DNA from: Ehretia macrophylla
Taxonomy: Eukaryota; Streptophyta; Magnoliopsida; Boraginales; Ehretiaceae
Reading direction: 5' to 3'
DNA length: 64,000 nucleotides
NCBI GenBank assembly: GCA_037974665.1
Contig: CM075768.1
Span: forward strand, 94,501-158,500
Shown here: one piece after another, positions 1 through 64,000 of the stretch
Layout: each line of letters starts with the position of its first letter
How positions within the stretch are numbered: position 1 is the stretch's first letter
Notes under the pieces: generated by a model
What the model was told of the DNA's origin: nothing
Seen by the model: only the letters and a program-made list of their open reading frames with translations
Databases searched by the model: none
Translations under genes and position numbers: made by a program

Positions 1-2373
1 AAATTTAACGGGCAGCCAAGTAGTGTCATACAAAACAAGTCATATAACTCATTTTGGGTTCACATATCAAATGTTGAGATCATACAAGCATGCTACGACA
101 CTTACACAAGACCGGGTGCAAGAATAATTCACTTATCAACATGCAATCATCAAGAATCATACTTAGAGCTATAAGGACAATTCCGGGCAGCCTATTAACA
201 TTCCTCAACATCAATTATAAGTCACACAAGAGTGGTTTATGACTTGGGAGACTATGTGGCCATTAGGGTTTACAAGGCCGTGCTCGGGTGTTGGTTTTGT
301 TTGCTAAGGATCACAAGAAACACTTAAACCATTTTAAGCATACTTAGTGATTATTGGGCAGCCCACTAACTACTCAATTGAACACATTTAACCATTGGAT
401 CATCACTTAGCAAGTAATCAAAAGCAATAGGCCTCAATTTCGTGCTTACACATATGATTAAGCAACAATTCGTCATATAATGAACCTAAGCCATGCATCA
501 ACCAAATTAAGCAACCTCAACCAACCAAAACATCCCACACAACTTCCAATTTCAAAATTCTAAGCATTCAACACCTCAAGTAAAATTACAATATGATTTA
601 AAGCATATTATCAAGCCAAAAACCTACTGCAATGGTCTGTTTTTCCTCATTCATTTAGCCAAGAAAATAATCTCCAAATTCAGTGAACCAAATCTCAAAT
701 TTAAGCTTAATTAGTTTTTTAAATCTAGGAACAAACCTCGCTGCATTCCGAGTTTCGACTTAGGAGTTATGACCAAAACCGTGAGACTACGCAAAACTGT
801 CCAGTTTCATACACATTACGATATTTTCCAATTTTGGGGGTCTTAAACACAAAATTAGCCTTAGCCTATTTCTGCAAAATATGTTCCAAACTGACAAATA
901 TAGTGACCTACATATTTTCATGGATTTTTAACATCATTTACTAGGCCAAAACCATTTCGTTCTATAAGGTCAGAAATCTTCCAGAAAAACGTGGTTGCAT
1001 ATCTCAAGGTTTCAAGCAATTTTCAAGCCATGCAAGAGTAGATAGGATCTTATAAAAACATATACATGAACTTCAAGAGTAAATACAGCCATATGAGAGC
1101 ATGCATGTGAGTTTTGAAAGCTTTTAAAAAGATTTAACCCTCACCTTAGCAACTTGATGGATGAAAATGCAAGAAACGCTCTTGAATCGAACGAAAAGCC
1201 TATTTCCTTGTTTTGGCCGAGAGGTAGCTTGTTTTTCCTTAAATCCTAGCTTAGTTAGCATGTGTAGAAGGTGTGCATGTGTGTAAAACCAAAAGACAAG
1301 GAAGAAAACCTCTAAAACTTACCTATGGCCGAAAATGGGAGGTTTGTGAGCTTTGCATGTGACTTGAGCTATCTAGCTTGCATTCCTTGCTATGATCGAA
1401 GCTTGAAGTGTTCTTGAGAGCTTGGTAGAAGTCTTGGAAGCTCAAGAACAAGTCATAGCCGAAATGGAGAGAGAATGGCAGAGTTGAGAGGAAAAAAAAA
1501 GAGATAGGAAGATGTTGTTGAATGTTTTTCTTGGGTGTGTAGGCCTTGAGAGCTCAAATCTAAAGTTTGTGTCTTCTAGTGCATAATTTGAGTTGTGTTT
1601 AGCATATGCATTGAGAGGGCGGAGAAAGCGTAGCTTGGGTAGAATGTTTAGTAATTTTTTATGCATTGTGCTTTGTGTGTGTAAGAAGAATGTTTTTCTT
1701 TTGTCTTGTGTGAGTTTGATTATAATTTTATGTGTATGGGTAAGTAGGAATCCTTGTTGGCCGTGCATAGCAGGGAGAAATCTGAATTTTCAGATTCATG
1801 TTAGTATATTATAGATTATGATAAGTGTAGAATTTGAGGTGCATAGGTTTTAGGTGAGAATAAAGAGTGTGTAGGGCTTGGTGAGTGTTTTGTCTTTTAG
1901 TGGGTTGATTTATGATTATAATATTGCTAGTGGAGTTTGTAGGATTATTTTATGGCCTAGTGTTTTGTGTAGGACTCTTTCTATGTTAGCGTGCAGGCAC
2001 GCATTCCTAGGTCTAGGGCACGAATTACAAGGTAGACACGAACTACGAGATAAAGCACGTACTTCAAGACCAAGGCACATACTTCAAGGTAAATGCACTA
2101 ATTCCAATGCCAATGCACGCGATCCTAGATGAATGCACATAAACCAATGCAATACACATATTTTGATACAATGCAAGTAAATCAAGGTATAACACTTAAA
2201 TCTAGGTTAAGACACGCAGTTCAATGTTAGTGCACACGAATCGAGGCAACACACGTAAATCGAAGTTAGGGCACATAATTCTAGGTTAAGGCACGTATGA
2301 CGAGGCATGCACAAAAATCAAGACAAGGCACGCAAATCGAGGTAAGACACGTTATTCGGGGTTAGGCCTCACA
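1..2373 (-). repeat. Gypsy LTR fragment (E0), left end outside window
   Basis: Read on the minus strand, a typical LTR start (TGTGAGGCCTAACCCCG) begins at 2373 and the LTR runs leftward past the window edge. It carries a 20-bp minisatellite near its start (1985-2355) and a candidate splice donor GCTAAG|GTGAG at 1144. To its right the sequence ACAACACCCTG is the interior of element A's LTR (compare the intact copy near 7149), so E0 appears inserted into that LTR and about 165 bp of element A's LTR should lie left of the window. No PBS, polypurine tract or coding homology is visible. Small ORFs here look like chance. Confidence 0.7.
1985..2355 (-). repeat. Degenerate 19-20 bp minisatellite in E0 LTR
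   Basis: About 19 consecutive degenerate units of roughly 19-20 bp, of the form GCACGTAAATCAAGGTAA on the plus strand, each restarting with GCAC or ACAC. Related but more diverged copies occupy the same position, just inside the LTR start, in elements A (4790-5090 and 21410-21700), C (42320-42470) and the LTR at 60709. Confidence 0.75.
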
Positions 2374-5122
2374 ACAACACCCTGTTATAAGTTACAATAC
2401 ATGAGTCCACCTGTTAACATTTCAAACCTAGGTCTACTAAGTAGAGTAATCAACTTAGCTAGGAATCTAGTTGTCCAAAAGAATATTACAATAGGTTAAA
2501 TAGTTCAATTATACAAAATCATGCTTATTACAACAAGGAGTACATCTTCACAGGTAAGCATGTAGATCACATAAGTAGGAATCCAACTCATCACATCAAT
2601 GAGGCTTACAACCACAAGAGAGCTTGCTCGGCTAATCCTTACCTGTAATTGATCAAAAGAGGGATGAGATAGTCCTGTATATAGCTCAGTGAGGATGAAA
2701 AAGGAATGGTTTTCACAAAGGTTTTTTCTTTTCGTAAACTTCTTTCTAAAACCGTGCTATGCATATATGACAGTTACAAGATTATCAAAATTTGCAAGAA
2801 TAACCATGACAAATTAACCTCAGTCTTAATCAAGTAACAAGAAACAAAATTAAACATAATAATAAACAATCAACTCTTCTCTCTGAGGTCCTCTAGGGAC
2901 CAAACGAGATTGGTTTCAAGCTATAGCAAGATTTTCCTGGAAGACAAGTACACAAGAACAAGTTTAACATCGTATTAATTAGTCATCTCTACTCTCCGAG
3001 AACCTCAAGGGGTCAAGTGAGAGTAGGATTCTCATAATTGAAGGATACAATATCACAAACTTTGTTGGAGATGGCCAGTCTCGAGCTTTCTTGTCAAATG
3101 ATCTTCTTTACACCAATTCAGAGATGATACCCTGGAGACAACCCAAACCACAGTAGCCCAAGTCCGTCCTGGCAAGCCCAATGCTACCAAGGCGGCCTAA
3201 CACTTCTACCATGGGGTTTATTAGCATGCTTAATTGTGTCATATATATATGCCGTCCATCTCTCCCAGACAACACTCCTAATGAGAGAGGACTTCAAAAT
3301 AGCAAACAGGCTCAGAAGTAACAAAGGAGGTTGCCACCGGTTAGTAACAGTAATCAAGAACATAATAGTGAAATCATGATTCAAATAGAGTTCATATAAT
3401 ACATAAACATGCAAGTGGAGGTCAGCGAGGAAGGTTACTTTATCATGCAAGTGTTTAACCATGTAGCGACCTCATACGAACATGTAGTGATATGTGCATT
3501 GTTTAGATATTCATGAAACCAATACTCATCATGCTTGACCATATTAATACCATGTAGAAGAAGTCAACATAATCATATACCAATGGAGGGTGTAAAGATA
3601 CCTTAAAACAACTTAAGACGACAATAAAATCTAAGCTCGAACGAAACTATGAAGCATCATCAACCCTCTTGCATTAGCCTAACCTAGGAGGTTAATTTTC
3701 CCACTTTCCTTAACTCCAATTACTCTGATTTATGTCTAGAATTGAAGCTTATCAAAGGTAGATAGTTCTAGAATCAAACATAATGCAATTCGGAGTTGAA
3801 TTGACCAAGATATGGTCTTCGGAAAATTGTTGTGCAAAGCTATCAGCAGAAAACGGGTAGTCCGGTCGTGTTGATCACGACCGGGTATCAAGACCGGATG
3901 TTACTGACTTTTTTCCGGTCGTGTTACCCAGTCGTGATAACACGACAGGGTTCACCCCTGACAGGCACGATTTTCACCTCAAATTCAGCTACAACCACAA
4001 ATTCAACCCATTCTTGCTACCCCCCTTGCAACTCCTTTGCACACACCCTATTCCTCATCCTTCTACCATATTTCCAACATCACTCAAGCATACTATAACT
4101 TACATATAGACTCAATTCCAACCAAACACATTAGGGCACAACTAACAACAACAACATATCAACAACACTCAACCAACTTCACTTCAAGAGTAACACCCAC
4201 ACTTTGACATTAATCTAGCATCCTACAACACCCATAAGGCATAACGACACAATACCAAGTTATGAAATCTTAAATCATCAAATAAAGCTCATGTGAACAA
4301 TATAACACCATGTACATCTTAATCATTCTCAACAACAAGATGAACACATAACCATGAATCATATGTCTTTAGCAAAGCTTTTGAAAACATCCATCACCTT
4401 TGCAAGAGTTAGAAATGGAAGAAAGTTGATTGAAAATGGTTGAAGATCTTGAAAATAGCTTGCTTCTACTTCCCTCTTCCTTCATTTCTTCTTCTTCTTC
4501 TTCATTCTCCTTGGTAAAATCATGTAGTATGTGTATGTGTGGCTGATTGTGGGTATGGGTGTTGTAGAGATTTTGTGTGTGTAGGTAGTGTAGTGTGTGT
4601 TGAAGAGATTTGATATGTGTAGGTGGTGTAATGTGTGTTGATAGATAATATCTAAATTGCCTAATGATGAGAGTGCCCTCCAACTAGATTGTATTTTACT
4701 AGTTTGTCATCCTAGTGTTAATTCTAATTGTTTTAGTTCTAGTTTAGTTACTCTAACTACCTATTGAACTTAGTTGGTTCCAATTACTAGACACACGATA
4801 TAATTTACTCACACGCACGTTAAACGATTAAATACACGTAAATCGATATAAATGTACATAGAATGATTTAATCATTGCTTACATTATCTAAATTACTCAA
4901 AGACACATAATTGAATTTAAATACACGTTAAACAAGACATATGCACGTAAAGCGATATATATGTACATATTTTGAAATAAAAACACGTATTTCAAAGTAA
5001 ATACACGTAAATCAAGGTAATTGCACATTAATTGATATAAATGCATATTAAATAATGTAAAAATATATGTAATGCTATGAAATGCACACGAGCTCTATAC
5101 AGCCTCGGTACAGGGTCTCACA
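2374..5122 (-). repeat. Element A 3' LTR
   Basis: Minus-strand LTR starting TGTGAGACCCTGTACC at 5122, next to the polypurine tract. It aligns throughout with the copy at 6984-8629/20482-21736. About 165 bp of its end are missing because E0 interrupts it at 2374. It holds a candidate donor AAG|GTGATGG at 4397, an acceptor CAG|GT at 2644-2643, and the CCTCACTGAG box plus hairpin near 2666-2695. Confidence 0.85.
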
Positions 5123-5136
5123 ACCTCCCCTCCTTA
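5123..5136 (-). promoter_or_regulatory. Element A polypurine tract
   Basis: On the minus strand TTAAGGAGGGGAGGT lies directly upstream of the LTR start at 5122. This is the expected plus-strand DNA primer of reverse transcription. Confidence 0.85.
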
Positions 5137-5140
5137 ACAG

Positions 5141-5158
5141 AAATACGCCCTCGCAATT
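5141..5158 (-). other. Hairpin upstream of element A polypurine tract
   Basis: Minus-strand AATTGCG-AGGG-CGTATTT. Five of seven pairs form. The same place in elements 1 and D holds perfect 7-bp stems. Confidence 0.5.
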
Positions 5159-5159
5159 C

Positions 5160-5700
5160 CTTCTTCATTCCCGAAATAACTCGAATACTAAAAGCAACCC
5201 AGGAATCCTATCCAATGAATAAGAATCGGATTATATGAAGATAGCCAGGCAACCACGAATGCATCACTGCTTATACGAATCCAAATGACCACCGAGGAAC
5301 AATACTAATTCATAACCCCCCAAATAAGAACTCCAGATAATACCATACAAGAATCCCGAACATGGATATGGCATAAATATATCAAAATAAGAATATAAGA
5401 AAGCCCAGTAATAATTCCAAGAAAATACCATGTAAGAAATTCCGAGAAAGGAGGCCAAATAAAGGCCCCAAATGAAAATGCCAAGAAAAATACTCAATAA
5501 GAAGACCGAATCAAAAATTCTGGAATAAAGCGCCGAATATGATTGCTGAATAAGGATATCAAATAAAAAGGTCATGTACAATTCCCAAGTAGTCAACACC
5601 TCACGATAGGGTGACACTTCTATATCCCGATCAATATGAATCCCGCAAGATACTTCACAAAGCAACCCATACCCCCACAATTGCATTATCTTAAACAGAT
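5160..5700 (-). repeat. Degenerate TTCTTATTGGGTATTCTT-type array
   Basis: On the minus strand this gene-free stretch is a run of loosely repeated units of about 18 bp (a TTCTT core, then a T/G-rich part and GGTATT). It explains the long open frame with hydrophobic low-complexity translation at 5264-5686, which I do not take as a gene. The same kind of array sits at the same place in elements C (22035-22500) and D (32560-33060). Confidence 0.65.
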
Positions 5701-5925
5701 AGTAAAATGAGGCATCAGCAACTCTTAATCCTCAATCAGAATTCCTCACGTCCCAACTTTACAAACTACTCAATTACCAACTTAGCATTATGCATATGTG
5801 GACTTCAATTATGTAAAGCAACTTCCTACTTGCATATGAATACGTTGATCCCAAGGAGATATGTATAGATGACAGATGACGCCGAGGTTAATCAGTATTT
5901 TTACTTGCAAGTTTATAGGTAGATT

Positions 5926-6572
5926 TTACCTTCTGCTATGGCTACTGCCTACAGTCTGTGTACATCTCCTCTGCCACTTGGGACAGTCTTTGGCTTGATG
6001 GTTATCACCCCCATAACTCAAGCATCTTCCAGACTTCCTCCAACATTGTGCTTCAGTATGCCCTTTCTTGTGGCAATGATTACATGTAATAGGTTGAGAA
6101 GTGATCGTGGTACTAGGCTGTAATCTAGTAGTAGTTAGACTCTTCTATTGTGACTATACAACACTTGGTTCAATCTGGATATCGTCACTAGTAGCCGGCC
6201 CTTATGTCTTCCAACGTTTTGGGCCTAGCTCGGCTTTATGTTGATTACTTCTACCCCCTTACACTTCCCTTCAAATGGATGACTTGACCCTGCCATTTCC
6301 TCTTTCTTTCTTTTCTCTGTTATTGTTGCGGCAAAAAGGACCTCACCATAAGTGGAGAATTGTAAAAGAGTCAGATTGTCTCGAATCTCTGGCCTCAATC
6401 CTTAAATGAACCTGTGGATCCTCTTTTTAGCAGTTTATACCATTCTCGGGGCATAATGTGACAATTGAGTAAATCAAGCTTCATATTGTGCAACTGATAA
6501 GTTCCCTTGTTTGAAAGTCATGAATTTATTTCTTCGAAGTCTTCCCATGATTGCAAGAGTTCTTTCGGCCAT
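5926..6572 (-). pseudogene. Decayed gag of element A (partial)
   Basis: Reading from an ATG at 6572, the translation starts MAERTLAIMGRLRR and continues through FMTFKQ, VAQYEA, LSHYAP and GLRPEIRDN, the C-terminal half of a Tekay-type gag domain. Several in-frame stops and at least one frameshift follow. Near the 3' end a CCHC knuckle CNHCHKKGHTEAQC is intact, and a second, CLSYGGDNHQAKDC, has its second Cys changed to Tyr. The N-terminal half of gag is absent. The product, when functional, packages element RNA. It is 65-70% recognisable against the gag of element C by eye, and not functional. Confidence 0.75.
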
Positions 6573-6961
6573 TCTCACTTCACCACAAGAAAAACACGAC
6601 ACCCCATAATATGATATGAATATGTGCAATCATATTACACGCAAATATGTACTTATACTCATATCGCCTAAAATAACCATAACCTAATGAATAAGGATTG
6701 TGTAATACAATATGATTAATTATTGTGCAACCTAGCATATAGGAAATAATTGTAACATATCAAACACTTGAACATACAGTACTCATAAATCACATAGGCA
6801 CGTTGATCACATAAAGCACATTGTTCACATTCGGTTTACTTAACATACAATACATGCGTACCTAACTTTTAAGCCAATTCACATCAAGACTCCTACCCAG
6901 GGACCTTCATTCGAAACCTGAACTACGCTAACTAAGGCTAGCTCTACACTAGATAAAGGTA
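6573..6961 (-). other. Element A leader between primer site and gag
   Basis: AT-rich, no coding homology. Its position between PBS and gag identifies it as the untranslated leader; the equivalent in element C is 23547-23897 plus 40031-40051. Confidence 0.55.
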
Positions 6962-6973
6962 GCTTTGATACCA
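6962..6973 (-). promoter_or_regulatory. Element A primer binding site
   Basis: Minus-strand TGGTATCAAAGC, one base off the standard initiator-Met tRNA complement TGGTATCAGAGC, ten bases from the LTR end GGGGCGTGACA. Confidence 0.85.
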
Positions 6974-6983
6974 CTTAAATAGG

Positions 6984-8629
6984 TGTCACGCCCCGACCCT
7001 GACCCACTACTAGGTTAAGGCCGAAACATGATGTGTCAAAGCTTAACCCCTATAAGATTTGAAAGCAGAAACCTGAAACATTTATAATTTCCACAAGAAG
7101 TTCCAAAAGACTTGCAAAGTTCTCCCAAAACATCGCCTTAAAGGTTTACAACACCCTGTTATAAGTTACAATACACGAGTCCACCTGTCAACATTTCAAA
7201 CCTAGGTCTACTAAGTAGAGTAATCAACTTAGCTAGGTATCTAGTTGTCCAAAAGAATATTACAATAGGTTAAATAGCTCAATTATACAAAATCATGCTT
7301 ATTACAACAAGGAGTACATCTTCACAGGCAATCATGTAGATCACGTAAGCAGGAATCCAACTCATCACATCAATGAGGCTTGCAACCACAAGAGAGTTTG
7401 CTCGGCAAATCCTCACCTATAATTGATCAAAAGAGGGGTGAGCTAGTCCTGTATATAGCTTAATGAGGATGAAAAGGGAAGGGTTTTCACAAAGGTTTTG
7501 TCTTTTCGTAAACTTCTTTCTAAAACCGTGCTATGCATATATGACAGTTACAAGATTATTAAAATTACAAGAATAACCAGGACAAATTAACCACAGTCTT
7601 AATCAAGTAACAAAAAACGAAATTAAACATAATAATAAGCAATCAACTCTTCTCCCTGAGGTCCTATAAGGACCAAGCGAGATTGGTTTCAGGCTATAGC
7701 AAGATTTTCCTGGAAGACAATTACACGAGAACAAGTTTATCATCGTATTAATCAGTCATCTCTACTCTCCGAAAACCTCAAGGGGTCAAGTGAGAGTAGA
7801 ATTCTCATAATTCAAGGATACAATATCACAAACTTTGTTGGAGATGGCCAGTCTCGAGCTTTCTTGTCAAATCATCTTTTTTACACCAATTCAGATAGGG
7901 TAGCCCAGAGACAACCCAAACCACAGTAGCCCAAGTCCGTCCTGGCAAGCCCAATGCTACCCAAGCGGCCCAACACTTCTACTGTGGGGTATATTAGATT
8001 GCTTAATTGTGTCATATATATATAATGTCTATCTTTCCTAAGTGACACCCCTAGTGAGAAAGGACTTCAAAATAGCAAACAGGCTTGGAAGCAACAAAGT
8101 AGGTTGCCACCAGTTAGTAACAGTAATCAAGAACATAATATTGAAATCATAATTCAAATAGAGTTCATATAATACATAAACATGCAAGTAAAGGTCAACA
8201 AGGAAAGTTACTTTATCATGCAAGTGTTTAACCGTGTAACGACCTCATACGAACATATAGTGATATGCACATTGTTTTGATATTTATGAAACCAATACTC
8301 ATCATGCTTGACCATATTAATACCATGTAGAAGAAGTCAACATAGTCATATACCAAAGGAGGGTGTAAACATACCTTAAAATAACTCAAAACGACAATAA
8401 AATCCAAGCTCGAACGAAACTATGAAGCACCTTCAACCCTCTTGCATTAGCCTAACTTAAGAGGTTAATTTTCTCACTTTACCGAACTCCAATTACTCTG
8501 ATTTCAGTCTAGAATTGAAGATTATCGAAACTAAATAGTTCTAGAATCAAACAGAATGTAATTCGGAGTTGAATTGACCAAGATATGGTCTTCAAAAAAT
8601 TATTGCGAAAGTTGTCAACAGAAAAAAGG
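6984..8629 (-). repeat. Element A 5' LTR, distal part
   Basis: Begins on the plus strand with TGTCACGCCCCGACCC (the LTR end on the minus strand). It is interrupted at 8629 by element 1 and continues at 20482. The full sequence across the junction is confirmed by the uninterrupted copy near 3830 (GCAGAAAACGGGTAGTCC). Candidate acceptor ATAG|GTGAGG at 7418-7417; CCTCATTAAGC box and hairpin near 7440-7475. Confidence 0.85.
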
Positions 8630-8944
8630 TGTGAAACCCCACTTTTCTATCCTGTCTCATTTTGCGTGTTTATTCTCGTTTTTGCGTAAATTGACTTGTC
8701 TATGTGCTATATGGCTTAGAATGTGGTAATTTTGATATTAATACTCCTAGAACATACTAAATGTGCATTCATAAAATTTTCATAAAAGACAGAGTCAGAA
8801 ATTTTATCGTCGACTTTTAATGAATAGTATTTTCGAAACACGTCCGCTAAAATTTTGAAACTGGTCTTTTTAACCCTTATAGACCTAGTCCTCGGACTTT
8901 AATAGACCTGTGTTTGATTAAAAAAGATTTCAAATCGGCTTAGG

Positions 8945-11227
8945 TGTCACGCCCCGACCCGACCCCGCAAAAGGCCAAGCCCGGACCCGACACACGGACG
9001 GAGTCTCCTCTGTACCGCGGACGATCCGAAAACCCTAAAATCAACATAGTACTTACGAAAGCCATAAAAACAATTAAAACAAGCCGACTTTCTTTCAAAA
9101 CATACATCCTCTTATTAACCAACTTCCCAAACCAAAATGCCATGCATACTACACAAGTATTTATGCCACTAAACATTTAACCATTAGTATGCAATTCTTT
9201 ACTAGTCATAAGAGTATAACTTTACAACTTTACAAACTTTAAACCTTTACAACAAAAGACCGTAAAGGCCTCAAAATAGAAATACATACAATGCTACAAG
9301 CCTCAAAATAAAGCGACATCCAAGCAATATACATATTAAGCAAGGCTGGCACAAAAGTCTGGCAACCAACCACCAGCTAAGCAAAGAAGTGCCATCAAGG
9401 AAACACCTCAACTTGCTCCTCCTCCTCTATTACCTCAAGTGGATCAGCTTCAACTACTCCTGTAAAAATATAGTATAGAAAGGAATGAGCAAAACTATTG
9501 CTCAGTGAGGGCAAATGGTCTCAAGGATGGAGATGAGAGGAGTATGCAATGCAATTAGTCAAGCAATTCATACAAATATCATATAGAGATACAAACAAAG
9601 CCAACAATAAAGCATGACAAACATTCAAACTATAAACACTCATTCAAAGGATACGATACTCTTTCCACGAGCAACTTTCAATCACGAATTCGATGACGAC
9701 GCGCCGGCCCAAACCACCTTATAACACCAGTTTGGAATACCCCGGAAGTATCCATCAATCTACGACCCAAATCTCCCTGGGAGGCAACCCAAGCGAGAAA
9801 GGGAATAGGACACGGAGCTAGGGCAACCAACACTGGCAACCCGAGGCTACCCAGAGAGGCCCATCACACCGCCCTTACTCTATGAATGCAATACAATACA
9901 CAATGCAACAATCGAGCAATAAAGCCACACATGGGAAAATAACAAAGTAGGTTATTCTCGCACGCAATAGCAACAGTTGATAAGCATTTCAATCAGAATC
10001 AATTCAAACAAGTATATCAAGCAACCTTAAGCATTCTATAGGCATAATACCAAGAAAACAAGCAAAATCACAAATCGGCCCCAACTATCAAAACACTACC
10101 ATTTCCAAACGAGTAACGAGTTCTAGAAACCGACTTGGCCAATCCTCCTAGGTCACCATAAGGCACGTCTAAAGACCCCGAAACCCTACTTAACCCTAGA
10201 ATTCACGCAAAGTCCCAATTTCCCCCTTTGCTTGTTTGAACTACAACTAAACCAACCAAACACCCAACCAACGCCATAAACGCACCAAAAGTGCTTCCAT
10301 GGCCTCCCGAAACAATGCCAACAGGCAAAACGAGAAAATGCCAAACTCGACCTAAACGACCCCGACTTTCACCAAGGCATATTTCACATTTTTTCCATTA
10401 CACAACGTAAAAAAACCATGCATTTAGGCATTCTAGCATACCTAGCACATTTTCACATCAATAGAAAGCATAACAGCGCAACTTCATTGTTCCAAGGGTT
10501 TACTATTCATAAATTACTATTCAATTGACATTTAAATTACAATCTCAACATTCAACCGCAGAAAATGTTAAAAAGCTATAAATACATGTTCTACAATTGT
10601 CAAGTAACATTCTAGAAGCTTCAAAACGATTAAAACAACAATCTACAGATAAAATCTAAAAATCAAAAAGTTGACATACATAACGTTTAAATGCGCAAAT
10701 AACTTGCTTCCCTCACCTTAGGCACTCCTAGTCGCTAGGAAAACAACGCTGGTTGCCTTGGAAACCACCCCGCACGAGCTCACGCGAAGATTGAACGATT
10801 GGAAGTTGAAATTGTTTTTTTTTCTCTTCAAACTCTCGGCCTGCTCACTATTCTGTTTTCAGCTTTTAGTTTTATTTTTCTTTGTTATTTTGCTTATTAA
10901 AAGATGACAAGTTGGTCAATAGGTCAAAGCACTTGGTCAATTCACTTAAAATTGGTCAATAGGCTTATTTTTATGCATGTTTAAGCTAAAATAAACTATC
11001 ACTAAATTAATTCTAACCAACAACAATTAAAATATAAAATTTAAGTCACCTAAATACTAGTTTCACTATTTACTGAGGACTAGAAATCACTCTCTAGCTA
11101 TCGCTCCCGATATACAATGCACGTTGCGACAGCAAAGAAGTAACAATTAAATCTCAAAGAATCTAAGAAAATATAATTTTCAAAATAATATACAAGAAAA
11201 TTCCACATTCTGGGCTCGGGTATTACA
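8945..11227 (-). mobile_element. Solo LTR, gypsy type, minus strand
   Basis: 2283 bp from TGTCACGCCCCGACCC to CGGGTATTACA, flanked by a perfect target duplication TTAGG (8940-8944 and 11228-11232). No PBS, polypurine tract or coding sequence lies inside, so it is a solo LTR left by LTR-LTR recombination. Read on the minus strand it starts TGTAATACCCGAGCCC and ends GGGGCGTGACA, as in the other Tekay-like LTRs here. It holds a candidate donor CTAAG|GTGAGGG (10716), hairpin GAGCAA/TTGCTC (9487-9503), an acceptor at 9461-9460 and an acidic mini-exon. Confidence 0.93.
9395..9459 (-). other. Acidic exon-like segment in solo LTR
   Basis: After minus-strand TTTTTACAG|GA the frame offset by two bases reads VVEADPLEVIEEEEQVEVFP then stop. 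The offset (two bases before the first full codon) is the same as in the LTRs of elements 1 and 2 and the LTR at 60709. No in-frame open exon 1 exists upstream of the donor in this copy (a TAA falls at the junction), so translation is unproven. Confidence 0.3.
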
Positions 11228-12567
11228 TTAGGAATTTATTAGGATTTTTACACCGACTTTTGTGAAAATCAAATTTTAAGCCGACTCGGGTGAAATTGTT
11301 TGATTGTAAAACTTCTTGTCACCTAAAAATAACCTACTTGAGCTATCTTGGGTGTTGAATAATTATTTTGAGCATTAGTGATCAAGAAAATGAATTTTGG
11401 GCACGCATTGCACGCATATCTAGGCTTTTATCGCATCAAAGTTGAGATAAAAATTCTAGATCTCAAAACTCATCCTTTATGTTTTTTAGTAGAATTGATT
11501 ATTGAATTGTTAAAATGTTAATTTGATGTTAGATTATTGCTCAGTGCATGCCTAGGATCGTTTATATGTATTCTTCCGAGATTTGAACCGTTGTAGCATA
11601 ATTATTTATTTTTGGGTATTTAAAGTTGAGTTATTTGCTATTTCTTGATTATCTTGAGTTGTATTGGTTGAAATCGATTGCCATCAATTTCTAAAAGTTT
11701 GATAATTACGTGGTAGCGCCATTGTAATGCCAAATTTTCGATTGCGAGGTCGGTGCTAAAGTCCAGAAATTTCAGCCATGATGCATTAGGGTTTTAGGGT
11801 TGTTGGGCATGATTTGGATGTGTGTTGGTTGGTTTCCGAGAAGGCTAATGTAGATGATTGATTGGGTGAGTGATAGAAACTGATTTGGAGTGGTTTGGAC
11901 TAGTATTATGTAGGTTATGAATATTTGAAGTTTAGGTTGTCTTTCTTTAAAATATTAAATTATGCCTTTAGTTGATTGGGTGTAGTTTTAGTGATTGAAT
12001 TGTGAGTTGTTGATGGGTAAACTAGGGTTTGATTGTGTGTTTAATGCATGTTCGGTTGGATGGTCTACTTTGTCATCTAACTTAGTTATTTGTTGTTAAA
12101 TTGATTATTGATGTTATTATGATGATAATATGAATATTGATTGATTATTGATTGATGATTGATGAACCGAGAGATAGTCAACGGAAAAGGTTGTCCTCCT
12201 GTGAATGATTGATGTTTATTATTATTGCTGAGTCTTTGGTATGTGTGTGCCACCTCTCGGGCAGCATCGGGTTGTCGGGTTGATAACGGCATGACTACCA
12301 GAGACTACTTCCAGCTCGTATGACGGAGGTGTCATAGAGGGACAGGTTATTGGGGTGCCTCGGGTGCGTGAGTTTATGAGAGCCACAAGAAAGTTGTTAT
12401 GATCGTGATGGCGTTTGAAGCTACACCAACTAGTGCATCCTTTATTGAATGGTCATTATAGATTATGTGATGATAGTATTATTGATGTTATTGTGTGTTT
12501 ACTTGCTCAAATGATCATTTTCCAAGGAGTATAGTGAATAATGTTAGAGATCTATCGGATCCTCACT

Positions 12568-12588
12568 GGGCTTATTTTATATAAGCTC
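12568..12588 (+). other. LTR hairpin after CCTCACTG box (element 1, 5' LTR)
   Basis: GGGCTTAT-TTTAT-ATAAGCTC, eight pairs including one G-U, preceded by CCTCACT and followed 23 bases later by TTACAG|GTG. The element 1 3' LTR, element 2, D, the solo LTRs and the LTR at 60709 hold hairpins of different sequence at the same place. Confidence 0.6.
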
Positions 12589-12613
12589 ACTCTCTATTAT
12601 TGCATGCTTACAG

Positions 12614-12705
12614 GTGTCCTATCGCAAGATTACGGGTACGTGCCTCCAGAAGAGGATAATGTGTCTTTCGTGGATGAGTCTTATGTTCCGGAGTCTTATC
12701 CTTGA
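12614..12705 (+). other. 92-nt acidic exon-like segment, element 1 5' LTR
   Basis: Begins after CTTACAG. Two bases, then codons reading VLSQDYGYVPPEEDNV and on through FVDESYVPESYP, then TGA. The same 92-nt length and stop position occur at 19981-20072, 25823-25914 and 39540-39631. Not called as a CDS because no supported start exists. Confidence 0.35.
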
Positions 12706-13112
12706 TGTTGTATTGTTTTACTATCTTGTATATTAACTTAGTAGACTTTTATATGCTTTGTAGTTCATAATGTAAAAGATGTTGAAAAGATGATGATCTA
12801 TATGAAGCTAACTTAGTAGTTTTTCTTTTGTCTATGTTTAGGTTGCTAGGTTGGTATCAATATATTTTGTAATGTACATTAAAGTTCATGTAATATGTTG
12901 GAACGGCGGCGTATAACAATGGATGATTATGGTGTAATGTAGTTATGTTGTTATTTTATTGAGGAGTTGTTTGTTGTATGTGAGTTGATGTATGATGTTC
13001 TAATGAGGTTGGTTTACAGCCTCGGTATCCTATTTAGTGTCGTTATCCAGCCAAAATTCCGTTGCGTCCTGACTGATCGTAGGTGGGGTCGAGTTGGGGC
13101 GTGACATTTAAG

Positions 13113-13124
13113 TGGTATCAGAGC
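13113..13124 (+). promoter_or_regulatory. Element 1 primer binding site
   Basis: TGGTATCAGAGC, complementary to the 3' end of initiator-Met tRNA, six bases after the LTR end. Confidence 0.95.
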
Positions 13125-13377
13125 GCATGTTTAGTTGTCAGCCGGGGTATTCTCGGAATGTGGGTATTGATCTTAGCATGAAAATATGAATGAAATGAAA
13201 GAAAAGTGAACTATGTGTTAATATGGTTAAGTGATTATGTGATTATGTGATTTTGTGCTTATGTGATTATGTGATCAATTTGTTTATGTGTTTTATATGA
13301 GTTTGTTGTTTATGTGCTAATAGTTGTTTATAACATGTTTACGTGCTATAATATGTGCTAACTCTTTGATTAGTAGA
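13125..13377 (+). other. Element 1 leader
   Basis: AT-rich untranslated leader between PBS and gag with a run of degenerate GTGATTATGTGATT repeats (13205-13280). Element 2 has the same repeats at 26430-26500. Confidence 0.6.
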
Positions 13378-14482
13378 ATGGATGGTAGACCAAGGACCAG
13401 AGGTAGGCCCGAGGTAGTAGATGAGACTCCTGGTAATGCGGCACCGGGCCGTGATAGGGGTGATGATCGTTTGGGGGCAGCTATGGATAGGATTGCTGAG
13501 TTAATGGCTGGACAGGCCCAGTTGATTGCAGGGCAGACTGCCTAGAGTCAGGCTTGGCAGGCTCAGTTGTTGAATGTGCAGGGTAGAAATCACGGGCGTG
13601 GTACCCTGATAGAGTTCTTAGGGTATCATCCACCTAGATTTCAGGGGGAACCCCATGATCAAAAGGCTAAATCGTGGATTAGTAAGGTGGAGAAGATTTA
13701 TGATCCTCTTGATTATACCGATGAGAAGTAGGTCTCCTTTGTCATGTACTTGTTGGATGATGAGGCAGAAGAATGGTGGCTCACGGTGACAACTAGCTGG
13801 GTGACTCAGGGTATTCCGTATGTTTGGGGTACCTTTCTGTTAGCTTTTCGGGCAAAGTATGTCCCGAGGATCGCGAGGGAGCGGAGAGAGGCTAAGTTTC
13901 TGTCTCTGGTTCAGGGGGATGCCTCAGTGGCTCAGTATAAGGCCACCTTTACTCGATTGTCTCGGTATGCACCAGAGTATATGGCTGATGAGGAGCGGAG
14001 GACTCGTAGATTCATGTTGGGGTTAAGGGCCGAGATTCAGGATGTGATGGCTCTGAATCAGTATGATATATTCACTGAGGCCTTTGATGCAGCTTCTAGG
14101 TTAGAGAAGAGAAAGGGGGATCAGCTTGTGTCCAATCAGCCTAGTAAGAGGCCGTATCAGCAGCAGTTTCAGCAGGGAGTGTATAGGCCTTCAGTAAAGC
14201 AGGTTGTGTACAGGCCGCCAGCTCAGCAGGGTTCTTTTAGGCCACAGGGACAACAGAGTTATTATCGGCCTCAGCAGGCCTAGTTTGGTAAGGCCTCAGC
14301 AGCAGACAGGTTCAGCTGCTCCTTCAGCTTCTGGTTCTTCCAGGGGAAGTGTTAATGCATCATCACCGCAGTGTACACACTACAAGCGCACTGGGCATGT
14401 GGAGGCCGATTACAGAGTGAAAGTTGGGACGTGTTTAGGATGCGGTAGCAATCAGCACTGGGCAAGGGATTGCCCTATATAA
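13378..14482 (+). pseudogene. gag: gag of element 1, broken
   Basis: ATG at 13378 (MDGRPRTRGRP) is preferred over the longer frame upstream, which starts only at TTG. Arg-rich N-terminus, then the gag capsid-like domain (DDEAEEWW, FRAKYVPRIARERRE, FLSLVQGD, VAQYKATF, APEYMADEERRTRRFMLGL), a Gln/Pro-rich linker of QQ..YRP repeats, and two CCHC knuckles. The first knuckle has two Cys changed to Tyr (CTHYKRTGHVEADY); the second, CLGCGSNQHWARDC, is intact. A TAG stop at 13543, another at 14281 and a frameshift close to 14283-14300 break it. Gag would form the RNA-packaging particle. The gag of element 2 shows the complementary knuckle defect. Confidence 0.9.
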
Positions 14483-14575
14483 TCGAGGACTGAGGGTCGG
14501 GTAGTGACTCAGGGTTATCAGGGTAGACCTGCGGGCAGTGTACCTCAGTAGGAGCGGGTTCAGGCTCGGGCCTAC

Positions 14576-14899
14576 GCAGTTGATTTGGAGGAGGTGCCCG
14601 AGGAGACTATAGTGGTGGAAGGTAACTTCGTTATACTGGATCAACTTGTTAAAGTGTTGATTGATTCTGGGGCTACGCATTCTTTCATTACTCCTGCTTG
14701 TGTGCAACGTGTTAATTTGCAACTTGAAAGATTGCCTTATGTGGTTGAGATTAGTACCTCTGTGACTGATAAGTATGTTACTGGCTTAGTATGTAAGGAT
14801 TGTAAAATACATGTTAAAGGGCATAGTTTTTCTTCGGACCTTATCTTATTTCCTATCCGGGGGTATGATGTTATCTTGGGTGTGGATTGGCTTTCTTAG
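14576..14899 (+). pseudogene. Protease domain of element 1
   Basis: Aspartic protease: VLIDSGATHSFI with the DSGA catalytic motif at 14663-14674, and the later flap-side RGYDVILGVDWLS. Same frame as the rest of pol. A TAG at 14897 (AAG in element 2) ends the open frame. It would process the Gag-Pol polyprotein. Confidence 0.9.
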
Positions 14900-14911
14900 T
14901 ATGATGCCCAG

Positions 14912-15871
14912 TTGAACTGTAGAACAAAGGTGCTACAGTTTTGTTTGCCAGATCAGCCAGTAGTTGAGGTAGTAGGGAATCGGGGTGCAAAGACGAGTTT
15001 TGTTATCTCAGCAACTAAAGCTGTTAAGTTGGTGAGTAAGGGGTGTTCGGGTTATTTAGCTTATTTGATCAACAAGCCATCTGATAAGCTACAACTGGAG
15101 GAAGTCCCTATTATTCGGGAATATCCTAATGTATTTCTCGAAGAGTTGCCAAGGTTACCGCCAGAAAGAGATGTGGAGTTTATGATTAATCTTTTTCCCG
15201 GTATTCAACCTATTTCTAAATCAGCGTACCGGATGACACCAGCTGAGTTGAAGGAGTTGAAGACTCAATTGCAGGAGTTATTGGAAAAGGGGTTTATTCA
15301 GCAGAGTTATTCACCTTGGGGAGCTCCTGTTTTATTTGTGAAGAAGAAGGATGGTACCTTGAGGTTATGCATTGACTATCGTGGTTTGAATCAGGTGACT
15401 ATCAAGAATAAGTATCCTTTGCCACTGATTGACGAGTTGTTTGATCAACTTCAGGGAGCCAAAGTCTACTCTAAGTTTGACTTGAGGCAGGGGTATTTTC
15501 AGCTTCGGATTCGTACGGAGGATGTTCCGAAGTTTGCCTTCAGGACTCGGTACGGGCATTATGAGTTTGTTGTTATGCCCTTTGGATTAACTAATGCACC
15601 GACAGCATTCATGGATCTTATGCATCGGGTTTTTCAGCCGTATTTAGACTAGTTCGTGGTAATCTTTATTGATGAAATCTTGGTCTATTCTAAATCTGAA
15701 TCGGAGCACGAGCAACATCTACGGCTTATCTTACAGAAACTGCAGGAGCATCAGTTGTTTGCCAAGTTCATCAATTGTGAATTTTGGCTGCAACGCATAT
15801 CTTTTCTTGGTCATGTTATCTCACAGAGCGGTATATCTGTAGATCCCACTAAGATTGAAGTGGTGATATCT
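14912..15871 (+). pseudogene. Reverse transcriptase domain of element 1
   Basis: Read through stops at 15650 and 15872. Typical Ty3/gypsy RT order: [15 protein letters not shown] linker, [28 protein letters not shown] (motif A Asp present), [21 protein letters not shown], then motif C at 15665-15676, which reads FIDE where the element 2 copy has FIDD. The second catalytic Asp is therefore lost. Stop 15650 is TAG for CAG and 15872 TAG for TGG in element 2. Confidence 0.95.
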
Positions 15872-15916
15872 TAGAAACGTCCGGAGAATGTTTCGGAGGT
15901 TCGTAGCTTTCTTGGC

Positions 15917-16500
15917 TTGGTAGGTTATTACCGTAGGTTTGTCAAGGACTTCTCAAAGATTGCTGTGCCACTTTCTAAGTTGACTCAGAAACGGACTATC
16001 TTTGCTTGGGATGAGAAGTGTGAGAGTGGGTTTCAGGAGTTGAAAAAGAGGTTGACTACTGCTCAAGTACTTGCTCTACCAGAGGGGACCGATAATATGG
16101 TTATTTACAGCGATACATCCAAGGAGGGCTTGGGATGTGTTCTTATGCAGAATGGCCGAGTTATTGCCTATGCTTCCAGAAAGTTGAAGCCTTATGAGGT
16201 GAATTATCCGACTCATGATCTTGAGTTGGCAGCAATTGTCTTCGCACTAAAGAAGTGGCGTCATTATCTGTGGGGCAGTAAGTTCGAGATTTTCACTGAT
16301 CATAAGAGTCTGAAGTACTTGTTCTCACAGAAGGAGTTGAATATACGTCAGTGGAGGTGGATAGAGCTTCTTGGAGATTATAATTGTTCTATCAATTATC
16401 TACCTGGCAAGGGAAATGTTGTAGCATATGCTCTTAGTCGTAAGGCGAGTATCTCTTGTTTAGCTGTCAAGAAGTGGGAGGTTCTTGAGGAGTTTACTTA
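15917..16500 (+). pseudogene. RNase H domain of element 1
   Basis: Starts with the RT thumb/connection [16 protein letters not shown], then RNase H with [11 protein letters not shown] (first Asp at 16112), [23 protein letters not shown] (Glu) and [13 protein letters not shown] (third Asp). Open across the domain. It would degrade the RNA strand during reverse transcription. Confidence 0.9.
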
Positions 16501-16639
16501 TTGGAGACCAGAGTTGACTCAGGTTGGGGTGATGTGTTCACATCTCCGTATTCAGCCTTTATTGTTGTCTCAGATCAGAAAAGCTCAGCAACTTGATGTT
16601 AAACTTCAGAAGATCAAGGATCAAATCACAGATGATCAG

Positions 16640-17815
16640 TCTGACTTTAAACTGCATAAGGACGGTATTCTTCGGTTTCAGAACAGGGTTTGTGTTCCCG
16701 ATGAACCGGGCTTGAGGCAAGGTATTCTGGAGGAAGCTCATAATTCTAAGTATATTATTTATCCCGGTGGAACCAAGATGTATCGGGATTTGAAGCAACA
16801 TTACTAGTGGAATAACATGAAGATGGAGGTTGCTCAGTTTGTATTTAGATGTTTGACTTGTCAGAGGGTGAAAGCCGAGCATCAACGACCTGCAGGGTTA
16901 CTTCAGCCGTTGGCAATACCAGAGTGGAAGTGGGAGCATATTACGATGGATTTCGTCACTGGTTTGCCTAGAACACCAAGGGGTAATGATGCAGTTTGGA
17001 TTGTCGTGGATCGTTTGACGAAGACAACTCATTTTATTTCGATGAGGTTGGGAGATGAGGTTACAAAGTTGACGGGTCTTTATTTGGATCAGATTGTTAG
17101 ACTTCATGGGATTCCATCTAGTGTTGTCTCAGATCGAGATCCTCGATTTATTTCTCGTTTGTGGGAGAAACTTCAGGAGACCTTGGGTACTCAATTGAAC
17201 TTTAGTACCGCGTATCATCCACAGACCGACGATCAGTCTGAGCGGACTATTCAGATTCTGGAAGATATGCTTAGGGCTTGTGTTCTGGACTTCGGGAAGA
17301 ATTGGGAGAAACATCTACCACTTGCCGAGTTTGCCTATAACAATAGTTATCAAGCTACTATTGGAATGGCACCTTTTGCAGTTTTTTACGGTCGTAAGTG
17401 CCGTTCACCTTTGTATTGGGACGAGGTAGGGAAGATGAAGACTATTGATCCGACTATCATGCCAGAGCTTCTTGAGAAGATTGATAATGTTCAGCTGATC
17501 AGGCAGAGAATGCTTACGGTGCAGAGTAGATTCAAGAGTTATGCTGATAAACGTCGTCGGGACTTGGAGTTTGCAGTCGGAGATCGGGTTTTCTTGAGAT
17601 TGTCTCATCGTAAGGGGTTTGCTCGTTATGGTAAAGGTGGAAAGCTGAGTCCGAGATTTGTTGTGCCATTTGAGATTACCGGCAGGGTTGGTAGGTTGGC
17701 ATATCGGTTGGCTTTACCGAAGAATTTCTCTAATGTCCACGATGTATTTCATGTGTTTAATTTGCAAATATATAATCCGGATTCTTCTCATATTCTTGAG
17801 CCAAAGCCGTTATAG
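16640..17815 (+). pseudogene. Integrase of element 1
   Basis: HHCC zinc module (AHNSK, KQHY, RCLTCQ) interrupted by a TAG at 16805 where element 2 has TGG. Catalytic core with Asp in TMDFVTG, Asp in SDRDPRF and Glu in QSERTIQ; the last two are separated by 35 residues, the D,D35E pattern. The conserved QTDGQ reads QTDDQ. The C-terminal GPF-type module is RFVVPFEITG (RFVGPFEIIG in element 2). It would insert the cDNA into chromatin. Confidence 0.93.
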
Positions 17816-17993
17816 CTTCGTGAGAATCTAACTTATGACGAGCGTCTGATTCGTATTCTTGATCAGATGGAACGAGAGTTGAGGTCGAAGAAGATTCTGA
17901 TGGTTAAGGTGTTGTAGAAGTATCACGGCATTGAGGAAGCTACTTGGGAGAGACGAGATCAGATGCAGTAGTGGTACCCAGATCTGTTCAGTA
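17755..17993 (+). pseudogene. Chromodomain end of element 1 integrase
   Basis: After stop 17813 the same frame continues IRILDQMERELRSKK, MVKVL(stop)KYHG, EEATWERRDQMQ(stop)WYPDLF, a plant chromovirus C-terminal chromodomain with the usual VKVxW and EEATWE landmarks. Two stops correspond to TGG and CAA in element 2. It would direct insertion to marked heterochromatin. Confidence 0.85.
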
Positions 17994-18004
17994 CATCAAG
18001 TAAG

Positions 18005-18022
18005 AATTTCGGGGACGAAATT
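18005..18022 (+). other. Hairpin upstream of element 1 polypurine tract
   Basis: AATTTCG-GGGA-CGAAATT, a perfect 7-bp stem with a 4-base loop, directly before CTTTAAGGGAGGG. In D the same place reads AATTGCG-AGGA-CGCAATT, a compensatory T-A to G-C change. Confidence 0.7.
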
Positions 18023-18023
18023 T

Positions 18024-18040
18024 CTTTAAGGGAGGGAGAA
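18024..18040 (+). promoter_or_regulatory. Element 1 polypurine tract
   Basis: TTTAAGGGAGGGAGAA, abutting the 3' LTR start. Confidence 0.9.
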
Positions 18041-18589
18041 TGTGAAACCCCATTTCTCTATCCTATCTCGTTTTGCGTGTTTATTCTCGTTTTGCGTGAA
18101 TTGACCTGTCTATGTGCTATATGACTTAGAATGTGGTAATTTTGATATTAATACTCCTAGAACATGCTAAATGTGCATTCATGAAATTTTCATAAAAAAC
18201 GGAGTCAGAAATTTTATCGTCGACTTTTAGTGAATAGTATTTTCGAAACACGTCCGCTAAAATTTTGAAACTGGTCTTTTTAACCCTTCTAGACCTAGTC
18301 CACGGACTTTAATAGACTTGTGTTTGATGAAAACGGATTTTAAATCAGCTTAGGAATTTATTAGGGTTTTTATATTGACTTTTGTGAAAATTGAGTTTTA
18401 AGCCGACTCGGGTGAAATTGTTTGATTGTAAAACTTCTTGTCACCTAAAAATAACCTGCTTGAGCTATCTTGGGTGTTGAATAATTGTTTTGAGCATTAA
18501 TGATCAAGAAAATGAATTTAAAGTCAATAAAACACTAAAAATCAATTAGTTTCAACTTTGACTTTCATTTAAAATGTTGACCTTTATGC

Positions 18590-18597
18590 ATATATCA
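18590..18597 (+). promoter_or_regulatory. TATA-like promoter site, element 1 3' LTR
   Basis: CATATATCA, followed by ACACACA-rich leader. Aligns with TTATATG in the element 2 LTRs (24447 and 38167). Absent from the element 1 5' LTR because of the 245-bp deletion. Confidence 0.45.
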
Positions 18598-19980
18598 CCA
18601 ACACACACAAGCAAAGCACAAAAACATACCCATTTTCACACACATTGCCATGAGGAAGGAGAGAAAAAAAAAGGGAAAGAAATTTCAAGGTTTTCAAAGC
18701 AAATTTTCATAGAAAAACCTAGTTTTTGTCTGTAGAACTTTGTGCCGAGTTGGATTCCGCTTGTTGGGCACGCATTGCACTCATATCTAGGCTTTTATCG
18801 CATCAAAGGTGAGAGAAAAATTCTAGGTCTCAAAACTAATATTTTATGTTTTTGCGTAGAATTGATAATTGAACCGTTAAAATGTTAATTTGATATTAGA
18901 TTATTGCTCAGTGCGTGTCTAGGATCGTTTATATGTATTCCTGTGAGATTTGAACCGTTGTAGCATAATTATTTATTTTCGGGTATTTAAAGTTGAGTTA
19001 TTTGCTATTTCTTGATTATCTTGAGTTGTATTGGTTGAAATTGATTGCCGTCGATTTTTAAAAGTTTGATAATTACGTGGTAGCACCGTTGTAATGCCGA
19101 ATTTTCGATTGCAAGGTCGGTGCTAAAGTCCAGAAATTTCAGCCATGACGCATTAGTGTTTTAGGGTTGTTGGGCATGATCTGGATGTGTTTTGGTTGGT
19201 TTCCGAGGGGGCTAATGTAGTTGATTGATTGGGTGAGTGATAGAAACTGATTTGGAGTGGTTTGGACTAGTAGAATGTAGGTTATGAATATTTGAAGTTT
19301 AGGTTGTCTTTCTTTAAAATGTTAAATTATGCCTTTAGTTGATTGTGTGTGGTTTGAGTGATTGAATTGTGAGTTGTTGATGGGTAAACTAGGGTTTGAT
19401 TGTGTGTTTAATGCATGTTCGGTTGGATGGCCTACTTTGTCATCTAACTTAGTTATTTGTTGTTAAATTGCTTATTGATGTTATTATGATGATAATATGA
19501 TTATTGATTGATTATTGGTTGATGATTGATGAACCGGGAGATAGTCAACAGAAAAGGTTGTCCTCCTATGAATGATTGATGTTTATTATTATTGTTGAGT
19601 CTTTGGTATGTGTGTGCCACATCTCGGGCAGCATCGGGCTGTCGAGTTGATAACGGCATGACTACCAAAGACTACCTCCAGCTCGCATGACGGAGGTATC
19701 ATAGAGGGAGAGGTTATTGGGGTACCTCGGGTCCGTGAGTGTATGGGAGTCACAAGAAGGCTGTTATGATCGTGATGACGTTTGGAGCTATAGCAACTAG
19801 TGTATCCTTTATTGAATGGTCATTATAGATTATGTGATGATAGTATTATTGATGTTATTGTGTGTTTACTTGCTCAAATGATCATTTTCCAAGGAGTATA
19901 GTGAATACTGTTAAAGATCTATCGGATCCTCACTGGGCTTATTTTATATTAGCTCACTCTCTATTATTGCATGCTTACAG

Positions 19981-20072
19981 GTGTCCTTTCACAAGATTAC
20001 GGGTACGTGCCTCCAGAAGAGGATAATGTGCCTTTCGTGGATGAGTCTTATGTTCCGGAGTCTTATCCTTGA
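19981..20072 (+). other. 92-nt acidic exon-like segment, element 1 3' LTR
   Basis: Same frame, length and stop as 12614-12705; reads VLSQDYGYVPPEEDNVP and ends ESYP-stop. Confidence 0.35.
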
Positions 20073-20481
20073 TGTTGTATTGTTTTACTGTCTTGTATAT
20101 TAACTTAGTAGACTTTTATATGCTTTGTAGTTCATAATGTAAAAGAGGTTGAAAAGATGATGATCTAAATGATGTTATCTTAGTAGTCTTTCTTTTTTCT
20201 ATGTTTAGGTTTCTAGGTTGGTATCAATATGTTTTGTAATGTACATTAAAGTTCATGTAATATGTTGGAATAGAGGCGTATAACAAAGGATGATTATGGT
20301 GTAATGTGGTTATGTTGTTATTTTATTAAGTTGTTTGTTGTATGGTTTATAGAGTTGATGTATGATGTTCTAATGAGGTTGGTTTAGAGCCTCGGTATCC
20401 TATTTACTGTCGTTATACTGTCGAAATTATGTTGCATCCTGACTGATCGTAGGTGGGGTCGAGTTGGGGCATGACAAAAGG

Positions 20482-21736
20482 GTAGTCCGGTCGTGTCGAT
20501 CATGACCGGGTATCAAGACCGGATGTTACTGACTTTTGTCCAGTCGTGATAACACGACAGGGTTCATCCCCAGACAGGCATGATTTTCATCTCAAATTCA
20601 CCTTCAACCACAAATTCAACCCATTCTTGCCACCACCCTTGCAACTCTTTTGCACACACCCTATTCCTCATCCTTCTACCATATTTCCAACATCACTCAA
20701 GCATACTATAACTTATATATAGACTCAATTCCAACCAAACACATTAGGGCACAACTAGCAACAACAACATATCAACAACACTCAACCAACTTCACTTCAA
20801 GAGTAACACCCACACTTAGACATTAAACTAGCATCCTACAACACCCATAAACCATAACCACACAATACCAAGTCATGAAATCTTAAATCATCAAATAAAG
20901 CTCATGTGAATAATATAACACCATGTACATCTTAATCATTCTCAACAACAAGATGAACACATAACCATGAATCATATGGCTTTAGCGAAGCTTTTGAAAA
21001 CCTCCCTCACCTTTGCAAGAGTTAGAAATGGAAGAAAGTTGATTGAAAATGGTTGAAGATCTTGAAAATAGCTTGCTTCTACTTCCCTCTTCCTTCCTTT
21101 CTTCTTCTTCTTCTTCCTTCTCCTTGGAAAATCGTGTAGTGTGTGTATGTGTGGTTGATTGTGGGTGTGTGTGTGTTGTAGAGATTTTTTGTGTGTAGGT
21201 GGTGTAGTGTGTGTTGTAGAGATTTGGTGTGTGTAGGTGGTGTAGTGTATGTTGATAGATAATATCTAAATTGCCTAATGATGAGAGTGCCCTCTAACTA
21301 GGTTGTGTTTTACTAGTTTGCCATCCTAGTATTAATTCTAATTGTTTTAGTTCTAGTTTAGTTACTCTAACTACCTATTGAACTTAGTTGGTTCCAATTA
21401 CTAGATACACGATATAATTTACTCACATGCACGTGAAACGATGAAATGCACGTAAATCGAGGTAAATGTACATAGAATGATTTAATCATTGTTTACGTTA
21501 TCTAAATTACTCAAAGACACATAATTGAATTTAAATACACGTTAAACGAGACATGTGCATGTAAAGAGATATATATGTACGTATTTTAAAATAAAAGAAC
21601 ATATTTCAAAGTAAATGCACGTAAATCAAGGTAAATGCACATTAATTGATATAAATGCATATTAAATAATGTAAAAATATATGAAATGCTATGAAATGCA
21701 CACGAGCTCTATATGGCCTCGGTACGTGGTCTTACA
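20482..21736 (-). repeat. Element A 5' LTR, proximal part
   Basis: Continuation of 6984-8629 after element 1. Minus-strand LTR start TGTAAGACCACGTACC at 21736. Contains the candidate donor CAAAG|GTGAGGG (21010). Right of 21736 the sequence is the LTR of element C. Confidence 0.9.
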
Positions 21737-22016
21737 TTGCCCCTCAACTAGCTTATGTTCTACTAATTTTCCATTCTATTTGGTTTCTAACTAATTGGTT
21801 GCTAGTCTGATGCAATATGATTCAATTATTATCTACGTTACCTAATTTACTCAAGGACACGTAATTGAATTTAAATGCACACTAAACGAAGCACGTGTAC
21901 GTAAAACGATGTAAATGGATATTAATTAATATAAATGTATATAAAATGATGCAAAAATGTATGAAGTGTTATAAAATGCATATGGACTCTATACTGGCTT
22001 GGTACGGAGTCTTACA
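21737..22016 (-). repeat. Element C 3' LTR fragment
   Basis: Matches 42222-42503 of the other LTR (CCCCTCAACTAGTTTATG onward). Minus-strand start TGTAAGACTCCGTACC at 22016. The rest lies left of element A, beyond the window. Confidence 0.85.
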
Positions 22017-22034
22017 TCCTCCCCTCTTTAACAG
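22017..22034 (-). promoter_or_regulatory. Element C polypurine tract
   Basis: Minus-strand GTTAAAGAGGGGAGGA, next to the LTR start. Confidence 0.8.
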
Positions 22035-22500
22035 AATTGCGCCCTCGCTTTTCTTTCTTCATTGTTGAGATATCTCGAATATTGAAAGCAACCTAGGAAT
22101 CCCAACCAAACAAATAAGAATCTTGGTTCCATGAAAATAGCCAGGCAACCACGAATACATCACCACTTATACGAATTCAAACGATCACCAAGGAAGAGCA
22201 CTAATGAATAATCCTCAAATAAGAATTCCAGATAAGGATGTCGAACACCGAAGACTGAATATCCAATAAGAGTTCCCAAAAGAAAACCCAGTAAGAATTT
22301 CAAGAAAATACCATGTAAGAAATTCCGGGAAAGGAAGCCAAATAAAGGCTCCGAATAAGAATACCAAGAAAAATACCAACTAAGAATTTTGCAATAAGAA
22401 TGCCCAATAAAGATACTGATGAAGAGTACCAAAGAAGAATCCCGACTAAGAATACCATAGAAGAATGCCGAATTTCAAGTACTGAATATCAATTACTAAG
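22035..22500 (-). repeat. Degenerate TTCTTATT-type array in element C
   Basis: Minus strand shows repeated GGTATTCTT / GGAATTCTTA / GGGCATTCTTATT units of about 18 bp, like elements A and D. A weak hairpin (AAAGCG/CGCAATT) occupies 22035-22052. The apparent ORF 22160-22432 is a by-product. Confidence 0.6.
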
Positions 22501-22763
22501 TAAAAGTTCTTCACATTACTCAACCACAAGTTTGATACCATGGCAACTTCACATACTAATCCATCACCAACTTAATATCATGCACATAAAGGCTTCAATG
22601 ATGTAAAACAACTTCCTACTTGCATACCAACACGTTGCGCTCAAGAAGATATAATAAAGGGACAGTAAACACCGAGGTCAATCAACACTTTAACTTATAG
22701 CTTTATAATTATGGTCTACCTTCAACCATGGTTGTTGCCTAAAGTCTGGGCACGACTTTTTTC

Positions 22764-23546
22764 CTATCTCAGACATTCCTTAGCCCGGTGTTGGTCACTT
22801 CCACATCCAAGGCACCTGGCAGACTTCTTCCAGCATTGGGCTTCAGTGTGCCTTTTCCGGTTGCAATGACTACACGTGACACTCTGAGAGGTAGTCACAC
22901 TTACTGATGTATCACGGGCTGACTGGGTGGTTTTGGCTTCCTGTTGTGGTTTAGTAACAACTGGTCTTTCTTGACCCTAGCCTTGACTTTGGGTACCTTC
23001 ATCGATAGTTTGCCCTTGTATTTTCTGTCGTTTTGGGTATCCTTTAATCTTATGGTGATCGCTACCGCAGCCTATATACTTCCCCATCTTCCTCCAACAA
23101 TCAACCTCTAAATTACCCCTACATGCACAGTAAGTACTATATGGAGTCAGAGTAGTATCATCCCCAAAGGGCCCCCGAGCTACAGGAATAGGTAAACCTC
23201 TTTGGCGATTTATCCCATCAGATGGCTGTAATTGACTCTGACCGCTACTCGGTTGACTCGACCCTACCATGTCCTCTTTCGTTTCTTTCTTTGCTATTAT
23301 TGCAGCAAAAAAAGGCTCACCATAGGTGAAAAACTGTAGAAGAACCATGTTGCCTCGAATCTCTGGCCTCAACCCTTGAATAAACCTTTGGATTCTCTTT
23401 TCTATAGTTTGTTCCATTCCCGGAGCATAATGTGACAGTTGGTTGAACTGGGCTTCATACTGCGCAACAATCAAATACACTTGCTTGAAAGTCATGAACT
23501 CATTCCTTCGAAGTTTTCCCTTGATCCCAATGGTTCTTCCAGCCAT
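22764..23546 (-). pseudogene. gag: gag of element C with two knuckle pairs, one stop
   Basis: Starts at ATG 23546 (MAGRTIGIKG), chosen over the upstream Met at 23627 because element A starts homologously. Gag core: FMTFKQ, VAQYEAQFNQLSHYAPGM, IQRFIQGLRPEIRGN. A first, degraded knuckle pair (CACRGNLEVDC, IGCGSDHHKIKGYP) is followed by a single in-frame TAG at 22977, then a linker and a second, fully intact pair: CSHCNRKRHTEAQC and CLGCGSDQHRAKEC, ending LR-stop. Apart from that stop (CAG to TAG likely) the frame is open for about 260 codons. The N-terminal half of a normal gag is missing. Four CCHC modules in one gag is unusual. Confidence 0.8.
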
Positions 23547-23897
23547 TCTTACTTCACCAAAAGAGAAACCACCAATATGATATATACATATGCAATCATG
23601 ACACATGAAAAACAAATATGCATACATGTAGTTATATTACACGAAAAGCAACTGCAACATAATGCATAATTATTATGTGATACAACATTGTCACTAAAGT
23701 ACAATCTAACATATAGATTTCATATAGGCAAGAAGCAGTTATGGCTTGGAAGCCACATAAGATTCACATAAGCACATATAACACGTAACTTCATGTAAGA
23801 ATATCAAACACATAAGCTCACGCAAGCATACCTAGACTTCCAAGCATGTTTCTATCGTAGGTCTTCTACCCGCAAACCAGGGGTTCTAAACCGAGAC
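23547..23897 (-). other. Element C leader, left of element 2
   Basis: AT-rich leader similar to 6573-6960 of element A; the remaining bases up to the PBS are 40031-40051. Confidence 0.5.
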
Positions 23898-26307
23898 TGT
23901 GAGACCCCATATTTTGCTTTATCTCGATTTGCGTGTTTTACTTTATTTTGTGTGAATTTACCTATTTGTTTGCTATATGACTTAGAATGTGCTAAATATG
24001 TGATTAATACTCCTAATACATGCTAAGTGTGCATTCATGAAATTTTTATCAAAAACAGAACTAGAAATTTTATCGTCGGTTTTGGTGAATAGTATTTTGA
24101 GCACATGTCCGTTAAAATTTTTACAGGGGTGTTTTAAACGTTTTAAAACCTAGTCATCGGGTATTAATAGACCCGTGTTTGATTAAAACGGATTTGGAAT
24201 CAGTTTTGAAATTTTAAAGATTTTTATACTTTCTTTTGCAAGAAAACGAGTTTTAAGCCGACTCGAGTGAAACTATTTTAATGTAACACTCTTTGTCACC
24301 TAAAATATATTGCATAGAATTAATTTAGTTGTTAATTTAATAGTTGAGCAAGAAATAGTCATTAAAGGACTTAAAAGACTAAAAAAAATAGAATTAAAAG
24401 ACTAAATAATTAACTTTGACCATTCTTATTTTTGTTTGACCTTTACTTATATGCATCAACACACAATTGCAAAGCACAAAAACACACTCAAAACACACAC
24501 AAGGTGGCCGAAACTCCATGGCTTGTTTGTGAGCTTTTTCAACATTTTTTTCAAGAAAATTTTCATTAGAAGTTGCAATTAAAGGCCAATTTCCATCAAC
24601 CAAAGCTTGATTTCACCTCTTGAGCATTCATTGAAGATCTTTGTAGTTTCAAAACACATCATAGGTGAGAGAAAAATTTTAGATCTCAAAAGTCATTTTT
24701 TATGTTTTTGCTTATAATTGCATTTTGAAGAGTTAGAATGTTAATTTGAAGTTATATTATTGCTCAGTGCATGCTAATGATCGATTATATGTATTCTTAT
24801 AAGATTTGAACCGTTGTAGCATAAATTTTTATTTTCGGGTATTTAAATTTGATAGATTGGCCAATTGTTGAATATTTTGAGTTGTAATGGTTGGAATCGA
24901 TTGCCGTCGATTTCTAAAAGTTTGTTAATTACGTGGTAGCGTTGTTATAGTGCCGAATTTTTTATTGCGATGTTTGTGTGAAAATCTAAAAATTTCAGCC
25001 TAGGTGCATTGAGGTTTTAGGGTTGTTGGGCTTGATTTTGATGTGTCTTGGTTGGTTTTCGAGAGGACTAATGTAGTTGATTGAATGAGTGAGTGATAGA
25101 AACTGATTTGAAGTTGTTTGGATTAGTAGAATGTAAGATATGATTATTTGAAGTTTAGGTTGTCTTTCTTTAAAATGTTGAGTTATGCCTTTAGATGATT
25201 GGGTGGTGTTTGAGTGATTGAATTGTGAGTTGTTAATGGTTAGACTAGGGTTTGATTACATGTTTAATGCATGTTAAGTTGGATGGCCTAGTTTGTCATC
25301 TAACTTAGTTGTTTATTGTTTAATTGATTACTTGATGTTATATTGATGCAAATATGATTATTGATTGATTATTGATGAACCGGGAGATAGTCAACGGAAA
25401 CGGTTGTCCTCTTGTGATATGATGTTTATTATTATTGCTGAGTCTTGGTATGTGTATGCCACCTCTCGGGCAACGTCGGGCTATCAGGTTGATAACGGCA
25501 TGACTACCAAAGGCTACCCCTAGCTCGCATGATAGAGGTGTCATGGAGGGAGGGGCTACTGAGGTACCTCGGGTGCGTGAGTAATGGGGAGTTATAAGAA
25601 GAAAGGTTGAGATTGTGATGGCGTTTGGAGCTACACCAACTAGAGTATCCTTTATTGATTGGTCATTATAGTTATATGTTTATATTGTTATTGATGTTTT
25701 ATTGTGTGTTTACTGCACAAAGGATCATTTCCAAGGAGTATAGTAAATACTGTTAGAGATCTATCGGATCCTCACTAAGCTTATTTTATATAAGCTCACT
25801 CTCTATTATTGCATGCATGCAGGTGTTACTGATTCTGACTACGAGTACGTGCCTCTTGAAGGGGAAAATGTGCCTTTCGTGGATAAGTCTTATGTGCAGG
25901 AGTCATTGCCATGAGATTGTTTGTAGTTGATGTATTATGATGTATTATAAACCTACTTTAACTTAAAGACTTATGTATAATGATTTAGTGGTCTTTATTT
26001 TGATTATGTTTAGATTACTAAGTTGGTTTATAATCTATTTTGATATGTATGTATAGATTATGTATGAAGTTGGAACGGAGGCGTATAACTATGAATGGGT
26101 TGTTGAAGGAATGATTACTGTATAATATGGTTATGTTGTATGTTGTTAACTTAATTGAGGAGTTGATTGTTGAATGGTTGAGGAGTTTGGTTGTATGATA
26201 TTCTGAGAGGTTGGTTTAGAGCTTCGGTGTCTTAATTACTGTCGTTATACTGTCGAAATTTCGTTGCATCCTGACTGATTGTATGGGGGTCGAGTTGGGG
26301 CGTGACA
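23898..26307 (+). repeat. Element 2 5' LTR
   Basis: 2410 bp, TGTGAGACCCC to GGGGCGTGACA. TATA-like site 24447-24453, GGCCGAAACTC leader motif 24507-24517, candidate donor ATAG|GTGAG at 24665, hairpin AAGCTTAT/ATAAGCTC at 25777-25797, acceptor ending 25822 (predicted intron 1158 nt), exon-like segment 25823-25914. Confidence 0.93.
25823..25914 (+). other. 92-nt acidic exon-like segment, element 2 5' LTR
   Basis: Two bases then VTDSDYEYVPLEGENVPF and on to VQESLP-stop. Same length and stop as in element 1. Confidence 0.35.
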
Positions 26308-26313
26308 TTTAAG

Positions 26314-26325
26314 TGGTATCAGAGC
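26314..26325 (+). promoter_or_regulatory. Element 2 primer binding site
   Basis: TGGTATCAGAGC six bases after the LTR end. Confidence 0.95.
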
Positions 26326-26599
26326 ACATGTTAGCTGTCAGTTGGGGTATTCTCAGAATGTGGCTAATGGTCTTAGGATGAAAGTATGTATGAAATGAAA
26401 GAAAAGTAAACTATGTGTTAATATGATTAAATGATTAAGTGACTATGTGATTTAGTGCTTATGTGATTATGTGATCAATTTGTTTATGTGATTAATACTT
26501 TAGTAATTTATGTGTTTATGAGAATTGTTGTTTATTTGCTAATAATTGTCTATAGCCTGTTTACGTGCTATAACCTGTGCTAACTCTTTGATTACTAGA

Positions 26600-27811
26600 A
26601 TGACTGGTAGACCGAGAACGAGAGGTAGGCCCAAAGCAGTTGACGAGGTTCCGGGAAATATGGCACCGAGCAGAAAAAGGGATGATGATCGTTTCGGTGC
26701 AGCTATGGATAGGATAGCTGAGGTTATGGCCAGTTAAGTATAGTTGCTAGCAGGGTAGGCTGCCCAAGCTCAGACTTTGCAGGCATCGTTACTGAACGTA
26801 TAGGGTAGATACCACGGGCGTGGTACACTGAAGGAGTTCTTAGGGTATTATCCACCGAGGTTTCAGGGGGAACCAGATGATCGGAAAGCTGAGGCATGGA
26901 TTAGTAAAGTGTAGAAAATATTTGGCCCTATGGATTATATTGATGAAAGAAAGGTCACCTTTGCCGTTTATTTATTTGATGATGAGGCAGAGGAGTGGTG
27001 GCGCACGGTGAAATCTAGTTGGGAGACCCAGGGTATTCCGTATGAATGGGGTACCTTTCTGAGAGCTTTCCGAGCGAAGTATGTCCCGAGGATTGCACGG
27101 GAGAGGAGAGAGGTCGAGTTTCTGTCCTTAGTTCAGGGAAATGCTTTAGTAGCATAGTATGAGGCCACATTTACTAGACGATTCCGGTATGCACCGGAGT
27201 TTGTGGCTGACGAGGAGCGCAAGACTCGTAGGTTTGTGTTGGGTTTGAGGCCCGAGATTCAGGATGCGATGGCCCTAAATCAGTATGATATACTTACTGA
27301 GGCCTTTGATGCAACTTCTAGGTTAGAGAAGAGATTGGGGGAACAGATTGTGTCTAGTCAACCTAGCAAGAGGCCTTTCCAGCCACAGGGTCAGCAGGAA
27401 GTGTTTAGGCCTTCGGTACAACAGGGTGGTTATAGGCTTGTAGTGCAGCAGGGTTCTTTCAGGCTACAGGGTCAGCAGAGTTATTACCGGCCACAGTTTC
27501 AGCAGGGGTCCTATCAAGCTCAATCCCAATATAGGCCGGCCTAGTCTCAAGGTCAATATAGGCCTATTGTTGTGAGACCTCAGCAGCAGGCTGGTACAAT
27601 TGTTTCTTCAGCTTCTAGTTCTTCTAGGGGCAGTGTCAGTGCATCATCACTGCAGTGTACGTACTGCAAGCACCAGGGCCATGTGGAGGCCAACTGCAGG
27701 GTGAAGATAGGGGCGTGTTTGGGTTGCGATAGCAATCAGCATAGGGCGAGGGATTACCCTCGATATCAGAGGACTGAGGGTCGGGCAGCAACTCAGGGTT
27801 ATCAGGGTTGA
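26600..27811 (+). pseudogene. gag: gag of element 2, broken
   Basis: ATG at 26600 (MTGRPRTRGRP), homologous to the element 1 start. Gag core DDEAEEWWRTV, FRAKYVPRIARERREVEF, DEERKTRRFVLGLRPEIQD. Gln-rich repeat linker. First CCHC knuckle intact (CTYCKHQGHVEANC); second has its last Cys changed to Tyr (CLGCDSNQHRARDY). One frame throughout, but stops at about 26735, 26747, 26756, 26912, 27155, 27542 and 27809. Several are TAG where element 1 has CAG. Confidence 0.9.
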
Positions 27812-27843
27812 CCTACTAGTGGTGCACCTCAGCAGCAACGGGT

Positions 27844-28132
27844 TTAGGCTCGGGCCTACGCAGTTGACTTGGAGGAGATGCCTGAAGAGACTGTAGTTGT
27901 GGAAGGTAACTTCCTTATACTTGATCAACTTGTTAAAGTGTTGATTGATTCTGGTGCTATGCATTCTTTCATTACTCCTGCTTGTGTGCAACATGTTAAT
28001 GTGCAACCTAAAAGACTGCCTTATGTTGTTGAGATTAGTACCTCTTTGACTGATAAGTATGTGACTGGCCTAGTTTGTAAGGATTGTAAAATACATTTTA
28101 AGGGGTATATTTTTCCTTCGGACCTTATCTGA
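27844..28132 (+). pseudogene. Protease domain of element 2
   Basis: VLIDSGAMHSFI, DSGA at 27947-27958. Thr after Ala is Met (ACG to ATG, a C to T change). Open from after the TAG at 27844 to a stop at 28130 (TTA to TGA). Confidence 0.88.
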
Positions 28133-28195
28133 TTTCCTAACTAGGGGTACAATGTTATCTTGGGTATGGATTGGCTTTCTAAGTATGATGCCTAG

Positions 28196-29262
28196 TTGAA
28201 CTGTAGAACAAAGGTAGTACAGTTTCATTTGCCAGATCAACTAGTAGTTGAGGTAGTAGGGAGCGGGGGTGCTAAGACTAGTTTTGTTATCTCAGCAACT
28301 AAAGCCATTAAGTTGGTGAGTAAGGGGTGTTCGGGTTATCTAGCTTATTTGATCAACAAGCCATCTGATAAGCTACAGTTGGAGGAAGTTCCTATTATTC
28401 AGGAATATCCCAATGTATTTTCCGACGAGTTGCCAGGATTACCGCCAGAGAGAGATGTGGAGTTTGTGATTAATCTTATTCCCGGTACTCAACCTAATTC
28501 TAAATCTGCGTACCGGATGGGACCAGCTGAGTCGAAGGAGCTGAAAACTTAGTTGCAGGAGTTAATAGAGAAAGGTTTCATTCAGCAGCGTTCTTCACCC
28601 TGGGGAGCTCCTATTTTATTTGTGAAGAAGAAGGATGGTACCTTGAGATTATGCATTGACTATCGTGGTTTGAATCAAGTGACCATCAAGAATAAATATC
28701 ATTTGCCACTAATTGATGAGTTGTTTGATCAACTTCAGGGAGCCTCGACTTGAGGCAAAGGTATTATCAGATTCGGATTCGCACTGAGGATGTTCCGAAA
28801 TCTGCCTTCAGGACTCGGTACGGGCATTATGAGTTTGTAGTTATGCCCTTTGGATTAACTAATGCACCGGTAGCATTTATGGACCTTATGCATCGGGTTT
28901 TTCAGCCGTACTTGGACCAGTTCGTGGTGATCTTTATTGATGATATCTTGGTTTATTCTAAGCCTAAATCGGAGCACAAACAACATCTACGGCTTGTCTT
29001 ACAGAACCTGTAGGAGCATCATTTGTTTGCAAAATTCAGCATATGTGATTTTTGGCTGCAACGTATATCTTTTCTTGGCCATTTTATCACACAGAGCGGT
29101 ATTTTTGTAGATCCCACTGAGATTGAATCGGTGATGTCTTGGAAACGTCCGGAGAATATTTCGGAGGTTCGTAGCTTTCTTGGCTTGGCGGGTTATTACC
29201 GTAGGTTTGTCAAGGACTTTTCTAAGATTGTCGGGCCACTTTCTAAGTTAACTCAGAAATAG
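28196..29262 (+). pseudogene. Reverse transcriptase of element 2
   Basis: [18 protein letters not shown], then a 16-bp net deletion near 28744 that removes KVYSKF just before the motif A Asp and shifts frame, then [21 protein letters not shown] and an intact motif C FIDD at 28933-28944. Stops at 28194, 28550 and 29012 are TAG (CAG/CAA in element 1). Confidence 0.93.
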
Positions 29263-29333
29263 ACTAGTTTTGTTTGGGATGAGAAATGTGAGAGTGGGTT
29301 TCAGGAGTTGAAAAAGTGATTGACTACTGCTCT
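29263..29333 (+). pseudogene. RNase H start of element 2, left of D
   Basis: Continuation of the RT/RNase H connection with stops at 29260 (CGG to TAG) and near 29318 (AGG to TGA); ends at the D insertion after GACTACTGCTCT. The domain resumes at 35631. Confidence 0.75.
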
Positions 29334-29891
29334 TGTGATAGCCCGAACCCGGCACGCATTTAATGGCATTTAGATGCATTTAATTGATTGTTTAACTTAG
29401 TTTATTCATTTTGCATAAATTTCATATTTCTTTTTAAAAGTATTTCAATAATACTTACATTAATTATTTTAAATGAGTATTAACTATTTTGATTGTTTTC
29501 AAAACTCGGATTTATTTTCTTGCACTTAAATTACTTTATTTTTGACAAAATGGAAAAGTAACTCCGAGGCGGAGTAGGTTTTAAACTATTCTACTATTCT
29601 ACTTTTCAAAAATTATATTTTTATGAAATTGCTTATCATTCTAGTAGTGATCGTTTATTCACCGCTTGATCGTATCGCATTGAAAATGAAAGTTAGAGGA
29701 ATATTTCTCGGATTTTGTGAATAGTATTTCTAGTTTAATTTAACTAGTTTTTAGTTGATTTTTATTGAATTGTAAGGTTTTAACTTGAATTAGATTAAAT
29801 GGTATCAAAATAGGCTAATTTGACCATTTTTAACTTGATTTTGACAAAGCCTTTTTTCCTTTGACCATTTTGCCCCTAAGTTGTCATCTTT

Positions 29892-29898
29892 TATAAAA
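29892..29898 (+). promoter_or_regulatory. TATA box of element D 5' LTR
   Basis: TATAAAA in CTTTTATAAAACAAAGG, upstream of a purine-rich leader. Identical site at 33706-33712 in the 3' LTR. Confidence 0.65.
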
Positions 29899-31316
29899 CA
29901 AAGGAAAGAAAGAAAAACAAGGCAAAGGCCACCATGGCCGAAACTCAAGGGAAAAAGAAAAAAAATTGTTTTCATTTTTCTTGCACAATCTTGAGTAGAA
30001 TTGCTCGGGGATCGTGGCTCGGGTCCTTGCGGGTCTTCTTCTTCAATCTCTGTGAAGTTTTTCATGTTTTTGTGCATTTTTATTTAAATTTGATTTTTGT
30101 TACAACTTTTCAGATTTTATATTTATCGCGTTATAATGCCTGTTATTTCTTGAAATAACTTCCTTAGGGTTCGTAGAGCATTGCTTGTTAGTTAATTAGC
30201 AATTTTTACGGCTAGAAACGCAAATTGAAATTAGGGAAGAACGTGAATAGTAAAAATAAATAGTAAAACCCAATATTTTTTGATTTTTGATTTGAATTGC
30301 GATTTCTTGATTTGGATAGGTGCCATTAATGATAGAAAGATAAAATGTGCAATAAAAACGGACCGGCCTTTGTTAAAATTGGAAATTAGACAAAGAAACA
30401 TAAAGGGGCCATTTGACCAAGTGTTGACCATGCTCGAATTGAGTTGGGGGTTTTGCTATTGAGGGCATGGAAGCATTTTTGGAGTTGTTGTGGCGTTGAT
30501 TGAGCGACCGGTTAGCATAGTTGTAGTTCAAACACAGTAGGCGGACTTTTGGGCTTCAGTTGGGAAAGTGAAGTTTCTTGCCATAGAAACGTTCCTTGTA
30601 GTGCCTACCTGAAGGTAGTGAAATCGGTTTCCAAATCCTGTAGCTCGTTTGTTCGTAATTGCCTTTGGAAGTTAGAGATTGAATAGTGATATTTGTCATT
30701 TTCATGTTTGAACTGCTATTACGTGTTTAATTGATGTTCTTGTTGATGTTAATAATAATCGTGCTTGAAAAGTTAATTGAATGCTAATAGTGATTGTAAA
30801 TGTTTGATATCTCGTATATCGCCACTAATCTGCACTTTGGTGCTATCGCTCGTTTATTACTTGTATCTAGTATTGTATTGCATAGTGTCAGGCGCGTGAG
30901 TGATGGGCCTCTCTGGGCAGTCTCGGGCTGCCAGGGTTGGTTTGCTCTAGCTCCGTGTCCTATTCCCATTCTCGCTAGGGTTGCTGCCCTAGGACATTTG
31001 GGTCGTAGATATGTCGGGGTATATCCGGAGTACACCCAGTGGAAGTTATAAGGTGGTTGCGCGCTTATTGTCATCGTTGTCAACATCAAGCTCAAGATTG
31101 ATGTATTGCTCGTGAAATGGTACATTGCTCGTATGAGTGAACCATAGCCTTCAAAGTGTGGTATAGCTTTGAGTAGTTGTGTTAATACTTTTATTAATTG
31201 TTTATTGTATTGTTGTCTATATTGATTGCTTTACTTGTAAGTTATATTGCTTAACTGTCTTATTTGCATTGCATGATCTTATTTCTCTCCACCTCGATAT
31301 CTGTTTCGCCCTCACT

Positions 31317-31339
31317 GAGTATACGTGTTGTGTATACTC
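31317..31339 (+). other. LTR hairpin, element D 5' LTR
   Basis: GAGTATAC-GTGTTGT-GTATACTC, eight perfect pairs after CCCTCACT. Repeated exactly at 35133-35155 in the 3' LTR. Different arm sequence from elements 1 and 2. Confidence 0.65.
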
Positions 31340-31839
31340 ACTCTTCACCACCACATTTCAGAAAATACCATGTTAGCTGGAAAGTTCGTGGTTATGTGAT
31401 AGATCGTGCTTGAAGAATTGTCTTGCGTGCTATGTGGCTTGAGTTGTCAAATATGTAAAGATTTTACTTTCATGAGATGTATATAATCAATGTGTAAAGA
31501 AAAGTCATTTAAGATTTATGTATATGTTAGTAAGTTCTAGATTCAATGCATGTTTGTATTGTCTAAAGGAAAGAGTTAGAATAGTTTGGGTACTTGGAAA
31601 TGTATATATACTTGTTGTGTTTAATTGTTGAGAACCGAGGCTCGGATGGCCTTGAGAAATTTTGAATGGTTGAACACGGTGCTGGTCCACTTATATGCTG
31701 TCGCAGGTTTGCATTTTGCCTAGAAACAGGAGAGACTCCTTCCGTTTTTTCCTAAATTTTATGCCTAGATTTGGAATTGGGTTGGGATTAGATTGATTGA
31801 TAGAACTTCCGGTCTCGAGAGGGATCGGGCTGTTACAAG

Positions 31840-31851
31840 TGGTATCAGAGC
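31840..31851 (+). promoter_or_regulatory. Element D primer binding site
   Basis: TGGTATCAGAGC two bases after the LTR end. Confidence 0.95.
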
Positions 31852-33125
31852 TTGTTTAGCTCATAAGCCGCGACAGGGTCCTTGGTCTATCGGGTAGTAA
31901 CCCTTGGTTGTATGCTTGTTTAGTGTGTCTTGAATGTGTATGCTTGTATGTGAGATTGTGTGTCTTGACTTGAATGTATGCACCTCTGTTATATAGTTAT
32001 GTGTTATGTGTTAAATGTTTCTCAAGTAAAGTGAAGTGACTACTCGTGTATCGAATTGGCATCGTGAATCGAATCGACCTCATGAATTGTTATTTACTTG
32101 GGGTATTTCTTGTAATGTGTGTATTGGAATGTCTTGAATTGGTTATACCGTGATTTGAATTGATTATGTTGTGCTTGACTTGATTATCGTGCTTGAGTGA
32201 CTTTGTTGAATAAACTGTTTTACAAACATGCTTGCATAATAGATTAAGGCATATATGTATAAATGTGATATCTTGGCATTCATACATATCATGTTGAAAT
32301 GGTAAGAAAGACTTCTTCTTTCCCCTGAAGAGAAGTGGTTGGTAGCAGGCCCTCCAAGTTATATGGATTGATGGGAATGAGTAGTATTTGACTATCCTTT
32401 ATTTGGCAGTTGGTGTTTGCTTTTGGAGCTCAATTATTGGCATTCCTCTAAGGTCCTCCTCTGTGCTTAACAGTTGTGAAAAAGTTGCTTTCTTTTGGGG
32501 TTCTATTTGGTTGTTCTCTGAAGCATTGTTTCGGGTATTTTCTTTAGTGTTCCTCAGTAGGTTTGGTATTTGGAATTTCTATCAGACTTATTGTATAGTA
32601 CTACTTACGGTATTCTTTGGAATTCTTAGTGGGCATTCTACTAGTATTTTCCTTGTTGGCACTTATTGGAAGTCTTACACTTGGAATCTTGTTCAGACTT
32701 ATTATCTCATATTGCTTACGGTATGCTGTGGAATACTTTGGGCTTTCTTGGTGGTAAGTTGTATAAAGTTTGCACTCGGCAAATGGTGATGAGGTCTTGG
32801 AGTTTGGTCTTATATGTGCTGCATCTACTCTGGCTATCCTTTGACTTCCTTATTTGGTACTTGTTGAACTTCTACTGGAGATTCGTATGTGGGGTATTTC
32901 TTCGGCACCCTTCTTGTCATTAATATGTGATGTTAATTTTATCTACAGTATCCCTGCTTCAGTCTTTAGTTGGTATTTTCTCGGCATTCTTGGTTGGGAT
33001 TTCTATTTGGGTTTTCCTACGAGTATCTTATTCAGTGTCTTGCTCAGCAACCAATGAAGAGTGGTTAGAGTTGGATTTCAAGTAATGTTGAGTCCTATTG
33101 GAAGAAGAATTGCGAGGACGCAATT
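31852..33125 (+). other. Element D internal region, non-coding
   Basis: AT-rich leader to about 32290, then ATGGTAAGAAAGACTTC that stops soon, possibly the remnant of a gag start. From 32560 to 33060 a degenerate array of GGTATTCTTTGG / GGAATTCTTAG / GGCATTCT units like elements A and C; the open frame 32388-32789 falls within it and shows no family resemblance. A perfect hairpin AATTGCG-AGGA-CGCAATT lies at 33108-33125. Confidence 0.7.
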
Positions 33126-33146
33126 GTTTTAAGGGGGGGGGAAGGA
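33126..33146 (+). promoter_or_regulatory. Element D polypurine tract
   Basis: GTTTTAAGGGGGGGGGAAGGA, abutting the 3' LTR. Confidence 0.85.
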
Positions 33147-35630
33147 TATGATAGCCCGAACTCGGCACGCATTTAATGGCATTTAGATGCATTTAGTTGA
33201 TTGTTTAACTTAGTTTATTCATTTTGCATTGATTTCATATTTCTTTTTAAAAGTATTTCAATAATACTTACATTAATTATTTTAAATGAGTATTAACTAT
33301 TTTGATTGTTTTCAAAACTCAGATTTATTTTCTTGCACTTAAATTACTTTATTTTCAACAAAATAGAAAAGTAACTCCATGGCGGAGTAGGTTTTAAACT
33401 ATTCTACTATTTTACTTTTCAAAAATTATATTTTTATGAAATTGCTTATCATTCTAGTGGTGATCGTTTATTAACCGCTTGATCGTATCGCATTGAAAAT
33501 GAAAGTTAGATGAATATTTCTCGGATTTCATGAATAGTGTGTATAGTATAATTTAACTAGTTTTTAGTTGATTTTTTTTTGAATTGCAAGGTTTTAACTT
33601 GAATTAGATTAAATGGCATCAAAATAGGCTAATTTGACCATTTTTAACTTGATTTTGACCAAGCCTTTTTGCCTTTGACCATTTTGCCCCTAAGTTTTCA
33701 TCTTTTATAAAACAAAGGAAAGAACAAAAAACAAGGCAAAGGCCACCATGGCTGAAACTCAAGGAAAAAGAAAAAAAAGATTGTTTTGCATTTTTCTTGC
33801 ACGATCTTGCGTGGAATTGCTTGGGGATCGTGGCTCGGGTCCTTGCAAGCCTTCCTCTTCAATCACTGTGAGGGTTTTCACGTTTTTGTGTATTTTTTTA
33901 TTTGAATATGATTTTTGTTTTAAATTTTCAGATTTGATATTTATCACGTTATAATGCTTGTTATTGCTTGAAATAACTTTCTTAGGGTTCATAGAGCATT
34001 GCTTGTTAGTCATTTAGCAATTTTTACGGCTGAAATTGCATATTTGAATTAGGGAAGAACGTGAATAGTAAAAATAAATAGTAAAACCCAAGATTTTTGG
34101 ATTTTTGATTCGAATTGCGATTTCTTAATTTGGATAGGTGCCATTAATGTTAGAAAGATAAAATGTGTAATAAAAACGGACTGACCTTTGTTAAAATTGG
34201 AAATTAGACAAAGAAACGTAAAGGGGTCGTTTGACCAAGTGCTGACCGTGCTCGAATTGAGTTGGGGGTTTTGCTATTGAGGGCATGGAAGCACTTTTGG
34301 CGCTGTTGTGGCATGGATTGAGTGTCCAGTAGCATAGCTGTAGTTCAAACGCAGTAGGTGGACTTTCGGGCTTCGGTTGGGAAAGTGAAGTTTCGTGACA
34401 TAGGAACATGCCTTGTAGTGCCTAAGTATAGGTAGTGAAATCGGTTTCTTAATCCCGTAGCTCATTTGCTCGTAATTGCCTTTGGAAGTTAGAGATTGAA
34501 TAGTGATATTTGCTGTTTTCGTGTTTGAACAGCTATTACGTGATTAATTGATGTTCTTGTTGATGTTAATGATAATCATGCTTGAAAAGTTAATTGAATG
34601 CTAATATTGATTGTAAATGTTTGATATCTCGTATATTGCCACTAATCTGCACTTTTATGCTATCGCTCGTTTATTACTTGTATCTCGTATTGCATTGCAT
34701 AGTGTCAGGCGCGTGAGTGATGGGCCTCTCTGGGCAGTCTTGGGCTGCCAGGGTTGGTTTGCTCTAGCTCCGTGTCCTATTCCCACTCTCGCTAGGGGTG
34801 CCGCCTGGGAGATTTGGGTCGTAGATGTGTCGGGGTACATTCAGAGTACACCAAGTGGAAGTTATAAGGTGGTTGCGTGCTTATTGTCATCGTTGTCAAC
34901 ATCAAGCTCGAGATTGATGTATTGCTCGTGAAATGGTACATTGCTCGCATGAGTGAACCATAGCCTTCAAAGTGTGGTATAGCTTTGAGTGGTTGTGTTA
35001 ATGCTTTTATTAATTGTTTATTGCATTGTTGTTTATATTGAATATTTTACTTGTCGGTTATATTGCTTAACTGTCTTATTTGCATTGCACGATCTTCTTT
35101 CTCTCAACCTCGATATCTGTTTCTCCCTCACTGAGTATACGTGTTGTGTATACTCACTCCTCACCACCACATTTCAGGAAATACCATGTTAGCTGAAAAG
35201 TTCGTGATTATGTGATAGATCGTGCTTGAAGAGTTGCCTTGCGTGCTATGTGGCTTGAGTTGTCAAAGATGTAAAGATTTTACTTTCATGAGATGTATAT
35301 AATCAATGTGTAAAGGAAAGTCATTTAAGTTTTATGTATAGGTTAGTAAGCTCTGGATTCAATGCATGCTTGTATTGTCTAAAGGAAAGAGTTAGAATAG
35401 TCTGGTTACTTGGAAATGTATATATACTTGTTGTGTTTAATTATTGAGAACCGAGGCTCGGATGGCCTTGAGGAATTTTGCCACTTATATGCTATCGCAG
35501 GTTTGTATTTTGCCTAGAAACAGGGCAGACTCCGTCCGTTTTCCCCAAATTTTATGCCCGAGTTTGGAATTGGGTTGCAATTAGATTGATTGATAGAACT
35601 TCCGGTCTCGAGAGGGATCGGGGTGTTACA
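33147..35630 (+). repeat. Element D 3' LTR
   Basis: TATGATAGCCCGAAC (first G of TGTG mutated to A) to GGGGTGTTACA, 2484 bp. TATAAAA 33706-33712; GTGAGG donor-like site at 33868; hairpin 35133-35155; acceptor TTTCAG|GA ending 35177. Confidence 0.92.
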
Positions 35631-36029
35631 GCTCCAGTACTTGTTCTACCAGAGGGGACCGATAATATGGTTATCTACAGTGATGCATCCAAGGAGGGCT
35701 TGGGATGTGTACTTATGCAGAATGGTTGGGTTATTGCCTATGCTTCTAGAAAGTTGAAACCATATGAGGTGAATTATCCGACTCATGATCTTGAGTTGGC
35801 AGTTGTTGTTTTCTCACTGAAAAAGTGGCGTCATTATCTGTGGGGCAGTAAGTTTGAGATTTTCACTGATCATAAGAGTCTTAAGTATTTATTCTCACAG
35901 AAGGAGTTGAATATGCATCAGCGGAGGTGAATGAAACTTCTTGGGGATTATAATTAACCTATCAGTTATCTGCTTGGGAAGACAAATGTTGCGGAAGACG
36001 CTCTTAGCCGTAAGGCGAGTGTTTCTTGT
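35631..36029 (+). pseudogene. RNase H of element 2, right of D
   Basis: Resumes after the duplication with [44 protein letters not shown]; catalytic Asp, Glu and Asp kept. TGG to TGA stop at 35928. Same frame continues into the spacer and integrase. Confidence 0.9.
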
Positions 36030-37043
36030 TTGGCTGTCAAGAAGTGGGAGGTTCTTGAGGAATTCACTTATTGGAGACCAGAGTTGACTCAGGTTGGGAT
36101 GATGTGTTCATATCTCTGTATTCAGCCTTTGTTGTTGTCTCAGATTAGAGAAGCTCAGCAACTTGATGTTAAACTTCAGAATATCAAGGATCAGATCACG
36201 GATGATCAGACTGATTTCAAAGTGCACGAGGAAGGTATTCTTCAGTTTCGGAGTAGGGTTTGTATTCCTGATGAACCAGGTTTGAGGCGAGGTATTTTGG
36301 AGGAGGCTCATAATTCTAAGTATACTATTTATCCTGGTGGAACCAAGATGTATCGGGACTTGAAGCAACATTACTGGTGGAATAATATGAAGAGAGAAGT
36401 TGCTCAGTTTGTATCTAGATGTTTGACTTGTCAACAAGTGAAAGCCGAGCATCAACGACCTGCAGGTTTGCTTCAACCGTTGGCTATACCACAGTGGAAA
36501 TGGGAGCATATTACGATAGACTTTGTCACTAGTTTGCCTAGAACACCGAGAGGTAATGATACAGTTTGGGTTGTCGTGGATCGTTTGACGAAGACAACTC
36601 ACTTTATTTTGATGCAGATGGGAGATGAAGTTGCAAAGTTGACGAATCTTTATTTGGATCAGATTGTCAGACTTCACGGGATTCCATCTAGTATTGTATC
36701 AGATCGAGATCCTCGATTTACTTATCGTTTGTGGGAGAAAATTTAGGAGACTTTAGGTACACAGCTTAACTTCGGTACAACATATCATCCACAGACCGAC
36801 GGTCAGTCTGAGAGGACTATTCAGATTCTGGAAGATATGCTCAGGGCTTGTGTTCTGGACTTTGGGGAGAACTGGGAGAAACATCTACCACTTGCCGAGT
36901 TTACCTATAACAATAGTTATCAAGCTACTATTGGGATGGCACCTTTTGCTGCTCTTTACGGCCGTAAGTGTCGTTCACCTTTGTATTGGGATGAAGTAGG
37001 GGATATGAAGACTATTGATCTGACTATTATGCCAGAGTTCTAG
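36030..37043 (+). pseudogene. Integrase of element 2
   Basis: HHCC module complete (AHNSK, KQHYWW, CLTCQ), core Asp in TIDFVTS, Asp in SDRDPRF, a TAG at 36744 (CAG in element 1), then QTDGQSERT with the catalytic Glu, and AEFTYNNSYQATIGMAPF. Ends at a small indel near 37040 that shifts frame. Confidence 0.93.
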
Positions 37044-37063
37044 AGAAGATTGAGAATGTTCAG

Positions 37064-37594
37064 TTGATTAGGCAGAGAATGCTTACAGCGCATAGTAGAT
37101 TCAAGAGTTATGTTGATAAGCGTCGTTGGGATTTGGAGTTTGCAGTCGGGGATCGGGTTTTCTTGAGATTGTCTCATCGTAAGGGGTTTGCTCATTATGG
37201 TAAAGGTGGTAAGCTGAGTTCAAGGTTTGTAGGGCCGTTTGAGATTATTGGCAGAGTTGGTAAGTTAGCATATCGGTTGGCTTTACCAGAGAATTTCTCT
37301 AATGTCCACGATGTATTTCACGTGTCTAATTTGCGAAAGTATAATCCAGATCCTTCTCATACTCTTGAGCCAGAGCCGTTAGAGCTTCGTGAGAATCTGA
37401 CTTATGATGAGAGGCCAATTCGCATTCTTGATCAGATGGAATGGGAACTGAGATCGAAGAAGATTTCGATGGTCAAAGTATTGTGGAAGCATCACGGTAT
37501 TGAGGAGGCTACTTGGGAGAGACGAGATCAAATGCAGCAACAGTATCCAGATCTATTCCGTACATCAAGAATTTCGGGGATAAAATTTCTTTAA
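37064..37594 (+). pseudogene. Integrase C-terminus and chromodomain of element 2
   Basis: RFVGPFEIIGRVGKLAYRL (GPF module), NVHDVFHVSNLRKY, then chromodomain IRILDQMEWELRSKK, MVKVLWKHHG, EEATWERRDQMQQQYPDLF, without stops. The better-preserved chromodomain of the two elements. Confidence 0.92.
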
Positions 37595-37611
37595 GGGGGG
37601 AGGGGGAAGAA
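37590..37611 (+). promoter_or_regulatory. Element 2 polypurine tract
   Basis: TTTAAGGGGGGAGGGGGAAG plus two A, before TGTGAGACCCC. The hairpin upstream (37570-37587) reads AATTTCG-GGGA-TAAAATT; its CG is changed to TA, weakening the stem. Confidence 0.9.
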
Positions 37612-40025
37612 TGTGAGACCCCATATTTTGCTTTATCTCGATTTGTGTGCTTTACCTCGTTTTGTATGAATTGACCTGTTTATGTGTTGTATGTCTTAGA
37701 ATGTGCTAAATATATGATTAATACTCCTAATATATGCTAAGTGTGCATTCATGAAATTTTCATAAAAAACGGAATCAGAAATTTTATCGTCAATTTTGGT
37801 GAATAGTATTTTTAGCACCTGTCCGCCAAAATTTTTACAGGGGTGTTTTAAACATTTTAAAACCTAGTACTCAGGTATTAATAGACCCGTGTTTGATTAA
37901 AACGGATTTGGAATCGGATTTGAAATTTAAAGATTTTTATAATTTCTTTTGCAAGAAAACGAGTTTCAAGCCGACTCCGGTGAAAGTATTTTAATGTAAC
38001 ACTCCTTGTCACCTAAAATATATTGTCTAGAATTAATTTAGTTGTTAATTTAATAGTTGAACAAGAAATAGCATTAAAGGAATTAAAAGACTAAAGAAAT
38101 AGCATTAAAGGAATTAAAAGACTAAATAACTAATTTTGACCATTCTTATTTTTGTTTGACCTTTACTTATATGCATCAACACACAATTGCAAAGCACAAA
38201 AACACACTCAAAACACACACAAGGTGGCCGAAACTCCATGGCTTTTTTGTGAGCTTTTTCAACATTTTTTTCAAGCAAATTTTCATTAGAAGTTGTATTT
38301 CAAGGCCAATTTCCATCAACCAAAACTTGATTCCATCTCTTGAGCATCCATTGAGCATCTTTGTAACTTCAAAACACATCAAAGGTGAGAGAAAATTCTA
38401 GATCTCAAAAGTCATTTTTTATCTTTTTGCTTATAATTGTATTTTGAACCATTAGAATGCTAATTTGAAGTTATATTATTGCTCAGTGCATGCTAAGGAT
38501 CGATTATATGTATTCTTATAAGATTTAAACCGTTGTACCATAAATTTTTATTTTCGGGTATTTAAAGTTGATAGTTTGGCCAATTATTGAATATTTTGAG
38601 TTGTAATGGTTGTAATTGATTGCCATCGATTTCTAAAAGTTTGTTAATTATGTGGTAGCGCTGTTATAATACCGAATTTTTGATTGCAATGTTTGTGTGA
38701 AAATCCAAAAATTTCAACCTAGGTGCACTGAGTTTTAGGGTTGTTAATCTTGATTTTGATGTGTCTTGGTTGGTTTCCGAGAGGGCTAATGTAGTTGATT
38801 GAGTGGGTGAGTGATAAAAACTGATTTGGAGTTGTTTGGATTAGTAGAATGTAAGATATGATTATTTGAAGTTTAGGTTGTCTTTCTTTAAAATGTTGAA
38901 TTATGTCTTTAGATGATTGGGTGGTGTTTGAGTGATTGAATTGTGAGTTGTTAATGGTTAGATTAGGGTTAGATTACGTGTTTAACGCATGTTAAGTTGG
39001 ATGGCCTACTTTGTCATCTAACTTACTTCTTTATTGTTTAATTGATTACTTTATGTTATATTGATGAAAAGATGATTATTGATTGATTATTGATGCACCG
39101 GGAGATAGTCAATGGAAAAGGTGTCCTCTTGTGTTATGATGTTTATTATTATTGCTGAGTCTTGGTATGTGTGTGCCACCTCTCGGGCAGCGTCGAACTA
39201 TCAGGTTGATAACGGCATGACTAGCAGAGGCTAGCGGCAGCTGGCATGACGGAGGTGTCATGGAGGGAGGGGCTAGTGAGGTACCTCAGGTGCGTGAGTA
39301 ATGGGGAGTTATAAGAAGAACGGTTAAGATCGTGATGGCATTTGGAGCTACACCAACTAGAGTATCCTTTATTGATTGGTCATTATAGTTATATGTTTAT
39401 ATTGTTATTGATGTTTTATTGTGAGTTTACAGCTCAAAGGATCATTTCCAAGGAGTATAGTAAATACTGTTAGAGATCTATTGGATCCTCACTGAGCTTG
39501 TTTTATATAAACTCATTCTCTATTATTACATGCACGCAGGTGTTACTGATTCTGACTACGGGTACGTGCCTCTTGAAGAAGAAAATATGCTTTTCGTGGA
39601 TGAGTCTTATGTACAGGAGTCATTGCCATGAGATTGTTTGTAATGGATGTATCATGATGTATTATAAAACTACTTTAACTTAAAGACTTATGTATAATGG
39701 TTTAGCAGTCTTTATTTTGATTATGTTTAGATTACTAAGTTGGTTTATAATCTATTTTGATATGTATGTATAGTTTATGTATGAAGTTGGAACGGAGGCG
39801 TATAACTATGAATGGGTTATTGAAGGAATGGTTATTGTATAATATGGTTATGTTGTATGTTGTTAACTTAATTGAGGAGTTGATTGTTGAATGGTTGAGG
39901 AGTTTGGTTGTATGATATTCTGAGAGGTTGGTTTAGAGCTTCGGTGTCTTAATTACTGCCGTTATATTACCGAAATTCCGTTGCGTCCTGACTGATTGTA
40001 GGTGGGGTCGAGTTGGGGCGTGACA
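37612..40025 (+). repeat. Element 2 3' LTR
   Basis: 2414 bp, TGTGAGACCCC to GGGGCGTGACA. Candidate donor CAAAG|GTGAG at 38385, hairpin GAGCTTGT/ATAAACTC near 39494, acceptor ending 39539 (predicted intron 1155 nt), exon-like segment 39540-39631. An 81-codon open frame (38156-38401) crosses the donor and is in phase with the downstream segment, but its ATG lies at or upstream of the likely transcription start. Confidence 0.93.
39540..39631 (+). other. 92-nt acidic exon-like segment, element 2 3' LTR
   Basis: Two bases then VTDSDYGYVPLEEENMLF and on to VQESLP-stop. Versus element 1 (12614-12705) from the shared Asp codon on, 14 base differences by my count: 8 at third, 4 at second and 2 at first codon positions, with no indel. 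Confidence 0.4.
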
Positions 40026-40051
40026 CAGACTACGCCTAGCTAACTAGCTAA

Positions 40052-40063
40052 GCTCTGATACCA
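40052..40063 (-). promoter_or_regulatory. Element C primer binding site
   Basis: Minus-strand TGGTATCAGAGC. Confidence 0.85.
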
Positions 40064-40066
40064 CTC

Positions 40067-42503
40067 AGTCACGACCCTATTTTCTTAATTGTTGAAACAG
40101 TCTCTAATACCACAATAATGACAGGAAATTAAAATTTAAGCTTATGAATCCTCAAACGTTCTGGGGTCGTGATGCCACGGGCTTAGGAAGATCACTCCGC
40201 CTAAATCCGTTAAGGCACAAAATAATAGCCCGAGTACTACTACCATAAATCAAAACATCAAACTATGTACTAAGTCAATTCCAGTAACACACATTATACA
40301 AACTTCATCACTAATTAATAATATTACAACCACCAAGTTCAAATTTGCAGGACCTGGATTCACTACGTTACTTCACACAAGTCCAACTACTACAACTAGG
40401 CCTCGAAAGAGTAATGTATCAAATTAGTTACATGGTTAAGTGTCTACAAGATTAATACATTACATCAAATAAATCACATGCCTAGCTCATTCTATTACAA
40501 CAAAACGGTTAACCAAAATGAGCAACTGTTATCAAGATCCAGCCCCATATAACTTGTAATGGTGGAAAATAGGGGTGAGCTAATCCTGCATATAGCTTAG
40601 TGAGGATGAAATATGAAGGGTTTTTGCAAAGGTCTTCACCTTTTTGCAAACAGTTTGTAAAACATGCCATACACACAAGAATTTACAAACGAGAATACAA
40701 GATATACAATCAAGATTCAATAATAGTTAAATAACCTAACTCTTCCAAGATATCATTGGGTCCCAACCCATAGGAGGATCAATAAGTATTGATAAGAGAA
40801 GAAATGAATACTTTGGCAAGCAAGATATACTAGCAAGCCCTACCTTTGACTGGAGGTCTTGTTACTACCTCAGTAGGCGAGATATACAAGCGAGCCCGTT
40901 GCTGCCCGGAGGTCTCGTTACTACTGCATTCGTTAATGATTGCAACCGACATGCTTAAACAATTCAAATGCATTCGCAATTATCAATGATATAGCAAGAA
41001 GGCATGTAGACCTCTTGCGGTAATAAATGATTCATCAAAGGCATTCCAAGCAAACTTTTATTCATCATGCATTTATCATATGTCCTTAGTTTCCTAAGCA
41101 ACATGTAGTAGTTAGCAACTACATAGCACCCAAAATATAGAATAAATCCTCAATTAAATATTACTATGATAAACTAGGGTTCGATATGGTTCCAACGTAT
41201 CTGACCGTGCCTCAATCCAACTTTGGTTGCTTCCGGAATCACTAAAACAAGTTCCTTGCATTTTGGTAAGGCCGGTAGACCCTAGAGCCACCGGTCGACC
41301 AGTCGTGCAAGGGTCTTCTGCCTGAGGCCTTATCAGTGGACGACCTTTCCCCCCCACTTGTCGATTGGTGGAGCAGGGGTCCCCCAGTCGTGCTGGTTAC
41401 GGGATAAAATAACCTTCCAACAACAATCATCCATACAATAACCCAACCTCTTACCAACAATCAAACAAGTTCAAGATGGCTATTAGGCATCATACAAGAG
41501 CTCAAAACTCCATCAAAACTACCATACCTCAACAATCAATAACCAACCTACCAAGAATTCAACATAGCTCACAACATCAAAATCAACCTGCAAGCTCTAA
41601 ATGCTAACTTCATGGCTGTAACTTTTACAAACAAATTACATACACATTGTCACCTGGAAGAACAAGGCCAAGCTCACCTCTCAACTTCACAAGATCATCA
41701 ATTCACAAATTGAGCAAGCCCTAGATCTACAACATACAAATACTCAATCTCCTCGTCCAAGCTTAGATATGCAAACTTTAGCAATATTAACACTAAATGA
41801 GCATCATATAATCATGAATGAGCATTTAAATATCATTTTGAAGAATCCCTCACCTTAGTGTCAAAGCCTAGAATAAAGAGATGCAAGATACACGCTTGAG
41901 AAAAGCTTAAAATGCAAAGAAAATGATCCAAAATGGCTGAACTACTTCATTTCTTCTTTCTCCTTCTTCCTTCTTCTCATTTTCTCTCTTATTTCCCTCT
42001 TCTCTATGGATGAAATTCTAAGTGTGGTGTGTGTAGTGTGTGTATCGTGTGTTTTGTGTATGTGAGCTGATGTATGTGTGTGTAAATGGTATTTTATTTT
42101 GTATATATGATATGTATATGTGTGTGTATTGTTTTGGTTGTGTGGGTGTGTAGTGTTTTTGTGTGTATATGTGGTGTAATGTGTATATTAGGTAAAAAAT
42201 ATCTAAAGACCCAAAAGACCACATTGCCCCTCAACTAGTTTATGTTCTACTAATTTGCCATTCTAGTTGGTTTCTAACTAATTGGTTGCTAGTGTAATGC
42301 AATATGATTCAATTATTATCTACGTTACCTAAATTACTCAAGGACACGTAATTGAATTTAAATGCATACTAAACGAAGCACGTGTACATAAAATGATGTA
42401 AATGCATATTAATTAATATAAATGTATATTAAATGATCCAAAAATGTATGAAATGTTATAAAATGCATATGGACTCTATACTAGCTTGGTACGAGGTCTC
42501 ACA
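40067..42503 (-). repeat. Element C 5' LTR
   Basis: Minus-strand start TGTGAGACCTCGTACC at 42503; end near 40067-40070, where the expected TG/CA dinucleotide is altered (plus strand AGTCACGACCC). Candidate donor CTAAG|GTGAGGG (41853), hairpin AGCTA/TAGCT near 40574-40600, acceptor-like TTACAAG at 40553. The minisatellite region is 42320-42470. Confidence 0.85.
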
Positions 42504-44342
42504 CACCCCTATCAATTGCTCCCCAATCTCTTGAGCTCCGTAGGAGGTTAGGGGATTGTCATGTAGGTCGAGCTCTTTCGTTCCCCCGTCAGTTTAACTG
42601 TTGTAATCGCTACTTTGTAAAATAGATATACCTCCATCTCAACTGGCCTACGTATCCCGAGATTTATGCCCCCTTCACCACGTCATCAAAAAGATCTCTT
42701 TCATGACATGCTTTTTGTATGACTCGGGTTAATGACCTTATTTTTTAATTCAATTCGTAGCTTTATTTTTTAGGTTAGGTCGGTAAGCCCCCAGACCCTT
42801 AGATTAGTGAATTCAATTTTGAAGTTGCTCATATTGATATTTTGATGGAGCTTTGGTATGCCCACCAAGTCTTCTTTAAAGAGGTTGGAGAGCTTGTCAC
42901 GACTACTAAGGTTGGATGTAAAGGAGTCGTTAGATCGAGAAGAGAATTCGACCAGTGAAAGAATTCGAGGTGCAGACCTCTTCAATGGGAGTGTGAATTG
43001 CAAACCTGTAGGGACGAGCTTAGGATGCTTAAGCTTCATTTAGATTTCTTTCCATGTTTATCTGTAGCTCTTATGGTCCAACCTCCAGTCTTCAAGTTTG
43101 ACCTCGGCTGTGGCCTGGCCTTATCTTCTTTGTTAGAGCTTAATGTATTTTATTGCTCTTGCAATTCTTGAATGTTTCGCTTGAAGTGACCTTCGACATG
43201 TAATTCACTTTTTTGGCTAAGGATAGTTTGACTTTGCCATTTTCGGCTCAACCTTAGCCATTTTTTGGCCTCCAGCATCTATTCGACCTAAGAATGGCAC
43301 TTCAGCTTCCCCCCTTAGCTATTCTTATATTTGAGATGGCTCTCGACCTTATCTTGTGCTTGAGTTTGGGCTCGACTTTCCTGAGCTTTTCTCAGGGTTC
43401 CACTCATACTTGAGCTCTTTGCAGCTTTTTTGAGTTGGTCTTCCTTGATGAGAGGGAAGCATTGAACAATTTTTTTTTCTTAACTTGATTTCGTCCCTTG
43501 ACCTTGGCTCTTTCAGAGCTCAACATTAGGTTTTATCTTCAGCTCCTTTGACCTTGACCTTAGACACATCTCGTGCTTAACTTTGATTTATGAGGTTTGA
43601 GGGGCTTTTGCGATCCTTTCTCTGACCTTTGCCTAGGCTTATTTTGGCCTTTCTTGGATCCCGACATGCTTATCTTGGCCCTCGAGATATGTCAAGATTT
43701 GGCCTTCGCCATGTACAGATTGCCTTGGTCATTGTGCTCAGCCTTGATCTTCTTGCATCTGTTGCGAGTTGGGTTCCAACTCGGCTTTGTTCAGTTAGCC
43801 TTGTGTTGACTTTATTTCAGTTCCTTCTTAGCTCAGAGAGGTTTACACGTCTCATGGAGGCCCTTTTTCCATCTTTTTGCAAGTTCTTCCTGAGGTCTTA
43901 GGGACTTTAAAGGTATGTTCTAACCTTCTTGTTAGCATTATCAAGTCCTAGGGACTTGTATGGAGCCCTTCTTCGGCCTTGAGTGAGCTTTTCTGAGGTC
44001 CAGGGACTTATAAGAGGCCTTTATTATGACCTTGGGCTCTTTCAATTTTTGTTGCTGAATTTTCATTTTTGAAAAGGGCCTTGGCACTGTGGTTCGGCTC
44101 TTTTCAGCTCAGCCAATCTCTTTATTTAGATATCAGTTGCCGCCCTCCCCCCCATACTGCCCTGGCTGCGGTCCTTTATGTAATTCTAGCTCTGAGAGGT
44201 ATGCGACCCGATTCCCTTGAGAATATGCTGGAGTTTGGACATGATCTCTTTCTTAAATCCTCTCAATCATAGCCTCGTTTCCGAAGAAGCCATGGTGGCT
44301 AAGGTCCTCTATGTAATTCTAGCTTAGGTAGCCGGGTGACCC
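42504..44342. other. Unclassified repeat-rich block, left part
   Basis: No LTR ends, PBS or coding homology seen. GC-richer than its surroundings and full of loosely repeated words such as CTCGACCTT, GAGCTTTTCT and GAGGTC(C/T)AGGGACTT. It continues at 47939 across the solo LTR: GCCGGGTGACCC then AATCTCTTCGAGAATGTGC, itself a copy of GCGACCCGATTCCCTTGAGAATATGC near 44200. It may be the interior of a decayed DNA transposon, but no terminal inverted repeat was found. Confidence 0.5.
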
Positions 44343-47300
44343 TGTGATACCTCGACCCCAACATATAGCCATTTTATCTACTTTTATATGTTTACATGCT
44401 ATTCTAAATGTTTGCACGCAAACATGTGTTTATTTTCATTAATTGTGTATGCTTATTAACTTTAATTTTTGTATTTCTTAGAAAACGTGCAAATTGTATT
44501 TGATTAATTTATGAAAAATTATTAACTTGCTATTTTAACATTTGAATTATTTGAATTTGGATTATTGCATTTTAATGTAAAATTCCATTAATTGAACTTT
44601 CGGCCCGGAGCCCGGGCCAAATTTTTAACTATTTTATTTAATTTTTCTGATCACACAACTAACTTCCTTAGATCATTTCTTGACTACGTACATTGAAAAT
44701 TACGTGCATTGCATTTCCGGAGTGTAAGTTTTAGTAGAGACATTTTATTGTATGAATATTATTTCATTATTTTTACTATACACATTTATCTTAATTGTAT
44801 TTAATAGATTTACCTAAAGTAATTAATTTATTATTTTGATTAAATGAAATTATTTAAATTATAATTAAATGACTTACTCGGGACAACTAGTTTACTACTT
44901 TATTGATTTAACTTTAAACTATTTCTATTCAACCTAATTTGTTTTATTGTTCGAACGGGAAACCCAGACCCGAACGAATTAGTTTATTATTTTAATAATA
45001 ATATTTATTTAATTGCCTGGACCTGAACGAGATAGTTTAGTATTTTTATAATTATAATTATTTAGTTGGCTCGGAGCTGAACATGCTAGTTTATCATTTT
45101 TTATAATTACATTTATTTCATTACATCTAAATGGTTTACATGAAGTAAATAATTTATTATTTTATTATTTGTCTACATTTAATTGAGCCCGTAGTTGAGT
45201 TTATTTTATTTTAATTATTTTATCTGCTTTCATATTTGCCTAAATTTGTTACAACCCGAACTCATCATGTAGCACATCATACTTAATTTCATATAATTAT
45301 GTGTTATTTTAAGAGTTTGCATGTGTATATGTGATTATCTTAGTGATTTATATTCATTTTTAGCATGATTTCATGTTTCTTAGAAAAATGTATAGACTAT
45401 GATCAACTAATTTATGTAACTTGGTTAACCTAATATTTTATTATTTACATTATATGAAATTATTTTCTTACAATTAATGGATTATTTTCATCATTTAAAA
45501 ATGAACCCTAAGCTCGGAGAAAAAATTAAAATATTTTATTTCGCGAATTTCTTATTTTTCCCTCAATATATACATGTTTCTGGGCATACGTTCATATATT
45601 TTATGTGCATAACATGTCGAGAATGTAAGTTACAAAAATGTTTTGGGTACCGTAGGAATAGTAAAAAACTAGTTGTACTTGGGTTAATTAGAGGATTTAG
45701 CTTGTAGGCTTAGCATTAATAGTTTATTCAATTAGTTAAACTAATTAAAACAATATTAATCTACCTATATATTATATATATATATCTACCTACTTATATA
45801 TACATATTATATTATATATAACAACAAAGCAAACCAAACAAAAGGAAAAGAAAGGAAATCAGGACAAAAAGCAAAGATGGGAAAGAAAGAAAAAGAAAAG
45901 AAAAAAAAAAAGAAAATCGAAACGAACCTAAAATTGAGCATTCCTAAGCAATTCTAATAAGATTCAAGTAGTTTCTTGCATATTTCTTCCATTTCTAGCT
46001 TCTAGGAGGTGAGGAATTCAACATAAATTTGCATATATAATATTTATGTCTTGACTTTAAATTTCTAGATTTGTTAGTATTAGCTTGTATAATGCTTGAA
46101 TATAGTATTATATGTTGTCTACAAGCTATGGAGACTTATTTTATGTAGTTTATTGGCTTAGGTATTGAATTCTTGCAATGGATCAATTTTAGAAGATGAT
46201 AAATAGTAGATTTTCTAGGGTTTTGTTAAAATTTGATTTTGAGCTTGATTCTATGCAATTGAATGTTGTCATAGGTTCTAGTGAACATAGGTAAGTGATT
46301 AGAATGAATAAAATTTGAATGAACTTGGATAATCTTGTTAAAATTGGCTTGGAATCAAAGGGCTTTGCGTAAAATGTTAATTCGGGTGCAATTGAATGTT
46401 ATAGATAGTGTTTATTAGGTGAGGTAGTGCTTAAAATGCTTTTATGGCACCAAATTGAGAGTTGGTTTGGGTACTTGTAATTCAAACGGACCTCGGGGCC
46501 TTTGGGGCTTTTGTGGTGTAGTTAAAAGTGTGATTTCATGGCTTTAAGTAGTGCCATAAAGTGTCATTAGAAGTGTAGAATAGCTAACTTGTGAATATTG
46601 TAACTTGTGTTTCGTTTGTGTGTCAAATTGCATTAGTAGACAAAGGGAAAAAGTGACTAAGTTAGATTAAACACTAGTAATTGACCTTTATGTGGTTGGT
46701 TAAGTGCTAAAAGAGGCTTGGTTTGATTGTTCATGCATTTGGTGAAGTTTCGTGAATAGTGATTATTTGATTACTTCGAATGAATATGTCTAATTCTTGT
46801 TATATTGCTTATATGTTGTAACTATATGCGAGGGCAACCTACTTTGTTGTCACTCATTTGTGTTCATTCAATATATATTGTCATTGTTATCTTGTGTGAA
46901 TTGTATAGTGGTTGCGCAACCATTTGGGCATGGTAATATCGGGGAAGCTGGGTGGCATCGGGCTTGCCGATATGTCTCGGCTACCATAGTCCCTAATCCC
47001 ACCCTCACCTGGTTCGGAGATCGCCAGGGGGTGTTGGGTCGTAGGATTTCGGGGTACATCCGGAGTACACCCACTAGAGTTTTATGAGTTTATGTCGGCA
47101 CATTGATTGAGTTCGTGGTTCTTGGGTCGAAGTTCGTGATCGAGATTGAGACTTTGGAGTGTTTTGGGTTATTGAGATCATATCCTTTTTATTGTGTGGT
47201 AATTGATGAATTGATTATTTATTGTATAATTGTTATTCTTGTGTTAAACTGTTGCATTGCACGAAAGGCTTTTCGAAAATGCCCCGCTTAACTATATCCC

Positions 47301-47933
47301 ATCCCTCATTGGGCAACTGTGTTTGCTTATTCCTCTTTTTACCATGTTTCAGGAGGAGCTAAGGTTGGAATGCCTGTTGTATGGTTTATTTGCTCAATTA
47401 GTGTGCGAGAAGTGGAGAAATGTGATTATGTTTAGCTTGTGACCTATTTGGAGACCTTATGGTTTTGTATGTTATTATGTTGTTTTGGAAGTTTGTAATA
47501 TGAAGCTTAAAGTTTTGTATGATTTGTAGTTAGAGGATGACATGTAATAACTTTAATGTTCTACCTTATTGCCTAGATAGTTGCATGCTTGTATGGGTAA
47601 ATGGAGGAAGCTTGATTGACTTAGAATCTAAGATAAGGAAGGAGATAAGATTAGAGTGGTATGATAATCGAAAACTTGATCTTAGAATTTCGATAGCTAA
47701 TGACAATGCATGCTTGTATGTCTTATATTGTTGTAGTAGAGAGGCTCGGATGGCCTTTTAGACTTAGGAAGTTATGTTGTAAATGTTTGTATATTATTTT
47801 TGTGGCTATTTCATCTGCGTGCTGGATTGTGGATAGGCCCAGAAACAGGAAAAACTTTGTTCGTTTTCCATCATTTTCGTAACCTCGGGTTTTGGATCGG
47901 GGCTCCGGTCTCCTGAGGGATTAGGGTGTTACA
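44343..47933 (+). mobile_element. Large solo LTR, gypsy type
   Basis: TGTGATACCTCGACCCC to GGGTGTTACA, 3591 bp, flanked by GACCC (44338-44342) and AACCC (47934-47938). No PBS, polypurine tract or pol inside. Distantly like the D LTRs: a GGGGTACATCCGGAGTACACC block, CCCAGAAACAGG, and the GGGTGTTACA end. TATA-rich stretch 45762-45825, donor GAG|GTGAGG at 46009, hairpin GGGCAA/TTGCTT at 47311-47328, acceptor TTTCAG|GA ending 47352. An internal TGTTACAACCCGAAC at 45247 could be a second LTR start, but no matching duplication supports it. Confidence 0.75.
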
Positions 47934-47938
47934 AACCC

Positions 47939-48698
47939 AATCTCTTCGAGAATGTGCTAAAGTTCAGTCCCTCTTTAGTTTAAGGTTTGAAGAGTGTTTT
48001 GGCATGCCCACTGGTCTTTTGGGTAAGATACATCTCTATGGGCTTCACGTTTGGCCCAATTTCTCTTGATGACCTTTAAATCGATGCCAACATCTTTAAG
48101 TCTTAGTACCTTTGACTCAAATAGCCTTGAGTTCTTACAACCTTGAGGGATGACTCGATATTTTGCAATTATCAACCTCGAGCTTTTACAACCTCAGGGG
48201 CTGGCTCGAAAGTTAGCGTTATTCAGCATTTTGGACCATTATATGATCTCTTGCTTGTGAAATAGTCCTCCCTGATTTTGGACCAACAATTTGCAGGTCC
48301 TTAAGTGAGGATGCTGATGATTCTTTGATTTCGGACCTGGTACTTGAGCATAGACTCTCAGTTATTTAGCTTAGGAATTTTTTAGTTAGCTTCCTCCATA
48401 CTTACTAAGGATGCTTTATGCCTTAGTAGGTGTCATCTATTTCTGGCAAGACCTACGAGGCTATAGTGCTTACCAGATGTCGCAACCTAAATCGGTTGAA
48501 GTCAAGCTCCACTCGGTGCTCAATTGTTCCAGACTATGCTTGACTTTCGCAGCAAAACACTCACTGAGCATCGTGACCTAAGTGGGCTACGTCGAGCTCC
48601 ACTTGGTACTTGGTTGCTTCTAGTTATGCCTTCTATCATTTGGTTCCTTGTTAGGGCTCGAATGTATGGCCTGAGGAGTGATAATTCGAACAATTACT
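47939..48698. other. Unclassified block continuing, with a direct duplication
   Basis: Repeat-rich like 42504-44342. Around 48480-48650 a unit beginning GCAACCTAAATCGGTTG and GTGACCTAAGTGGGCTA, each followed by GAGCTCCACT-like and TGCTTGACTT/TATGCCTTCT, occurs twice in tandem. No coding homology. Confidence 0.5.
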
Positions 48699-49385
48699 GT
48701 AAGAACCCTGAGTGTTCTCGTCTAAGCTTAGGGAGTAATGATCCCGATGATGGCTGGTAAGAACCCGAAGGTTTCTCGTCTTATCCTGGGGAGTAATATC
48801 CTTTGTGGTAGCTGGTAAGACCCCAGAGGGTTCTCGTCTTGGCCTAAGGAGTAATATCCCCTATGGTGGCTAGTAAGACCCCAGAGGGTTCTCGTCTTGG
48901 CTTGGGGAGTAATATATGTTACGGTGGCTGGTAAGAATCCAAAGGGTTCTTATCTTAACCTAGGGTGTGATATCCCCTATGGCGGCTGGTAAGTCCTCGA
49001 AGGGTTTTTCTTATAAAATGGGGAGTAATATATCCTATGGTGGTTGGTAAGAACCCGAAGGGTTCTTGTCTTAGCCTGGGGATTAATATCCCTTGTGGTG
49101 GGTGGTAAGACTCTAGAGGGTTCTCGTCTTGGCTTGGGGAGTAATATCCCCTATGCTGGCTAGTAAGACCCCAGAGGGTTCTCGTCTTGGCCTGGGGAGT
49201 AATATACCTTATAGTGGCTGGTAAGAATCCGAAGGGTTCTCGTCTTAGCTAGGGAGTAATATCCCCTATGGTAGCTAGTAAGACCCTGGAGGGTTCTTTT
49301 CTTAGCCTAAGGAGTAATATCCCCTATGGTTGCTGGTAAGACCCTGGAGGGTTCTTATCTTAGCCTTCAGGGTGCTGCAACCCTT
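48699..49385. repeat. 58-bp tandem repeat, 12 units
   Basis: Units start GTAAGA(A/C)CCC at 48699, 48757, 48815, 48873, 48931, 48989, 49047, 49105, 49163, 49221, 49278 and 49336: nine successive steps of exactly 58, one of 57, one of 58. Each unit contains GGGTTCTCGTCTT and GGGGAGTAATATCCC. Confidence 0.92.
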
Positions 49386-49489
49386 GATAGTGTTAAGCTA
49401 TTATAACTTGTAGGCTGGCTTTCATGGCTTGGGGGAACTTGGGAAAGTTCTATTATGACTAGGTTAACTTGGTCGCCCATTTTGTTGAT

Positions 49490-50010
49490 GCTGGAGGAGC
49501 TCCACTGAAGTTGGGAGAACTCTAATGAGTTTAGGATAGCTCTTGCTTTTTGACTTAAGGAGAGCTCCGTTGGTCTTGGAAGAGCTCTGCTGAGCTAAGG
49601 AGAGCTCTGCTGAGCTAAGGAGAGCTCTGCTGAGCTAAGGAGAGCTCCTACTTTTTTAACTAAGGAATGATACACTGATCTTGGGACAGCTCCACTGATC
49701 TTGGGAGAGCTCTGCTATTCCGCTAGGTTGAGGAGAGTTCCTGCCTTTTTTAGATAAGTAGAGCTCTGCTGATCTTGAGAGAGCTCTACTATTCCACTGT
49801 GCTTTGGAGAGCTCGTGCCTTTTGAGGTTAGGAGAGCTCCGCCGCTCTGCTGGGCTTAAGAGAGCTCTTACATTTTGAGGTAAGAAGAGCTCCGCTGATC
49901 CTGAAAGAGCTCTGCTATTCTGCTAGGCTTAGGAGAGCTCCTGTTTTTTTAGGTAAGGAGAGCTCCGCTGATCTTAGAAGAGCTCCACTGATTTTGGGCT
50001 GATTTGATTT
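49490..50010. repeat. GAGCTC-rich tandem array
   Basis: Seventeen GAGCTC palindromes by my count. Includes three exact 20-bp units AGAGCTCTGCTGAGCTAAGG at 49581-49640, then longer degenerate units alternating GCTGATCTTG and GGAGAGCTCCTGCCTTTT. Distinct from the 58-bp array it follows. Confidence 0.85.
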
Positions 50011-51720
50011 CCCCATTTTGGGTTGGTGTACATCTCAACAAATTATCTCATCAGTGTTGGACTTACACTTGGATATCGCAATGACATTTATGCGAGCTAT
50101 TCTTTTGCTTTATCTTTTAATGATAGGTCAATTGATAAAAAGTATTAGAAGATGCATCTTGAGCATTTTGAACATATTTTTCAAATATCTAAATATCTCT
50201 CTAGCTAGTCTTGACCAAAATGAACCCAAATTAGGGCTAAAACAAGGCAAAATTGAGACAAAATGTTGCTAAAACTTCAAGTTCGTCATTTTTGGACAGC
50301 TCAGACACATTTTGGGAAAATGGTCATAACTTTCTCTAGGATGCTCAAATTGACAAACCGTTTAAAGTGTTAGAAACTCGACTCGTAGGTCTTTCTATCC
50401 ATATATAAATCGCCAGCCAATTATTTCTCAATTGTAGAAGTTTATTTGGCTAAGATTCTATGATATGCAAGGCTAGGATATCACAAATAGATAATCAACT
50501 ACGGTAGCGTAAACATTATCGCCAGCTATGATGCATTGTCAAGATTGCACATAAGACGAAAACAATAAAGTATTAAGTAGTAGTTAAATAGCAATTACTA
50601 TGACACGACTACTAAAGTTACTCATCTTGCTAGTATTGATGGTGTTTTCTCAGTGGGTTGATTCTTCGTTCCCACAGACGGCGCCAAACTATTAAGGCAA
50701 AAATTGGTTGCTCCGAACTCCTTCCTGGGCTGGACAAGTTCTCTTGTCCGAATAATATTTTGTATGCTCTTTCCACCTTGCGGCTTTCGTAAATCTAGGG
50801 CTCGACTATTAGCGGGGTTATTATTAGCCCCGTGGGCTAACCCTACCCAGGGCTACAGCTCCGATCTTTCGTTCCTAACGATACTTGATGGTTGGGGCTG
50901 GCACATCTGGCCTGCACCTCATCCTTGTCTTTAGGTTTATCCTCTTCCATTGGGTACTTTTCCAAGTCCCTGCTCATTACTATGTCAGCCACGTTCGCAT
51001 TTACCAGCCAGGGTTGCGTTATATTTATGCGTCATGTCCTGTTTTCTCAGAGCTCAGGGGTCTGATTGTATTTTCCTAGTCAGTACTCGATGGCCTGGGC
51101 TAACCTATTTGGAGGGGCTAGATGAGCCCCATCAGCCTGTGTTGTATAGGCTGTGGGGGCTGGAATCTACTATTGGGGCTCCACCAACTTATTCCTTGCA
51201 AAACTGTACCCGGGGGCCCCCTCCAACGCTCAATTAGTTATGAGAGAAAAATATTGCTTAAAAGCATTAGAGTATTGTGTGAGAGCAAAGTTGTTGCTTA
51301 GGAACAATTAATAGAGAACTTGTAAGTGTTAGAATGAGATACCTGTACTTTTAATGTCTACCTGTATTAATAGCTGCTGAAATATGGATTCATAGAATAG
51401 GATAGAGGTGAATCTGACGATATTAGGCTTAATGAGATAATATCAAAGGAGATAAGCTAAATCCTTTATATTTAGGAATCCAACTAAATGTTTTTGTACT
51501 TATCCTTATCTAAAAACTCTCTTGTTGTTCGTCTGTTGCCTAGTGCTCCCTGTGAGCCCAGATCAGAACATTGACGGGGCTACCCCAGCTCTGTATGCTG
51601 GATCTTTCCGTTTGCTACCCAACTTTCCTTGTGAGCCCAAGTCAGGACGTTAGCGGGGCTATCCCAGCTCCGTAGGCTGGATCTTTCTGGGGCTCGAGAT
51701 CCACCCCTGTCAGTCATCTT
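50011..51720. other. Unclassified block, right part
   Basis: No recognisable protein. Contains CCCACAGACGGCGCCAAAC near 50670, then a GC-richer stretch with repeated CGGGGCT(A/C)CCCAGCTC and GCTGGATCTTTC words (50800-51720, for example two diverged copies at 51560 and 51650). The open frames here have no family resemblance that I can see. I do not recognise the element. Confidence 0.4.
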
Positions 51721-52240
51721 AATATTTTTCCTTTACCAATTTAAATCTCTAATTTAATTAATCTTTAGACTTTAACATTTATAGTCTAATATCTAGATTA
51801 ATTATTTGACTTGACCATCAATAACTTAATTTTTAATACTTATAGGATTGCCTATAATTTTATCCTATAAGATAATGCTAATGTTAGACAATTTTGCATA
51901 ATGAAACAAAAAAGAATCAATTATGTAAAACCATATAATTTAGCAAACATATATTTCTAGCATTTAATAAACAATTAATTATTAACAACTCTCATAATAA
52001 TATTTTACATTTTGCCATAACAAAGTATCTGTAAAATTATTCCATATTAAATTTATGCGAATAAACAACAAACAAATTAGTAAATAAATAATTTTTTAAA
52101 AAAAAATATTCGATGGTAGGGTGTCATGCTCATGAGTCGCATGTATTCTCACGCGCGCGGGCATACACCCTCACCTTTTTTTAAATTTTTGTTTTTTTGT
52201 GTTGTTGTCATGGATTGACTTTTAATATCATAGGATTTTT
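51721..52240. other. AT-rich stretch, nothing recognised
   Basis: Very AT-rich, with a short TCACGCGCGCGGGC island near 52150. Probably leader or flank of the copia remnant to the right. Confidence 0.35.
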
Positions 52241-52850
52241 TGTCACGAAAACTCAGGAAAACCTATTTTCCATAAATTTCTATATTAATACTAGGGAGTT
52301 TAAAGTGATTTCTATACCTATTAGTTATAACATTTTAAACTACTATTAAACAAGTAATTTAATCAAAGTTCAATTCCTAATTAAAACCACATACAAATTA
52401 ATTACCAAGGATTAATTCTAGTAAACATAGAAACTAATTAGAAAACATAATTCAATGCATCAAAAAATAAATCTGAATTTTTAGTGTTCTAACATTACCT
52501 CTTAGTTTCTATGGAATTTAATTATCCTAAGAATAGTTAAAACGCAGGAATTTCTATCGTAAACTTTCAGGAAAATATAACTTCCATTAATTCCTATGTA
52601 AATTCTAGAGAATTCCAAATTGTTTCAAGTTCTATTAATTATAACCTTCTAAACTACTACAACTAAGTAATTTAGTCAATGTTTAATTCTAATCCAAAAC
52701 CGTAAACAAATTCATTATCACGAATTAATTTAGTAGACAAAGAAACTAATAAGAACAAATCTAATTTTTTTCAGTCTTCTTAAATTATTTCTTAGTTTCT
52801 ACTACTAAACAATTAAACTAGTTTAACTATTTCATGATTTAATTCGTTGT
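52241..52850 (-). repeat. Diverged tandem duplication, unit about 310 bp
   Basis: Two units share, in order, CAGGAAAA, TTCCAT(A/T)AATT, GTAATTTA(A/G)TCAA, AAATT(A/C)ATTA and CTTAGTTTCTA. They sit in the leader of the copia element whose PBS follows. Confidence 0.6.
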
Positions 52851-52863
52851 GGCTCTGATACCA
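52851..52863 (-). promoter_or_regulatory. Primer binding site of copia remnant 1
   Basis: Minus-strand TGGTATCAGAGCC, the usual copia PBS, next to the LTR at 52866. Confidence 0.8.
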
Positions 52864-52865
52864 CA

Positions 52866-54845
52866 GAAGGGAAACATTATAACGCATGAATCAAATTCTA
52901 TAATTATAAAAATAAGGCTGAAACATTCATGCATGGATCTTTAAAATGAATAAAGCATGAAATAGCTACTTGAACATCTAAACAGTTCATAGTTTAATTA
53001 TAAAAGAAAATAAAATTTTCAGGAATACCTTTACCACGAAGAATGAAATGAGAAAACTTCACCTTTGTTGAATGAGAAGCTTCACATGCCTGGAGTAACT
53101 TCTGCTCCTTAACTTTGATCTTCTCCTCTATTCCAAATTCCTAGCTAAAATGTTGATCAAGTTATGTGACTTGATATTGCTAAACTAACTAAAAGAAAAA
53201 CTATTCGAGTTTATTGAAAAGTTGAAGCTTACTCGTATGAGAGAAAAATAGAGATCTCAAAGGAGATGGTGAAATTGTAGAGCTTGAGGTAGAGACCTTT
53301 ATATAGGGGAGAACATGCAAGGTAATTTTGTCAGAATTCCAATGTGGGAAAGGATTAGGACTTTGAATTATCTTTTAATTCTATAATAAAATAGAAATCA
53401 TTTTACACCTTGCGTTCACACTGGCCTAGCATAATCAGCTAAACCACATGCCTAAGCTAAGTAGGGTGCCTAGCTTTCTGTGTCCAAGGCCAATGGCCGC
53501 GACTAGCCCGCCTGGTTCAGTACTTGAGCTCTATCCAATTAAATTAATTAATTTCAAAATCCAAATCTAGTATACTATTTAAGAATAGAGCCTTCATCAA
53601 ATTATGGAAAAAACTATCTTAAATATTCAGTAGATTTGAGACTTTAATTAATTAATTATTATTGAATCCAAAATTCAGTCAATAATCAAAATAGAAAATA
53701 TATTCCACAAATAGGAATTTCTATTTATGATCTCTAATTGTCAAAAGATTAAATTCTCTCTTCAATTTAGTAATTCTTTATTTAGTAAATACACTCATAA
53801 GGTAAATGGCTAGAAGGGGGACCAAAGACATAATTATACTTCCACTGAAAATGACCAAAATATTATCGCTAGTCTCCTAACAATATTTTTCCATTTTAAC
53901 CTTAGTCTATTCCACTAAAAGATCATAGTTTCACTCCAAGATAATTACTATATGAACAAGAGTTAGTCAATGATATATGATGCTCAGTCTTTCGACCAAC
54001 TAAGTGATAATGACCACGTTGGCCCTCTATACTGACTCATAGCCAAGACAGGTTCATCGATTATACTATCATCTCTTTGACTACATCTTTCCCCTGCGAA
54101 CCTCTAACCCATAATCTAAAAATCCTCCATAAGTTATTCACTTGAGAACGGGAGCGACTCACAAGTGTAACAACCAATACATCATGTATTACTGTGCACA
54201 TATTTAGGATGATCAACCTGGATCATTCTAAGGGAGTGATTATTATATAGATTCCTTATTGCTTATGCATGTCCCTTCTAACTCTAGACACCCAAACCAC
54301 ATAGCTGTTGACCTATATATATAAGATCTCACCCATTGTGGCTCAAAGTTTAGTTCATCCACATATGCTCAAGATTAGGAGCACTGGCCCACTTAGAAGC
54401 ATGTAGGTATAGGTGACTTATTTCTTTGATAGTACATATTTAGAGTATCATACCTATGGTGGCCCATCCAATTCATACACATGCATAAGTGAAGTAAGTC
54501 TGGAAGCCTATACATGATCAAGGCAGATCACCCTACTGTAAAAGGAACTTATTCACAATAACTTCTATCATAGTAGAGTGCCCAACTCTACTACTTAGTT
54601 GTGGACTTAATAGTTCAGCTTAACAAGTAACCATGACTTAGATCATCTGTACGTAACCACCATATACCTAATTCAACACATGAAGCAAGGACCTTATATT
54701 CACAGATATATATATAAATAATACTCAACCACATAAGAGAGAAACATGCTCATGAAAGTAAGATGACAATAATTAGTCATTGCAAACATCCAGATATATC
54801 AATGACAATGTGCTATTGGTTTTTTGGGCATACCCATTCCCAACA
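52866..54845 (-). repeat. Copia LTR (remnant 1, 5' LTR)
   Basis: Minus-strand start TGTTGGGAATGGGTATGCCC at 54845, end next to the PBS at about 52866 (terminal CA not clear). No gag or pol follows leftward, so the element is truncated or split by the block ending near 51720. It lies within the LTR of copia remnant 2. Confidence 0.7.
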
Positions 54846-56545
54846 CAAACTAGATATAGCGCAGTGAAAAAATGAAGTATAACGCTAAATAAAAATAGAG
54901 AACCATGAATAGAGATCATCCAAACATGTATCATGCACGAAACTTTTGAATTTGAAAAGCTTGGATGGAGACCACAAGCAAGCAGCCCTCTACGGCCTCA
55001 CACACACCACATCTAGACTGGACCGAGGCAAACAAAGTACCACACAAGCTACTATAGAGCTAGGAAACCTGAGAAGAGAGAGAGCGACACCGACTTTATA
55101 AGAGAGAGCTAGGGTATTTTTTTGTCTTCTTTTCTAGGTTCTCTATTAAATTGTATTTATAATGTGTCATAACTTTTTAGTTATTATAACTAGACCCAAA
55201 AACTTATGGAGTCCTCTAAATGCAGCCTAACACATTTTCTAATCAACTATATGTGAATTAGATATTAACCCATAATTAACTGACACTCAATTAATTACTA
55301 ATTCGACTTAATACAAAAGCCAATCTCCCAAATTGACCTTGACCACAAGTCAAATGTTTAACCATCAAACATTCCATCTCATTTGCATATTCAACTAGTT
55401 TCCAAAACTCACTCTAACCATATGCAAGATACCATAGCTTTGCTTCTAGATAGAATGCGAGAACATCCTCATTCAAGGGTGACTTCTCCACTCTATCCCT
55501 TATAGTTCTAACCCTTCAACTTGTGTATGATCCGTTAGGTTCGAGTACCAAGCCAGTAGCAGTTGGGACAAGTACCTATTAACCCATCACCACTAGAACT
55601 CCTTCTAGTTGCTACTAAATGAGGTTAGCGTCTAGCAATATTCACCGGCGATGAGATGGCTTGAATGAATAATCCAAGATTTCTTTATTCAAAAACCTTT
55701 TGATAACTAGTTAACGTAAAGTCAATTCCTTCCACTAAAGCCCCGAGCTCACCCTAGGGTATGGTAAACACCAGTCAAACCCTAATAAGCTCACTCCTAT
55801 AATCTATTGACTTTTTCTTATATGACCCAATCAAACAACCATGGTCATGGATTTTTGTCAACATCTCTATGAGATGACATAGGGTATGCTCTCTTTCATC
55901 CACAAAAGTAGATTCTCGTAGTGATACTCACCATCTTCGCAAGTACTTGACCTTACCCGAATCCCTATTCAAGTAGGTTTTATCTTTCTCCCATTTATCC
56001 AGGGATAAAGTACAATGAGTTGCTTACAAGCTACTATGGTGTCTTAGAGAGTCAAAGGAGTACTTTACATAACTATCACCTGAAAACTTACTCATTGACT
56101 TAGGAAGATAAAACCCCCATTGAGTGTTCTCAGCGGTTTGTGTCCGTGTACATATCTTCATATGTACCCATGTATTAGCTTTGATATCTCATGCGACTTA
56201 GTCGATGAGATCAATCTTGGTGGGACTAACTATATGTTGGTATTGCCGAATTTATCAATGCCCACTCTTCATGAATCCCACGACCTAGGACTGGTTTTAG
56301 GAATGTCTTATGAGTCGATCTCATCTACAATAAACTTTTTTGGTTTGACCCTATACCGACATATCTAAGGGCTTTATCAATTATACATAATATGTAGCTA
56401 GACGATATATGATTGTATACGAGATAAAGATAAATGCCATATGGTACTTTTATTTGATTAAAACTTTATAACAAAGATTGTTTCGTTACACAAATATCTT
56501 TATCCTTCTACATCGAATGATTGGCATGAAGGGCATAATCCAACA
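54846..56545 (-). repeat. Copia LTR (remnant 2, 3' LTR)
   Basis: Minus-strand start TGTTGGATTATGCCC at 56545, directly after AGTGGAAAAT, a copia-type polypurine end. The left part continues beyond remnant 1. No coding content. Confidence 0.75.
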
Positions 56546-57484
56546 ATTTTCCACTTACACTAATAGCAAATCGTTACGGTATCTAATACCGATCTTGGAT
56601 CTATGGCAATCAAACTTCTTTCACCCCAAGGCTTTAGTGAATAGGTCTGCTAAATTATTTTTATCGTTTACTTTCTCAATCCGTACATATACTCTTTATA
56701 TGATCTATTGGATCAAGTGAAAATAACACAAAATGTGTTTAGTTTTCTGATGAGACCTTGGTTCCTTGGCCTAAGCAATCTCTCTAGTGTTATCATAGTA
56801 TAATATCACTAGTGCATTATCCTCAGGAACCACACCTTGTTAAGAAATAAACTTTCTTAACCAAATAGCCTATTTTGCCTCATCACATCCCACAATATAT
56901 TCTGTCTCAGTCACTGTATCGGTCGCAACACTCTGCTTAGAACTCTTCAAACTCATTGCCGCACCATTCATAATGAACACAAAACTTGACACCAATCTAC
57001 TATCATCTCAGTTTGATTCATAGTTGGAGTCAGTATAACCCTCAAGCTTCAACTCTAGCACTCCATATATGAGGAACTACTCTATAGTATTCCTCAAGTA
57101 TTTCAAGATGGCGTTTACGCCCTTCTAGTGCTTTTCTCCTAGATCGGTCAAATATATGATGGTCACTCTAAGTGCATAAGTAACATCTGGCCCCGTACAT
57201 GTCATGGCACACATGATTGACCTGACCACTGAGGTATACAGAATCCCTCTAATGTTTTCTCGTTCTTCATCAGTCTTGGGATAATTGTCCTTGCTGAAAA
57301 ATATTCCAATCTCAATTGGTAGGTAGTTTTTTTAGAATTATCCATGTTGAACCTTTTAAGGATGGTATCAATGTACATGAACTAGGATAAGCATATCATC
57401 CTTCTTGATCTATCTATGTAGATCTTTATGCCTAACATGTAGGATGCCTCACCTAATTCCTTCATGGAGAATTGCTTGGATATC
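56546..57484 (-). pseudogene. Copia RT end and RNase H remnant
   Basis: Minus-strand translation (with shifts and stops) reads FSMKELGEASYMLGIKIYIDR, YIDTILKRFNMDNS, then RNase H ending ADLFTKAL and FDCHRSKIGI. These are the last third of a copia pol. Protease, integrase and most of RT are absent; the preceding gag fragment abuts at 57484. Confidence 0.85.
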
Positions 57485-58199
57485 TAGATCTTCTTATTGA
57501 GCTGGTTATTATTTTTCTTGGCCTTTTCGGTTTTACCCTTACCTTTTCCCTTCCCCTTGGGCATAGAAGATTCACTCATCAGCATAATTTTATTGTTGTC
57601 CTTCTTATGTTGCTCAAATGTCCTTAGCATGTTGAGCATTTCTGAAAGCTCAACGTCAAGCTTATTCATGTGGAAGTTCATGACAAAAGGACCGAACAAC
57701 TACAGAAGAGTCTGTAGAACTAAAACTTGGTACAACTTGTTGTCCATGATGAGTCCAAGGGATGATAGCTCACCAATATGACCAATCATTTTTACCACAT
57801 GATTGTCGATTGACATCCCTTTAGTCATTCTCGACTTGAATATGGCCTTAGATATCTCACATCTCCTTGCCTTAGAGTTGGTGCTAAACAAGTCCTTCAA
57901 ATGGGAATCCATCTCTTGAGGTATGAGATTCTCATATTTCTTCTGGAAATCCGTACTCATCGCTGCAAGCATAAGGCACTTGACTTGAGTTATATCATTC
58001 TGATACTTCTTGTGTAGCTCACTATCGCTGATGACTCCTCGGTAGGAGGAGGATGTGCAAACAATGTGTTGTCCAGTATTTATGCTAACTTATTTGTTGG
58101 TAATACCAACATAAGTTTTTGGTGCCAATCTTCATAGTTGGCTTCTTTAGTCAATATGTTAGTATCCAACATACTACGCAATGACAAAGCATTTATCAT
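57484..58199 (-). pseudogene. gag: Copia gag remnant
   Basis: From ATG at 58199: MINALSLRSMLDT, NYEDWHQKLMLVLP (a gag start typical of copia), a premature TAA, then YQNDITQVKCLMLAAMS, MDSHLKDLFS, GMSIDNHVVKMIGHIGELSSLG, FHMNKLDVELSEMLNMLRTFE and a KGKGKGKGK basic stretch. It stops before any CCHC knuckle and joins the RT remnant. Confidence 0.85.
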
Positions 58200-58649
58200 T
58201 TGACACAGTGATCTAAAATGTACAAGCTAAAAAATATAAATTTAATGTCTTGTTAGTTTTAATCTCCAAAAGGTCTAGACTTTGACCAGTGGTCTCCCAC
58301 TATTTTCCAGCACTCACACCACCTTCATAGTGTGTCTGTGAGCCTTTCTAGGTCTCAAGGCAGGGTTATGACTCATTCTTGCTAATACATAACCCGTATG
58401 AGGTAGGGACCAAGCATGCATACCAGAATGGTAAGTCATCTTAGCCTATTGTATCTCCATAAAACTCCTAAGTTGTTTAGCCCCTTAACCCGCATAGACC
58501 CCTATGAGATAGGGACCATCTACCGTTTAAGTGTAAGTCAACCATCAACAGTACATATGATTGGTAAGAGTGTGCCACAAGTCTTCTCCTAGGAGGTAGG
58601 GTTAAGAGACTTGCATTCAAACCCCTAACATATACCACTTTGAGTAAGA
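58200..58649 (-). other. Leader of copia remnant 2
   Basis: Non-coding, with two related blocks (TGAGGTAGGGACCAAGC near 58400 and TGAGATAGGGACCATCT near 58505). Its own PBS and 5' LTR are not visible; copia remnant 3 is inserted at 58650. Confidence 0.5.
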
Positions 58650-60699
58650 TGTTAGAGATATGCCTTAATGCTATAGTTAGATGACCTATATAGGGATATT
58701 TTGATGTGAATATGTATCTTTCATAATAGCATTTAGTGGACATTCATATTCTTCGTCTATAATAGATATGACTGTGTCCTTAGTGTTTCTTTAGAGAAGA
58801 AATATATTCTAAACGCATTTAGAATACGTCGGCATATTTCTTCGATATGATAAGCACAAGAACTTAATTTGTAGCCCTTAGATAATTTAACTAGGATTAG
58901 AATAATCAAGTACAGGCTGTCATATGTAGTTTTTTTTTATAACATAAGGATGTTAATGATAAAGGATGGCAAGTCTTGTGCCATAACAGCATAGGGATGC
59001 GATTAACCTACATATGAGTGATCATTAGTAGAATGGATCATTGAATATGACGTAGATAATAGAACTACATGACTTCAGATTAATAGTTTATTATATATTG
59101 CGGATTGTGAAAATTAATCCTTTGACTTGAGAAATTATGACTTCTAGATATATTAGGGGCTAAATATAGCATTTGGACAAAGCTCGCCTTTATATAGGTG
59201 AGATACGACCTCTCGTAGTTTAGTCTTGTGATATAGAGACTGACAGGTAATTGTCAAGATAAGATCCGTTAACCTCCGACGTGAGTAGATATCCTATGCA
59301 ATCTTATTACTGTCTATGAACAAGGAAGTCCTTGGCCAAGGCGTGAGTGATTGATGGAAAAGGGTTTTTCCATAGTGTCATCTCTCGTTCCACCATTTAG
59401 ATCTAAGCATAGAATCGGTTTAGTGGACTTAGACTATAAATGGATTCATATAAGTCGGACTGCATTTACCTTATAAACTGTCTTCACACGTATGTTGCTA
59501 GGCATCACTATTGAACGTGAAGGTATTTCGGAGAATGACGGAGACATTCTCCGGAATAGATTAAAAGCGTTTAATAGTCCCTCATTTCTATATGGTTATG
59601 AATGTAGAAGGTCACACATTAAAGAACATCATGAATAGAGTAATCGATGAGCTTAAATGTGATTTAGAAAGAATGTTAAAAAGTTAACATCATTCCTTTT
59701 GGTCACTAAGAGTTGATGGGCCAATTGTGTAATTATTGAAAGCTTTTGGGCCGATTGTGTAATTAATAGAAGTGTTGGGCCGTGTGGTAGTAATTGATGA
59801 GAGTATTGGGTGTTTAAATAATTGCTAAAAGGCATTTGGGCCGTTTGTGTAATTATCCAAAGGTTAGAGCCATTGTATAATTATTGAAAAGTATTTCCAA
59901 TTAATTATTCTAATAGAGATTAGAATTAATTAATTAATTGCACATGATTGGTGGATATGCATGTACATGTGTATATATGTGCAAGATTGGATTGCATGGC
60001 TAGGATTAGCCAAGTCATCAATACAAGTCATCTTATGATGATGTCGCATCCCACTAATTCAAAATAGATGGCCAAGATTTAATCTTGAAAAGTAGATCTT
60101 TTGCATGGCCAGCGTTTGTAATGATTGCGAATGCTAGTTGCAAAGGAGAAAGAAAACCTTTGGACATTAAAACACTCAATCTAATTACATAATCAAGACA
60201 AGATCAATGATTGAGATTAAGCTAATCTCTCTCTCTCCTCTCTCTCATTTACACGGCCAAACACTCAAGGAAGAAGATGAAGTTTTTATCTTCTATTCAA
60301 GCCATACACACACACGGCCAAGCTTATGAAAAGGAAGAGAGAGAATACACTATCTTCAATACATGTACACAATGAAATGAAGATGAAAAATACTTAGAGA
60401 AGTTTTTGTTTATTCTCTTACTTGCTCTCGGCCCAAGCTTAGAAAAAGGAAAAAGAGATTTTCTTTTAACACTCTTACATACATATAAGGTTTAATCACT
60501 CAAGACAAGCTAGCACATTTAGTCATTGGGTGTAGATCACTCTTGGATGTTCGGTGTTTGTGCCTTGATCCTTCACACTTGAGGAGGAGCTAGTCCGCAT
60601 CATCAAAGGCTTTCTACAAGTTGTTGGCTATCTACAAGAGATATAACTTCTTCTATACCTTGTATTTATATATATATGGTTGATATATATTGAAATACA
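58650..60699 (+). repeat. Copia LTR (remnant 3)
   Basis: Starts TGTTAGAGATATGCC and ends about AAATACA at 60699, followed by TTAGTATT, which matches TTGGTATC of a PBS at six of eight bases with two transitions. The LTR at 60709 interrupts it just there. CT-rich leader with CACGGCCAA motifs near 60255-60320. Confidence 0.6.
59712..59900 (+). repeat. TTGGGCC minisatellite in copia LTR
   Basis: Six degenerate units of about 30 bp, each like TTGGGCCGATTGTGTAATTA followed by an A/G-rich part. Confidence 0.7.
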
Positions 60700-60708
60700 G
60701 TTAGTATT

Positions 60709-63209
60709 TGTAAGGCCCAGCCCGAGACCATATGTGCATATAGATCATATCATATATAATTAAATCATCTTATATGCATTTACCTTGTTTTATGTGCTTT
60801 AAAATTGATTTATGTGCATTTATCTTGATTTATGTGCATTTTATCGTTTCACATATATTTGAGTCATTTATATCGTGTAGCTAGTAATTGGAACCAACTA
60901 AGTTCAATAGCTAACTAGAATAATTGAATTAGAACCAAGACAATTAGAATTAACACTAGAATGGCAAACTAGTAATATACAAGTCAGTTGGAGGGCACTC
61001 TCGTCATTAGACAACTTAGATATTATCTATCAACACAAACTACACCATTCACACACATCAAATCTCTACAACACACACTACACCACCCACACACACCAAA
61101 TCTCTACACGCACACACACTAGAGAACTCAGCCAAGAGAAGATAGGAAGAGGAAGAAGAAGATCTCCAAGTTATTCCTATCATTTTTGTTTGTGTTTTCC
61201 TAGTTTTATTCAAGTGATTCTTGCTCCATTTTCATCTAGCACACAAGAACAAAGATGAGGGTTCTTTCAAAATGGTAATTTATGAGATATAAATGCATAT
61301 TGATGGATTCATGAGGCTTGTATGGAGTTATATTTGCAATTCTATGGATTAGAATTGTTGAAATCATGCTTGTTGATGATTTAAACTAAGGTTATGTTTC
61401 TAAAATTTTTGAATGTTCTTAATGACGAAGCTTGTATCTAGCTATACAAATATAGTTGATTGTTGCTTATTTAGGTTGATAGAGGTTGTTTGAATGAATA
61501 GGTGTTGTTCGATATAGTAGCAAAACATACAAGAATTTTCAGAATAACCTTTCTGGACAGATTTGTACAATCAAAACTTTTATCCCGTTTTTATGGTTGG
61601 ATGATTTTATAAAACTCTGAAGAATTCAGAAAATGTAAAAACCTCATTAGAGGAATATTTCTTCTGTTTTCCATGTCATGAGGAAAAATCATTTTCATTA
61701 CCGAAAAAACACAGGACAGTAGGTATTAGGAATTTTGCTGCCACTGGACAGATTTGTACAAACATGAAATTGTAGCCTATTTTTATAGATAGATGATTTT
61801 ATAAAAATCTGGGAAATTCAGAAAAGGTGGAAAACTCATAAAGGAACATTTATTAAGCTGGCCATGTCATGAGGAAAAATCATTTTCATGCTCAAAACAC
61901 ATGAGACAATAGGTTATGGGATTTTTTGTTAAATTTGACAGCTCACTGCCTTAAGTTTCTTTTGCATATTAAAAATAGTAAACGATCTCAGAATTGAACG
62001 AAAATTTCATAGTAGCTATATTAGGAAGTTAGGAACAACTTTCGTATTTTACAAAACGTCGGATTCCATCGTTTTAAATAGCTGAATTTTCCATTTTCGA
62101 AATAACCCTAGAATAGTCTTCAATCTGGACAGTCAAGACATAGATGCATTAAATTGGTTATACCTCTATCAATTTAGATTGGAATTGAGCTTTTCGTGAT
62201 TCTAGAATTATGTACACTCGAAGAGCTTTAATTCTATACCTAATTCGAATAATTTGGAGTTCAGGAAGATAGGTTACTGATTAGCTAAAATTAGGCTAAT
62301 GCAGTGATGTAAACATTGTTTTAAGTCAATAAGTTTAGCTCTAATGTAAATTGCTATTGATTGAATGACTAATTGCTATTGATTGAATGACTAAGTACAT
62401 GGGTTATTAATGTGTAGTGTTATTAAATGATCAATATATGTGTTAGAATATTTTTGGAGACATTAATTTGAATTATATTATTTGATACTTGTTGAATTAC
62501 CTGATATGATATAAATGATCGTAGTACTTGAACTTGAATTTGAATTGGTGTCAAAAGGGGTTGCAACCACCTAGTCTTGGCATGATAGTATGCATACTAT
62601 GCCGGACATCCTCAAGGTGTCGGTGATCTTATGTCTACCATGGTCCGTATTCCCCTCTCGCTCGGGAACTTTGATTTCCTTGGAGAATCGGGTCGTAGGA
62701 TTCGAGTATTATCTGGAATACTCGATTTGGGTGAGATAAGGAAGGAGATGTTGAACATCTCAGTTACTATTGCTTGTGTCAGACTTGCTTGTAAAGAGTA
62801 AGTTGTTCCTTACTACGTATGTGATATGTGACTTGAATACGTATACTTGAATTATTTATTGACTGCAAATCTTGCTTGCATTGTATCCACGGATTTACGA
62901 AAAGGTTTATGAAAAGGAAAAATTGTATTTGAAAACCCTTCCCAAATTCCCCCTCGCTGAGCTTAGTGTTGTTATAAGCTCACCCTTTTTTTCCTCCTTT
63001 CAGGCAATGAGGAGAGGTTTGTAGAATACTATAAGGATAATCCTCAGCATACTGGACCGGAAGTGCCCTATACGTGATATACACCTCTCTTAGGTATATT
63101 GTTGACTTAGATGACTTGAACAATTAAATGTATATATTATTTTGTGTATATGGATAGTTTTAATATCATGTTCTTGTATAAGTGAACTATTTTAGTCATT
63201 GGTCATAAT
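60709..63209 (+). repeat. Gypsy LTR, element A/C-like family
   Basis: TGTAAGGCCCAGCCCGAG at 60709, then degenerate TTTATGTGCATTTACCTTG repeats and the AACTAAGTTCAATAG block, all as in element A's LTR read in its own direction. Hairpin GAGCTTA/TAAGCTC at 62959-62981 after CCCTCGCT, then TTTCAG|G. Donor site altered (AAAG|ATGAGG at 61254). Interrupted at 63210. Confidence 0.8.
63004..63077 (+). other. Acidic exon-like segment, LTR at 60709
   Basis: After CCTTTCAG|GC the same phase reads NEERFVEYYKDNPQ and on to EVPYT-stop. No start supported. Confidence 0.3.
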
Positions 63210-64000
63210 TGTAACGCCCCGATCTCTCATGAGATCGGAGGCTCTAATAACCATGCTATTCTCAACCCAATTCCAACCCGGTCACAAAATTTTAAGGAAA
63301 ACGGACGGAGTCTTCCCTGTTTATAGGACAATTCAAAACCTGTAAACAAACAACAAATTCACAACCACACAAAATCCAATATCCACCATATTCACCAACT
63401 TCATCTCCCCAGCATTCCCAGCCTCAAGGCTGACCGAGCCTTGAGCAAGACCTAGAAAACACACACAAGCATGCATTTATCAATCCTTCAAACCTTATCT
63501 TTTTAATCCGCTTATCATACCACTCTGTTTTAACCATTAGAATTTCTTATAAACTAAAGCCAATCGAATATTAACTTCTATTAACACACAAGCAAACAGT
63601 ATAAAGGAAAGTAAGGATAAAATATCACAATCTACTACCACTCAAGCAATACATTAACCTAGCTATTATAATTCTTCAACAATTCCAAATATATACAAAC
63701 CCATAGGCACAAAATAGAACATAACATAATACAAACACAATCTTCCATAATTTAGCAGGCAAGCACTCCAATCTCAAGCAATAGCACACAGCAATCAAGG
63801 CAACTCCTTCAATTGCACCACCTGAAGCATGTTTAGCGAGGTATGAACAATCACAATTGCTCAGTGAGGGATATAGTCTACCAGGGCGTGCATTGTAGCA
63901 TTTAATACAAATAAAGCTTTTAGCAACCAAAGAACAATTGAAACAAGTTACCACACATTAAAAAGGATACGATTCACTTGCTTTTCAATCACGAACCACG
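63210..64000 (-). repeat. Gypsy LTR fragment, runs off window
   Basis: Plus strand begins TGTAACGCCCCGATC, the reverse of an LTR end GGGGCGTTACA. Contains a perfect palindrome CGATCTC-TCAT-GAGATCG just inside the end, the hairpin GAACAAT/ATTGCTC with AGTGAGGG at 63845-63869, and an acceptor CTTCAG|GT (minus) at 63823-63822. The 92-codon open frame on the minus strand spans these signals and is probably chance. Confidence 0.75.

Follow-up and report, generated by a model that had tools for sequence, protein, structure and literature searches.

The long terminal repeats (LTRs) of several gypsy retrotransposon families in Ehretia macrophylla appear to carry a genuine spliceosomal GT-AG leader intron. 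In one of these families, here called C, the product of splicing was copied back into DNA, and the RNA that is replicated would usually be unspliced. We put the probability of this whole account at roughly 87%, on the basis of sequence comparisons. Since the element passes through RNA, retrotransposon introns are expected to be lost, and an intron that lies wholly inside the LTR means that each new element carries the intron at both ends. Such an LTR intron would be common to several diverged families, and the genome keeps natural intron-loss events that show splicing, so that it becomes testable how a plant retrotransposon maintains separate RNAs for protein and for replication. Solo LTRs of these families may also act as promoters with their own leader exon and intron, a role that matters for gene annotation and for the joining of LTRs to host transcripts.

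Predicted leader introns in nested gypsy LTRs

The window, the whole stretch of 64,000 nucleotides that was analyzed, is filled with nested LTR retrotransposons as seen by self-BLAST (Table 1), and its source genome comprises 1.58 Gb in 20 contigs. The chlorophyll a/b-binding protein family has 35 matches in this genome, as befits a plant, and among 14 control genomes it was matched in just 1, that of a cyanobacterium. Element 1 (E1) has the features of a Ty3/gypsy element, namely, LTRs ending in TG..CA, a target-site duplication, and Pfam matches in the order reverse transcriptase (RT), RNase H (RH), and integrase (INT). The integrase end of element 2 (E2) gives a weak match to the Pfam Chromo domain (E value of 0.0073; 16.6 bits versus a curated cutoff of 25.1), and placement in the Tekay/Del chromovirus lineage is likely but provisional. 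The minus-strand LTR A2 of family A is split by E1, which was inserted inside the A2 intron. In the A-family region (2374-8629 and 20482-23893), similarity of 72 to 77% extends beyond both LTRs, which suggests an older related copy. Elsewhere in the window, a 58-bp tandem repeat occupies positions 48699-49366 (about 11.5 copies, 77% matches) and is followed by shorter related repeats up to 49985, and a minus-strand frame at 57700-58089 resembles a copia gag fragment.

The LTRs share one order of parts: a leader, a GTGAG-type donor, a U-rich stretch of 1.15 to 1.75 kb, a hairpin, and an AG followed by exon 2. When the intervals were cut out and checked, GT at the start and AG at the end were found in all nine intron copies of the window, which represent six LTR types. 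E1 and E2 are only about 76% identical, yet their intron borders correspond in position. The donor of the E1 5' LTR has been mutated from GT to TT. A sequence-only reading of this DNA had proposed donor and acceptor positions and lengths for these introns, and the excised intervals bore them out for the 3' LTR of E1, both LTRs of E2, S1, S2, and A. The exception was family C, for which a length of 1,301 bp had been given and for which intronless relatives fix the length at 1,310 bp. The same reading had held that position and order are constant while the intervening sequence diverges.

Splice sites were ranked with weight matrices that approximate plant splice sites. The proposed donor was first or second among the 182 to 229 GT sites in the 3' LTR of E1, both LTRs of E2, S1, S2, and A2 and sixth in A1; the proposed acceptor was first to fourth in the 3' LTR of E1, both LTRs of E2, S1, S2, and A1 and ninth in A2. 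The family C sites scored poorly, with the donor placed 35th in the 3' LTR and 128th in the 5' LTR and the acceptors placed 10th and 35th. T content is 0.38 to 0.56 in the first 100 nt of the intron versus 0.26 to 0.36 in the last 100 nt of exon 1, a rise that is seen in nine of nine copies. On the acceptor side the contrast in T content is weak, being absent in S2 and reversed in A.

Table 1. Positions of elements, LTRs, and predicted leader introns in the window
Feature	Position	Strand	Remarks
Element 1 (E1)	8630-20476	+	Ty3/gypsy; target-site duplication AAAGG; TG..CA termini
E1 3' LTR	18041..20476	+	self-BLAST, TG..CA termini, target-site duplication
E1 gag, RT, RNase H, and integrase remnants	13732..17815	+	several frames; Pfam matches
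Element 2 (E2)	23898-40025	+	Ty3/gypsy
E2 5' LTR	23898..26307	+	self-BLAST, termini
E2 3' LTR	37612..40025	+	self-BLAST, termini
Solo LTR S1	8945..11227	-	inside E1 5' LTR; target-site duplication TTAGG
Element C 5' LTR	29337..31837	+	element C nested in E2
Element C 3' LTR	33150..35630	+	element C nested in E2
Solo LTR S2	44343..47933	+	
LTR A1 (family A)	2374..5122	-	
S3, further LTR-like sequence	63822..63867	-	hairpin and acceptor; donor place would fall outside the window
E1 3' LTR leader intron	18809..19980	+	1,172 bp; GTGAGAG...CTTACAG; splicing predicted by homology
E2 5' LTR leader intron	24665..25822	+	1,158 bp
E2 3' LTR leader intron	38385..39539	+	1,155 bp
S1 leader intron	9460..10716	-	1,257 bp
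S2 leader intron	46009..47352	+	1,344 bp
C 5' LTR leader intron	30052..31361	+	1,310 bp; donor GTGAAG (weak), acceptor TTTCAG
C 3' LTR leader intron	33868..35177	+	1,310 bp; absent to the base in intronless relatives
A1 leader intron	2643..4397	-	1,755 bp
A2 leader intron, first part	20482..21010	-	A2 intron 1,742 bp in total
A2 leader intron, second part	7417..8629	-	E1 sits between both parts
Hairpin upstream of acceptor, E1 3' LTR	19934..19956	+	fold z of -1.13; 3' arm with CTCAC branch-site-like motif

Intronless copies of family C

Reverse transcription of spliced LTR RNA should leave genomic LTRs whose exon 1 continues directly into exon 2. Junction queries consisting of the last 120 nt of exon 1 and the first 120 nt of exon 2 were prepared for the six LTR types and searched against the whole genome. 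Among the best 40 of 5,567 candidates, the family C query gave four contiguous matches (L017 to L020, at 85, 84, 83, and 82% identity), and these junction-spanning matches ranked above half-matches of 100% identity. The four places are both LTRs of two separate insertions, one on contig C2 and one on contig C9. Their junction is exact to the base, reading CTTCAATCTCT/GAAATAYCATG, with one base different beside the junction in each of L017 and L019, and the intron-bearing C copies read CTTCAATCTCT/GTGAGGG...TTTCAG/GAAATAYCATG at the same site. The contig C9 element has a 5-bp target-site duplication (CTCGG), TG..CA ends, a primer-binding site, and LTRs that are 95.2% identical; the LTRs of the contig C2 element are 93.3% identical, and a clear target-site duplication was not seen by eye. 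Because both LTRs would take their R-U5 from one spliced RNA end, neither LTR of an intronless element is expected to have the intron. These genomic copies show that C-family RNA, spliced at exactly these sites, was reverse-transcribed and inserted. They also support the earlier proposal of a leader intron within the LTR itself, as the two exons of two C-family insertions meet at the GT and AG borders that had been predicted.

It might be argued instead that ordinary genomic deletions produced the intronless copies and that the splice-like motifs mark some other LTR element, such as a promoter, poly(A), or structural element. The low matrix scores of the C-family sites would agree with this, as would the five other LTR types, in which no intronless copy was found among the best 40 matches each. 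However, the missing interval runs base-exact from GT to AG in all four LTRs, which belong to two elements on separate contigs, and the microhomology at the junction is 1 base, so that a deletion must have struck both LTRs of an element alike or preceded the insertion, and must have done so twice at the same base. The trees described below also place the two intronless elements apart. We therefore regard deletion as very improbable, and reverse transcription of spliced C-family RNA is the reading that is followed here.

A survey of C copies comprised 42 rows, of which 6 (4 places) were intronless and 26 (24 distinct places) were intron-bearing with both exons aligned; the 3' LTR of element C in the window was counted once, 9 rows were without a usable exon 1 match, and 1 was mispaired. 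The surveyed copies were chosen by their exon 2 match and thus do not form a random sample. All 24 intron-bearing copies have an intact AG and 21 of them an intact GT, with gap lengths of 1,290 to 1,330. The intronless elements on contigs C2 and C9 (L041 and L042) have about 1.4 to 1.6 kb between their LTRs, and in element C this distance is about 1.3 kb. With internal regions this short, they probably moved with the proteins of another element.

The two intronless elements could descend from one loss or from two. When their own junctions served as queries, the same four places were recovered and all else consisted of half-matches, both for the contig C9 junction (best 40 of 4,068) and for the contig C2 junction (best 40 of 3,502). 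Trees were built from the upstream and downstream flanks of the intron within the LTR for 16 rows (4 intronless copies, the 5' and 3' LTRs of element C, and 10 intron-bearing copies), and a single intronless clade was rejected by the AU test for both the upstream part (p of 2.5e-5) and the downstream part (p of 9.3e-4). The exon 2 part of the contig C9 element is 98.1% identical to that of an intron-bearing copy (L064) versus 96.7% to its own partner LTR. The exons of the contig C2 element are 94 to 97% identical to half-matches, including parts of the intron-bearing copies L047, L059, L066, and L068, and the contig C2 and C9 elements are 87 to 89% identical to each other over the whole junction. 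Since the trees reject one intronless clade, two independent intron losses are the best reading, although recombination between LTRs could blur the signal.

An alternative is that the intronless form is one lineage, which lost its intron in a single splicing event and then moved without it. The two elements do share the junction, only four such LTRs were seen among the scored places, and a larger downstream tree of 36 rows (40 rows minus 4 that were long-branched, short, or duplicate) rejects one clade only at an AU p of 0.039. A single lineage is nevertheless at odds with the 16-row tests and with the close relatives of each element, which are intron-bearing, although LTR recombination could mislead in both comparisons. 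We consider it improbable and favor two losses.

The junctions of the other LTR types gave no spanning copy among the best 40 matches of 4,457 for E1, 3,883 for E2, 4,089 for S1, 138 for S2, and 1,121 for A. A pattern search for the E1 junction that allowed up to 3 mismatches, in a pattern form without a positive control, gave 0 matches in the genome. One S1 match that ran 13 nt beyond the junction was dismissed as overrun, and A matches running up to 10 nt beyond it were dismissed because exon 2 of A starts like the donor. Judging from the ranking obtained for family C, any spliced copy with an identity of roughly 82% or higher would probably have come first. Intronless copies were thus found in one LTR type of the six searched, and that type is the one with the weakest splice site scores. 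From the corresponding position, signals, and hairpin, we infer splicing in E1, E2, S1, S2, and A as well. Reverse transcription of spliced RNA seems to be rare or absent in these types; that no intronless copy was found among the matches scored would fit either little copying of spliced RNA or no splicing.

Comparison with known retroelement introns

The sequence-only reading had placed the known introns of retrotransposons in internal regions, and this agrees with the available parts of four accounts (PMC6317226, PMC3735527, PMC12786077, PMC7730604) and with searches of open-licence literature. A review describes plant LTR elements as generally intronless and singles out Ogre and EVADE as notable exceptions (PMC12786077). 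Ogre, a Ty3/gypsy element of the Tat lineage, resembles the present case as a gypsy element of plants with a spliceosomal intron, one that is removed from only part of the transcripts (PMC6317226). However, the Ogre intron is internal, between gag-pro and RT-RH-INT, whereas here both splice sites are found inside each LTR, upstream of gag, which is not the Ogre-type position. In the barley Ty1/copia element BARE1, spliced RNA is used for translation and a different, unspliced RNA is packaged (PMC3735527). The BARE1 intron measures 104 nt and is internal, and promoter, cap, and poly(A) further distinguish its RNA pools (PMC3735527); the intron described here measures 1.2 to 1.8 kb and is in the LTR, and its RNA pools are putative.

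Spliced subgenomic transcripts have been described for EVADE, a Ty1/copia element of Arabidopsis (PMC12786077), and spliced isoforms have been described for Tyran/Varan of sunflower (PMC7730604). The available portions of these accounts concern shortened GAG or RT-RH products and do not mention an LTR intron (PMC12786077, PMC7730604). Rice Retrosat2, which has been placed in the Tekay lineage (PMC6317226), has a predicted R region of 2 kb, and the word "intron" is absent from the available text (PMC3485330). In Ty assays with an artificial intron, loss of the intron in a new copy proves passage through RNA (PMC12786077). The elements on contigs C2 and C9 represent a natural version of this assay; the Ty intron is engineered, whereas the intron here is native and is located in the LTR. 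The exact phrase match in the literature was to the leader of an engineered lentiviral vector (PMC5542766). Text searches of open-licence literature, which was partly surveyed, found no natural retrotransposon intron lying wholly inside an LTR.

In retroviruses, of which the major splice donor of foamy virus is an example, the donor is located in the leader, unspliced RNA serves as the genome, and spliced RNA serves as the messenger. Retroviral acceptors are located in the internal region, whereas the acceptor here is in the same LTR as the donor, so that each end of the element carries the intron in full. Penelope-like elements, which Arkhipova reportedly described in 2003 as retroelements that retain introns, are similar in keeping introns. 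They are not LTR retrotransposons and replicate differently.

Content of the intron and its possible role

Identity between E1 and E2 is 85 to 86% in the intron, compared with 74% at the LTR start, 50% in the exon 1 region, 75% in the first 100 nt of exon 2, and 72 to 73% in the rest. No other part of the LTR is as well conserved between these elements as the intron, which is the opposite of a dispensable spacer, and this conservation suggests that replication probably uses unspliced RNA.

With a single copy counted for each of E (the better-pairing one), S1, C, S2, A, and S3, the hairpin upstream of the acceptor pairs at 41 of 42 positions, and single copies form 6 or 7 of 7 pairs. Its arms covary between families; only 6 of 720 arm re-pairings, the true one included, reach 41. 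Folds of single sequences have z values of -3.4 to -0.35 in seven copies, and only some of them stand out. The 3' arm holds CTCAC, CTCAT, or CTTAT about 20 to 40 nt from the AG, which we take to be a fair match to the plant branch-site consensus. The motif at the hairpin start occurs 13 times in the window, 9 of them ahead of such an acceptor, and has changed letters in the 5' LTR of E2 and in A2. Matches at 14072, 40753, 48561, and 60523 were set aside because an acceptor of this kind does not follow.

Approximately 200 to 350 nt upstream of the acceptor, a conserved intron block aligns across E1, E2, S1, C, and S2. At 19605-19765, and at the equivalent places in E2, S1, C, and S2, it reads TCGGGCTGCC ... 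GGGTCGTAG ... GGGGTACxTCCGG. A consensus fold of the block from 7 sequences has 19 pairs, 7 of them with double changes; it was made without a control and is a lead. We consider the block a candidate packaging or dimerization element. Rfam gave 0 matches at gathering scores on the window, and a search for relatives in viral contigs gave 10 integrase pattern matches, none confirmed, and 0 matches to the hairpin pattern.

We propose that transcription starts within the LTR, upstream of the donor. A TATA box (TATAAAAC) lies about 160 nt upstream of the donor in both LTRs of element C, and TATATAT runs are present in S2; nothing as clear as the C TATA box was seen upstream of the donor in the LTRs of E1, E2, S1, and A. 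The primary RNA would consist of exon 1, an intron of 1.15 to 1.75 kb, exon 2, and the internal region, and R would span the intron. Exon 1 would then be spliced to exon 2, and the hairpin, as it overlaps the branch-site-like motif, may slow splicing. The replicated RNA would usually be unspliced, and the spliced RNA would be either a messenger or a by-product. That the copies seen mostly keep the intron, as judged from best-match lists, suggests that the replicated RNA is mostly unspliced. The intron may thereby separate the RNA for translation from the RNA for replication, as retroviral leader splicing does.

A further, tentative proposal, to which we give somewhat less than even odds, is that the intron, lying as it does at both element ends, serves to sort the RNA. 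It would carry packaging or first-strand-transfer signals in cis, so that RNA is replicated only if it escapes splicing, which the hairpin over the branch site would slow, and the spliced RNA would be the messenger. The rare intronless copies would then be escapes that moved without the intron, and the arrangement would amount to an LTR-borne equivalent of leader splicing in retroviruses, old enough to be common to five or more diverged plant gypsy families (E, S1, C, S2, and A). It is also possible, although we would not call it probable, that the intron is real but serves expression by boosting transcription or export, with no separation of RNA pools. Introns of plants typically start with a T-rich stretch, as this one does, and some strong plant promoters consist of a promoter, a short leader exon, and an intron of the kilobase class. 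On the other hand, the intron-mediated enhancement motif TTNGATYTG was found 0 times in the eight introns scanned, and enhancement through this motif is not supported. Moreover, splicing of the replicated RNA as a rule should have stripped the intron, which most of the copies seen keep.

Two other roles were set aside. Removal of upstream ATGs as the sole role of the intron does not agree with the counts; the introns hold 17 to 53 ATGs, but exon 2 still has 6 to 26 before the LTR end, so that removal of the intron alone does not clear the path to gag. A protein joined from exon 1 and exon 2 was rejected, as reading by eye shows an in-frame stop within exon 1 of both E1 and S1 and the frame is broken in at least one genome copy (L002).

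A short acidic reading frame that closes with Pro-stop follows the acceptor directly at 19971-20072 in E1 (MLTGVLSQDYGYVPPEED...) and at 39530-39631 in E2 (MHAGVTDSDYGYVPLEEEN...), and S1 has a counterpart on the minus strand at 9459-9395 (GVVEADPLEVIEEEEQVEVFP). We consider it a candidate upstream open reading frame or purine-rich splicing enhancer. An in-frame ATG closely precedes the acceptor in both E1 and E2.
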